Source: Tetmemena sp. SeJ-2015
Lineage: Eukaryota > Ciliophora > Spirotrichea > Sporadotrichida > Oxytrichidae
Direction: 5' to 3'
Assembly (NCBI GenBank): GCA_027382625.1
Contig: JAJKFJ010020673.1
Location: 156,637-220,636, forward strand
DNA: 64,000 nucleotides
Numbering within the stretch: position 1 is the first letter of the stretch; each line of letters begins with the position of its first letter. Below are positions 1 to 64,000 of the stretch, piece after piece. Under the pieces are notes generated by a model. The model was not told the DNA's origin and searched no databases. It was given only the letters and a program-made list of their open reading frames with translations. The position numbers were made by a program, and so were the translations under genes.

Positions 1-1594
1 GTAGTATTTCTAAGAACCTCCAACTGAGCCTCTATCATTTATTAGAAACAAGGCTTGGTCTTCTACTATTTCCTTATGCTGTAGATTGCTATTAATTTTT
101 GCTTATATTTGTAGAGCTCATCTCGCAACTCTTTGGCTTCTTCTTCGAATTTTTCAGTCTGAGTTTCAATCTACTCTGCAACTTTAGTCTTCCTCTTCAT
201 ATTTTCAAGCATCTAGACTTACACTGCTTCAATCGTAACATATGATAACTATAATAATTAGATCTAACTCTAATAATTGAATGTCTTCTCTAAGTGTCTT
301 AAACTCCTCATCAATCTCCTCTCTTTGCCTCTTCAGATTAATTTGGTTCACCTTCTCTTCAAAGACCTAATTCTTCAAGTCTATTAGATCTTGCTGAGTC
401 TTCTTCTTCAAAGCCAGAGTTTCTGCTAACTACTCTTAGAAGTTATCAATCTGGGCATTCATCAAGTCGAGAATGGGGTCTGAAATTCTCTATATGGCTG
501 AGGCTGGGTCTCTTGCCATATCAATAGAGTAGTTATTTATCCTGTCCATTTCCTCTCTCATTTTAGCAATTTGGTCTCTCAATTTCAAGTTAGTCTAGTT
601 CTAGCTGCCATCTAGCTCTATCAACTATTTTTGGAGCGACTCCGATCTGTTGAGTTCATCTTAGTAATCCCTCTTGGCTCTTTCGATGTAGATAGCTAAC
701 TTTTCTTTTTCTTGGCTCATTTGCTAGTTTGTCTTGCTTATATCTTTCTGCTCTGTGTGCAACTCAAAAGTTATTCTCTTCACCTTCTGATTGAACTTCC
801 CTCTGTCAAGATTGTCTGAAAATTTCTATAAGAGAGTAATATTTGATGTAGATTTCTCATAAGAGCTGACTTCATCTGTGTGTTTTTTATGCATCCTTTC
901 TGCAAACTTAAGCTTATCTTCAAGAGATGAGAAAATACGAATTATATGTCTATAAGGGTATTAAGATGTTTTGAGAGTCTTCCACTTGAGATTAAGTTCG
1001 AGCATCTCTGAGTCTAAGTGCTCTAGTTCTTCTGTCCTGACTTGCTGAATATCGTATTTCCTTATTTGATCATTCAAGTCCAATAATCTGGACTGCTTGT
1101 CTCTTAAGTATTCCGCTAACTTTGATTTGTCGTCTCTCTTCTTTAGGAAATGAGCAGAAGTTTATCATCATCCTCAGTTTAGTCTTCTTACAGATCATTC
1201 ACTTTATCGATACTTCTCCAGTTTAAATGCAGTACCCTGCTTTGCTCTTCTCTTCACTTGGTAAACATCTATGTTTTGACTCTTGCCTCCTCTAATTGCA
1301 GTGATCTCCTCCTTCCTCGCTTCTTTTAAGTCTGTCAAATCCATTTCATCGTACTAGCTGAACTCAGAGTCTCTCGTTCCATTGAAGTTCTGCAAATTAT
1401 AATAAATAGTAGTCGCTCATCTCGATGTAGTTTCTTATGGACTGTCCAGCCTTAGACTGGTCTCTTGCTTAGCTCAGAAACAAGTATTTCTTAAAAGCAT
1501 CAGCTGAGTACTATTCCTCAGACTCATAGACTATTTAAGTAACTTCCTCTGGCTTTGGCTTGGCTTTGTGAGCAATTTGTGATCCTCTTTCCAT
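1..1594 (-). CDS. Coiled-coil protein, N-terminal part (runs off the left edge)
   Basis: Read on the minus strand with UAA/UAG as Gln from the ATG at 1594 (MERGSQIAHKAKPKPEEV). After about 120 residues the product is almost entirely charged heptad-like helix, rich in E, K, Q and R, typical of cytoskeletal or ciliary coiled-coil proteins. No catalytic domain is visible. Phase changes near 1380-1440, 1140-1210 and 100-260 indicate introns or IESs; the one near 1200 opens with GTGAAT and could be a roughly 60-nt GT-AG intron, the others are unresolved. The gene is cut by the window edge, so its C-terminus is missing. The exact family is not recognisable. Confidence 0.7.
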
Positions 1595-1660
1595 TTATTT
1601 AATTTATTTTGAAATAATTTGCATTAAAGAACAATTGTGGTGAAGTAAATAAAGAAATTA

Positions 1661-2095
1661 TCATGATTACTGCTAAGTAGGGTCGGTTGTCTTGGTGTAC
1701 ATAAGTACTTGGCATCTTCCCCAAGTCATTTTGATTTTGAGAGAGTACTCCACTTACAAGTAAGGCCGTTCTGGGAAACTCTTGAGTGTGAGAATTCTTG
1801 CTCCTTTCTTCAGTTTTTCACAATGGTCTGCAATTCCTTCCACAAGTTATATTTAAATAAATTCATCAGGGAAGCAAATAGAGGATGCGTAGATTATGTC
1901 AGCATCACTCCAGTCCAGCTCAAGCATGTCTCCTCTTTTAATTTCAATTGGCACTATTCTCTCTTCAGGGAATCTTTCCTTCGCTTTCTTACTGTAATTA
2001 AAGTATATAATTTTGGTTTGTCTGCTCAGCCAAATTGAATAATCCCTCTAGGTATTCGATTCCAACACATTTCTTAAGTTAAAAAAGAATTATTG
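1661..2095 (-). CDS. DOT1-like SAM methyltransferase, C-terminal fragment
   Basis: The minus-strand frame gives KKCVGIEYLEGLFNLAEQ, a Rossmann strand with an acidic residue placed to bind the SAM ribose, then DWSDADIIYASSICFPDEF and KLKKGARILTLKSFPE, and ends with MTWGRCQVLMY before TGA at 1661. This order (SAM-binding acid, ADxxxxxxxCF, kLkxGxRIxTLK, SWG-like strand) is that of DOT1-type class I methyltransferases. The upstream half with the GxGxG SAM loop is absent: beyond 2095 the sequence turns into the oppositely oriented LRR block. This is best explained as a separate macronuclear-destined segment whose partner lies elsewhere. One phase change near 1990-2030 is unresolved. Substrate unknown. 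Confidence 0.65.
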
Positions 2096-2118
2096 CTTTC
2101 TCAATTTGATGTGTAAAT

Positions 2119-2128
2119 AATTTAACTG
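2119..2128 (+). other. Pointer AATTTAACTG, head of LRR block 2
   Basis: Exact 10-bp match to 14408-14417, with different flanking bases on both sides. It lies at the first codon of recognisable LRR sequence in this block and would leave one copy after joining. Confidence 0.8.
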
Positions 2129-4479
2129 TGCTAGATTTGAGTGGGAATAGGATATTTTCAGTAGAGAATGTTGACATCCTAAGTGAACTTCCAAACCTAG
2201 CAGAAGTTTATTTCAACGACAACCCCATCTGCGTTCACAAACAGTAACGCTAACTTTTCTTATAACTTTATTATATTATAAGAATCAATAATTATTTGCC
2301 AAAGTTAAATATATGCTAATTTAGAATAGTCTGAAAGATTTGGTGAAGGGAGCAGTGCCCTTTATTGAAGTGGTAAACAGGGAAGAAATAGTAGAAGCAG
2401 GTTTTAAATTCAAAGAAGAAATTTTCAAGTTGAAGCAAGAAATGATGAGTCAAACTCCTGCTGGCTAAGTTGGCACAGTCACCGGAGATAGAATAATTTA
2501 GGAGGCAGAGAGTGACCCAAACATCATCCTCTCTAACATTCATTATATAAGTCATTCTAAGAGACGATTCTGACTCTGACAAGGAAGAAAGTAAAAATCC
2601 TGGAGCCACAGACGCAAAGTAACTCAGCTATGGAGCAAGCAACCTTAATCAGATTTTCCAAAAGATGCAGAAGAGTTAGGCAAGGACTGATAAAGCCATA
2701 AATGACTTTGAGAAAAACTTCGGTCTGCGGTTATAGAAATTGAATGACGATTTGCAGGACATAGATGACCCATAGATTGATGCAGAATAGTTTGAAAAAT
2801 TCATAAGTGGGCAGTTCACTGAACTTAAGAAAAATTTCAGAGGGGTAGTGGACAATATCAGAACTAAAGACTACTCTTCATTTGTAAAGATTAATCAGGC
2901 CAAGGCTCAAGCTAACTAGAGTAGTGGAGCCTACATAAAGATGGAGCAAGAATTGTCTAAGCTCAAAGAGCAGATAAATAAGTGAAGCTTAAATTCTAGT
3001 TTAGTTTTTAGATGGAGAAGGCAGAGCAAGCAAAACAACTGTTTAATAACTTCTTCAGTGATGTAAAGTAGATGAGAAATCAAACAGAGCAGCAAATCAC
3101 TAAAACTTCTAATCAAAGGCAATATTCCCCAACAAAAGGTAGGGCAGCCTTGAAGATCAACTCTTAAGTAAAAGGACTAGTACTATGATGAGAATTAAAT
3201 TTAATCTCTCTTTATAAATGAGGAGGATTTGGATCTAGAGGACATAGACGACATAGATTCCCTCTATAAGACTTCTATGAGACTTAACAGCCGAAGAGAA
3301 AACTAAAGGAATCAATAAAAACTTGATAATTAGCAAGAGGCTGATGCAAGAAATTCAAGAGACTAAGGTGAAGATGATTATTATCTTAAATTATAATATA
3401 CTGACAACTCAAAACAAGATTTGGAAAAGAAAACTAGAGATGCGATAGCTGCTACAGCTTCAGCACATGTTCCTAAAATAGGATCTAAAACTAGCTCGAA
3501 GTGGAAAATGCCTGGTCTATTAGCTGGCTCAGCCCAAGCAACACAGTAAACAGTTAAAGCAATGATCAAAACACAAAAGAGAACAATAGAGCCAATTTAC
3601 CAAAGTCTTTACTCAAAGATCAAGGGGTTGGAGGCGTCAGTCAAAATTAAAGCGCCCTTGGAATGACAAGTGGAGTGGGCGAAATAGATGCTCTCAGAAA
3701 ATCATCTACATAACTTTAAAATGCTCTAAGAAGGAGTTCTTAGCAAAGAGAAGCTAGAGACTTATGAGAGTTTTAAATTCAGCATGCAATAAATCTTCAT
3801 CCCAATAAGTTAACAACACCAATAATATCTCTACAACAAGCATTGGATTTAATGAATTTCTCACTAGTAGAAGAAAATTCTTGGGATGAATAAACCTCAT
3901 TAGCTTTCTCATTAGAATGACATCATAAAGTAGATGCTTAACAAAGAGAGGGGAGAAAATTCAGTGATGACTAATACTTTCAGTTAGCGAAGTGGGAGCA
4001 CCTTCGGTGCATATCCTTCTTAAACTGCGAAACCCAAGGATAAAGATGACACTTTATCTCATACCTTACACTCTCAGACCTCAGTAAACTTTCCTCTCAA
4101 GAAAAGATAAACTCCTTTCATAATTTATACTATGAAACTCCGGGGTCAGTGAAAAAGACAAAGGTAACGCAAGAGCCTCGTAGTTAATTTAGTGACCTAT
4201 TCAAGTTTAGCATGCCTGAAGGTTCTAGCAAGCCCGAATAGAAGAAACCTCCAATCAATAAATAATCTCTAAATTAAAAAGAAGGTGGAGAAGGAATCAA
4301 AAATTCAAATCTTATTCAAGACGAGATAGATGTGGCAGCTGGAGTGAGTTTTGATTATCAAAAAGAGAAGCTAATTAGCGATAAGAAACTCCTCAAATTA
4401 GGTTTTATCGGAATAGAAAGTTCTTTCTTGATAAAACTGTTTGATGACTTTGACTTTGAAGCAGGCAGCATTATTTGAA
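2119..4479 (+). CDS. Scrambled LRR/coiled-coil gene, block 2 (C-terminal part)
   Basis: Begins inside an LRR (VLDLSGNRIFSVENVD, then LPNLAEVYFNDNPICVHK), followed by VNREEIVEAGFKFKEEIFK and a long coiled-coil, Q/N/S-rich tail ending at TGA 4477-4479. There is no start codon or LRR N-terminus upstream; the preceding DNA encodes the opposite strand. The block opens with the 10-bp word AATTTAACTG (2119-2128), also present at the end of the LRR block at 14408-14417. Joining there reads PNLTV-LDLSGN in frame, completing an LRR. Several short A+T-rich interruptions (about 2247-2320, 2985-3020, 3140-3185) look like introns or IESs. The role may be structural or ciliary scaffold, as for many ciliate LRR-coiled-coil proteins, but this is inference. 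Confidence 0.75.
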
Positions 4480-6158
4480 TCAGTCCCCTAGTAAAAATAA
4501 ATCTGTAATGCCTAAGAACCTATTTAATGCAGATTTCAAGCAAGATTATTTCAACTCATCAAAAACGAAACCTAAAATTAAAAATATATAGTTACAAGAA
4601 ACGCTGCTGTTAGGAAAGAATGATGAAACTTAATTGTTTACTAAAATGTATTTAACATATATTCTACTAGATATATAAGAAGTTTGTTTCTTGGTAGGGG
4701 AACTTTAATTTTACTTTATAATTGAGTTGTTATTGACTGCCATTTCAACTGCTTTGAGATCTATGATATCTAAATTATTATTTTTCAGATAAGGATATGA
4801 ATTGATTCCTTGCTGTTTTGCTGCTGTAAAAGAAAGAACTTTTGGATGCATCTTTCTCTTATTTGAGAAAAGAATACTTAAAGAATAAGATCTGATTTTT
4901 AGCCAGAGCCTCCTCCACAATATATTACCACTTCATATACAGTTAAGTGAGAAAATTGAGGGCCAAATCCAAAATTATATTTTTTTCACAGAGTTATGAA
5001 GATTGATTACCTCCCTTAATGATAAAGTCTCTAGCTTCTATAAGCAAAATAATTTAATCATGATTGAGAAACAACAATAATTTAAATTAAAAGTTAGATC
5101 AGAAAAATATATAATGAGATGGCAAGGAAGAGATATTTATAGTTGTTGATATATTTAATTCGAACTATATCTGGAATGAATTATAAATAACTGTGAGCTA
5201 TTTTTAAAATCATTTGTAAAATCATGGCCGAGAAAATGGTCCTTTATTTGCTAAAAAATATATCTCTCCATAAGTTATCAGCATCTTAATTTAGTGAATT
5301 TCTTGATGAATAATCTTAGATATTTGAAGTAGTTAGATTTTAAAAGTTGAGTTTAATGATTCAGATTAAAGTAGAATTATTTTATTTTAGTAGATTCCCT
5401 TCCTACATCATTCATGCAATTATTCGGAAAATAATATTTGCTTTTAATTCTTAAATATTAAAGTAGTTTATTTTAAAACTTAAAAACACTTATTTGTAGA
5501 CAAACTGATATATTTAATCAAGAGAGTCGATGCATTTAAAAAAAAGAAACCCATTCATAAATGATGAATTTCTTACAATGCTAAAATCTTTACAATATTA
5601 GTTTTATATCAATGAAAAATGAATGATGCAGGTAATTTGTGCTCGGATATTTACAATTAAGTTTTAATTACTCTCTTTGTGTATCAGTAAAGGGGAAGCA
5701 AAATGCTTAGAGAATAATTTGAAAGGAAGAGAGACTAAACTGGTTTACTAAACTTAACTAAAAATAGATCCCTTAGCCTGGCTTGTGTAAAGTTATATTT
5801 GGATCAATAATTGCTCATTTCCATCTATTTTAAGACTCATTTTTACTTAAATTAAAATTAGCTCAAAGCATCCTCAGAAAAATATGAAAAACTTCTTTTA
5901 ACAAAATTTATCTTGGTGTCCTTTGATATTCATCTTTTTCAAAGAAAAACTCTGCAAAAATGTAGTAATGGAATAAAGAGAAAACTAGATGAGAGTAATT
6001 TCTCTCTTTATATCTCAAGAAATCTATTCTCTAAAGATTTATTCGGGGAATTGACAAAGAAGATTTATGGAATGCATGATGAATTCTTTTTCTATACTTC
6101 TCAATTTTGGTATGAAAACTAACTCCATTGTGAATTTGATTAAGGATATAAATTGAAT
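4480..6158. other. A+T-rich stretch without a confident gene
   Basis: There are moderately long TGA-free frames on both strands, for example minus 4711-4930 and plus 5220-5510 and 5913-6350. Because only TGA terminates and the DNA is A+T-rich, these are expected by chance. The frame from 5913 encodes a neutral mixture without a recognisable motif and its end overlaps the minus-strand gene at 6159. It may be germline-limited spacer or degenerate coding DNA. No RNA gene was seen. Confidence 0.4.
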
Positions 6159-9100
6159 TCAATATATAAACATCTCCTAAGGAAGACACAACTTAGTGTC
6201 GAGCAAGAATCCATAATCCGGAATGCTTTCCAATATAGCCTGTACCTTCTTATTTTTATGCTTCGATTGCGAGGGTATGGAAGGTACGCCACTCTAACTG
6301 CTGTTAAGACTTTCAGCTTTATCTCGTCCAATTTAGTTATTCTATTCACTTGAGTGTGGTGCATTAGGGTTGTAGAGATTCATGTTCAGTCCAAACTTGG
6401 CAAAGGTGTCTTTAACAAAGTCTTAATTGTTCTAAGAACTCGCGACTGTCGTTTGGCTTCTGCTGAATCCTCCTAGTAGCTCATCATCCATCAAAAGGCT
6501 ATCTCCAACTCCATTTTATCTGTTAGCTTCTCCTTCGTCCTTAATTTCTTCTTGCTCTTCTTCCTCCTCGGAGTAATACTCATCCTCTTATCTGTTATTG
6601 GTATTTTCTCCACTCTTATCTATAAAAAAGTACTCCAAATAAATATATCCTCCCTTCTTTCTTGTTCCTCATCGTCTACATCATCAAATCGGTTATCTAA
6701 AATTATTATAGACCATTCAAAGAATTTATAAGATCTATATTTTCATCAATGAAGTCAATCGCCTTCTTTGCACTTCTCACTGTTTGAACCTCAACTGCAC
6801 TCGCCTCTGAATTTTTACTTTGAGCTTATTGGTTACTACTTATTCCCGAGCGAGCATCTGCTACATTAGACTTATTATCAGTCTGATTATTCTGAGCATG
6901 TTGACTATTACTTTGATTGATCTAATTCTCAACCACCTCTTTTGCATTCTGTTTGTTTTTGCTAACAGGAAGCTAAATCTTGTATTTCTTGACTATCTCC
7001 TCTCTGAAAATTAATCTTAAATAAAAGTTATAATTTAAATGTTAGTTCCGCTATCCCAAGCTAATTTGGAACCTTCTTTCACTGCTTCTTTAACCTGGCT
7101 CTCTAGAATTTTGCTGGGATCAACATTGGTTTTTTATGCTCCAAACTCAATCTTTTGATCATCTGGAAGCACATCAAACTTTAGTGAGAATAGAGCATCA
7201 TTATGAATCTTTTTGGGGGCTCCTTTTTATTTCACTATCACCTAGAAGCAAGGAGTAGGGTCTGTTAAAGAATTTATGCTCTCATATTCAGTTTTGATTA
7301 AAAAAGTAAGTTAATCAATGTTTGATACCTCTGTAAGGATCGAACTATGAAGAAGAGTTGAATTGACTCATTACATTAGAAGATTGCGAGGCCAGCTTTT
7401 TCTTCTCTAATTTTTTGGCTGCAATTGGATCGTATGGGTCTTTCAGAAAAATTAGCTAATGGGATTTACCAGCTGCGTCTTTAAAAACTGAAAGGCTCTG
7501 GGTTTATAATTTCCTCAAATTTATACTCTTAGTTTCACTTCTCGTTTCATCTAATTTTGATTGTAGAGAAAATACATTATAAATTTAGAACTCATTTCAA
7601 ATGCTTAGTTATTACCTTTTGGAATTTCTTCTCTGTACTTCAGTCAACTGAGTGCCTTTCAAGTATTGGTTTTGCAAAAATTTAATAAAAATTTGCTATT
7701 CTTAAATGACCATTTTGAATATACCTTATTGCAAATGGTGCTTCAATTACTAGCTAGAATTGTAGACATCAAATAGTGTATTTATCTTGTTAGGATCTTT
7801 AGTTTTTAGGTCTTCAGATACCTAAATTTACTACTGCTGCTAAATAAAGCCTTGCTCTTTCAAAACCTCAACAGTCTTAATATAAAAGAATGATATAACA
7901 ATCTTTGTAGTGTTCGTGGCTGAGGAATCTTCAAAATCGTCGAAGCCTTCATCTTCATCATTTAAATGTTCTTCTAATTGCACTTTTCTGTTAGTTTTAG
8001 GTTTGAGTAACTGGAGGAGGCTTCATCATATTCTTCGAAGTCATCCTCATCAATTTGTAAGGTCTCTGCTGCTTGCTCAAGTGATGTGACTTTTGGCTAG
8101 GTTGTATCTGGCGACACCTCTGCCTCCTCAAACTCATCAAAGCCATCTAAATCCTCTTCTTAACTTGCAATTTACACTTGATTGCTTGTATCATTTTCAA
8201 CTTTTTCCTCCTTGAAAGAGGTGGAGGCCCAATTACCTCCATTAGCCCAGCTCGGTTGATCATCATTTCCTTCCTCTGCGCCTTATACTTTCGTTTCTGC
8301 TTCTTCAAATTCATCGAACCCATCTTCTTCCTCTTATTCATATAATAATAAGCATTTGCATTGCTAGCAACAGCCTCGCTTTACATCTCTCCAAATCCTT
8401 ATGCCCATGAAGCTCCGTTGTTCGACTAGTTATCGCTATCATCCTCTTTAAAACAGATTGTTAAAATCAAATTATAAAATGGAAAATGGTTGCAAATAAT
8501 CTATTTATTAAGTTAGAAAATTTATATAAATAAATCTTATCAAGCCTCTTTGTTCTCTTCGTGTTGCCAGACTGCATTGAACCCTAAATCGGTCCCCTAA
8601 TGATTTTCTTAAGAGGGAATTTCTTATGCTTAATTATTTTAGTTTCAGCTTCTTCAAAGTCTTCAAATCCATCCTCATCCTCCTGCACCTCATTTGCATT
8701 TACAGGAGTCTATTTTTATACTGGATTTTCAACGGTCAAGTTAGAGCCAGGCTATAAAATAAATAGATCTATTGACTCTATGACTCTTCTTCATCATCTA
8801 TCTCTACCTCCTCTTCATCATAGTATTCTTCATATTCACTTTGCAAAGTTTCAGTTTTACCATCTGCTCTAGCAGAAGCTCTGTGGCTGGATTTTTTCTT
8901 CTGGCTAACAGTAGATTTTCTACTGCTTTATTGGGCTAAAACTGGTCTCAGTGCATCAATTGGAGGGACGGTGGCTGTTAATAAAGCCTTAAGTCATTTT
9001 TTATTTGGATTTATTTAAGTCTCTCGTCCAATCCTAATCCACGTTTATCATCTCAGAGTGAATATAAATTATCTGAACACAAAGAATATCAATTAGAATT

Positions 9101-11519
9101 AAGATTCAAATTGACAATAATATGATTTATAGTTAAAGAAATTTTATAATCTATTAGGTTTAATTTTAATTGATGAGTGAGGAATAGATGTCGGTTCATG
9201 CTCCTCTCTTTAGATATCATTAGAATTAGGTTGGGATGGAGCATCCATCTGTGCCCATTATAGTTTATTGCTTTCTTAATTGTCTTAATTTGGCTGTTCG
9301 AGTTACTGAGTAAATCCACTGGCCCAATCTGTTCCAAACCCATCGTCATCTTCATCTTCTTCATTTTATATCTAAGCTGCCTCATAAAATTCAAAATAAG
9401 GATTGCTTTTGTTAACTTAGGGAGCTTCTTCTTCATTCCTTGGAGCATTATTTTCAATTTAAATATCGGTTTCTCTAAGATTTTGACTTTAATCCTCATT
9501 CAGAATTTCTTTTTCTGGTTAGCTCATCTCATCACATTGTATTTATAATTCCTCTTGCTCTTAATTCTCTTAAATTATCTCCTCAGGTTAGGATAGGTTG
9601 ACTGTTTACTTCTCTTCAACAAATTGTTTAGAACTAATTCTAAAAATAGCTTTAAATAAAAAATCAGTTTCTTATTCAGATAAATCGAAATATTTTTATT
9701 TAAAGAATTGTATCTTTTTTCCTTAAGCATTACCTAAATTTCATAAGAATAATTAACTAATAACTTTTTAGTTAGCCTTTAATTGTGAAATAAAATCTAT
9801 AAATTATTTTAAAGATAAATAATTGTTCATTCGATTTAATTTATTAACTTGAATGATTTAGATCTAGATCTTCCTGAATTACAGGCTAAAGAACTTATTC
9901 TTGTGTGGCTATAATCTCATCATCAATTTATTGATTAGTTAATGTTGGCTAGATGTGCTTATCCTATATTTGAGAAGACACTTCACTTTCATAAAAGGCT
10001 TCAATTTGCTTAAAATCTTCTTATTCATCCTCATTTATGTTATCATCTTGGAACTCTTAATTTAACATTTAAGACTGTTGCTGTTTACTCTAGTCATAGT
10101 CTTAATTCTATTCACTCATTGCTAAATCCTCAGACTAGACTGCCTTCGCTTTTTCACTATCATTTTAATCTTTCTCATCCTCCTCCTATTGATTTTGCAA
10201 TTCTTAGCCTATCTCTTCAGTAATTTATTCTATCAAACTAGCAGAGAAACCATTTTCAGCCAATATTTATTCTACTGCTTCTTCTTATTGATACACTTCG
10301 ACACCGTCAACTTAGTTTTCTTCTTCTTCAGAACTTCTAGAATGAGAATCTCTTTGATTATTCTAATCATCAATACTTTATGTAGTATTTTCAGTTTGCT
10401 AAATTTCTATATCAACAACTTGTTGATTATTGCTTGCAATTTCATGTGGATGAGTATCAGGTTATGCAATTGCTGCTTCTTCATTTTAAGAAGTCAAATC
10501 ATTCTCATCTTATATACTCTTAATATCGTTTTATAGAACAGAAGCAGATGTGTTCTCTCGTAGTAAACTGATTTGGCTATCTTATTATAGCTACTCAATC
10601 TATTGAGAAATTTCAGCTTCATTTATAATTTAAGTAGGCAACTCATTCTCTGTTTTTTATTCTTCATTCTGTTAATCTTCAATTGCAGGGTTTAACACTT
10701 CTTGGTTCTATAAACTGGCATCTGTTTAATTTTCTGTTTGCTGTTCTATTACAAATTAAGATGCCCAATCAGGCTAATCCTAATTTTAATCTTCTTCTTC
10801 TTAATCTTATTCTTGATTCTCAAATTTCCAGAGCGTTTGTGAATTTTCTTATTCTTCGATGGAGAAAGGTTAATTTTGCTGTGAACTTTAATTTTGATGT
10901 TACCCTAATTATTCCTACTCAGCTCCAATCATTTCACTAACTTTTGCTGCATTTTCATGATCTGCTAAATTCTCAGTGATATCTTAAAGAGTGTTAGGCG
11001 TACTGGGATTAGCACAGCATTTTAAATATCTTTTTCCTCTAATGAATTTGCCTCCTCCTCTGATTATAAATTTGTATCTTTGATGGTCTCTGTATTTTAA
11101 ACTTCTGTAAATGCTGATTACACCCATGAGCTATCAGTTTATTAAACATGGTCCCAGTCTGCGCTTTCAGACTCATTAGACTCATTTTTATTTCCAAATG
11201 GATCATAAGCAGCCCAACTGTCCTCAGCAAGAGCTGACTTCATTTCCTCATTCACTCCTGTTTGCTTACTTGAATTTTCGATTTACTAGGGAGTATCAGG
11301 CAAGACATTAGGATTAGAACTAAGCTCTCCATTAAACCCAAAGCTAGGTTTTAAATCATTATCATTTTTAGTTTCATTTTGAGTCTCTGCTTCATTCTAA
11401 GTCTAATTAGCCCAAGATGCATCAGCCCATCCTCCTTCATTGAATTCATCAAAGCCATCATCACCTTCACTTTTCTGAGATTTTTTATCCTCCTCTGTTT
11501 GTCCGAAACTAGTCCACAT
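6159..11519 (-). CDS. Acidic low-complexity protein with DGFDEF/WA repeats
   Basis: Starts at ATG 11519 (MWTSFGQTEEDKKS) and ends at TGA 6161-6159 (CLPQEMFIYQ). The frame is rich in D, E, Q and N and repeats short modules: DGFDEFNEGGWADASWAN, DSWAAYDPFGNK, DGFDEFEEAE (several copies), KDPYDPIAAKKLEKKK. A more globular stretch at about 7060-7920 includes TKIVISFFYIKTVEVLKEQG and DALFSLKFDVLPDDQKIEFG. The C-terminus reads ILESIPDYGFLLDTKLCLP. DPF/FDEF-like short motifs recall clathrin-adaptor binding proteins such as aftiphilin, but that is only a suggestion. Several phase changes imply introns or IESs, notably around 7310, 8450-8540 and 9640-9870. No domain can be named with certainty. Confidence 0.6.
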
Positions 11520-11608
11520 TTGATTTTTTAATCTATAAATAATTCATTCACTATAATTATTTCAAATTCATGCTCCATATATAGCTGCTTTCATAATAAA
11601 TAATCAGC

Positions 11609-13237
11609 TCAAAATTTGCTAAAATTTTTGTTTCCTTGAATATGACCCTCCTCAATTTCAAAAGCATTTGAAGTTGGCTATATAAGTCGCTATGAATCAT
11701 ATCCGATGTTGTTGTTATTTCGATTTAATTAGGCTACTTCTGTTACATTTAGTTTTCTTGAGTCTTAAATATCATGGCTTGGATCTTAAGAGCTTCTAAA
11801 AAGAGCTTCAAAACTCAGTTTATCTTTGACAACGTTATCGTTTTATTAAGATTGTGAATTAAGCTAGGCTTTAAGTTTTGCATTTAACTCCTTCTCAAAA
11901 CTAATCTTAGAAATAGAAAAAAAATATATATTATAGATTCTTGTGATACATGCCGAGAATTATAGCAACCAGGGATATTATACTGATCTGTCCTCCTAGT
12001 TTGGAGAGAGCTCCAAAGTATGAAGATGGCCGCACATAAATTGTCTCTGTGGGCTAATTTTAAAAGAATTTGTTAAAGCTAAAAATAAATATTAAGTTAT
12101 TTCCAGTCAGTTAATTATAGTTATAAGTAGGATCTCGAGCAGTGAAATTTAGAAAGCAAATTTATAAATCTTTTAAGAAAGTGGTTATCTAGACGTAAAC
12201 TAGATCATTACAAGACTAATCTATACATTCATTCATTCAGAGATACTATGCACGTGATAAGATGGATACATATTTGATACTTTATATGAATTAAAATCTT
12301 AAATTAAAGCTAAATGCCATCTACAGTGTATTTCCAAAAGCACATTACGATAAATAGGCTGTGAAATAAGTCCTCTACTTTTCGAATTTATCGTCAAGTT
12401 ACCAGAGGGAGTCAGTAGTTTTTAAAATTAAGGTTCCTATATTGATGACATGCTAGTTCTTGAATCTCATGGGTAGCGTTACAAAATCTGTCATCTGTAT
12501 TTTATTGCCATTGAAGAAGTAACTATCAGATTGAAAGAAAGTGTAGAAATTTTCAGTGTTAAATGCCGGATCAAAAGTAGTTAAGACATATTTTATGGAC
12601 TTAAATTAGATCATCTTAAGTTACAAAGCTGAGTATTCCTGAATATCTCTGGAGAGATTAAAACCGTATATGATTCAAATAATGTAGCTTATCATTGACT
12701 GCAGGTATTTATACCAGGATATCCTACTTCTTATCTATATATCATACATAAGCAGTACGATATCCAGATAAAACCGTAACAAAAGACTTATCAGTCATAT
12801 TACACTTTCATTAGAGATACAAATTAGTGATGGATAGAAATTATCACATGAAAGGCCGGAACTTCCTGCACTGTAATCTAGTTGCATGATTATAAGATAA
12901 TTTGATCATACAGAATTATTTATGATGTAGATTTGTACTCGTAAATTTTAAAACAGGTCTCTAAAGGTAATGTTGTATTGGCTGATATCTTTGAACTCAT
13001 ACTCTCTAGTGGTAGTACTTTCTTTCCTTTCTTTCACATCAGAGATTTAAAAATAGATTAAAGAAGCAGCTATGACAATTAGATACACAAGAGAAATTAG
13101 AGTAATGACGCCTCCTCCACTGAGGCTATTTCTCTCTTTCTCTTATAATATAATCCAGTTTCATGCTGCCCTATTGATAGTTCCCTGAAAAAGGAAGCTA
13201 CGCCTTCTTTTACAGCTTATCCTCTGATTTTACCCAT
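11609..13237 (-). CDS. Putative membrane protein
   Basis: Starts at ATG 13237 (MGKIRGQAVKEGVASFFREL). After about 45 residues there is a clear hydrophobic helix, GGGVITLISLVYLIVIAASL, then a hydrophilic region with KDISQYNITFRDLFQN and ENFYTFFQSDSYFFNGNKIQ, and a C-terminal tail with NRNNNNIGYDS before TGA at 11609. The layout (short N-terminal tail, one clear transmembrane helix, large soluble region) fits a single- or double-pass membrane protein. One phase shift precedes the helix near 13150 and others lie around 12700-12950, from IESs, introns or base errors. It is not recognised as a named family. Confidence 0.55.
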
Positions 13238-13544
13238 TTTGAAATTAATTTTAAAGGTATCTTCGATATTAATCATAATTAAGCATATTTTGAATAGGAA
13301 TTATGAAATTATTGAATTTTTAATATTAGAAATGTCCTAATTCAAGTCGTAAAACACACCACTGTTTCAATCTACTGGTTCAAATTTCAACAAAACTTAA
13401 TCCTCACTATACCCATTAACTTCAAAGAAAGAAGACACAGTAAACGGAGAAGAAAAGCAGCAGTTATAAATTAATTATATTTAATGCAATTCCTTGTCTA
13501 AAATTGTTATTATAATTGATGAAGCTTGGTTTTCAAATGTGCGA

Positions 13545-14417
13545 ATGACGAGAGACTATCAGAAGCTACAAGAACTCTCGATTATTTCAGAGAATGTGGC
13601 TTTTATTGACGGAGGGAACGTTATCTTGAAGTAACTCACTAATCTGAGGAAGCTAGATCTCTCTTTCAACAAGCTAACCAAGATTATGAAAGCAAAAAAT
13701 ACAATATATATTTTGAAGATTGATAATTTGGACACTTTGAAAGAACTTAGAGAGCTAAATTTAAGCTACAATAAGATAGAATAGATTGATGGTTGAATAA
13801 GCTTCCAAACTTAAGAATACTAGTGCTCGACCACAACAAAATTTAACCTGATTCGTACTATTAAATTAAGCAGTTGGAAAATCTGAGAAACTTGAGAAAG
13901 CTTGAAGCTTTGTAAGTAACTGGAAACTTACTTGAAGACTTATACATCTATCGGAGGCTAAACTGAACCTATGATAGAGCTAAAAGAAATATAAGCAGCA
14001 AGGAATAAGATCAAAGTACTTAGACAGCTACAACACTTCCCTAATGTAAGTTATAATTGACACACATGCATGTGCTAATGATTTCTATAGATTGAAGAAA
14101 TAAACCTGAGCGGGAATCCAATAACATCAATTCCTCAAGAAGCCTTTACAAATTGCACGAAGCTATAAAATCTTCAAGTTGATGAAATTCAACTTAAATA
14201 TCCTGATCAAGATTTGATGTTCTTGGCAAGTACTCCAGGGCTATATGTAGGTTTGAATTATAGTAACGAATTTAGAGATTTTCAATGAACAAAGTTTTCA
14301 AGGATATGCAAACCATAGAATCTTTTGTTGACTTGCCTGAACTTGAATACTTAAGTCTACAGAATAATGGAGTCATTTCAATTCTTGGAATCGAAGAAAA
14401 GTTTCCAAATTTAACTG
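13545..14417 (+). CDS. Scrambled LRR gene, block 1 (N-terminal part)
   Basis: The frame from ATG 13545 (MTRDYQKLQELSIISENVAF) gives consecutive leucine-rich repeats: LTNLRKLDLSFNKLTKI, LKELRELNLSYNKIEQIDG, LPNLRILVLDHNKIQPDSYY, FPNIEEINLSGNPITSIP and LPELEYLSLQNNGVISILG, ending with EEKFPNLT. A 45-nt GT-AG intron removes 14045-14090. At 14408-14417 the LRR frame stops abruptly mid-repeat at AATTTAACTG, and the continuation is the block starting at 2119. Two single-base phase slips (at GGTTGAATAAG near 13795 and near 13960) interrupt the repeats. LRR proteins are protein-binding scaffolds; the partner is unknown. Confidence 0.75.
14408..14417 (+). other. Pointer AATTTAACTG, tail of LRR block 1
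   Basis: Exact 10-bp counterpart of 2119-2128. Upstream is LRR coding sequence (EEKFPNL); downstream is A+T-rich DNA with no LRR. Confidence 0.8.
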
Positions 14418-14508
14418 AAAATATTTACTAAGTACTAAGTAGGTATGAATATTTTGTAAATCATAGAATTAAATTCAAAGATGAAATGAAAAGAATTCAA
14501 ATAGAAGG

Positions 14509-16261
14509 TCAAGATTTTATCTCTGAGGAAGTGGATTGATCCCTCTTCACAATTTCGCAAATCTGAGTGACAAAATTTTCCTTCCACTTCAAACCGTTTA
14601 GAATACTGTCCACAAACTTTTACTTCTAAAGCTCTAAAAAGGTTTAAACAAATATGAAGACTTACTGAGGTCATTCTCATTTTTCTCTCTAACTTGCTTA
14701 AAATGATTTTCAAGCCTAGTGAGACATTCATTCTCTTCCGCAAAAAGAGAATCAGAGGAAGTTTCTGCTTCTTATCTGGAAAGAGAAAGTTGAGATCTCA
14801 TAGACTCAAGAGATTTCTGGATTTGAGTTAAAGCCAAAACAGTTTTTGATTCCTCCTTTTAGAACCTTTGAACTCTATTGAATTCACTCAAAACTCTGCC
14901 TTAATCAGATTTCTTCTCAAACTATCTCTGCTGGAGGTCCTGAGAAGTCTAAAATTGATTTGAGTTCGTCTTCAAAGAGCCCAAATATTTTTTATAGTAT
15001 AATATTCTAAAATTAAATCTGCCTGTGCTGAAGAAGAGTTTCTCAAATTATGAGAGCTTCCTGTATTAGAAAGATTGGCCACTCTTGACCTTTCTTGCTT
15101 CTGATGATTAACTTGCATATCATCTTATTTGCTGGATGCCTGAGATGAGAGAAGTTAAGATATAGAAAACTCGCTAGAAACCTAATTAGCTTGTGTGCCA
15201 CCTATTTTCTAGTTCAAATTTTTGAGCTAATGAGGATTCTAAGGAGCTTTTTTGTGATTCTTTTGATCAGCAAAATGAGAGTAGGATTGATCAAAAGTGT
15301 GCTAAGTCTCCTCAAAATTTTGATCGAAATCAAATGCAGTGATCTCCTCAAATCTTCTCTTCTTTGTCCTAAAGCACTTTACAATTCAAATGAAATTTAC
15401 TCTCTTGAAGTTCTCAACTTCTCCTTGAGGCTTCTAGGCTTCTTGCTGTTGGGGAAGATCTTAAGAATCACCACCCAGCGACAAATTCTCCAACTAGGTC
15501 ATATTGAACTCAAATTCATGATCTGAGATAGCAATGAGCAGAGCCCTTGGTTGATCTTCTCTGCTCAACAATGCTACTCTTTGAATTTTGCATGCCTTAC
15601 ATTGCTGGGCCTCTCATGGAGTTCTAATCATAAAAATCATGAATTAAAGTTCTTAGAAGATTGAAGATCTTAGAAACTAGACGGCTTCTAGTTTTAAGGA
15701 GCTGCTCTCTAGTTGCTAGAAAGTTACTAGCCGCTTGTTTAAGGCTACGCTTGATGAGGTAAAGTTGAGTTTGTATCTCTCTGAGATTTCATATAGCTCT
15801 AGTATCCAGGTTGATAGGAACGATCTTTTGGAGATTATCTGTCAGCAGTAGTCTGTACTTTCTTAGGTGGCTAGAAGGTAGTTGAGGAAGTCTTTTTAGC
15901 AAGAGAAGTAGATTCCTTGGAAAGAGACTGAATGTGCTAGTAGAAGAGATTACTACCTTCCTCAGAGTACTTCTAACTGAAGTCTTCATCATTTTCCTCC
16001 TTGATAGAGAAGAGCTGGTTTGAGTAGTTTGGGTTGTAGTAGCTCTCCTGATTGTAGCCGCTGTAGTTGGTGGGGTAGTTGTACTGATTAGAGTTTGAGC
16101 TAGCTGTGTTCTTGTTGAGCATGTGAACATTGCTAGGAATGGTAGGCTTGGCATCTCTGCTGGCCGAAGAATCACGAGATCTAAAATTAATCGTAATTTA
16201 AAGGGGAGACTTACGACTCGGATCTTGCACCTGAGTTTGTTCTAGTAGACTTGTTGTTCAT
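14509..16261 (-). CDS. S/N/Q-rich protein with C-terminal coiled coil
   Basis: Starts at ATG 16261 (MNNKSTRTNSGARSES), with a GT-AG intron of about 34 nt near 16180-16213, then an N/S/Y/Q-rich low-complexity region (NYPTNYSGYNQESYYNPNYS). The second half is more helical: SQDLQQRQFEKKSDQGRVLS, LALTQIQKSLESMRSQLSLS, EENECLTRLENHFKQVREKN, ending FVTQICEIVKRDQSTSSEIK before TGA at 14509. Phase changes near 15620, 15520 and 15370 point to IESs or indels. No enzyme domain is visible; a structural or scaffold role is inferred. It ends only about 90 bp from the tail of LRR block 1 on the other strand. Confidence 0.6.
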
Positions 16262-16425
16262 TGAAATGATAATAATTTTCTTAAATGCTTTTTAATTGAA
16301 TGATTTATAAAGAGGATATTTATTTCTAACATTAGAGACTCCCATTGCTAAAAATAAGTGTTGGTTTTTCATATTGTGTAGAATAATAATTTAAATAGCA
16401 GAAGAATTAAGCTAATAATCTCAAA

Positions 16426-17488
16426 ATGGATTATACACAACTTTAAGATAATGATGTCTCTGAGTCTAGAAATGAGTTCAACCCCACTCAACCAATTAAC
16501 TCCTTCATTAACTAAAATATGTAAGACAAACTCCTCACTCAATATTTATAGATTTGAATAAAATAACTAAGAAAGCTAAGAGGAAATAAAAGAAGTCACC
16601 TCACCAGAAATAAATAGCCATCCCCAATAGAGGATCCATTTTATATTCTATCAATAAATAGAATTAGAATTTATAAGATGATTATTCAAAGAGCAATAAG
16701 TTTTATAAATGAAGTTGTTATGATTTTGGGTTTGAAGAAAATGCATCGTCATAATCTCGTGGTTAAAACAATACTTCTAATAAACAAGCAGCCGGAGCAA
16801 ATTCAAGCTAAAATTAGGCCCCTCCTAGCCAGGTTCCAATTAAATGCGCTTTGAATGCAACATTGCTTGGATTTGGCAAATGAGCCTGTGGTCTCTCGCT
16901 GTGGCCATCTCTACTGCTGGCCTTGCATTTATTAGTGGATTAATCAGCCCAAGGAAACTTTACTTTGTCCCGTTTGCAAAAGTGGAATCTCTCAAGAGAC
17001 CATGGTTCCAATTTACACCAAAGGAAACAATGAAGATCCAAGGTAATTACAACGGAGGAATTTGTTTATCACTATACTATAGGTAGAATACCGCTATAAA
17101 AATATTATCATATTTTAAGAAGTAAAGTCAGGAAATTCCTAAAAGGCCAGCTGGATAGAGGCAAGGCCCTGTTCCCAATTAAAATTTTGCTTAAGGTGGA
17201 GGTCTATTTGGGAACAATAATCAAGGAAGTGGGTTTGTGATGGGTTTGGGTATTTTCCCAGCGCTTTTTACACTTAACTTCACCTGGGATGATATCTTTG
17301 GACCGAACGCACATGCTTAACTTATCTAAGTTAGTATTTACAATTTTTATGGAAGGCCAGCAGGAGCAAATGCAGGAAATAACGAGGAAAGTCGAGAGCA
17401 GTAAGTTTAGAGGCTGCTACTTATTTTCATGTTCTTCATGTTCATGAGTTTCGTGTTCTTTGGCGGCGACGTGTTTTTAACATTTTGA
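16426..17488 (+). CDS. RNF5/RNF185/RMA1-type ER-membrane RING E3 ligase
   Basis: After a Q/N-rich N-terminus (MDYTQLQDNDVSESRNEF) comes a C3HC4 RING: FECNI, then LDLANEPVVSRCGHLYCWPC, IYQWINQPKETLLCPVCKSG, ISQETMVPIYTKGNNEDPR. A GT-AG intron follows near 17042-17081. The C-terminal part (RPAGQRQGPVPNQN, then NFTWDDIFG) leads to a hydrophobic anchor, LLLIFMFFMFMSFVFFGGDV, before TGA 17486-17488. This order is that of the RNF5/RNF185 family, which ubiquitinates ER proteins for degradation. The second RING cysteine is lost by a one-base deletion (ATTGCTTGG where a TGC codon is expected, near 16863), and another phase slip lies just upstream, so the locus is either misassembled or decayed. A short intron near 16510-16540 is likely. 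Confidence 0.8.
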
Positions 17489-17848
17489 GCTCGCACCCAT
17501 CCAAAATGCACACGAGCACTTGGAAACTTGTGTAAAGTAACTACTCTAATAATATTAAAATAGAAAGCTCTCTCTCGGATCAAATATATTTAAAACCATA
17601 AATAGAAATAGATATAAGCTTCTTTATGAAAGTTACTAAATAAACACTTATCTCGTTCTCTGTCTACTCTTTTTTATTTCAAAAGTGAGCAGCTATAATC
17701 ATATTGTTGCTATATATCAAATACAAATATTTTGAGGATTTGCCAAATCTTTCTTTATCATTATCCACCTCGCATATACAAATATATAATGCACTATTGA
17801 TAGTTTAGTGGCTGTTAGGTGTCAAGTTAAAAATTATTTTGAATTAAA

Positions 17849-18763
17849 ATGACAGAATCTAATTACCTCAGTCCAATTATTCAACATCATACCAAAAACT
17901 ACCATAATGAGAACCAATTCTAAAATAAGAATCCTATCTAAAACCCTTTGCTGAAATCCCAGTCTCAATAATCGTCAGTACCTTTCTCAAACGTGACAAA
18001 CCTGTCTCAAAAGCATTTGGCTACTGCTTTGAACTAAGTGAGTGCGAAAAACTCAACACTCTTCAGTTTAACTCCCTCTCTGTCATGCAGCAGTACTCCT
18101 GCACTTAATTCCAAAGAGCAAAGTTAAGCTTTCAAACCCATTCCCTATTCCCACCAATCAACCTCAGCCTTCATGATAAATCAAGCCTCCAAACTGCTCC
18201 TACCCACTAACTCACCCAAGTCACAGTCCACTTAAATATCAAACTCTATTTCAACAAACGCACTTCCTGCTTCTATATATTCATTTTGATGAAGATTTTA
18301 ATTTCTCAGTCTCATAACTAGATTGACTAATTCAGAGACAATTTGGAGACTATCAGATCTCAGGAAAATCAAAAAGGAGAAGAGCATCTTCTATATTCAC
18401 CTACCCATCATAATCTTTAAACTTAAAATGGATTAAGTGTTTTATCTTGCTAAGGAATCACTGAGTGAAGAGCAGGTGGAGCATATAAAGTCTCAGATAA
18501 AGATTGCTTACGAATAAATTGGAAATATTCAGGCCAAGAGGGAAAAGTATTTACAAAGGCACAAAGACAAAAGTGTAAAGGCACAGCACACTCATAAGAT
18601 GATTAGTGACGAACTACTTTAAATAGAGCAATAACTCAAACAGAGATAAGTAGTTTACAAGTCAAACAATCATATATAAAAATATATAATTAACTAAAAT
18701 TATTAAATTAAACCGATAGAGTATTACCCCTTCTAATTATGCACGGAGTTACGAACGAGGTGA
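17849..18763 (+). CDS. S/N-rich protein with coiled coil
   Basis: ATG 17849 opens a T/S/N/Q-rich frame (MTESNYLSPIIQHHTKNYHN) of about 145 codons to an in-frame TGA pair near 18285. The same phase resumes with a clear coiled coil from about 18428 (DQVFYLAKESLSEEQVEHIK, KREKYLQRHKDKSVKAQ, ELLQIEQQLKQRQVVYK). The intervening 140 bp contains either an IES/intron or compensating indels. The frame reaches TGA at 18761-18763 but its last 100 bases are A+T-rich and overlap the next ORF, so the real end is probably earlier. Function unknown. Confidence 0.5.
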
Positions 18764-19524
18764 GAAAAGTCGCGTGGAAGTGGATCCAGATGCTCAAACA
18801 GCGCCTTGGGCAAATCTAGGAGTCTACTTAAGGACTTACAGGCTATCTAATCTTTCTTATGCACAGGAGAAGAACCCCTGAGCTCAGGGGCGCCATGGAA
18901 TTCTTCTTCCCTATGGTTGCCAAAAACTTGGGAAAGTACAGGGCCATGATCCAAAGATGGTCCAGGCAAGCACCTAAAAGCCGTAATCCCCTCTACACTG
19001 ATGATGAGCAAGAAGGAGAAGACGAAGATTAACGTCGCAATCCTGTCAGGACGGTCTTTATTCCCTACAGACCGAAACCTTTCGTGGGTTTAAACGCTAA
19101 CTACAAACCCGCTCAGCCAGTTCATTAAGAGTCAGTCAACCTCATATTGGGTAGTGGGAATCAACCCCCTATTTAATACTAATCCTATTTGGGTATTTAA
19201 TAGGAAAACCTCGATCAAGACCTTAATGACGTATTTGATTAATAGGATGACGCACGAACATTTAATCAAATTAATAATAATAATTTTGATTAAAATAATA
19301 ATCAATCAAATATGGTGGACAGCAAGAAGTGGTTCAAATAATAACAACTACAAGCTACTACTAAGTACTAAATGAAGGTTAGAACGATCATCCATAACAG
19401 TGTGATGTTTGATTAGTTTAGTTACTTATCTGAGTCAGTGTCCTAGACGAGTGCTATGAGTGGTCGAAGACACCTTGGTTCCTCAGAAGATCAAAGACAT
19501 CTCAACCCCAAGCCTCCAACTTGA
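18739..19524 (+). CDS. GC-rich 261-residue ORF, unknown
   Basis: One uninterrupted frame from ATG 18739 to TGA 19522-19524 using UAA/UAG as Gln. Base composition and codon third positions are clearly more GC-rich than the flanks. The N-terminus is basic and hydrophobic (MHGVTNEVRKVAWKWIQMLK, FLMHRRRTPELRGAMEFFFP), followed by an acidic patch (YTDDEQEGEDEDQ), a P/N/Q-rich middle (NYKPAQPVHQ), a stretch of N, D and Q (NQINNNNFDQNNNQSN), and an S/R-rich tail. I recognise no family. Its 3' flank carries two stable hairpins. It could be a strongly expressed host gene or the cargo of a mobile element; no terminal repeats were found around it. Confidence 0.55.
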
Positions 19525-19541
19525 GTGAGTTGATTAACACG

Positions 19542-19604
19542 GAGGACTTCGGTCCTCTTAAGTTTAACATATAACACGCAAGACGCTAGTTCGTCTAAAA
19601 TGCG
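19542..19604 (+). other. Tandem hairpins downstream of the GC-rich ORF
   Basis: A perfect 6-bp stem GAGGAC/GTCCTC closes a TTCG loop (19542-19557), the very stable cUUCGg tetraloop. It is followed by nested stems AGACG/CGTCT (19581-19596) and CGCA/TGCG (19577-19604). It could be a 3'-UTR structure or part of a small RNA. Confidence 0.55.
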
Positions 19605-19632
19605 TTGTTATTATTATTATTATTATTATTAT
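19604..19632. repeat. ATT-trinucleotide microsatellite
   Basis: About eight consecutive TTA/ATT units, followed by very A+T-rich DNA to 19896 in which I see nothing else. Confidence 0.8.
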
Positions 19633-19896
19633 ATAAAAATATATTCTATTTTTTTATTTCAATATATTTTAATGTTATATTAATGCTAAAAAGTATTTTC
19701 CGTTTGTCTTTTCATTTTTTAAAGTGAAATTATTTTTTTAAAAAATTAAATGGATATGAGTTTTAGAATATGTAAAATAATTTATTGTAGCAAATGAGAG
19801 TATATTAATTTATATTTTAAAAATTATACCATAATGTTTAAATTTGATTTTCAATTGCTTAATTAATTGTTATGTGTGTGTGTTAATGATCGTTTG

Positions 19897-21621
19897 ATGA
19901 AGCTGAAAGAAGAGAAAAGACAGAGGATACTGCAGTACATTTAAGAGATTGAGCAAGCTAGAGACCTTTAATCAGATTTTGAACTCAAGGCTGAATAGTT
20001 GGAGCTGCTAATGAGAGATATTCTGTCAGAAACTGACATCAAGGGAAGATATCTTTCAAGAGTCAAGCAGATCGAACATTGCAACAACAACCTTCACCAA
20101 ATTGATTGCGAAGTCTCTGAAATTGAGAAGCGCAGAGAACTGGAAGGGGAGTGGGAGATGATGATCGCAGAGGATATTTCTTCTTAGAAAATGAGATAGC
20201 AGGAGATTAGGAGACTCATGGATTGGAAACAAGAAAAGGTGCAAGTCTTAGAAACTAAAATGGCCAAGTCTTAAAATTGCAAAGTGAAGCTCCAACATAG
20301 AGTGGACATATAAAAGGAAACTCAAGCCATCATAGATTTGGAAGAAGTATCGAATCGCCATAGTGAGGAGCACATTCCATAATATTTATTCACTTAATAT
20401 CATATAGATTTAAAACTGAAAACTATCAGAATGTTAAAAAGAAGAATGCGAAATATAAGTCATACAAATTTTGAAAATAATATCTTATAAAAATTCTATT
20501 GTTCACTAAAACCTATTTTAAAAGTGTAAATTAATTTAAGTCTAAACAATTTGTATCCATTTTTTATCAAAAGAATTCGAATGATAAATTTAAATTTATT
20601 ATAATTGAGAGAGCAATTAGATAGAGTTATAAGACAACTGGAGCAAGATGACACCACTCTCTTATAATTGCTTTCTAGCAAAGAATCCTTACTTAATGAA
20701 ATAAAGCAACTATATTCTTAGAGCGATATGTACCAATCTACAAGATCCCAAGATAAATAAATAATATTTTTAAGACGTTAACTAGGCTGATTAGGATTAG
20801 AAACTATTGACAGAAGAGGAAGATCATAAGCGAGTGGCTCTACTTAATGTGAATCGAGACTAATTCAAATTCAAGGCTACTGAAATATAGATTAAAGTCA
20901 ACTAGTTACAACAAAGAATAGAAGATTAATTATTTAATGATAATTTTGCTTAGATTTGGACTAAGAAATCGAGAAAATAGATCTCAACATCTCAGAGGCT
21001 GAATTGGCTCACAAGGATGAAACATTCTAATTTTACGAAAGAAAACTCCAAGTCCAAAAATATCAAGAGTAGTTGGAAACTAAAGTCAAGCCTTCTTTGG
21101 TTGAATTGGATTAGAAGATCTAACTATCTTCTAATGGAATCTTGTAGATGAAGAACAAGCTTATTCTAATATTTTTTCTTATAAACTCTTTTATTCACTT
21201 GTAAAGCATTCTAAATCAAGGTTCAAGCATATAGGATTATCTGCTCATGTCAAATCTATAATTTTAAGCTTTGACTAATGGAAGTCAAAATTTCATAGAT
21301 TTCGAATACCTAAACAAAGACTATGAAACTGAGACTAGAATTCAAATAGAAGAAAAAGAATGCCTTCAAAATATTGGATAGCTATGGTAATAGAAGAGAC
21401 TTTCTTCTGGTTAAATTGGCACTACTAACATCAAAGATGAAGGGGCAAAACAAATTGATGAAAGAGAAGAATATAAAGATAATCAATAGTTAAATAAATT
21501 AATTTCTTTTATTAAATAGGACAAATTAAATTATCAGAGTAGCATACATCTGGCCTAAATTTATTTAATAAAAATGGAGAGAGTTGAGTTGACGAATAGT
21601 GATCTCAAAGGATTAAATTGA
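19897..21621 (+). CDS. Long coiled-coil protein
   Basis: From ATG 19897 the frame reads MKLKEEKRQRILQYIQEIEQ and stays helical and charged for most of its length (QLEQDDTTLLQLLSSKES, EEDHKRVALLNVNRDQF, VQKYQEQLETKVKPSLVELD, EEKECLQNIGQLWQQKRL) to TGA 21619-21621. The first frame is open for roughly 300 codons with no TGA. Phase changes near 20790, 20950 and 21150-21230 coincide with A+T-rich patches and probably mark IESs or introns. A purely heptad-like protein of this kind suggests a cytoskeletal, basal-body or SMC-like structural component; the family cannot be assigned. Confidence 0.65.
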
Positions 21622-22126
21622 GCATATTGACATTTAGTTAGATCTAAATAAGCTTTTAGATAATTCATCAATCTTTTGAAGGGCTGATAATTTAGAAATT
21701 TCCTGAAAAGATTCATAAGAACTCTCTTCTAAAAAATAGTGGAATTAAATTGCTTAAATAAGTTATAGATTTATTTTACTAAACTAACAAAATACAGGGA
21801 GGAATATTTTCCACTCATTTTATTGACGTGTCAGTGATGTTTTTAAGATTTTTTCGTATTGGTGCAGTGAACTGAACATATGAAAAGAGAGAGAGGGCTA
21901 AAAGCTCATTACTTTCTCCACGAAAGACATAGATTTTATTGTCAGTTTTCATTTTCATAACAAAGATTAGAGTATTTTAACAAATTTTTAGTAGAGTAAA
22001 CCCTTGTAAGATTGTTTAGTTATTTTTAGTGATCATAATTTGCTTAATTCCGCTGACCATTTTAAAAGATAATCAGATCATCCTAAGTCCAGAATAATCA
22101 ATTGACAAATCTAGTCATTTAATTAT
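21622..22126. other. A+T-rich spacer before the Rep element
   Basis: No convincing frame or RNA gene. It separates the coiled-coil gene from the inverted-repeat element. Confidence 0.5.
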
Positions 22127-22337
22127 ATATTCTAAGAATCAGGGAGATAGTCAAAAGTAAAATCAAGATCAATTTGCTCTGATTCCTAATTAAATTCAGT
22201 TAATATTTGATTTCCTGACCACCTGACCAACGGTAAGATAGTAAGAAGTGAAAGGAAAGATTGAAAGATTTATTTCTGACCACCTGACCACTGGTCAGAA
22301 AATCAGGGTTGGGAAAGGTAAAATGGAAAGATTTTAT
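22127..22337 (+). repeat. Left terminal inverted repeat with iterons and hairpin
   Basis: Contains CTGACCA at 22215-22221, 22223-22229, 22276-22282 and 22284-22290, in two pairs with 8-bp spacing. The stem TTTCTGACCA/TGGTCAGAAA (22273-22301) encloses a 9-nt loop. Confidence 0.9.
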
Positions 22338-22469
22338 TACTCTTAATATCTTAATTATAATTCAATTTCCAGAATGTCTCGGACTTATAAGATGCAGATG
22401 AATATTCAGAGGTGGCCAAAGCTAGTACTTCAAGTGAAAGTTATTCATTGAGTAAAATCATTTTCAAAG

Positions 22470-23915
22470 ATGAGCAGAAACAATTCCAAGCTCCGAATTG
22501 GTCAAAGTGAGCGCCATGAGTACTACTTCTACATGCGGACTATGATTGACCCGTGCTAACTCCACGAGATTCTTCAAAGCAAAGTTTCACGCATCATGAA
22601 AACCTTCGACCATGCCTTCGTCATGGAGATAGAGTCAGTGGGGCACATTGTGTTCTCGGTTCATCTCCAGAAAGATAAGTAGGGGGCCACTAAGAACTTC
22701 TTCAAGCAGAAGGACTGTAAAGGATACAAGCTCTTTCGGAGACTGGAGTTCAACGCAGAGCAAATCAGCGTGAAAGAGATCTCAAGGCTGCTAAAGTCCG
22801 ATCTGCAAATCAAGCTGCTGGCAGGTTGCCCCATTCTGTTCTCAAGTATGCTCCGACAAGCTAGACCCGAGCCTTTACTAAGACAGCAGGAGAAGGGCCA
22901 GATCAGCGATGAAAAATCCAGGGACGTGATATCGGCATTCATTCAGGACTTTCGGGGAGGCAATGCGAGGTCTGTCGAGGAGTTTTATTGGCAGCACAAA
23001 GGGAACTCAACGATGCTGAAGAGTATTATCAAGAATTTCACCAACCTCTAGACCACCTGCAGATTGGAGAAGAAAATGCAGCCTTATCTTTACATCCCTG
23101 AGACCGCGTACCAAAGATTGAGGGAGTACTTTGAGATGAACAAAGTTAGCCAATTCCAATTCGAGCCACTCTCTGAGGCATCCCTGGTGGAGACCCAGTA
23201 CCTGGAGGTCGTGGAAAGCCTCTTTGAGGTCATTTTCCGCAAATGCCATAGCAAGATAAACGCAGTGTGGATGTACGGGGAGCCAAATAGAGGAAAGACC
23301 ACACTGCTCACGTACTTGATGCAGATTTTCAGATGAGAGGAGATCAAGCTGGCCGGATATAAATTCGCAGTGGACAACAGTGATTTCCACTTCGAGCCCC
23401 AGCTGGCAATAATAGACGAGGTGAAGCGCAGCATGCTTTTCCAGGCAGACTTGCAGGAGGATCTGAAGCAACTCTTCGAGGGGAATGGGTTCTGCGTGAA
23501 TACGAAGTTCTAGCAGCCTGTGATGAGGAACAAGAACTGCCAGACTATCCTCAGCTCCAACACTCTTCACATCCAGGATCTCAGTGACATTGACTTCAGA
23601 GCCTTCAAAACAAGACTCAAACTGGTAGAATTCACAGAGTCAATGGGCCGAGGCGACGGGACCTTTCCATTCACTGCATTCCAACTCGCAGAGTACTTCT
23701 TGAGAAGATTGGAGGCAGAGCAGAGAGAACAGGAATACACAGTGCCACTCGAAACCGAAACAAATGATCACACCATGAGCGAGGCAAGCTCTCAAAAAGA
23801 CAAGCTGGAGGAGGATGGAGCAAATACAAAAGCAACCTAGACTGAAGAGTATGCTTTCAACTCGCAGTTCTGTACCAAGTAAATTATCCGCACTATCTTG
23901 AGCTATTTGCAGTGA
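22470..23915 (+). CDS. CRESS-like Rep: HUH-type N-terminus plus SF3 helicase, with in-frame UGA
   Basis: One phase runs from ATG 22470 to TGA 23913-23915 with UAA/UAG as Gln. The N-terminal part contains an HxxxxxxHLQ segment (GHIVFSVHLQ) compatible with the metal-binding motif of HUH replication nucleases; a convincing catalytic Tyr motif is not evident. The C-terminal part is a clear superfamily-3 helicase: Walker A GEPNRGKTTLL (about 23278), Walker B LAIIDEV (about 23403) and motif C ILSSN (about 23550). This architecture is that of Rep proteins of CRESS-DNA replicons. An in-frame TGA (23334-23336) sits between Walker A and Walker B. UGA is the stop codon of neighbouring genes, so this copy is probably inactive unless the codon is recoded or misread. 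An open frame in another phase (22370-22511) overlaps the start and may be an N-terminal extension. GC content exceeds that of the flanks. Confidence 0.8.
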
Positions 23916-23936
23916 GTATAGAATTAAGTTTATTTT

Positions 23937-24147
23937 ATAAAATCTTTCCATTTTACCTTTCCCAACCCTGATTTTCTGACCAGTGGTCAGGTGGTCAGAA
24001 ATAAATCTTTCAATCTTTCCTTTCACTTCTTACTATCTTACCGTTGGTCAGGTGGTCAGGAAATCAAATATTAACTGAATTTAATTAGGAATCAGAGCAA
24101 ATTGATCTTGATTTTACTTTTGACTATCTCCCTGATTCTTAGAATAT
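23937..24147 (-). repeat. Right terminal inverted repeat
   Basis: Reverse complement of 22127-22337 over all 211 bases as far as can be checked by eye. The hairpin lies at 23973-24001. Confidence 0.9.
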
Positions 24148-24159
24148 TAGAGTCCTTCT

Positions 24160-25007
24160 CTTCTACAAAAATTAAAACCTCTTTTGGGAGGCATAGAGAT
24201 TTACAAGAAAACCTTCGACACCAGGTTGATTACATCAGTTCACCATCTGTAAAAATACAACATCTTAACTGAGAACTAAAGAGTGACTCCTGAGATAGTT
24301 GGATATCAAATGAGGATACTTAAACTTAGACTGGATAATAAACATAGAGTTAAGTTTATTAAAATATCCTCAAATAGGACTTTGTTTATCAGAAAGCTTG
24401 AATTTATAAATCCTCATGATCCCAATCATAACCTTGAGGATATAATCAATCTGAGGAAAGCCAAATTAGTTATTCCAAAGTCTTCTCTTGATGCTATAAG
24501 CTAACTAAGAAAATCTAAAAATCCAGTCCTCAAAGTCCAGGACAAGTAGAATTTAAAACTATTTCTTATTCTTTCAAATTATTTTTAGTACTTCCCTGAC
24601 AAAGATAAATCACTGTTTTCACCATTCCATCAAGCAGACAGCTTTCAATCATCTTCTGGAAATACAGAAAATACATGGCAGTCATTTTCAGCTATGAAAG
24701 CATACTAACCTAAGAAAGAGAATACATTCATAAGAGAGGAAAAAGAAACCTATAAGCAGAAGTGTGGCCAAGATTAAAAAAATTATAAACTAAATTATTT
24801 CTTTTTACTCAAGTCCTCTATTTCAGTTTGTCTCTTGTTTATGAAGAGAAAGAATGCGATATTCTAGTTTAAAATGCAGGAGGCCACTTTAACTTTGTAA
24901 TGGTGAAAGAAGCCTTATAAGCTTTAATTAATGCTTCTAGATAGGATGTGATCAAAGCATAAAGAGAGTATGAGATTAGCATTAAAATTAATAACCCTAG
25001 AAAATGA
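24160..25007 (+). CDS. Unknown K/N-rich protein
   Basis: Immediately right of the Rep element, a plus-strand frame includes PEIVGYQMRILKLRLDNKHR, SNRTLFIRKLEFINPHDPNH and KKENTFIREEKETYKQK. It ends with EALQALINASRQDVIKAQRE and TGA 25005-25007. The true start is unclear: two phases are open upstream (one beginning LESFSSTKIKTSFG right at the inverted-repeat edge), so the transposon may have inserted into or next to the 5' end of this gene. Phase changes near 24790-24900 suggest an intron or IES. No family recognised. Confidence 0.45.
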
Positions 25008-25192
25008 AGAAGAAGTAATTAAGCTTCTATTAAATTTTAAGTTTATTGCTGAGTGAGAAAGTATAATTTTATGGTAAAAAAATTAAGTTTAAATAATTCG
25101 ATACATAGATAAGTTTTTGTGAGATATTCTGAGGAATCTTTCAAATCCTTCTAGAGTATTTGATCCTCTAATTTAGATATTCTCATAAGTCT

Positions 25193-26859
25193 GTCTTATT
25201 TAGGAATAGTGAATGCTAATTGTCACTTAGCTCTCTCGCTTTTTTACTTTTCTTCCACTCCTTGTATTCCTTGGCTATAAAGAAAACAGATGGAATGGCA
25301 CTGCAAGCTGAAGCAACTGTCATAAAATGTAAATAAAGTTATTGTCAGCATACAGAAGGTAGCTCTCCAGCCTGCTGCATCTTTTACAACTCCAATCAGG
25401 ATTTGACCGAGAATACTTCCAAAGCCTGCTATTCCATCAATTATGCCCGATACTGTAGCCATCGCTCTCTCATTGCTTTTCAAGTCTTACTCCTTCCCTA
25501 AGTCGCATTCAATAGCTGCTATCACAATATTGCTTATATATCTTTAACTAATTAAATGGTTGAGCCATTGATAAAAGCTCCAAGGAAAAACATGAATGCA
25601 CTGATTGCAGCTACTTCGTTGTTATTCCAGAGAGTCAGAGCTAGAGTGCAAACAGTAGCCATTAAAGTTCCGAATAGGAAGACTGGGGATCTATAAGGTA
25701 GCAAGTCAGTGCTCAACCCCATCAGGAGATTACCGACTATAGACCCTGTACTGAATAAGCTGAAAATATTTCCAGAGGTATGATAATCATAGCCCAGCCC
25801 AAACTGCAGGTAATTTGGAAGCCAGTAGTAGAACCCATATTGGGAAAACTTGATGAAGAAAAAGCAGATTGAGAAAAGCAAAACTCCTGGTATCATAATT
25901 GCTTGAATGAAATTCACAGATTTCTTTTCAACATGTGCATCTGGGTTTATCTCTTCAACCTTTTAAAATATGTGAGAGTTCTCCTAAATAACTATGCCCT
26001 TGGTCTCTGGATACTCAATCAAGAAAACAAGATTAATGATTCCCGTGACAATAACCATTCCTCCTGCAATCATGATTCCAGTACCCCAGTTGTCTTTATC
26101 AATTCATTATAAAATACTTTAATCAGAATTGAGAACTTGCTTATAAATTTGAGCTCCGAATATATCTCCCACATTGGCATTTGATGCCCACCCTCCTATC
26201 AACAAACCTCTTCCGTGTTTAGGAAACCAATTGCTAAGCACTGCCAGGTTAGTTGCCCAGCCGATCGATTAAAGAGTTCCATCTATGATTCTTAGCAAGA
26301 AGTAAAGCCATATCTGCTAATTGCCAACTCCGAAGTATTGTTGGCACCCTAGAAGTATTGCAGTGAGCCCTATCAATGAATATGTCACGAAGATAAACCA
26401 ATTCAATTTTTTTATTCTTTGGAAACTTATCTGCAAGATGTCCAGAGAAAATCCCGAAGAGAGCATAGCAGAACAAAAAGCTAGAATTCATCCAAGAAAT
26501 TAACTTAGCGTCAAAATTGTAAAGTTTTTCAACTTGAGGAGTCGCATTTGACCAAATGAAGAGCGAGTTCCATGTAGTACTGCATAGTTCAAGAAAGTTA
26601 GAGCGAATATGAAAATAAAAATAAAATGAAGATCTAGTAAAGAGTTCTCCTTAAAATCGGGTTCATTTATGATGACGTTGTCTAAAAAATGCTTTTGTCA
26701 GAGAGCTAAAATTTAAGTTACTTTTTTTGCATTTTCTTGAAATTTTGGCTTATCAAGAAGTTCTTTAGTATCACTTCCACCTTAAATAAGAAAATAAATC
26801 ATTGACTGAGTCTCATCAGTCTTCACTGATTTATTCAAAGCTCCTTTGTCTTCTTTCAT
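25193..26859 (-). CDS. SLC37-type sugar-phosphate/phosphate antiporter (MFS)
   Basis: Starts at ATG 26859 (MKEDKGALNKSVKTDETQSM). The first transmembrane segment is FIFIFALTFLNYAVLHGTRS, followed by FGIFSGHLADKFPKNKK (the MFS loop 2-3 signature), QSIGWATNLAVLSNWFPKHG, IMIPGVLLFSICFFFIKFSQ, FYYWLPNYLQFGLGYDYH and IDGIAGFGSILGQILIGVVK. The order and the WLPNYL and NWFPKHGRG signatures match SLC37 glucose-6-phosphate/glycerol-3-phosphate exchangers of ER or plasma membrane. A GT-AG intron of about 40 nt lies near 26690-26730; one phase slip occurs just after the KNKK loop (about 26400) and another near 25500. The C-terminus is KEYKEWKKSKKARELSDN plus a short tail to TGA at 25193. Confidence 0.8.
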
Positions 26860-27320
26860 TTTAGAACTCTAAGTTTGATGGTAAAGCTCACAGTAATTAT
26901 ATTTTCAATTAGCCATCTTAATCAAGTTTTTGTCTTTAAATGATATCATCGCAGCTATAAAAATTAAAATAGAAACCATAAACTAGTTTACTATTCATTT
27001 TCAAACATCTAAAGATAATATATGCTGGTGGATTATATTGATGATTTTTCCGTTTACGTGATCTTCACTAATGCCATTAATTTTAAACCTGTTCTATCTA
27101 GCTTACTCTTAATTGAGCTTTTATTGTTCAATTAGCTCTTAGTGATTTTTAGTAAAGCAGCTTTTATTGGAGCAAGCATGCTAGAATTTATTAAACTAGT
27201 GATTGAGATCCGATCGTGAAGGATTTTATGGGTTAACTTGAGTTGAAATGCAAAATGGTGGAAAATTTTGCATAGATGCTTAGCATGGAGTCACTCCTTG
27301 AGAAGTGACACCCAGCTTAA
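26860..27320. other. Spacer without a recognised gene
   Basis: Mixed A+T-rich DNA with short open frames only. No tRNA-like T-loop sequence or conserved protein motif was seen. Confidence 0.45.
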
Positions 27321-30300
27321 TCAAATTATTGAATAGAGTTTAAACTTAAGGTGTGAAAGATTGCTTGATGATCTTCTAAAGACACCTTCTCTTTCAAGAT
27401 CGTCTACGATTGTCTCTGTAGTATTTCCTGAAAAAGCTTTCTCCTTGTAGAATTTCAGTTTATGGTTACTCTGAATTAGAACTCTATCTAATGAGTTAGT
27501 GTGTGGATAGTAAGAGTGCCTCTTCTTGGCGCTCTAATAAGAACTATCAATAGGAGAGATAGGTCTCTTCAAAGATCGAATCCTTGTTTGAGAGGTAGTT
27601 GGAGTGAGTTCTTAATTATCCTATTACTGAATTGTCTTATACTTCAGTTCAACTGATTGGATAAACAAGAAAATAATATTAGCTAGATAAACGCCATTTG
27701 GCTATTCTTACTAATCTTTGAGTTCTGTCTCTGCACATTTTGGCTTATTTTTATCAAAGTTAAGATAGTTTGCTAATTTAGAGCTCTGCTTTCTGCCAAA
27801 TATCTCCCCTTCTTCATAGGTTATTCCTGTGATTTTGGGTGCGAAAGGCTAAGTTAACTTATTTTGCCATAAGCATCCTGAGCCAGGCTAGGCCATCTCC
27901 AATTGAGTTTCATAGTCCTTTCTTAATTTCACTAAAGTTTGCCTTGCAATATGCTTCTCTATGAATTAAGCTTGCTAATCCTTAATCATCTCACTTTTTC
28001 TAGGTTTAGACTTTCTTAATTTTTAGTTATCTTGCTTTTTATAGATGTGAATTCAGACAAAATCAGGTGAAATATTTAATTATAAACTTCGAGTTGTTAA
28101 ATAATATGGACAGAAAAATAAGTAGATTGCCTAAAGATCGCCAAAAGTCACGATTTCTTTTTAATTTATTTAAAATTAATTTATGATTAAACACTTTAAT
28201 AGAGCTTATAATTGATGAGATATGATGCTCATTAACCATGACTCTCATCTTCAATTGTACAATTCTGTAAATTTTAGACAAATTTTACTCAAAAATTAAA
28301 GTTCTCACAATTAATTGCAAGAATTAAATAAATTTTAGTAGTTAAACTATTGAATATCAACTCTTTTAATTTATTCACAGCGATACTTTAGCTTACTTGT
28401 TTAGAGGCTTTAGGGGGATCATTCATTTTATCTTAATGATTGTCTCTAAATCCTTGCAATCCACTATCAAGTAAGAAATTAGAGTCACTCTGATTCATCA
28501 ATGGATTGATTAGTTCAGCTAGCTCCTCATCAGGTATTTCTGGCCCAATTGAGGAATTATTATCTTCCAGTATTTAATTGCTGGCACTCAAATTATTATT
28601 GCTGTGTTTTATGCTTACTTTATTAGAATGGTAAGCATCGATTTTGATACCTTAAGATTACTAACCTGAAATTAGATTAGGCTTAAAGGAACACTCTTGT
28701 AATTAAAGGAGACTGGTTTCTTCTTATTTTTACTGGATCTTGTTCTTTCGCTTTTAGTCCCACTGTAATTACCTCTCATACATTGACACCCTCAGTCTTT
28801 TCCCTCCATCTTTTGAGCTATTCATCTTTAATTTAAGAATAAATAATCAAGCGAGTACCCATATGTGAAGATATACTATGATTTTGGATTTGCTTGTTGC
28901 TCATAGATGTCCCTGGGCGTGGGTGCTCAATTGTCTTGCCATTCTAGAATTAAATCTGTCTATTGATTTCCTTAAATAAGTTTATCTTCAGTTTACTGAG
29001 TTATTCTACATTCATTTAGGGCTAATTTTACAGTAGAATCATTTATTAACTTCTGTTTTAGAAATTTTAAGGCGTCTCTGATTCGTATAAGACTTCGTTT
29101 TAACTTATCTTGGAATCTTACAAGGGCTGGTTAACACTTATATTGTGGCAGTAAAAGAATTAAGGAGTTAAATTTAATTAAGTTGCTTCCAAGTTATAGA
29201 TTATTTAAATTCATGCTGTTTAACAAGCCTTCATTCGTATTGTTGAGAGCTGAGTAGGTGGGGAGAGTTATGTTTAGAGTTTAATTGCTGTTATTTTGTT
29301 TAAGTTGAGATATCATATGTGAATATTAAGTAGATGACTGATTGCCTAAAAATGGAGAAGTTTCATAATATAATAAATGAGATCATGAGTTAGCTGCAGC
29401 TGCTTCAAGCTTTTCTTTGACTGGAGAGTGCTGCTATTGTTGGTTGACTTGTGAGTGTGAGAGCGTGTGAGTGTGGTACCACTATGTGCACTATTTTGAG
29501 TGGCCAAATTAGGATAAAAGTTTTCTTGGTGAACCTGCCTTATGTAGTCTAAGTCTATGGCTAGTTTGCTTTGGCTTGGGAAGTTTTTGGAGTTGAAAAT
29601 CATGCCACCGTTGAGTGAAGAGTTATTTGCTTGACTGGTTTGGAATCTGGAGACATTGAGTTGTGAATCTTCTACAGTTTTGAGGTACTTGTGTAACTGA
29701 TTGACTGAGGAGTTTTCATGATCAGCCTAGGTTGAATTTTGAGTCTGGTGGTTGTAAAGTTTACTGCTTGAGTGAGTCTTGCCCAGATTATTCAGCAAGT
29801 TAGAGCTCGATGACTGGCTTGTGTTCAATTTAGTTTATATCATAAAAAAGAATGTAATATAAAGAAAATTATAAAATATGATACTCAAAGCAAATATTTT
29901 ACACGAATTGTGGATTTTTAAAGCTAACATTTATAAAATATAGTTTGGTCGTGGACCTTGAGAGAAAGATGGTTCTTCTGATTGTTGAGAGTGTTAAATC
30001 GAGAGGCAGCTTGTGAATTGAGTTTGTTCTCCTTTTCCAGAATATTATGTTAGGAGCTTGACTGGCTCATTTGGTGATTCTATTTGGCGTTGCTTAAAAA
30101 TAAAGATAGAATAATTTATAAGCTGTGGAAAGTGGAATATTTCATATTTAAATATAACTACCAAAATTTCACCCTTTATTATTGTTGCCAGTTGCTGAAT
30201 AAATTTTAAGTAATAAGTTTAAAAAAGAAAGATTATAAAGTAATTGAAAAGAAAAATAAAATGATCAACTCATGAACTCAGCTATCGAGCCTGTAGACTA

Positions 30301-31075
30301 AAGTTTCTAAAGTTTCAAAAGCCTTTTCTAAAACAATTTACATTTCAAAATATTTAAAGGAGAATTTATTATACTTTCTAAAAGAGGTAATTTTTAAACG
30401 GAGAATTAGAAGCAAAGGGAAGAATGGGCTCTTCTAAGGGGCAATCTTTGTCAGAGATATTAAGTTCTTACACTTATTTGTCCTCTTATTTTTCCTTCAT
30501 TACATAAAAAATGAATTTTAATTTTAGGCTATAAAATTCATTTGTTGAAGGGGACTTATCTAATTGGTATGCTTTGAAAGGTATGAAGAGAGATTTGAAG
30601 TTTCCCTTCTGAGTTGGAGTAATTGAGATTCTCTTTTATTAGTGACTCTTCTTTGCATAGTTGTGAGTTATTGTGGTAATGGAGACATCTTAGTATTTTG
30701 AGTTTCATTAGAGATAGAATCATTTGAATTAGGAGAATCTTGCTGTTGCTTTAAATTGAGTATGGGAGTGAGATCACTGATTATAAAATTGTTGCTCTTG
30801 CAAGTAGTATACTCTCATTAAATAAAATTGATAGTTCTATAACTTATAATTTGAGTTTATTTCTCCTGAGGAAGGACTAGTCTGAGACTTTGGACTTCCA
30901 TTGAAACTCTCTAAGTTGTTTTGAGAATTGAATCTCCTGCACTCTCTATCTCTCTTTGACTTAATCCTCGTCCACATCTTCTAGTTTAGGCTCCTCAAAG
31001 CATCTAGAAGCCTACTTTTCAAATTAAAATCTTGATACTAGGTGATTGCTGTTCTGCTATGGAGTTTATTATCAC
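27321..31075 (-). CDS. S/N/Q-rich low-complexity protein
   Basis: Minus-strand coding segments run in a consistent direction: RDRECRRFNSQNNLESFNGS (about 30930), TMQRRVTNKRESQLLQLRRE (about 30620), MSQSSSQHNILEKENKLNSQ (about 30050), NTSQSSSSNLLNNLGKTHSS (about 29820), KSEMIKDQQAQFIEKHIARQ (about 27980), GITYEEGEIFGRKQSSKLAN and PISPIDSSYQSAKKRHSYYP (about 27540), ending at TGA 27321. A+T-rich gaps between them are introns or IESs. The composition suggests a largely disordered protein with many S/T-P sites. The start codon is not certain; the gene may extend beyond the MITE into 31.9-35.5 kb, where the same kind of sequence continues on the same strand. Confidence 0.5.
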
Positions 31076-31234
31076 TAATTTAAAATAAAAAAAAAACATT
31101 AAAAACGTACAAAGTTCAATAACTTTTATTCTAAATCAAATTATAAATGATATTCAACCTAAATATAGAAGTATTTTTATATCAAAATTAGAGAAAATAA
31201 ATTTCAAAATACTTTTTAATTTTCAAAATAAATA

Positions 31235-31884
31235 ATTTTTTGGGGGGGCCTTTCCTCGTCATCCACTTTTTTTCATGAAAATATGAAAAAATCACTTGCT
31301 AGCCTAAAATCAGCTAAAAACAACAATTGCTTATTCCAAATTCAAATCCAAAGTGTCTAACCTGCTCATATTCTTCTATTCATAAAAAACATCTTAAAGT
31401 TTTGCATGTAGAAGAGACAAAAATTAATCTTTAGGACTACTTTATAGATATAAATTATAGGATGTCTTAATTTATCAAGTTTAAATAAAAATAATATTGA
31501 AATAAATAATAAATAGATCAAGATGCTAAGTTTTAAACTAACTAGGCTTTAATATGCGCTCTAAATTAATAGAATTCTAAAGCTCTTATCTATAAATTTA
31601 AAGATCTATGAATTAATTGTTACATTAGAAGCCATAAACATATTAAGGTATGTAATATTCTTAAATTACATTACAATCTTTTTACAATTCAATTTTTTAA
31701 CAAATAAAATTTCTAAATAAGTTCTCCCAAATTCTCTAAATTGGAGAATATGAACGGGTTAAACCTTTTGGATTTGAATTTGGACCAAAGAATTGTAATT
31801 TTTGGCTGATTTTAGCTGTATAGTTATTTTTCATTTTTTCACGAAAAAAGTGGATGACGAGGAAAGGCCCCCCCCCCATTTTTT
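31235..31884. mobile_element. MITE-like element with 7-bp target duplication
   Basis: The element proper is 31242-31877 (636 bp), flanked on both sides by ATTTTTT (31235-31241 and 31878-31884). Its ends are inverted repeats of about 140 bp starting with a run of 7-10 G and then CCTTTCCTCGTCATCCAC, diverging inward (for example ATTCAAATCCAAA shared on both arms). The centre has no plausible coding frame. This matches a non-autonomous DNA transposon; the mobilising transposase is not in the window. Confidence 0.8.
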
Positions 31885-34800
31885 GTAATAATTATCTGAA
31901 AAGGAATGAAGCTCTTGAAATTAAGGAATTTGATGTGAAATCTATTTCTAAGAAGCTTGAACAGCTGAGGTTGATGATATTTAAGTTGTTGAATTTCTTC
32001 GTAACTCAAGATTAAAATATATAAAACTATAATCTACTTTAATAATGCTTATTAGAAATAAATGATATCTTTTAAGAAATAAATTAGGTTTAATTTATGG
32101 TATAAAGATTAATTAAAAGCGAAATTATTTATAACAAAAGCAAATAAATTTGTTTAAAAGATAGTTTTATAGGTGCTGAGGTGTACTAGGAAAAATGTTA
32201 GCTTATTATTATATTTTTAGAAGATGCGATGTAGAGGAGGCAGCAGTTACATGCTTTCTCAAATCCCTATGTCTTTTCCTCAGCTTCAACAAATTCAAAC
32301 TATTACTTCATAAGAAATATAACTATTTAAGCAAATAGATTTTAAATTAAGTTCTAGATTAATAAATGTTAGGAAATGAAATTAACTATTGCTTCTAAAA
32401 GAGTATTTTGTTTTGATATAAATACTTGCTGCTTATTAAGATTGGAAAATTTAGTCATAGCATGGGTGCTTATCCTTTTAACTTTGTGCTCCTCTTTAAA
32501 AATAAGCAAATATAGTTTCTGGAGTATGAGCTTGACTTTTTGATTTTCTTGGGTTGCTTTTTTAATTTGTTTGAATATTACATAGGTGGTTATTTAATTC
32601 GCTGATTTGGACTTAGCTCATTCTGTAGGCTCTTGAGTCCTTATTGCAGGAGTTATGATGAGGCTTGTTATTAGATAACTAACTTATTCTCTTCTCTCCG
32701 CTGATTCCCAAATCTTATTCAAAATTATGATCTTATTAAATTAATTTTTTTTTCTTTTTAATTAAATTTTTACTTTTATTTATGTTTCATTGACCTGAGA
32801 GTTAATTTCTATAAATAAAATTTATTATCTATTATAAAAAATGGAGTATAACTTTAAAAAAAAATGTTGTCGAACTTTTTCTCCTAAAAAATATATAAGT
32901 ACATGTCATTTATTTTTAAATTAATATAAAAAAATATAATAATCTGCGTTATTGTAGTGTTAGTATAGTGGCAAACTAGTTTTAGACAGATGGCATCTTT
33001 ATTTTGTATCGTGCTTGATTTCCTCCTCTATCTTCCTTAGGGATAGGAAGTTTATGAACATATCTTTAAATTAAATCTCCCAGACTCATATCAGATTAAG
33101 ATTTCTCCACCAGTTTTAAGTTGGGAATCCTGTTTATGAAAATTTTGTGAGAGGAGTTGACTGGGCTCAGGCACTAAAACTGGTTCAGATCAAATGGTAG
33201 CTGGTTTGACTTATAGTAAGAAGGAGTCAGGAACATGCCTGAAGAGCTACCCAATCTATTCAAATTTTCTATGGACTACTTAGATTAAGGTATTGGCTCT
33301 ATCTACTGAGTGTGTTCTTTAATACTCATTTTAATAAAGTGAATATCAAGAAGATACTTTATTTACTTTTATATTCATGTTGATAGAGCGTCTTGGGTTT
33401 TAAAACTGAGAAGGTTTAGGGATTGCAAAGTTGGTTTACTCTAGCTTTAAGGCTTAGAAATTATCTATTTTCTCTTAATAAATTGGCTCCTCCTATTAAT
33501 TATTTCCCATTTCTAAATGTATCTTAATTTGAAACTAATTGTATTCAAATTAACATTTTGAATAGTTTAAAGTAAAAATTTTCATTTCTTTTGTTTATTT
33601 TGTTAATTTCTATCCTTTGATTCCTTTTGATATAATAGTGATAATTTTCATAATTAGTTTCTATATTATGTTTCAATTCCAAGAATAATACCCTATTATT
33701 AGATTTGGTTTTACTTATTAACTAGGTTCTCGATTACAATTTAATAAATAAGATGATGGGAGAATTTTTAAGACTATTGAGGGCCAAGTCAGAGGAGCTG
33801 CTCTCTATCAAAGAGCTATAATGATGCAGTCTCTATTAAAACAACTACCTTTTCTCTTCAATAAAAATATTTATAAAAGTTCAGAAGCTTATTGGAGTTG
33901 CTACTGCCCTTTACTCTAATCAAAAGTGTTATTAACTTGTGGTTTTTTGAATGGCTTGATTCTATTGGCTCTTTCCTGCGGACTAATGAGATTGCTACTT
34001 GAATTCTTCTCTTGGAATTTTCGGATAATAAACTCCAATCTCTCTTATCGATTTTAAGAATAATGTAAAGCTTATAATTTAAGATTTGCTATTTGCTTGA
34101 TATCTTATTAATCCTTGAAAGAGTGATTATTAGCAGGTTGCATTTTCAAACTAGACTTCCTCTGTATATTAAATTTATTTTATATTTAATGATATATTGA
34201 GGTCGGTTTGGTCATTTGGAAATAAATCTATATTCTTGTGAGATTTGAAAATCCTGGTTTGCTTTTAAGAAGGTGGGGCTGCTGCTTGGTTTTCGGTGTT
34301 ATCTGTTGCAGCTGCCTCTCTTAGTTTTTGTATTCTGACCTGCCTTAATTCGCTCTCTCTCCTCCGGACTAGTCTCTCCAGACTTGTCTGTACTAAGTTC
34401 ACATGCTGCACTAGCGACTCAGGATAAACAATTACTAATGTGCAAATAAGGATTTATTCGTTTCTACTAGGGGGTGAATTAATTTTGCATCTAGCGAGAG
34501 CCCTTGCTTCTTTACTTGTTTTAAATGGCTTTAGAGTGGGGACGATAATCGGGAGTGAACTAAATTATTTTAGTTTTTTTATTAATGTTTATAAAGGATT
34601 CACCTTCAGAATTAGATTATTTCTCGTTTTTTATTAGCTAGTCTGTTTTAGAGAACATTTGCTTCTCACTATCATTCAGGTGATTAGGTAAACTAAAACA
34701 AATGCACTATAATGATATAAAATACTCCATAGATTAAGCTACAGTTTAACTAGTCTGCTTGTCTGAAGTCTTCTGGTCTATTATCCTTTGTGTAGGTGCT

Positions 34801-35515
34801 TTGAAACCAGGCCTTGTGAGTGCTATCATTAGACTCCTTAGATGTGCTTTTATCAATAAACTTACTCTAAGGCTTTAACAGCAGTCTCAATTTATAATCT
34901 CAGTCATCTTATATAAAATAATAATTTAGTTCAATTTACTTATGAGGTTTTGAGAGTGGGTTTTTTCCTGGTGATTTGAGAATAAGCCCAGCTAGGCTGT
35001 TGGTTGATGGCTCCTCTGTTGAAATTAGGAGTTAGCTCGTTGTCTTTAAATTGTTCTTGGTTATCATTTGTAGGAGAAACAGAGCTGGCTTCACTTTGGT
35101 GAGTACTTGCAGATTTGAATAATTAAGGTACAAGTTCTACATCATCAAGATAAGAACAGTTTTATTAATTATTTGTACGATTGTGAGGTGGTATATGCAA
35201 AGTTGTATTTTCAGCTTGTTAAGATAGGTCGTCGCTTTTGGCTTTGAGGATGTCTAAGTTTTAGGAAGGAGAGAGCTTGTGTTGGAAAGAGGAAAGCAAA
35301 TCTTCATCTTCACTGTATTGCAATAGAGAGGGAATGTTCAAGTGATGTCTGATCAGCTGCTTCTTCTTATTCTTTGTGGGTTAGTGACTCACAGACGAGT
35401 ATAAAGACCGAGAGTAGTTTGTAGCAGCAGCGTATTTTAGTCCCTGCACTCCATTACCAGTTAAATCACATCTATTTTTGCTCAAAGTCCCATCTTACAC
35501 TCTTAAAAAAATTAT
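31885..35515 (-). CDS. S/N-rich, partly coiled-coil protein
   Basis: Minus-strand segments in one direction: NGVQGLKYAAATNYSRSLYS (about 35430), KKKQLIRHHLNIPSLLQYSE, HIPPHNRTNNQQNCSYLDDV, VSPTNDNQEQFKDNELTPNF (about 35060), YPESLVQHVNLVQTSLERLV (about 34420), NSKRRIQVAISLVRRKEPIE (about 33990), MGNNQQEEPIYQEKIDNFQA (about 33520), EHTQQIEPIPQSKQSIENLN and LPIPKEDRGGNQARYKIK (about 33030), with helical remnants to about 31900. They are separated by A+T-rich DNA typical of introns or IESs. No domain recognised; disordered regulatory or cytoskeletal protein is the best guess. It could be the upstream part of the gene at 27.3-31.1 kb. Confidence 0.45.
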
Positions 35516-36258
35516 GGATTAAAGGCTTAGGAACATTTTATAAAATTAATAGAGAAGAGAACTTAATAAGAGATTGAATTAAATTTGTTTTATTAGAGAA
35601 TATTAAATTAAAAATTAAGGTATTATCTTTTGTTTTTTGGCTAGGAATTAAATTGTAATTGAGATGAGTTTAATAAATGGGTAGTTGTCTTGAGAACTCA
35701 TCTATCTTTTACCTGTTTGGATGTTTAGGTATAAACTATATTGGGTGTTTAGCATACTTTAACTTTATTTGTTGTGGGTTGACTTGATTTGCTATTTTTC
35801 CCAACATCTAGCCCTTGAGATAAATATCATAAAATACCCCACATAATAATGCTATAGATGTTTGAGGCTGATGCGAGTGGAGGGAGTTAGTAGGACTCAT
35901 AAGTTTGAGTCCATGGAGTTGAATAGAATAGGTTTTCATGATTGCAAGTGATTGGGTGAATTATTTAATGTGGAGAATATCACTCTATCAAAACGCAACC
36001 ATAATAAGATCCCCAAGCCAATTTATTACCTTTTCCACTCCCTAAAAGGGCTCTAATTATTTTAACACCTACTTTTAGAACTTCAGATCACTACTCTCCT
36101 ACTTATCTATTATATCTTGAATGGTGGAGATGATGAAGATAGATTAAATTATATCCTTTTAAATTATCTAAAGGGGAGTTCTCTTGTGAGTGATACGGAG
36201 GCTTGTGACTCGAACTCAAGCGAATAAAGTTAAAATCGATGATGGCTCATAAGGGAGT
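35516..36258. other. A+T-rich spacer
   Basis: No long frame in a consistent phase and no RNA gene recognised between the low-complexity gene and V-ATPase subunit H. Confidence 0.45.
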
Positions 36259-38009
36259 TCACTTGGTTTGCTGGAACTCGTTGCTGCTCCAGGAGTTCAT
36301 AAGCAGTTTCTGGTAGCAGGTGATTGCTTCCTTCTTGAGTTCGGCGGTGGAGCCTGGGACTTGCATGAGCTGGATGATTCTGACCTTGATGTTCATGGTG
36401 TCGAGGTACTGTCTTCCATAGGGGAAGAATCTAGCGAACTCTCCCAAGTCGAAGCAAGTACTTATTTCATCCTATTATGATTATTTAAGAGATAGCCTTG
36501 ACTCTGTCATCAGGGTGCTCAAGCAATTCAACGAGTACCTTGATGAGATCTAGGTTCTCCTTCTCGTGGAAGACGATGAAGTTCTCCTGCCAGAACTTTT
36601 CAGTGTGAACAGGGCCCCACCTGAGGGACTTTTTGTGGACCTCTTTGCGGAACTTGTCGATGGAGGAGAACACCTTGTAGTTCTGGTCGAGGTAGGTGAA
36701 CAGCTTCTCGAGCAGCTCCTGGATCTCAGGGTCAACCCAGTGTCTGTTTTGAAGCTTAAATATCAATCATCATCATAAAATGAAAGACGAATGCTTGGTG
36801 ATGAGTTGGATAGCGTTGATATCGGACATGATTTCAAGGCATTCATCGTTCTGCTTGATGTTGTCGAGGAGGAGTAGCACGATTCTGACGATCTTCTCCT
36901 TTGAGAAGTAGTCGAGCACCTTGGCAACTCTCTCAATGATTTCAAGTCTGCTATCTTCGAAGCCTCTGCTGCTGAAGGGGTGGAAGGAGATGATCCACAG
37001 AGCGTTGATCACGTTGTAAGCGATCTGGTAGTTCTTAATGCACTCATAGTTGAGGTAGTTGCTGAACAACTCGAATCCACCCTGGTCCACGAAGTCCTTG
37101 GCCAACTCATTGGTCTTCACCAAGTAAACCACACACATGAAATCAATCTATCTTAATACTAAGGTAAGGATTACATGATTGCGAAGGTGTAGGCATGGAG
37201 GGAAATGTTAGGCTTTTTCTTCTGCTCAATGAGCCAGTTCTGGAACTGTTTGGCCTCCTGTTGGCAGTTCTTGTACTCGTGTGCTTCAATGAGCATAGCA
37301 AGGATGTGAGAAGCGAGATCTCTCTGGTGAGGCTCGGGTTGGTTGTTCTGCCAGAGGAAACTGTTGAGGAGTCCGATGAGGTCTTCCTTCTTCTCCTTCT
37401 TGTGGCTGCGCTAGATCCCGACCAAGTACTGGATTCTGCTGCGGTTGTCTTCAAGAATACCATCAATAAGCATGAGAGCGAAAGTAACGAGCTTGGTGTC
37501 TCCCTTGACCTTCTTGACGATCTCAAAGAAGAGGCGGATGTACTCCTCTGCCTTGTTTTTCTATTATAGGATTATAGGATTGAGCTGATGCTTACGTCTG
37601 AGATGGTCTACTTCTGCTGATCATCAGTCATGCCCATGAACTCAGAGAACTTGGCACTGGATCCCTAGGGGAGCATTTGCTGGGCTATAATCATACAATT
37701 AGTAAATTGTCTTCAGGTCAATAAATTGCAATCCACAAATCTTATCTTAATTGCGCTCGGTATTCATGCATTAATATCCAACACGCTCTCAAGATAGATG
37801 TCTCAAATTATCCCTTATATGCTTCCATAACTTTGAACTCTACTTACATTCGAACTGCTGGATAGAAGGGTTGTACAAAGCATACTCTTGCTTCAGTCTG
37901 GGCTGATAAAATTTACTTAATATTCTCAATTGAATATAGAACTTAAGTTGATTTACATGAAGATGCTGGCGTAGAAGACAAGTTTGTCTGTGGAGGATGA
38001 GGAATTCAT
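36259..38009 (-). CDS. V-type H+-ATPase V1 subunit H
   Basis: Starts at ATG 38009 (MNSSSSTDKLVFYASIFM) and ends at TGA 36261-36259. The N-terminal ARM-like domain includes AEEYIRLFFEIVKKVKGDTK, TFALMLIDGILEDNRSRI, LLNSFLWQNNQPEPHQRDLA, then KTNELAKDFVDQGGFELFSN and IAYNVINALWIISFHPFSS. The C-terminal domain has VHKKSLRWGPVHTEKFWQEN, FHEKENLDLIKVLVELLEHP and EFARFFPYGRQYLDTMN, all diagnostic of subunit H (Vma13), which couples V1 to Vo and regulates ATP hydrolysis on endomembranes. Introns include 37561-37595 (35 nt), 37152-37174 (23 nt) and one of about 170 nt near 37690-37850. Codon use is GC3-rich, as expected for high expression. This gene fixes the genetic code: UAG and UAA occur inside it and UGA ends it. 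Confidence 0.92.
37152..37174 (-). other. 23-nt GT-AG intron in V-ATPase H
   Basis: Removal of the segment from GTAATC to ATTAAG joins AYTFAI to IQIDFMCVVYLVKTNE in frame. The neighbouring 35-nt intron is 37561-37595. Confidence 0.7.
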
Positions 38010-38169
38010 TTATTTTGTGTTTACTATTCTACTACTCAAGAATGATATTTTATTATTAAATGATACACTCTTATTCACTCAAAACTCATCCCCATAAACA
38101 ACTAACCCATCATATCTTTCCCAACCTTCCATTTAGAATTACATTACATGGAATAAGTAATTATAAAAA

Positions 38170-38834
38170 ATGAACTTTATAAAAAATTTCAGTAGAGCCT
38201 TTAGTAAAGGGCAGCAAACCAACAACAAGGTCTCTTATAGGGAGTTTTTTAAAGCCTGGCGGAGAGAAATAGTGTTGAATGCAAGAGATGGAGCTTGCAC
38301 ATTGCTTTTGATTAGTTTGACGTTCGGAGTTCATCAACTTCTATTCGGAATTACTTTATTTTAATGTATATGTACTGGGTTTATGATTATCCCAACGACA
38401 GGTCCATCAATGCTGCCTACTCTTCCTTCCAGGGACTGCATAATAATCTCAGACTGCTTCACTCCTAGATTCCTAAGAAATCCAAAAGTAGGTGAGGTTG
38501 TAGTAGTTTACAACCCTGCAGAGGGAAAACCCAATAAACCTACTCAATCATTTAAAGAAGGTTTGTTGTGATTACATTACAGTTTACAGTAGTGAAGAGA
38601 GTGGCTGGAACAGAAGGAGAGGCAATAGAATTTTTCGATGTTCGAACACAAAGGGATCAGATAGTAATAATTCCTAAAAATCACATCTGGGTGTTAGGTG
38701 ATAACCCCCAGCAATCCAGAGATTCAAGAGACTATGGACCTATTCCTTTAAACCAAGTAGCGGGCATTGGTAGATTTACTATTTGGCCCTAGAACTTAAT
38801 GTTTAAAAGTCTTAAAAGAGAGAGCGTTAACTGA
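38170..38834 (+). CDS. Mitochondrial inner-membrane peptidase, IMP1-like
   Basis: ATG 38170 to TGA 38832-38834. After a basic N-terminus (MNFIKNFSRAFSKGQQTNNK) comes a hydrophobic segment, CTLLLISLTFGVHQLLFGIT, then the S26 peptidase serine box TTGPSMLPTLPSRDCI (Ser codon 38406-38408), and the lysine box VVKRVAGTEGEAIEF (Lys codon 38595-38597), then NHIWVLGDNPQQSRDSRDYG, the conserved GDN...SxDSRxYGP box. The Ser/Lys dyad enzyme cleaves sorting presequences in the intermembrane space. A 29-nt GT-AG intron (38561-38589) lies between KPTQSFKE and VVKRVAG. In-frame TAA near 38362 reads as Gln. The gene looks intact. Confidence 0.9.
38561..38589 (+). other. 29-nt GT-AG intron in the IMP1-like gene
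   Basis: Starts GTTTGTTG and ends TTTACAG; its removal restores the lysine-box frame. Confidence 0.8.
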
Positions 38835-38989
38835 AAGTAGGCTCACTCAATATTTCAACTTCATTGCTCGTGGTAACAAATGAGTGTCAATAATATAATT
38901 TAGCATCCATTAATTCTCTTCAAGAGATTGCTGTTAGAAGAAAACTTTAATATAAAAGTAAGAGTGATTAAAGATTTGGAATAATAAAT

Positions 38990-39880
38990 ATGCAAAATCT
39001 TAATCAATCTGCCGAGCAATCGGCTGAAACTCAACGCATCTCGCACTCTTCGAATTCCGAAGACGCCAGAATCACTGACTCCACTCAAGCCTAATCTGAA
39101 GCCACTCTCGGTTTCAATGGAGGTGAAGAGTCGTCAGCAACCTCTTCCATCAAATCCAACGTTACAATGAAAGATGAGTCCTCAGACTTCTCCGTCAGGT
39201 AACCACTTAACTTCCTCCATTAGAAAAGATTCACTAAATCTAATGAGTCTAATAAAGTTGTAGAACTCCATTGACTGTTAATGAGAGCTAGACTCCCTCA
39301 GGAGACACTGTGATGCAGCAGCCTCCAGCTGTTAGTCAGAGTGAGATTCAAGGTATGCTTTCAATCTTAAAACAATAGAGATATCGAATTTCATTATTAA
39401 TTTTTAAAAGTATCTCAACTCACAATTACTTAGACATAATAGATGAACTAAATTAGCAGCAGCAGTAATTCACTCCCTTAAGTCCTGAAGAGATAAAACT
39501 TATCCACCAAGCCAAAGATCTCTAAGACGCAATCTTGAAGGCACTTGATGAAAAGAATGAGCCTTTAGAGGAGTTGAAGCAACTCAACAATTTAAATAGT
39601 GCTAGTTAATATAATTTGCTCTTTCATGATGCTCGAAGGATGCAGTGCGAACTCAACAGCTTAAATCCTCAAGACAAGCAACAATTCTACATACAGGTCT
39701 TTAAGCCACTGGTTGAAAAACTTCTCATTCTCAAGACATCCAACGGAACAGAGGTAAGTAAATCAAAACCAATACAATAATAATTGTATCTTGAGCAACA
39801 GTCCAGTAGTATATAAGAGAGGCCGTCCAATGATATTGCTGTAAAGCACTTATCTGACGCACACAAACCTACCAGCCAAT
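38990..39880 (+). CDS. Unknown Q/E-rich protein, perhaps the 5' part of the USP gene
   Basis: ATG 38990 opens MQNLNQSAEQSAETQRISHS, an S/T-rich leader, with a 25-nt GT-AG intron near 39199-39223. Later exons read VNESQTPSGDTVMQQPPAV, SPEEIKLIHQAKDLQDAILK, LFHDARRMQCELNSLNPQDK and QVFKPLVEKLLILKTSNGTE, then a 48-nt GT-AG intron, then SSSIQERPSNDIAVKHLSDA. The exon after that runs into the GC-rich homopolymer block at about 39880, where the frame degrades. No domain is recognisable. No stop is clearly placed before the USP block, so it may be the N-terminus of that gene. Confidence 0.5.
39763..39810 (+). repeat. 48-bp direct repeat, copy 1
   Basis: From TCAAAACCAATACAATAA to AGTCCAGTAGT; spans the end of an intron and the first codons of the next exon. 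The second copy at 40277-40324 has one mismatch. Confidence 0.85.
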
Positions 39881-40262
39881 GGGGATATTAAAAAACCCCC
39901 GACCTAAAATTCTGAGCAGAACCCCCCGGCTTTGCAGCCCATCCAAAAAAAACCCCAAAAAGGAAAAAAAAACCGGTAGTTTTGGGCCCCAGAGAAAGTC
40001 GTCTCCGTAGAGTCTGGTTTTCGTTCCACTGCATGATGGTTTTTCCCACAGATACATCCCCCACGCCAAACAGGATTAGGGGGGTGAGTGGGAACCACCC
40101 CCCTTTGATTTTCTCTAGTGAGCAGCTCAACACCCCCCCAGGGTTGGGTGCCATTATCCTTGTTTTTAAGCACTCACCCACAGCCAAGGGGATTACCAAA
40201 CCCAAAAAGCCTTCGGGAAAAAGGGCACCGGGCCTGTGCCCGTGGGTCCTAATTTTTAACTT
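39880..40262. other. GC-rich, homopolymer-laden block
   Basis: Abruptly GC-richer than the flanks, with runs such as AAAAAACCCCC, CCCCCCGG, AAAAAAAACCCC, GGGGGG and CCCCCCCCA. Minus-strand frames exist in all three phases but shift at homopolymers, so no gene is supported. It sits between two copies of a 48-bp direct repeat. It could be low-quality or misassembled sequence, or foreign DNA. Confidence 0.5.
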
Positions 40263-40276
40263 TCAAATTTAATAAT

Positions 40277-40324
40277 TCAAAACCAATACAATAATAATTG
40301 TATCTTGAGCAATAGTCCAGTAGT
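40277..40324 (+). repeat. 48-bp direct repeat, copy 2
   Basis: Same word as 39763-39810 with a single C/T difference; the flanks differ. Confidence 0.85.
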
Positions 40325-40569
40325 TTTGCACTCATTTTATTTGGAATATTGCTCTAATTAGAATTGGAATATCATTTAAAGTAAATGTATAGAAACTAGT
40401 AAATAAGCGTACCATGCTTAAAATATCTTCAATAATAAAATGTTTCTTAAATTCCTATATCCTAAATTCATTCAAATTTTTTTCTAAATAAAATCTCACA
40501 TTCTCCTATCTCTTAATTGCACATGAGTAATAATTTAGATATGAGTTATTAGTTTTTTTGTTAATTTCT

Positions 40570-42720
40570 GGCGATTAGATAGTGCACTAAGTTTTCAAGT
40601 ACTTCCGCTGCTTGTTGGTGAACTTCTTCTCCCAAGATGTGACCTCTGATTAATTATTATTATTTTGAAAGCTTGACTGACCTAGTGCGTTAGATCTTCA
40701 ACAGCGATGCAGCAATCTACGGTCTGGCGATGCAGAGTGGCTACACTAAGCAAATTAACCAAGTATTTCCATTCTTTATTGTTGACCAATGACTATAGCT
40801 TTAAGTGGCTTCCTCTTCCATTTCTGAAGAAGATGAAGGAGATCTCCTCACTGATCAAGTCAGAGCCAAGAGAGAGATACCCTGGAGAATGTCACTAGCT
40901 GTTGGCTCCAGAGTAGACGCAATATTCATTTCCAAGGTCTCAACTGTCAATATGAGCTAGTGGATCAAGGCTACAGTTATTCAGACTTTTGAAAATGGAG
41001 ATATCAGAATCACATACGATAACATAAGTGCCAGATTCGACAAGGACTTGTCTAGATTTTCCTATTCTATTGCTCACCCAAATACATACACAGACGACCT
41101 CGAGTGGAAGATTCACCTGGAGAGTGATGACTGGATAGACGCAATGGATGTGGAGCACGTATGGTACAGATCAACCATTCTCAGAACGAGATTCATCGAC
41201 GACGATATAAGAAGCGAGATCAATGGAGAACTTCAACCACCCAAGAAAATCAAGCAAGGCTTTGTTCAAAATTCTTAATAGAAATAGGTATTAATTTGTT
41301 GGATATAGGATTTATGATGAGGAGGAGGGCCATAAAAATGATGATAATGGCAAGAAGTTCCTCGGCTGGGGCAACAAGTAAACTAAATTTATAGTGAGAC
41401 GGGATATCAAAATTTAAATTAATACTACGATATTGATCTCTATTTTTGTTGAATCTGCCGATTTAGTTTAATTTTGTTCGACTCTAACTTTAGAATATGA
41501 ATTTAATTGTCTTTGTATTTTTTTCTTTTAGCCCTTTTCTTTAATAGTTGTTTATGATGTTTGGCTTAGCTTGTACGAGCCCCAAATTTAAAGGCACAAA
41601 ACAATGATAAAGAACTACAAGATTGTGGGCAAAGACTTCATGATTTATGACTAAATGCTATTCGATGACAATGCAGATATTATCATAAACTCTCGGACTC
41701 GGAAGCTCTATGCCGTCCCCAGAAGCAATGCCTTTTCGGGTTTAAGAAACCTACCAGACTTCTTAAATGAGTTCGGACTTAACTATGGCTTTGAAAAAAT
41801 CTTGCGATTCCTCCACGACTCTTCGATTCCTAAGACCGCCAAATAGATTTACGATTTGGTTGAGTTCTTTGCCAAAACTTAGTCTCTTTGGTAGAAGTAG
41901 TTTGCCTGTTACTTCATTCCTAAACTACTAGAGGCTGTGAAAGCAAGTCTTTTCCCTCAGGCGTCTAACAATCAAGACTCCTAGAGCTAAAGAAGCCCTT
42001 TGGTTGTGAGCTATCACAAGGAAGCAGTTCAAAACTTGTCCAAGAGTTTACAGAGTATCCTGAGAAGATAGTATACCACCACAGACTACACTATCATAAT
42101 CGCCAGCATCAACTTTGAAATAGGATTCGCTCTCTTGAAGGCAGAAAGACTTGAGCTCAGAATTTAGGGCATAAAGGAAATCATTGAGCAAATTAGAGGC
42201 ACTAAGTATTCAAGTAAGAAAACTCTAAAGGCCTCTGAAGTGATGGCGAAGCTAAAAGAGAACAACATTTTAGAGACTGTCTTTGGAGATAACTATCACA
42301 TCCAAATAGTTCAACGCTCCTCTGACATCATCAATAGAATAAATAGTTTCTCTCTTTCTCTAAATGTTTGTATATTTTATCAAGTTCTACATCCAAGAGA
42401 ATTAAATGAATGAGGAGGAGATTGATATCATATGGAACGCAACTAAGAGAGAGCAACAAACCAAGCTTGAAATCTATAAGATACTTTCAGAGTGCTCCAT
42501 GTAACTCAAGCCAGACAAAGTTCTTATGTTTGTCCAAAAGTTTAGGCAGATTTCTCCCTAAGAATTCGTAGAGAAGGAAATAGAGTGCCTCTATGAAATG
42601 ACTAAGTACTTTAGCAAAGATAATTAGCATGTTCTAGAAGTTGCATAGCTCTTCTGGGATATTGCAGTCAGGGAGAGACCTTACAAAAAGCAGCTCATTG
42701 AACTTGCCATGGATAAATTA
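40570..42720 (+). CDS. USP9X/USP34-class deubiquitinase, block A (N-terminal region)
   Basis: Plus-strand segments: VHQVFKYFRCLLVNFFSQDV, IFNSDAAIYGLAMQSGYTKQ, then a tudor/agenet-like stretch LAVGSRVDAIFISKV, WIKATVIQTFENGDIRITYD, DWIDAMDVEHVWYRSTILRT and FLGWGNKQ. From about 41600 there is an ARM-like helical repeat region (MIKNYKIVGKDFMIYDQMLF, LRNLPDFLNEFGLNYGFEKI, LKENNILETVFGDNYHIQIV, EEIDIIWNATKREQQTKLEI, QLFWDIAVRERPYKKQLIEL), as in the large non-catalytic part of USP9X/USP34/USP24. It stops at the 12-bp pointer ATGGATAAATTA (42709-42720), and the continuation is block B at 49087. Small introns (for example 21 nt near 41287) are present. The 5' end is uncertain. Confidence 0.8.
42709..42720 (+). 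other. Pointer ATGGATAAATTA, tail of USP block A
   Basis: Exact 12-bp match to 49087-49098, with different flanking bases. Joining gives ELAMDK-LADLIRNQDREIK in frame. Confidence 0.88.
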
Positions 42721-42779
42721 TTAAAATAAATTGAAAGTACCTGCTTGAATAAAATTAGTTGTTAAAATTAAATTTTAAA

Positions 42780-44014
42780 ATGAAGCTAAGATAAACTTTG
42801 GATCATCTATAAATGAAGTACAGATTTTAAGCTCCGAGGGCACAGATGAGATATATCTTGGTCTCAATAGCTGCATTATCTATGATAGCATAAGACATAT
42901 GAGCTATTTAGCAATCAACGGCAGCAGAATTAAGCTAGAATGATATGCTCTAGAATTAAGTTGATGTTTAATTGAGCACCTATCTTTAGACTTAGTCAGA
43001 CCAGCTAATCATACCTAATCAATCATAATTTGTAAGTTATATTTCTTTCTATGGATGTATTTGCTTTAATATTCCTGATAGGACCTTTAAAAGTATAAAA
43101 GTTAAGAGAAGTTTGGTAGTATCCCTAGGCTAAAAAGCAGAATACTAGCTTAGGTGGACGCCTTCACAAAATCTTAGAATTTAGAACTGGAAGAAGATGT
43201 AAACGAGAATCCGCATAATGATCTAATATATTAGTATGACCCCTAATCATCATCTGGAGGATAGTCGAGCTTTAAAAACGATGCTTTTGAATAAGAGGAT
43301 GATTATACTTAAGATGATATGATTGAGCAGGAATCCAAAGGCTTTGAAAGTTCTAATGTTAAGGAATAGGCAGATGGGAATATTTCTGATCAAAATTAAA
43401 TAGATGGAGATAAAATAAAGGCTATGATTTAGAATGCTAAAAATCGACTACCTATCCATGGCTTCATAAACATTTCCTCTTAGAATAACTTAGTAATTTT
43501 ATTTTAGAACTCTAATAGTCCTCTAATATATTTAAAAGAGTACCAAGAGAAATCAGAGTATGAAATTCATTTAGATAAAGAGTCTAATAAAAGTACAGTA
43601 AGCAATAATTCAAGCAAATAAGAGATAACAATTTAACCATCAGCTGATGATCCCTCCATACTTGAATACTTAATCAGAGCTACAGTTTCAGCTAAAGAAT
43701 TAGGCGATTCACTTTTAAAAGCAGGAAGCATTTTATTTGTACCAGGTGGTGACAAAGATGACTTAAGCAAAATAAGCGCAGAGGAGAAAAGCTAGCACTA
43801 ATAGGTTTAGGATTTAAGAGAATAGCAAGCTTCCCAACTAAAGACAGACAGCTATAGAATAGTGGCAGTGATAGCTTTGGTAACCGTATTTTTATGCTGC
43901 GCATGCTCTTAACTCATGGTCAGAGCTTCAAAAGAAAGCAGACTCTAACTTAATGCCTATTACCACAATAAGGGTTTTATTTTTTCAAAAAGAAGATGGA
44001 AAAGAACTTCTTGA
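42780..44014 (+). CDS. Membrane protein in the gap of the scrambled USP gene
   Basis: An upstream segment reads INFGSSINEVQILSSEGTDE and YLGLNSCIIYDSIRHMSYLA (42780-42942). From about 43090 one long frame follows: SIPRLKSRILAQVDAFTKSQ, an acidic/Q-rich stretch (EQEDDYTQDDMIEQESKGFE), KNRLPIHGFINISSQNNLVI, VSAKELGDSLLKAGSILFVP, and a transmembrane helix YRIVAVIALVTVFLCCACSQ with a basic cytoplasmic tail (FSKRRWKRTS) to TGA 44012-44014. This is the layout of a type I membrane protein with an acidic luminal region. The first segment and the long frame are separated by A+T-rich DNA (IES or intron). Family unknown; the start is not settled. Confidence 0.55.
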
Positions 44015-44328
44015 TTCAAAGATTCGTTCGAAGAGAAAGAGACGAAGAAAGAAAGCAGCAAAGAGAGTAAATGCAGTCTTAGCTATGAGCAGAAGATTTA
44101 TAAAAACCTATTCATTGAGGCAGCCCACATGTAAGAATAGCGAAATTCAATCATTGTGAAATAAAATTTATCTTTCCTTGAGAAATATTCCACTAGTTGA
44201 AAATAATGATGCATTGAAGGTTTTTATAGCAAATATTAATGTTTGAAATCCTCCTCAATAAAAGAGGAATGAACTTTTGAGCTTCAAGAAGCTTGAAATA
44301 TTTAAGGAACTTCTTTTCCTTAAAACTC

Positions 44329-47300
44329 TCATTTGAGATTAGATTGGCACATCTCGCACTGAGAATAGTAGGGCGAGTTAAAGTAAGTGCACACTGGGCA
44401 ACTTATTTCGGCCATTGCATCGTCATTCATGAAGTTAGTTTCCACATCAGCCATTCCATTTTGTTGCTGATTTGAAGTAATGATATCATTCATAGGCAGA
44501 ACTACCTGATTATTGTCTCTTTCCACATTTTATAATAGCTATTTAGTATGATAAGCTAAGATAAATAAGATTGATTGAAGGATTGATTAACATTGGGTCT
44601 TTTAATTTCAAAGAGAGTCATGTAATCTCCCCAAGTGTCGAAAGGCCTCAACTTAGTCAATATCAAAATATCATAGCTTTTTCCTCCAAGTAGGGTAGCT
44701 TAGATAGGCGAGTAAGGATTTTTAAAGTTGATTCTTGATTGAGGACGGCCTTGTTCATCAATTTGATGGTTATCTTTGACAGTAAGTTCAACATTCACTG
44801 GGTTCATCAAGTCCATATTTTAAACAGTGAAGACAAGCACACACTATGCATCTACTTCCCAGTATTCTGGCTGAGCGTTATAAAAAATTCGTTTTCGAGT
44901 TGAGGAGGCTCTTCATCCTCTTACTCTTCTATCATTTGCTAATTCTGCTCAATCTGGTTACTCTTAGATTAGTTGAAGCTATCATAGGCATATTCTTAGA
45001 CTGGACCCTTCTCTAAATCGTGTGAATCTTGATTATTGTAGCTCTATTAATCCTATTCCTTATTGTTAGTTGTCAACAGATTCTGTTGATGAGGCTCGGG
45101 AACAATTCCATTTCTTGTGGCAGAAGCAGATACAGATACAGAGTTGCTTCCTCCATTCTCCATGGTTTAATCGTCCTATTGAGGAATTTCACTGTCAAAT
45201 AGCAAGTTGTCCTGAGGATCCTAACTCAACTTCTGATAACTAAAATAAGTGTATGCATCCTAGTATTCAACCTGGTCTTACTGATTATCGTTATTATATT
45301 CAACTTCCATTGAATTGTCTTGGCTCTTTTGCTTTTCATCAACATCTAGATCGTTCAGGCTTTAATAAAAGAAGTATGTTCAGATCTTAGAAGTCTTGAT
45401 TGTTACCTATTAATACGGCTCCATCCTCATTAGGGTTTGCTTCTGCAAACTATAGCTGAGTTCCATCTTGCTCGTTTCCATAACTTCTCTGTTCGTAGGG
45501 ATTAGGATCATCTTAGCTGAGATGATGATGATCTTCCCTGTGTTTTGTGGGCTTCAAAATCTTGAACTTGCTATTTTCTATCTGTGTCTGGTAAGTGCCG
45601 CTTTCTTAATGAAGATTGAGATTTGCCCCTCTACCATAGTTCCTCTTTCTATTCTTCTTGTTAGCCCTATTAAGCATTTCTTCTTCTCTTTCAAAGCTAC
45701 TGCTGTTGTTGTTGTTTCCATATTTGTTGAACTAGTTGGGGGTGAAGACTTGATTGTATCTGCCGTCGGGTCTTGACTCTGAGATATGCACTGTTAGCTC
45801 TTTAACTGAGAGTAGCACGCTGCCTTCGTATTCTTGCTCACTTATCACCTTTTCATCCACTATATTCCAAAGCATATACAATGAGATAAATAAGTGAGAT
45901 ATACTAGTCAGGACCTCCATCCAGAGAACTTAATCTTAAAATAAATTTAAACTATAAGCAAAAGGAACCTGCTTTTTTGTCTATTCAATATTCTATCCTT
46001 GGTTATTAGATGCTTAAAAATATAGATTGAGGTTGATCCTGCTTCAGAGCTGAAGTAGAAGTGTCTATTTAAATTGAAGCTTGCTCTGCCTTATCCTGAT
46101 CCTTCTCATTTGGATTTGAGGGTGCGCCAGGAAGATTTTCTTTTCTAAAGCATAATGTGTGTTTAAAAAAAGCATTCGTAGAATTTATCAAGCCCAGTTT
46201 GAATATAGATTCTTTCCATCTGCTGTTGCTGAGTATTTAATAAAAAAATTATCTATATACTGAAAAATAGCATATATTTCCTCTGACATAGCTAAGTTGA
46301 TCTTGTAAGAATGGAGCTATCCAATCTATGTATCTTCCATAAACGTAGCAAGGAGGTTCCATCAGTGCGAGATAAGAAGCCAAGAAGCCATTTGTGGAGC
46401 AAGCATCCATTAAAACAATAAGTGCTCTTGTCACAAGCTTAGAGTATCTTCTCCTTTAAACATAAAGCAGCTGAAGTAGACTGTCCTTCAAGTTTGAATG
46501 TATCTTGAATAGTGGAGATTTGTACTCGAAAACTTCATCTGTAGGGTTACTCAACAGTTGCACTCTGATAATAAAATATATAAATCTCACTCCTAGTTTG
46601 TTTATAGAGAATTACTCATTATTTCTCCACTCTGTACGATGCTCGATCTTAAGGGAAGGCACACCGAGAATCCAAGCGAATCTTTCTACACACAAATGGT
46701 CTTACATCTTCATCAGCATTTAAAAGTTTAAATTTACAAGGCCAATAACAAAGGCTCAGCATCGTCGTTGCTGATTTTATTGATGCCTAGTATTATAATA
46801 TTTCATAAGTCAATAAATCACTCAAAGAACTTATTAGAAAATTGATACTATGAGTTTGCATATCTTCCTGGAGAAGTCATAATTGCAGTAACTCAAATGA
46901 GTGATCATCCTCGAGAATTCTAATCGCTCGTACCCAGATTTTAAGTTTCTGGAGTAAAAGGCCTTCTAATTAAGCATAAAAATATCCTCCTCGCTTAAAG
47001 GTTCGAGAGCGACATTATCACCATACTCTTTCATGAATAAGAAAGTAAAGCCAGCATGTCTATAAAAATCTAAGTATCTCTATCGCTCAGTGTCTTCTCC
47101 GGGCATCTTCAAGCTAACATAGTGCCTTACTATCCAACTAAGCGTTAATACGCCAAAAATTGAAATTAGAAGTTCAAATAATTTTCACTATCATACATTA
47201 TAATATCAATGAGTCAAGCTGAGGAGAAGCATAGCTAGAGCCCATAAGTTATCTACTTTTATTGACATTCTTTGGGCTATCTTATTCCATGAATAAGTCT

Positions 47301-49048
47301 ATAAACTTGGTGACTATGCCATTTTTAACAAAGTAGTTAAATTGTTTTGGCCCAGACTTTATCAACTCGAAAATTAGAGATAAAACTTATCCTATCTTCA
47401 GCCAATTCTTAGAAAACTCCTCTGGAATCATTGCAAAGATAGGTTGCATTATGTCATCAACTTTATCAATCTAATCTATCTCAAAGAGTTGATTCACTAT
47501 GAAGAGAAGAGTGTTCTTGTTCGTTTCTCTCTTTTCAGAATCTATGTTCTATATCATATTCTCTATGAAAGTTCTTTCATCCTTTTCTAATTTGGACTTG
47601 TCCACTAAAATTCTGCTGCTTATAAACTGAGCCATCACTTCTTTGTTCAAGCTAAGAGCTCTTAAGAACAGTTAGTAGAGTGCTTTGTAATTTTAATTTT
47701 CAGTGATGAATGGAATCAACTCAAAGATCATCTTCTGCATCATTTCAAATAATGACTAGCTTATATTAGAACCGCTCTCAAATACGAAGGGCTACTTCTC
47801 CACAAGAAGTTCTAATAGATTCTTCATGAAGGCAAAAAAGTCGTTGTTCAGAATTTGCTTCTCTCTTAAGAACAAAGTGTTATCGTCATGCACGTGCTAA
47901 AAAAGTATTGAAGGAGATAAATAAAAGGCTTACCCTGTAAATTTAATGAGGTACAAATTATTAGGCAGAGTTGAAGTCGACTAGAATATAATGCTCATTT
48001 CTTTCTTCGTCAAATTGGATGCCATTCTCACTAAGGAGAAGCTCTCTAGCAGAGGGTACCACGTGCAAGAAATATAATAAATAGTTGTCGTATGAGTTAA
48101 TTTACTCAACTGCTCTAGAGATTGCGGTACCATCGCAACCTAGAGACTTGGATATTCTCACGATTTCCTCAGGGACAACAATCTTAACATATCAAATCGA
48201 TACAAATAGTTATGATCTTGATCTTCTGCTTTCTGCGCTTCTCATAAATGAGCATGTAGGCATTTTTCGTGTAGTCATAGTCTGTTTTCATATCTGATGA
48301 AGAAGCACCAAATCCTCCTTACATCTGTCCTCCAAAGCATTCATCTTCCATACGAATAAACTAGAACATCTTCACTTGCGAATCGTTAAATTCAAGCCAT
48401 CTTTCATTGTTGGTGGCTAGCCATTCGGGTTTCTCCTCATCTTTCTCACCTCTTTAAGTGTTAATGTAAGAGATGTAATGTCCTGCTTGAGCAGTTCCCA
48501 TATGAACTACAACGCCAACTAGTTTGTACTCAAAATCTTCATCTTGAAGATCTTAACTGCCAGATTCTCCATAATCGATTTCCATTTCCTCATCTTCACT
48601 AGACTCAACTTCAAATTGTGCTTGCTTTGAGGGAGATTCATTCAGTAAAAGCATTAAAAAGTGATTTTATAAATCTTAAATCTTTTGATTCAAAGGTTCG
48701 TCTGCTTCATCCTTTCCTTCTTCCTTCTTTTACTTTCTGGCTATCTCTGCAGCCTATTTCAAAGCATCTATTTCTCTTTGCTTTTCCAATTTCTTCTGAC
48801 TCTTTTTCGCCTTCTTTAAAAGCTCCTTTTCTTGTTTCATAATCTCGCTCATCATGTAAGGCTTCAGATTGAGAACATTTGGGAACTCTAGCAAAAATAT
48901 ATTAAAGCTTTGAGTTAAGTTTAACATTCTAGAAGGTATCGAAGTCAAACACTATTCTTTGCAAATGCACCATTAACATATTTGGTAGCTTCTCAATCAC
49001 TGATCGTCTTTCAATATCTACTCTTTGGTTGCAAGCTTCACACTTAAA
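44329..49048 (-). CDS. USP deubiquitinase, block C (inverted; second half of catalytic domain to C-terminus)
   Basis: Read on the minus strand from the pointer at 49048-49040: FKCEACNQRVDIERRSVIEK (zinc knuckle), NMLMVHLQRIVFDFDTFQNV, then EFPNVLNLKPYM, and the His box YKLVGVVVHMGTAQAGHYIS (His codon 48480-48478), followed by ERWLEFNDSQVKMF and NAYMLIYEKR. These are the second half of a USP fold. Downstream come helical repeats (NNDFFAFMKNLLELLVEKQP, EEFSKNWLKIGQVLSLI, HAGFTFLFMKEYGDNVALEP, STNGFLASYLALMEPPCYVY), a Q/N-rich stretch, and a C-terminal RanBP2-type zinc finger CPVCTYFNSPYYSQCEMC, ending at TGA 44331-44329. There is no start codon at its head: it is a continuation of block B, whose Cys box is on the other strand. 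Confidence 0.88.
48890..48905 (-). other. 16-bp IES with GCT pointer in USP block C
   Basis: Copies of GCT (minus strand) at 48908-48906 and 48892-48890. Excision of 16 bp restores NSKLEFPNVLNLKPY, the conserved USP sequence. Confidence 0.7.
49040..49048 (-). other. Pointer TTTAAGTGT, head of USP block C
   Basis: Exact 9-bp match (minus strand) to plus-strand 54599-54607; encodes FKC in both blocks in the same phase. Confidence 0.88.
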
Positions 49049-49086
49049 TCGATCATAGTTGACTTAAATCAGCTTTTAAAAGTACA
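49049..49086. other. 38-bp spacer between divergent block heads
   Basis: Only 38 bp separate the pointer that starts block C (minus) from the pointer that starts block B (plus). It is non-coding and presumably eliminated. Confidence 0.7.
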
Positions 49087-49098
49087 ATGGATAAATTA
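49087..49098 (+). other. Pointer ATGGATAAATTA, head of USP block B
   Basis: 12-bp partner of 42709-42720. Confidence 0.88.
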
Positions 49099-52000
49099 GC
49101 AGACTTGATTCGAAACCAAGATAGGGAAATCAAGTACAACTTTATCATGAACAGCATACTTAAGCTCAAGAGTAATGAATCTGCTATTCCCGCCATCAAG
49201 ATTATCTAGAATATCATTTCTCAAATACCTCAGCACAGAACGTCAGATAAGGCATTGACTCTTTACGAGTACTCAAATATTCTAATTAAAGAGGAGGATA
49301 TAATCAATCTCGTTATTTATGATCTCACTTAATACAATGAGCAAATTAATGAAATGTGGGAAAAGAAAATCCTAACAGAATAGAATGTCGAGAACTTGGA
49401 TATCCTCGATTTACCTTTCACTCACAGATCCCAATCCTATATAAGATTGAACTTTATTAAGAACAGTAAGTTTATTTGATGATTAATTTTGCTTTTAGTG
49501 CTTCAAAATAGCTAAACTATGCTAGAAAAGGAATAGCTAGATCAAATATGGGACTTGCTAATGGTTAGATCAAAGGTCTCTATCGACTTTGACATATTCT
49601 TCGACTGGCTAAGAAATTTGCTTCAAGATCAAAATAAGTTGTCCCCTGCTTTAATTCATCATTTCTTCGAGCATAAGGTATGCTCGCAAGATAATCCAGT
49701 TAATTTCTTCCACATTAAAAAGTCAGGATTCGATTGCATAAAGAACATGTTCGTGCTTATCAATGAGGAGGCAGAGAAAATTTATAATATCAATCCTGCA
49801 GCTCTCAAAGCCGCTGCAGGTAATAATCTTGGACAAAAGCTAGAAATTAAGGTTCTGGTACCTCCTAATGAGCTAATTGGCATCAATGTTATATGGAGGA
49901 TGCTCTCAGAATGCGACAAGAGAAACTCTGAACTAGTCTCCATTATTATAGAGCTTATTACAAAGGTTTATCATAGCATATCTAATTAATTGGAGCATTA
50001 GAAGCATTAAATTGAAGATCAGTTCTGTAAGAGCACAATAGAAAGAATCGCAAATGTTGCCAATAATTCAGAAATATCTGATAATGATAAGAGAAACTTC
50101 TTGAAGAGCTGTTCAACAATGCTCAAATCATTCTTCTCAGATTCTGAAAGGAATCTCTATTTTTATTCAAAGAATTTTTAATGGGAATGGAACGGGAGGT
50201 ATTAGACCTTTTTACAGTATAGAAAAAAATATCTTCATAGAAAACCTCATTATCCAAAATGCTATAACTGCTCAAAAGAATGCACCTAAGTATATATCTC
50301 TTAGCGTTTACTCAAACATTATAAGTCAGAACTTTATAAAAATTCGGATTAAAAAATTATTTTTAATTAATGTTTTCTCAAATGATGAAGAATACCCATG
50401 ATGATCATTCAGTAACACAGCTTAAATATACTCTTAATCTGAGTTCAAAATTACATATTTTATAATATTGCACCCGATTCAATAAATTTGATAATATATA
50501 GCGAAGTGTATCTTAAACCATAATAGGATATTAATTATTCTTGCTAATTAGACTAAAACATTGTCAAAATCAGTAAATTCTTAAGAGAACCCAAACTCGA
50601 TCTACAGATAAAACGATTTCAGCTAAAAAAATGAAAAGATTAATTCTAAGCTAATCATTTCAACTTCTTTTTTATATCAGTATATATTCCTTAAATTCTA
50701 CCCTATACTATTTGGGAATTGAAGAAGATCATCTCTTCTAAAATAAGAGTGAATCCTCTTAAAATTTAATTGATTAGATCGGACACTAAGAAGAAAGTAA
50801 TTTAAGAAACAGACAATTATTTATGAGCTTTAATTAATTGAATGACATATTATAATTAAATGGAATGCCGAGATCCTTCGTAGATTCATTTTTGAGCCAT
50901 ACGAAATAGTAAACGCTTAGAGAAAGTAAATTTCTCCCATCCCAAAGGTTCCTCTACTTACCAAAACAAAAGAGCTCGTCCCAGAGGCTAAAGCAATTTT
51001 TGCAAGTTGGTTCTAGAAATTCTCTGTTGATGGATGGATGACCCCCGATACTTGTACTAATTTCATAAGAGCCAGCACAACCGATCAATCTGTATCTAAA
51101 GAAGATAACAGAGTCGTGAGACTATTCAACACTTATGATGAGGATTGTGATGGATTAAAACTTACTTATATTTTATAGTATGGAAGGATATCTCTTGAAG
51201 AGTTTTTGAAGTTCTATCAAGATTCTTGCAAAGACAGGCCAGAATTGGTTTGGAGTAACTTTTATATTAAAACCTTAAGACCCATCAAATTGGGCAGGAT
51301 TTAAAGCCAATTCAACCTTATGACTCCCTCGAAGATCCATTAGAAGTAAAAGACCCTCAAGTACTTCCAAGATTCAGACTTTCTAGCAACTAGGAGCTCT
51401 TCAATGGATTATTTGAGCTCTTCCCCAAGCTTAACCCATTCTCTTAAAATGAACTTAGAGAATTCATAACTCATATGAGAATTAATCCTTTCATATACTC
51501 AAAGATGCTATCTCTAAGTGGCCTTAGTGAACTTTTAGAGGAAAAAAGTTTAGAGAAGATTCTTTACAATCTTGAGATATTCAGTGTACTCTTGCAAGAG
51601 CACTCAAGTATTAAGCAATCTCAAATCAAGTTTAATTAGTTTTAAGTCCTATTACTTCGAAAACCAAGATTATAACAAAAATTTCCCAACATTAAATGCT
51701 ACTGAGACATAATCTTAAACCAAGCAACAAACATAAGATGATCATACCTTCATGTAAGATGCAAGAATCAAGCAGAGTGCAGGTCCAGCCTCCGGTGAAT
51801 AAGATACTGATGTAAGAATGGAATCTGGAAGAATTCATGATAGCAATGTAGCAATTGCTTTGCCTTCTGCTACTTAGGGCCCAGTTATGGTAGGATAAGG
51901 AGCTCATATTCCTGATGCTCCTCATATGATAAATGCACCAACCTACGGACCCAGTGTGCCACCCACTTATGTTTAAGCTACCCAAGGTTCGTAATCGTAA

Positions 52001-54607
52001 TCTGTCTCAGCAAGCATTTCATAAAATAGTTTCAAAAACAAGGAAATGATTGAGTCTTTTAAGGGTCATATCTAACATTTTATATCGTCTCAGAAAACTA
52101 TAGTGATTCCATTATCCCAGATGAAGAGGTAGCCTTTTATCTTGGGGTGAATGATCTATCTCTTGTCTAAGAGTTGCACTAAACTTTTGTTTAGAGCTTC
52201 ATTTAAAATGATGGCTTCAAGATTCTCTTGTAATTGATGCACAAACTGATAAATTTAGGCAAAAGCCAAAAGGAAGAGCAGATATTTTAGAATAGAGCTC
52301 ACAAAGAGGGACTTCAGTGCATTATTAAAATCATGAGAACTTTCCTAGTCTCTTCATTCATTGCTAATTCAGAGGGAAGTGATGCCACTTTATAGCTGAG
52401 AAAGTAAATATCGTCAAAGCCTGAGGAAAAGCAAACTATTGACAGCTCTTCTCTTCTTCTTCAAATATTTTTTTACTTTTCACGAGAACGCTTTCATGGA
52501 TGACGATCTTGAGTCCTAAATTTTCAATTAAGACTCTAAATAACAGTAGACCATTACTCAAGTTCCCTTTATTAACTAAAGCTAGAATCAATAAAATCAA
52601 AGCAACTAAAATGATAAAGAATAAAAGAAAAGCAAAATTATTTTTTATTCAGTCAGATCAAGAGGACTTTGAAAATGAATACAAGCCACTTATATAAGTT
52701 CTAAAGGGGGCTCTTGGCCACTAAATTTTGTCAACAGTAGACTTTGTTAGCTTATAGAATGAAATATTTGAGGCTCTATTTTTACTTTTCAAGAAGAGAG
52801 TACTATTCTAAAGAATAATGGAGAGAGCTAAATATTTTGTACTTTTTTGTTAAGTAAACATCTGAAATCTGTTTTCTAATCTAGAAAAATTAAATCATTT
52901 TCTGATTTCTCTTTTTATTAAGGGCATTTTAGATAACAAAATTAAAGAAGAAATTTAATTCTTATCTTCTACTTATAAAATTAAATCACCTAGCATTGAT
53001 TTATTTGATCTGTTGAATAATTGCCACAGATTTTGATAACGTACAGCTTTTAATATCTCTGTGGATTTCAATTGTTCTATACAACCATTCCCTGCTTTAA
53101 AATATCATGAATGACTACTATCATCGCAATGAAGGTTCTATTGAGGGCCAAAGTAGTTTATTAGATTTATAAATTTAGCATAATTAAATTAGATCTGATG
53201 ATAATGAATGGCTTACTTTCTAATGAAAACAAAGCCAAAACTGCTATGGAAGAGGCACTCAAATTCTTGTTCATAAATCTTAAGATAAAGGAAAATGAGG
53301 TCAAGGAGCCACCATACCTATTCCTACTCAAAGTTTTAATTAACAACTCCAGAATTACAGATGGAAGAGCTGACCATAGCAGATAATATTTTGCGTTGAT
53401 GGCATCTCTTTTTGAAAGCTATTTTGAGGCTAAAAATTCTTAAACCAGAGACCCTTTAGCTATATTTATTAAACTTGTTTAACTTCTTAAAATGGACCCT
53501 AAATTCGTCGAAATATTTGTTTCCAAAGAGATCCTTTAAGAGTTTATCATCAAGCTCTAAACGTAAATTTGCAGAAATTAAAATTTGATTTAAGATAAAA
53601 TAAGATTCAATTTATGAGTCGACCGAGACTAAAAAGAAAGCATTTTTCGTCGACTTTAATTAAACTGGATACTTGAAGATTATAGATGTTATTCTCAAGC
53701 ATGAGTCAAATATCTTGAACATTGATGAGGCGAGAAATCTAGCGACCTACCTAATTGAGTAGTGTCTCTTCTTCAGTGATATTCCTCCTCTACAATAGCA
53801 CTTCATTAAGGGCACAAATTTAAATGAATACGAGAAGCCTTATCTTAATAAATGTCTTTCTTCCCTGTCGAGAGAAATAGCTTACAAAATTTTATATTGA
53901 TTACAATCTTCTCAAAACTATTTGCAATAACTGCTTAGAATTGATCCCTGAATTGATGATTACTCACATTTAGAACTACCTTAATAAGGTTAGCAAGCCT
54001 AAGCGTAACAATTTCTCGCCTAAGACAGAAGGGAGGAGCTTTCACAATTTTTGCGGTATCAGAAATTTAGGCAGCATCTGCTATATGAACTCCATGATCC
54101 AGCAGTTCTTCCATATCCCAGCCTTTAGATATTGCTTAATGGCTGCTGAGGATAACGAGCCACTCAACTTGTAAATCTTTGAAGGAAGAGAGGTAAATGA
54201 TAACATGCTACACTAGCTGATAAAGTTTATGGGCTTTATGGAGCTATCGGAGAGAGAGGACTATGATCCTCGTGACTTCTGCTTCAGCTTTAAGGACTTC
54301 GCAGGATAGCCTACTAATGTCCGCATTTAGCAAGACACTCAAGAATTTCTGAATCTCGCCTTTGATAGAATTGAGAGACAACTTGCTTCAACTTCTCAGA
54401 AATATTTGCTCAACAACATATTCCAAGGATCTACTTGCTCGCTCATGATTTGCAAGAACTGTGGAAATCTGAGATAGAACAGGGATAACTTCTATAACTT
54501 GTCTTTGGAAGTGAAGAATCAAAAGAGCATCCTAATGTATTTAATAATTTATCTATGATTCACTCAAGAAATTTGTTTCAGGGGAAATCATTAACGACTT
54601 TAAGTGT
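49087..54607 (+). CDS. USP deubiquitinase, block B (middle region and first half of catalytic domain)
   Basis: Helical repeat region: DKLADLIRNQDREIKYNFIM, FDIFFDWLRNLLQDQNKLSP, FHIKKSGFDCIKNMFVLINE, VIWRMLSECDKRNSELVSII. An EF-hand-like stretch follows (VRLFNTYDEDCDG, ISLEEFLKFYQDSCKDRPEL), then LFELFPKLNPFSQNELREFI, a P/Q/S-rich linker (51700-52060) and further repeats (HQTFVQSFIQNDGFKILLQL). The catalytic domain opens with GIRNLGSICYMNSMIQQFF (Cys codon 54079-54081), VRIQQDTQEFLNLAFDRIE and CSLMICKNCGNLRQNRDNFY, and stops at SGEIINDFKC on the pointer 54599-54607. Sequence from 50180 to 50850 is A+T-rich and probably an IES. A GT-AG intron lies near 49470-49500 and a phase slip at about 51280. 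The enzyme should remove ubiquitin from substrates. Confidence 0.88.
54532..54553 (+). other. 22-bp IES with ATC pointer in USP block B
   Basis: ATC at 54529-54531 and 54551-54553. Excision joins LEVKNQKSI to YDSLKKFVSGEIINDFKC in frame. Confidence 0.7.
54599..54607 (+). other. Pointer TTTAAGTGT, tail of USP block B
   Basis: 9-bp partner of 49048-49040 on the other strand; downstream bases are A+T-rich and no longer encode USP sequence. Confidence 0.88.
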
Positions 54608-54756
54608 TAAGCTTAGTTAGCATAAGTGAAATGAAATAGCAGAGTAAAAATAAACTTAGGAATGAATTATACATACACCAGAATAAATTATTTGTTCCTT
54701 CACTATCAAAAACTACTTGCATGCTTATTGAATAGGAGAGAAGATAAATTCCTCTT

Positions 54757-57700
54757 TCAACTTAAAGTGAAGTTATTGCTACCCTCATTATACGCATATT
54801 CAAACTTCTCCTTGAGCTTTTAGAATGAACTTAAAAATAATAATGGCTTTTTTAAACTATAGGATGGAAGTTTAACATAGTTTTGGCAGGTCATAACTGA
54901 GGGTAGAATATCATCAGGCTTTTCTTTTGCAGTCAAAGGCTTCTTAAGAACAACAGTTATCTTTGGATCTAAGCTTGCAAATCCACCATTGGGAAGACGA
55001 GGGCTTCCAGTCACGAACTTTAAGAATCTTTCATAAGAATAATAAATCATAGGTTAATCTCTCTATGATTAAATTTTAATCTTCTTCTATTATCATGATC
55101 TAAGGAACCCATAAATCTGATAAAGTCCTGGAATACAGTAGAGTGTGAATCATAGCCATGTGCAGGAACCACACATTCTAGTAGTCTTTGAGGATTAGAC
55201 CACTCATCTTCGTTTCTAAAAACTCCGCATATCATATCCTCAAGTTCAAACTGCGTAGCAAAAGACCGAAGTGTCTCAACTGGGAAGACTGAGTTAAAGC
55301 CTTTCTTGAAGGCTTAGACTTGAATTTTGACTGTCTCGTGGAAGAAATAATGGAGCACCAAATCTAAATACTCTTAAAGATTCTCAATAGAGACCTCAAT
55401 CTGTTTTCCATTTTACTTCAGCTCAATGTTCTCGAATCCTGGTAGGGTGAAATACAGAGTGAGATCCTCGACAGTTGCTTATTAATATAATCATTATGAT
55501 GGTGCTCCTTCCTTTTCTCAAATTAAATTTAAATTCCTTAGTCCTGAGAGTATTAAGCTATCTCTTTCTAGTCTCTTAATCAAGATCAACCTGCTTATCG
55601 ACTTCCTTCTTTTTGTTAGCAAGAATCTACAACTCAGCCAAAGTCTTAAAAGTCAATTAATCCATTCTCTTTATATCAAAAATACTCAGCTTCTTGCCTA
55701 AAACTAAGTCCCAAAATAGAGAGGAGAGTGGTAGGTCTATCAACTTATCATCGCTAATGCTCTTGGCAATCATTATACCCGCCAACCTGAAAATTTCATA
55801 AAGTTTCTTGAGCTCATCTTAAATTGTAAAATTATATCTGTTTTCATTTGAGGTACACTTATCGGAGAAGGAAATAGACTGTGATCCTCTATCTTAGGGT
55901 TCCAAATAGGAATTTGAGTGTTGTTAACAGGGATCTAGGCGTTTCTCAATTCATTGCTCACTAGGTAGTAAAATTCAAGAGTAGGACCCAGGCCGGTTCC
56001 AACCTCATCTTTGTACTGTATTTCAAGGAAGGCTCTCTTATTAATTTACTTGGAGAGAGTGAAAGCTGAATCGAGGATTCTACTTCTATCTACGATCATC
56101 TTCTGCTTCTAGAATTTAGCCTGATTGGCACTATTTCTCTCATCCTATGGAACTTTTCCTGTCTTCTACTTAAGAAATTGCCTCAAGAAGAAGATGCTGC
56201 GATTCATATCTATTGCCCCAATGAAAGAGATCAACTTAAAGAAGAGCTATCTCGTAGTGAATGGGAATAGGAAAGGACAGTTCTTGAATATTTGCTACAA
56301 GGTTTCTGATATAGCTCCACCAATCAAGGCATAAGGATCCTGGATATTTCTCAAGATATATGAATCAAGCTTGTGATGATGGAAAGCATTTTGATGCAAC
56401 TAGTGAAGACCAGTATCCAAATTTTCATCTGTGAAGATTGCGTCTTTCTATTCCTCAAAAGAGGAATTTGAGTTGATGAGGAACTATAGCCCTTAATTTT
56501 GGAAAAGCTCTAAGTGCTTGCAAATGAAGTTCATGACTTTGAGTATCTTGAGTGATGACTCAAGGTTTTTCATATCCTTCTACTTCTCCTCACTTTTGAA
56601 TTTAATCAGACTAGATTGATTGAAGACATGGAATTCCTTTTCAATCAGTTGCTAAACCATTGAATTAACAGCTGAAACTGAAATATCATGGACAGCTTCA
56701 CTCTTGGTTCTTTCTCTTTTGGCTGAGAATTCTAGCAAGCTATCTTTTCTCGAGAGAGTTATATCATCCTTCTTGTCCTTGATGATAAAGTAGATATTTG
56801 CTGTGGTCTCTTTTGTTGCTAAATAGCTGCTAAGGCTCAAATGAATTAAAAATGATTTTAGCCCAAATCTTACTTCTCCTGTTGAGAAGTTCTGTTTTCA
56901 GACTACTTTAGAATCTCATAAATGGTTTGATTTTGATTGACTGGTTACCCTTCGTAGAAAAATTCAAATTCTATATCCTCTCCACATGATCTAATGAGCT
57001 CATCTAAGTCAGTCTTAATCAGCTCTGATAAGCCTTAATCCTTTAAATTTAATGCTAGAAATAATTCTTGACTTAGTTATCTTCCTCAACAGAGAGTGCT
57101 ACCTCTCTCGATTGCATTCTTTGCTCAAATTATTTTCTTGATCTATTTAGAGCATCTACCATCTTTTTCTGCTCTTCTTCATCTTCATCAGTCATTTCTA
57201 CATCTTCTCTTCTTTCATTTTCATGGACTATAGATTATTTCTTCTCTTCCTCACTTTCATAAATAGCAACTGTTTTTTATTTTAAACACTTATTGATGTT
57301 AAAGAAAGTTTTGATAAATGCAAAATTCTCCTAAAATTCTTAATCCTCTAAAGATAAAATAGACATGTTTCGAAATTTCAATTTATAAAATGCTTGAATT
57401 TATTTTTATTAGATATTAGATTAGTTATATTCATTGGATGCCAACTAAGCAGCTTCTATTTCTGTGCTCTATGACTCTGTTTTCATTTCTGTATCTATCT
57501 AGCTCTATCTTGCATCTTAAAACATAAACATATAAATCATCTTCAGCAGCCTAATTAAGAATCTATCCAAATATGCCCATAGACTCTTTGTTCTACTATT
57601 CTAGAATTCCTGCTCTTGCCGCCTCCAAGGTAGATGATAGGGCTCCTTTATCTTTGAGTGCTTCCTCAAATCTCTTCTTTGAGAATTTCTCATGGTGCTT

Positions 57701-60700
57701 AGTTCTGATTAGCACTATAAGTCTTTGGAATTCCTGCATCTTAATTTCAAAGTTCATGCTCTCCAAATCCTCTTAGTTCTACTCGCCTAGAATTTCACTC
57801 TCATCCTTAAAATAAAAAGACAGAAATTAGAAGTTTAATAGTTTGTATCCCTCATTTGTTGATCCTCTTGTCTGTTCTCCTCTTCGGAGTAAAGATCTTC
57901 TATGGTGTTTGTGATGATGGACTCTAGTGATGCAACAATCTTGATGCTGCAATTCTTTGCTCAACTAAGGTGAGTTCACAATTTGATCGGTGATATCATT
58001 TGCCATTTTCTCAACTATCTCAGTCATTTCCTCAGGTGTGTGACTTCCTTCAATTAGATCTCAAGAAAAAGATAATTTAGATCTCTAATCTAGTTCATAG
58101 CGAAATCTATGATGGTCTTTCCTTCAGGAGGCACCCCTTAATCAAGGCCTCTTCGCATCTCATTTCCATAGTTTCCATAGTTACCATAGTAGGAAGCTGG
58201 AGTCTTCAAGCTTTTTACATCATCTTAGGTCTTCACTTTGTTTCTTAAGAAATCTTCCAGCAAATGAAGGGAAGCGCAGTGCTCCACGGATATCAAAACT
58301 TATCCAAGATCTTGGAAAAGATGATTCCTCTTCTGATACACTCTTGAAAATGATTCCTTTCAATAGAGAAAAAAAAATTATTTCTAGGAGCACCTCCAAG
58401 GACATTAAAAGCAGGGTGATGGCTTACTGATCTGTTAGCCAGAGAAGGAGCTTCAAGAGAGTTACTGTTCGAAGTCGTTGCTGGGACATTTTTATCAAAA
58501 GATTTAGTTGGATCATAAATCAGATTTACTCGAGTTCTTCTTGTCAGCTGCTTCAAAGCATTTACAGATTGATTAGGATCATCATTAAAATTAAAATTAG
58601 CAAAGAGACCCTCACCTTATCCATTTTCAAAAAGCAAGTATTCGCTTTAGGAAATTAGATCGTGGCAGAGGTTTATGAGTATCTACAGTGGTAGCTTTTC
58701 ATTTTCTTTGTTGAGCATGTAGTGGGTAAATACCTTTAACCTCTAAATAAATGCTCTAGCCTCTCTCTTTGAAAGATTTTAAGAATTTTTGTCTAGCTAA
58801 TTGATTACCATTTCTTCTGAATGCTTCACCTCCTCTCCAACTCTTTCCTTTTCAAGCAAGTATTAGATTCTCTTTGGATTTGAAGTTAGGAATAGGTCAA
58901 GGGCTTGTAGCAAGCCTCATAAATATTATTGTAAGAGTTTAATTAATTTAAAAACCTGATTCTCTGAGTTCAAAGCTCATTATCTGTCTCTTACTTCCCA
59001 GTGCTTCGGATAATTACTTCATCAGAATTTTGATTCTTTAAAAGTTGAAAACTTCTTGCTTTGCTTCCTCGTGATATTCTTTGCCAAATTACGTAAGTTC
59101 TCGATAATACCAGATTCCTCTCCATACCACTCTTTTAGCTTAAGATTGAATTCCTCGTTTTCAAAGTAGTTTTAAGAGAGAGGAGCTGCAATAGAGATGA
59201 TTTGAATTATCGACTCTCCTCTTTGCTTATCAATTTAGCTCTGCAAATTATTTTAGCGTCTGCTAGCTTCGACATATTGATTCAAGATTTATTCTAGATG
59301 ATCTTGATGATTTGGATCGTCACTCTCCAGAGATCCAAAGTTTCCTCTTCGCAGAATATCTAACCTCGCTTTTTCACGCTAAGCCTCTCTCTCTAAAGCT
59401 TCAGCTTGCGAGTCAGAAGGCTTTGCTTCCTATTCGTATTTGTCCATGTCAAAGCCAAGTGACTCCTTGATAGCTTACTTGGTCGAAAAGGCTTTGATAT
59501 AGTTGGTGACTCCCTCTCTTATTAAAGGCAGTGTATAGGTTTTTGCATTAGTTTTCATCAGCTTATCAATGAGTTGGAGGCATATTAGGATAGACTGATG
59601 GTTTTTAGATCTGAGGTTGGAGAGAATGAATTTGGCGAAGGAGTAAGGCTCAATGAAATTGTTCAGGAGTTCTTCATTGAACAAATTTATCATTTTATCG
59701 ATCACTCTTAAAGACTTTGCTCTAATCTAGGTCTAGATATTGTTTTCATATACACTAAATATTCTGGGCAACACTTTTTCGGCAATTAAATGATAATAAT
59801 TTTAAAATTAATTTGATAAATTATTTTTCTAAATGAACACAATTCTGGAATGTTCTGATTCCAAGAAAAACTTGGGGGTGTCTTATTTATTTAAAAAATT
59901 AAAAGGCACTAGCAAATCAACTAAATGTGTTCTAATTAAATATTTTGATATTAATTTTTACTAAATTTTAACAACATCTCACCCTCAACTTTTTCTTTTA
60001 GAGCTCAATTTGCAGTCTTGACTTCTCATGATCCGCTTTCAAGGAATCCTCTCTTTCTGGAAGAAGTGAATCAATCAAATTGAGAGTATCTTGAATCAAG
60101 GGGAACTTGTTTGCAGTAAGGTGAGGGCTCTTGAGATCGGATTGTGATGGAATGAATTTCTCTATCAGGCGGAAGATATCGAAGTTTGTGATCATTACAG
60201 TCATGTCTAATGAATACTTGCAGCAGAGGCTCAAACTTTTAATTATCAACTCTTTAGAGGTATTAGTCAAAGATTGAGACTTAGATTGCTGCATCATGCT
60301 CAGTCCCTCAGAAAGATCCATGTGCTCTTCTTGAGAATCTTCGATGCAAGACTCCTGCAACTTCGAAAGCATTCTCTCCACTATCCCTGATTAACCAATT
60401 TTTTTAAATATGAAAATTTTGTTTCACAATTTTTTCGTATAGCTTAGAGACTTTTTCGAATTAAGTGTTAGGGCTCAGAAATCTTAGAATGCTGTTGGCA
60501 CTTTTATGAACTATGTTGCAGACTAATTCTGTTCTGCTTGAAGCAAAATCTCCTCGAGATTGCAACTGCTCACCTAAGAGTGACATCATAGGCAGGACGA
60601 AATCATTATTGCTAAAATTCTTGATTTATTGAGAATAAAGCAAATAAGTACGGCTGAATAAAATCATTCTCTGACGCTGCATGCTGACTGACATTCATAG

Positions 60701-61409
60701 CTAGATTTAGAATGCTTTTTTGAGTGTTGTTCTCAAAAAAGTCCATCATGCTGAGACAGAGTCCAATAGCACCGCTCGTCAGAATTCCCTAAGGATTCTC
60801 CATTGATATCTTATCCAAGCATTTAATGCAAGCTTCAACCAAATCATAAATGCTAATACTTCAATATTTAAATCCCCGAACTGCAAATTATTCTACAAAA
60901 CCTCCACAATAGATTATAAATAACCATTAATTTTAAGCTTTGACAGCGCCATGGTTAACTAAAGAGTTCCAAACCGAAGGGAATATGTCCAAGAGATTCG
61001 TCATGCATTGAATCACAAATACTATACAAAAACTTAAGTTGAGCACCAATCAGAAGAAATGGACATTCATTAATTAGCGTGAATCTTGGTAATGAAATTG
61101 AGTTTCACTTACGATTGTTATCAGTAAAATAAAATAAATCATTGGCTATGTCGCTTATTGGCTCTCTTTTCAAGATTTCAATGAATACTGGGATATAGTG
61201 CTCAATTGGAAAGTTTGTTAGTGTGTTATCTTGAGCTATCTGAAGTTGCTAGTTTAAATTCTTCTTTTTTTATTTACACCACATTACTATAATTTATAAT
61301 TGAGCTAGTTGAGTGATTGCATTCCCTCAAATATGAGCATATCATCACCAGTCTTCAGCATCTCAAGAATTTGCTTGTAGTCAAATTAGGATTTTGGAAA
61401 TTTAAACAT
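54757..61409 (-). CDS. TRIP12/UPL3-class HECT E3 ubiquitin ligase
   Basis: Starts at ATG 61409 ([20 protein letters not shown]). The ARM-repeat N-terminus includes [60 protein letters not shown] and [20 protein letters not shown]. The HECT domain runs from [20 protein letters not shown] and [20 protein letters not shown], through [18 protein letters not shown] and [58 protein letters not shown] and [17 protein letters not shown] (catalytic Cys codon 54888-54886), to [14 protein letters not shown] and TGA at 54757. The 'FxLS' end is canonical. The parts I could place are collinear, so the gene appears unscrambled but interrupted by short IESs or introns (54828-54854 and 55025-55077 resolved). 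It should transfer ubiquitin through the Cys thioester. Confidence 0.9.
54828..54854 (-). other. 27-bp in-frame IES with AGTT pointer in the HECT gene
   Basis: AGTT on the minus strand at 54858-54855 and 54831-54828. Removal gives [18 protein letters not shown], which matches the family spacing. Confidence 0.7.
55025..55077 (-). other. 53-bp IES with AAGATT pointer in the HECT gene
   Basis: AAGATT on the minus strand at 55083-55078 and 55030-55025. Removal restores [17 protein letters not shown] across a phase change. Confidence 0.78.
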
Positions 61410-61705
61410 TCAATTTAAAATTTAAAAATCCTCCCCATAGGAGTAAAGATGGCTTTGTGCAAGCTACTAAAGTTAGTTTCTACAAAAAGAGTTAATTAAA
61501 TTAGAGTAGGAGGAGATTTAGTACAGATTAGAGGCAAGTTGTTGAAGTTATCCTTCCATCAGACGTAATAAAGTTAAATTCTAAAAATATTATCATACTC
61601 TGTTATCATGCTCAATTTATACTTTAAATTTTCAAATCATTCCCTTTCTACAAGATATTCCACTTCACATAATTAGGTTAAAACAATTTAAATAAGTCTT
61701 GAGAG
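61410..61705. other. Divergent intergenic region
   Basis: About 300 bp between the divergent starts of the HECT and ANP32-like genes; A+T-rich, no gene seen. It presumably contains both promoters. Confidence 0.5.
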
Positions 61706-62889
61706 ATGGGAAAGATGGCTAAACTCCTCACTAAAGGTGAGGTGGTATATGGAGACGATGGTTACTAACCTGATATTCTAGAAAGAATGGTGCTCTAGAG
61801 AGTACCAGAGGGTAAAAAGATAGAGCCCTCCTCTTATGAAAACTTGCTTTTCGATGGAGTGGCTACTCCTACTATCCTAGATCAAGATAGATTTTTCATA
61901 GAAAAGTTTGTGAATGTCATATCTATAGCTCTCAATGCTTGTTTACTCAGAGAGATTGACAACTTTCCCCTAATGTTGAAAGTTACAAAAGTAGAACTCA
62001 GAGACAATAAACTAACAGGCGGCTTTCATGTGTTGATAGAGAGATGCCCTAATATGGAAGTCTTAAAGCTTAATAGCAATTGTATATCCAGCTTAGAGGA
62101 AGTTAAAAAGTTAGCGAACCATAAATTCTTTAAGAATTTGGATCTCAGCTAGAACCCTATTTGTGAGACTCTTCCGAATTATACTGATAAGGTTTTAGAC
62201 GCATTACCTGACATAGATGTGCTAGATGGTAAGATAAAGAGGGCAACGAGGTAATGACAGATGAGGAGGATGTAAGAGATGATGACGATTGCGATGACTA
62301 TGGAGACGAGTAAGATATGATAGCTGATGGAGTGATACAAGATGAAAATGAAAAGCTTAGTAGCGGAGGTAGTGATGGTGAAGATGAGGAAGAAGCGGCA
62401 GATGGAAAAGAAAAAATAGATGGCGAAGATGACTCTGAAAGTGAAGAAGATAAGAAGAAGCTTAAAAAAGGATTCATCTCAAGCGAGGATTCAGAATAAG
62501 AGGAAGATGATGTGGCAGAGTAGTAGAGCTCTCAGTCCTCATAATAATCCAAACACTCTAATGATCCAATCTAAGAGCAAACAATCAAACAAAAGGAGGA
62601 AGAAAAATCTTCTTAATCAAGTTCAGATGATTCTAAATCATCTAATTCAAGCTCTAGTGATTCATAATAAAGCTAAAGTAGCTAATCAAGCAGTGAAAAT
62701 GAGAAAGTAATAAAGAAGAGAAATTAAATCATTCAAAAAAGAAATCTTACATATGAAAAGTTAAAGTTGCTTGAATATTCATCTGGAAGTGATATAGATG
62801 AAGGCGAGTGCTCTAAAATTATTAATCTTGGGAAAAGAAAAGCACATGCAATTAAATTTACCTCCTCTTTAAGCAGATAAAGAGTGTGA
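61706..62889 (+). CDS. ANP32-like acidic leucine-rich protein
   Basis: ATG 61706 (MGKMAKLLTKGEVVYGDDGY). The LRR part reads VTKVELRDNKLTGGFHVLIE, CPNMEVLKLNSNCISSLEEV, FFKNLDLSQNPICETLPNYT and VLDALPDIDVLDG, the LRR-cap arrangement of ANP32/LANP. It is followed by a long acidic tail (DEEDVRDDDDCDDYGDE, GSDGEDEEEAADGKEKIDGE) and an S/Q-rich region, ending with KLLEYSSGSDIDEGECSKII, GKRKAHAIKF and TGA 62887-62889. ANP32 proteins are nuclear histone- and phosphatase-binding factors. At the LRR-tail junction (62229-62236, GGTAAGATAAAG) the phase slips by one base; one extra A would read DGKDKEGNEV. The tail is longer than in animal ANP32. Confidence 0.75.
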
Positions 62890-62955
62890 GGATAATTAAT
62901 GATTAAGAATGAATTACTTTTCAAATTTTATTAATCTTATCTTTAATAAAGTTCA

Positions 62956-63840
62956 ATGACTATGGCAGCATTAATAGGGATAATATTTCTAATTCTGACA
63001 GCATTAGCATTCACTCCTTTTGGAATAAAATATTTGCTAACTTTCCTACTTTGGAAGTTCAGTTTTACTGCAAAGGTAACAGGATTTTTTTCTTTCGGAG
63101 AAATTATGATGAGAATACCTTTACATTTGAATTTCTCCATCCTTATTAGAATTGAGAGACTGAGTTTTGCATTCACTGTCACCTCCCGAATTCTAAAGAT
63201 ATAAGTGTATGGGTTCTAGCTTTTCATTCTAGTAAATTTAATTTTTTGTGTAAGAGACGATTCTTAAATGTGGAACTCTAAAAAGATTGAGCTACTGCAA
63301 ATGATCAGCGATTTAAAAACTAACATGAAAAGAAAGGGCCTCCTACCAACTCTAACCCAAGCGGTAGGACAGATAAATGAAATAGCTTAGACGAGGAAAT
63401 TCGAAGAGAGATCATTTATGTAAAACAGGGATAAGCAAAATCTAGAAGATAAGAGAAGAGGGAGCTTCAAGAGAAAGAGAAGCGGCAACTTTTAATCAAA
63501 TAGTTAAATAGAGGCAAACTACAAGAATTCAACTGTTGAACTTAGAAGTTTAAAGAAGCAGGCAAGCATCAGTAATTAGGATAAAGCATTCATGGAGAGG
63601 ATGCTTCACAAGCTGCTCAGTTCTTATTTATTAGAATCATTTTCTTTTGAGGTAGAGATGATTGATGGAGCTATCAACTTCTACGCTTATTAGGACGAGG
63701 AAAAGAAGGTAGAGGAAACTAATATTACGATATTAGAATTGAATATTAAAATTTTTCCAGAATCCAAATTAATTCCTAATCATTAATCAATCAATAATTA
63801 AATCAATCACTAAATTTAAAACCCTCTATCCTTAAATTGA
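62956..63840 (+). CDS. N-terminus of a possible bridge-like lipid-transfer protein (FMP27/SABRE/BLTP2-like), partial
   Basis: One TGA-free frame from ATG 62956 to TGA 63838-63840. It begins with a hydrophobic anchor (MTMAALIGIIFLILTALAFT), then LLTFLLWKFSFTAKVTGFFS and IRIERLSFAFTVTSRILK. This anchor plus alternating beta-strand pattern is what chorein-related bridge-like lipid-transfer proteins show at their N-terminus. Later segments: LLQMISDLKTNMKRKGLLPT, MLHKLLSSYLLESFSFEVEM and DGAINFYAYQDEEKKVEETN. After about 63760 the sequence becomes A+T-rich (NHQSINNQINHQIQN), probably an IES, so the real gene should continue beyond the window. The family assignment is tentative. Confidence 0.5.
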
Positions 63841-64000
63841 ACTTTGTTAAATCGACCCCTAGTACCTTCTATTTTTAACCCTACCCCTGACAAATTATTA
63901 AAGATTAATATTTTAAAAACGATCTAAAAATTAAAACGTCACTAGTACCTCCTATTATAGAACCAACCACTGACCGATTCATCTATTAATAATTGCTTCT
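63841..64000. other. A+T-rich end of window
   Basis: No gene recognised. No C4A4 telomere repeat is present. Confidence 0.5.

What the first reader, a model, noticed from the sequence alone, without database searches (positions are those of the whole stretch)
40570..54607. Giant USP gene is scrambled with its catalytic domain split onto opposite strands
Seen directly: the Cys box (54079-54081, plus) and the His box (48480-48478, minus) of one USP fold are on opposite strands. Block A ends and block B begins with ATGGATAAATTA; block B ends and inverted block C begins with TTTAAGTGT. Both joins preserve phase and give conserved USP sequence (ELAMDKLADLIRN; INDFKCEACNQ). The required order is A(+), B(+), C(-), spread over 14 kb. 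Established knowledge: hypotrich ciliates unscramble such germline genes at pointers during macronuclear development.
Basis: partly seen in the sequence, partly recalled or inferred. Interest (0 to 1): 0.92.

Follow-up and report, generated by a model that had tools for sequence, protein, structure and literature searches.

The report
Germline deubiquitinase gene stored scrambled
A ciliate keeps a large protein-recycling enzyme gene in its germline as three out-of-order pieces, one of them backwards, so that the enzyme's active site lies on opposite DNA strands; it is a clear new case of a known phenomenon, and a related gene with only one flip offers a way to test how such scrambling builds up.

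Summary
Three coding blocks of one USP9X-like deubiquitinase lie as A(+), C(-), B(+). The Stylonychia lemnae homologue, one 3537-aa protein from an 11,130-bp contig, maps collinearly as A-B-C, and the matches overlap exactly at the two proposed pointers. B-end alone matches the first half of Pfam UCH, C-start alone the second half, the join all of it. The blocks also carry small AT-rich frame-breaking inserts, 14 of 33 flanked by direct repeats of at least 3 bp, as ordinary IESs are. Block A is under strong purifying selection between haplotypes (dN/dS 0.03), and a second contig confirms that B does not follow A.

Corrections: the gene starts near 38,990, not 40,570. The A-C spacer holds another ORF. 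Spirotrich is supported; 'hypotrich' is not proven. The same-species somatic gene was not found, and C's inversion rests on one contig.

New: the same genome has an unscrambled paralogue (C3146) and one laid out A(+), BC(-) (C3344) with a 10-bp inverted pointer about six codons from the window's A/B junction. Inverting B in that layout gives the window's. Shared ancestry of that junction is favoured by three trees of four data sets, not settled. New member of a known kind.

The parts
38990..39753 (+). Block A, first part: N-terminus, from an ATG aligned with the first Met of P0001
   Evidence: Protein-to-DNA fit of P0001 and frame check; the most N-terminal ~60 residues align poorly
39754..40578 (+). 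Interruption of block A with intron-like ends (GTAAGTA...TTAG); removing it restores frame and homology; in this haplotype it contains a 514-bp insertion
   Evidence: for ends and frame; for the insertion, absent from contig C4937
40579..42720 (+). Block A, second part
   Evidence: P0001 133-740; dN/dS 0.032 against haplotig C4937 over 588 codons
42709..42720 (+). A/B pointer, first copy, ATGGATAAATTA; kept in haplotig C4937
42721..44328 (.). Spacer between A and C, to be removed; holds an unrelated + ORF at 43079-44014
   Evidence: ORF partly covered by the haplotig, dN/dS 0.24 on 8 changes
44329..49048 (-). Block C, inverted: second half of the catalytic domain, C-terminal region, RanBP-type zinc finger, TGA stop at 44331-44329
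   Evidence: P0001 2176-3456; UCH profile 133-254; zinc finger E 7.9e-4, below Pfam's cut-off; stop
48478..48480 (-). Catalytic His codon
   Evidence: letters; alignment to USP9X
49040..49048 (-). B/C pointer, second copy, TTTAAGTGT on the minus strand
49049..49086 (.). 38-bp spacer between the head of C and the head of B
49087..54607 (+). Block B: middle of the protein and first half of the catalytic domain
   Evidence: P0001 735-2180; UCH profile 1-139
49087..49098 (+). A/B pointer, second copy
54079..54081 (+). Catalytic Cys codon
   Evidence: letters; alignment to USP9X
54599..54607 (+). B/C pointer, first copy; similarity to C runs on past it as a decayed extension
   Evidence: p 0.0013 of 6 tests
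42330..42378 (+). Conventional IES-like insert, 49 bp, repeat ATCAA
50152..50185 (+). Conventional IES-like insert, 34 bp, repeat GGAAT
52070..52083 (+). Conventional IES-like insert, 14 bp, repeat ATATC
53883..53901 (+). Conventional IES-like insert, 19 bp, repeat TTACAA
54529..54550 (+). Conventional IES-like insert in the catalytic domain, 22 bp, repeat ATC
   Evidence: residues on both sides match paralogues without it
48892..48907 (-). Conventional IES-like insert in the catalytic domain, 16 bp, repeat GCT
48186..48219 (-). Conventional IES-like insert, 34 bp, repeat AAGAT
47149..47203 (-). Conventional IES-like insert, 55 bp, repeat TATTA
46723..46736 (-). Conventional IES-like insert, 14 bp, repeat TAAAT

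Best explanation
This is the germline (micronuclear) form of a scrambled gene for a giant USP9X-like deubiquitinase in a spirotrich ciliate. During development of a new macronucleus the three long macronuclear-destined stretches are re-ordered: A joins B across the 12-bp pointer, B joins the re-inverted C across the 9-bp pointer, one pointer copy is lost at each join, the spacers (with an unrelated ORF) are removed from this product, and the many tiny AT-rich inserts inside the blocks are cut out at their own short repeats. The result would be a contiguous gene like that of Stylonychia lemnae. Shown here: layout, pointers, in-frame joins, homology across both joins, the small inserts, purifying selection on A. 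Inferred: the developmental joining (by template RNA, as known for Oxytricha) and the somatic product in this species.
For: Pointer letters and places. UCH split into complementary halves. USP9X in the PDB collinear across the A/B join and across the B/C join. S. lemnae single-contig homologue collinear A-B-C, with overlaps at the pointers only. Pointer runs improbable by chance: 1.3e-6 and 8.8e-5. Of 54 inserts in the fit, 33 break the frame, are not GT-AG and are at most 150 nt; 14 of these 33 have flanking repeats of at least 3 bp (control mean 2.3) and 7 of at least 5 bp (control mean 0.26), reached in 0 of 2000 control draws. dN/dS 0.032 for A between haplotypes, 33.5 synonymous to 4.5 non-synonymous changes. 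Haplotig C4937 runs from A through 700 bp of spacer without B. Germline setting: 220-kb contig with several genes and a 2-kb element with perfect 211-nt terminal inverted repeats. C4A4 20-mers at 67 places, at least 11 of them at the very end of a contig. Scrambled pointers longer than ordinary ones, as reported for three spirotrichs (section 8 of PMC9797194).
Against: No contiguous same-species copy: 0 matches to the joined 30-mer and 33-mer with up to 3 mismatches, and the DNA search found no second copy of B or C (3 matches, only C4937 a true copy). The inversion of C is seen on one contig only. 19 of the 33 frame-breaking inserts lack a 3-bp repeat at the fitted boundary, so introns, poor alignment or assembly errors are mixed in. 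The species is unknown and the S. lemnae homologue only 44% identical.
Confidence: 0.93

Rival explanations
1. Assembly artefact: a mis-join or false inversion of the 44.3-49.0 kb stretch in an otherwise linear locus.
For: Only one contig covers the C/B boundary; no second haplotype was found for it.
Against: Both breakpoints fall exactly on in-frame repeats at the homology-defined joins. A simple inversion of C would leave A-C-B or A-B-C(-), and here B lies after C on the plus strand. The A end is confirmed by a second contig. A paralogue on another contig has an inversion at nearly the same junction.
Confidence: 0.03
2. A gene broken by chromosomal inversions and no longer joined: a pseudogene, or separate expressed fragments, or fragments joined by RNA trans-splicing.
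For: Staggered-break inversions can also leave short inverted duplications (recalled). No joined copy was found. The selection test covers A only.
Against: Purifying selection on A. Long conserved frames in all three blocks and 68.6% identity to S. lemnae over the catalytic domain. The A/B repeat is direct, not inverted. Many other inserts in the same gene need DNA-level or RNA-level removal.
Confidence: 0.03
3. On history: the similar A/B junctions of the window gene and of paralogue C3344 arose by two independent inversions at nearly the same place, not from one ancestral inversion.
For: Catalytic-domain trees pair C3344 with the unscrambled C3146 (93/93, 89/92). Junctions differ by about six codons and pointers differ in sequence. 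No residual similarity flanks the C3344 pointer.
Against: Full-length trees put C3344 with the window gene and S. lemnae (97/99; SH-aLRT 98), as does the N-terminal part (91/93). Holding C3344 with C3146 has AU p 0.027. The catalytic set does not reject the shared grouping (AU p 0.118). Conserved pointer positions with changed sequences are the published norm (passage of PMC9797194).
Confidence: 0.4

Closest known systems
Scrambled germline genes of Oxytricha trifallax and Tetmemena sp. (PMC9797194; passages and section 8 read)
   Same: Out-of-order and inverted segments joined at pointers longer than those of ordinary IESs; scrambled genes tend to lie in families with paralogues
   Different: Here only two scrambled junctions between multi-kilobase blocks in a large gene; the most scrambled genes there have about 200 junctions
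Scrambled genes of Strombidium cf. sulcatum and Halteria grandinella (PMC10901763; abstract and section 19 read)
   Same: Spirotrich germline; inversion is the main kind of scrambling in S. cf. sulcatum (69.4%)
   Different: Different gene; species identity with this genome was not tested
Scrambled DNA polymerase alpha genes and their stepwise evolution (Hogan 2001, Chang 2005, Wong and Landweber 2006; seen only as citations in PMC9797194 and PMC1805493)
   Same: Stepwise growth of scrambling, with an inverted part
   Different: There compared between orthologues of several species; here the three layouts are paralogues within one genome
Stylonychia lemnae ubiquitin carboxyl-terminal hydrolase family protein (P0001)
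   Same: Orthologue in every tree made (100/100)
   Different: Contiguous, on one 11,130-bp contig; its germline form was not available
USP9X / FAF-X deubiquitinase
   Same: Best PDB match of the catalytic domain and the only one of the A/B region
   Different: Long acidic insert between the catalytic Cys and His parts and a C-terminal zinc-finger-like end

Membership tests
Scrambled germline (MIC) gene of spirotrich ciliates | Coding segments out of order and/or inverted relative to the somatic gene | tested here: met
   Against the S. lemnae homologue, not the same species
Scrambled germline (MIC) gene of spirotrich ciliates | A short direct repeat (pointer) at the end of segment n and the start of segment n+1 | tested here: met
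   12 bp and 9 bp at the two joins
Scrambled germline (MIC) gene of spirotrich ciliates | Contiguous somatic copy with one pointer at each join in the same species | tested here: inconclusive
   0 matches in this assembly; the assembly is not known to hold the somatic genome
Scrambled germline (MIC) gene of spirotrich ciliates | Ordinary IESs bounded by short repeats | tested here: met
   14 of 33 frame-breaking inserts with repeats of at least 3 bp, control mean 2.3
Scrambled germline (MIC) gene of spirotrich ciliates | Spirotrich identity (C4A4 telomeres, reassigned stops) | tested here: met
   C4A4 20-mers at contig ends, frames open with TAA/TAG as Gln, nearest homologue in Stylonychia; rRNA searches failed. 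The built-in control is uninformative because the pattern is its own mirror
Scrambled germline (MIC) gene of spirotrich ciliates | Unscrambling during macronuclear development | not testable with these tools
   needs cells or developmental sequence
USP (UCH, PF00443) deubiquitinase, USP9X-like | Full UCH domain with Cys and His boxes once joined | tested here: met
   profile 1-254, E 1.6e-44; boxes align to USP9X
USP (UCH, PF00443) deubiquitinase, USP9X-like | USP9X-type helical N-terminal region | tested here: met
   7yxx_A residues 239-855, E 2.1e-22
USP (UCH, PF00443) deubiquitinase, USP9X-like | Deubiquitinating activity | not testable with these tools
   needs protein

The most novel reading that the evidence does not exclude
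The gene family keeps, in one germline genome, the successive states of how a scrambled gene arises by inversion: C3146 linear A-B-C; C3344 with B and C flipped together, A(+) BC(-); the window gene with B flipped back, A(+) C(-) B(+). If the A/B junction is ancestral to C3344 and the window gene, then the inversion predates the split from Stylonychia, and the S. lemnae germline orthologue should be scrambled near residue 735-744 of its protein.
Probability: 0.5. Interest if true: 0.65.

Novelty: new member of a known kind. Interest (0 to 1): 0.5.

Why it matters
Scrambled genes are well known, so one more is not a surprise in itself. This one is useful because it is simple: two junctions, long blocks, clean 12-bp and 9-bp pointers, a catalytic domain cut between its Cys and His boxes, and paralogues in the same genome in an unscrambled and a once-inverted state. 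That makes the order of inversions in the origin of a scrambled gene directly testable, with a sharp prediction for Stylonychia and Oxytricha germline DNA.

Tried and rejected
(pattern for the A/B join) was mis-designed and says nothing; searches replaced it. A first gene model from codon usage with GT-AG introns chose wrong 'introns' over real inserts and was dropped for the fit to P0001. No tRNA and no Rfam match in the window. Pfam finds no family for the spacer ORF. I first took C3344 as a plain evolutionary intermediate; the catalytic-domain tree disagrees, so it is given as likely, not shown. The idea that both pointers are decayed longer duplications is supported at one of six flanks only after correction (B/C downstream, p 0.0013; A/B upstream 0.017 and B/C upstream 0.043 do not survive six tests; A/B downstream 0.17; both C3344 flanks 1.0). 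The proteins of C3344, C3146 and the window used in the full-length trees were fitted to P0001 residue by residue, which biases the alignment towards P0001; the ends of the C3344 and C3146 fits are forced by the stretch given.

A literature search for a scrambled deubiquitinase gene (at least 4 of 5 terms) listed 6 papers, none about one by title or start of abstract; most subscription papers are not in that library.
Full report
1. Check of the observation. ATGGATAAATTA occurs twice in the window, at + 42709 and + 49087. TTTAAGTGT occurs at + 54599 and on the minus strand at 49048-49040; a third copy, + 48453, lies inside C. In random pairs of places of this window, a shared run through a fixed register reaches 12 bp with frequency 1.3e-6 and 9 bp with 8.8e-5.

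2. One protein in three blocks. B-end alone matches positions 1-139 of Pfam UCH (PF00443), C-start alone 133-254, and the join 1-254 with E 1.6e-44. The best PDB match of the joined domain is USP9X (5wch_A, E 1.9e-44; 98 distinct sequences matched, 60 shown). The joined end of A and start of B is collinear with USP9X residues 239-855 (7yxx_A, E 2.1e-22, the only match).

3. The contiguous homologue. A search of 5.8 billion proteins with the conceptual A-B-C protein gave 27 proteins; the best by far is a Stylonychia lemnae ubiquitin carboxyl-terminal hydrolase family protein of 3537 aa from one 11,130-bp contig, 44% identical over the whole query. That public S. lemnae genome is macronuclear (known; the title of PMC4122937, seen in the listing). 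Residues 133-740 fall on 40591-42723 (+), 735-2180 on 49084-54613 (+), 2176-3456 on 49048-44595 (-). The matches overlap by six and five residues, exactly at the pointers. The protein's first 132 residues extend the gene upstream to an ATG at 38990, with an 825-bp interruption at 39754-40578 that has intron-like ends. C ends in a TGA at 44331-44329.

4. Ordinary IESs in the same gene. A protein-to-DNA fit of P0001 to the three blocks gave 54 inserts of at least 8 nt. Two have GT-AG ends and are probable introns. 33 break the frame, are not GT-AG and are at most 150 nt long. Of these 33, 14 have direct repeats of at least 3 bp at their boundaries and 7 of at least 5 bp; random placements of the same lengths give means of 2.3 and 0.26, and 0 of 2000 draws reached the observed numbers. 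Nineteen of the 33 have no such repeat, so the set is mixed. Two clear cases, 22 bp with ATC and 16 bp with GCT, sit in the catalytic domain, where paralogues have no insert. The scrambled pointers (12 and 9 bp) are longer than these (3-6 bp), as reported for Oxytricha, Tetmemena and Euplotes woodruffi (PMC9797194, section 8).

5. Alive, and not an artefact at A. Contig C4937 is a second haplotype of the stretch from window 31649 to 43421. It passes the end of A with the same pointer into 700 bp of the same spacer. Between the haplotypes A has 33.5 synonymous and 4.5 non-synonymous changes over 588 codons, dN/dS 0.032. No second contig covers B or C. Neither joined junction occurs anywhere in the 146-Mb assembly with up to 3 mismatches, so the somatic form of this species remains unseen.

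6. Germline setting and organism. The window is the last 64 kb of a 220,636-bp contig. It holds several genes and a 2-kb element with perfect 211-nt inverted ends. Frames are open with TAA and TAG as Gln. The 20-mer CCCCAAAACCCCAAAACCCC is found at 67 places, 9 at position 1 of a contig and at least 2 more at the other end. This fits a spirotrich germline assembly; the rRNA searches failed, and 'hypotrich' is not shown.

7. Paralogues. A search of the own genome with the joined domain gave 37 matches (51 candidates scored). C3146, with its second haplotype C4972 (93-97% identical over the main matches, 88% over a 345-bp end piece), has A, B and C in order on one strand. C2462 has fragments of all three in order on one strand. 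C3344 has A on the plus strand up to 13385 and B with C, contiguous, on the minus strand from 23528 down to about 13526. Its A and B share TTAAGAACTG in inverted orientation (13376-13385 + and 23528-23519 -), in frame and at the place that homology demands; in a search of 600 by 800 bases it was one of two 10-bp matches, and the only one at that place. The junction is about six codons further along than the window's. Contig C1290 is a second haplotype of C3344's B block with the same pointer and a repetitive element inserted 262 bp outside it.

8. History. From linear A-B-C, one inversion of B with C gives A(+) BC(-), the layout of C3344. Inverting B alone in that layout gives A(+) C(-) B(+), with the heads of C and B side by side: the window has exactly this, 38 bp apart. 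Trees: the window gene pairs with S. lemnae at 100/100. Full-length sequences add C3344 to that pair (97/99; SH-aLRT 98), the N-terminal part does so at 91/93, but the catalytic domain pairs C3344 with the linear C3146 (93/93; 89/92). Holding C3344 with C3146 has AU p 0.027 on full-length data; holding C3344 with the window pair has AU p 0.118 on catalytic data. I take the shared inversion as somewhat more likely than two independent ones. Past the B/C pointer the B side still resembles C (p 0.0013; 0.008 after six tests), as the model of decaying segment duplications predicts (PMC9797194 section 8); the other five flanks do not pass the correction.

9. Mechanism. By the known spirotrich pathway (established, not tested here), the developing macronucleus joins A to B and B to re-inverted C at the pointers, guided by RNA from the old macronucleus, and discards the spacers and small IESs. 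The germline copy cannot encode a working enzyme because its Cys and His boxes are on opposite strands.

10. Verdict. It is a new member of a known kind; the paralogue series is what raises it above routine.

Noticed in passing
window 39759-40324: A 514-bp insertion (462 bp, 48% GC, between two 52-bp direct repeats, 96% identical) is absent from haplotig C4937, which has one copy of the repeat; it lies inside the interruption of block A.
   Followed up: partly
window 43079-44014 (+): A 311-aa ORF in the spacer between A and C, kept in the haplotig (dN/dS 0.24 on 8 changes), no Pfam family; one gene's coding DNA seems to lie within another's eliminated spacer.
   Followed up: partly
window 43014-43051 and C2732:5679-5716: 38 bp, 97% identical, shared with an otherwise unrelated contig, next to a GTAAGT motif in the spacer ORF's region.
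   Followed up: no
window 22127-24147: Element of about 2 kb with perfectly complementary 211-nt terminal inverted repeats, likely a young DNA transposon.
   Followed up: no
window 31242-31874: Short inverted-repeat element (31-nt perfect and 84-nt 80% arms), MITE-like.
   Followed up: no
window 54757 to beyond 56000 (-): HECT-domain E3 ligase gene (PF00632, E 9.2e-26 for one ORF) ending 150 bp beyond block B, tail towards it: ligase and deubiquitinase genes side by side.
   Followed up: partly
window about 38300-38835 (+): Signal peptidase S26-like gene just upstream of block A (PF10502, E 3.6e-6 for one piece).
   Followed up: partly
C1290:1-5500: Repetitive element (51 matches listed, 40 of 312 candidates scored) inserted 262 bp outside the B pointer in one haplotype of the C3344 locus.
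   Followed up: partly
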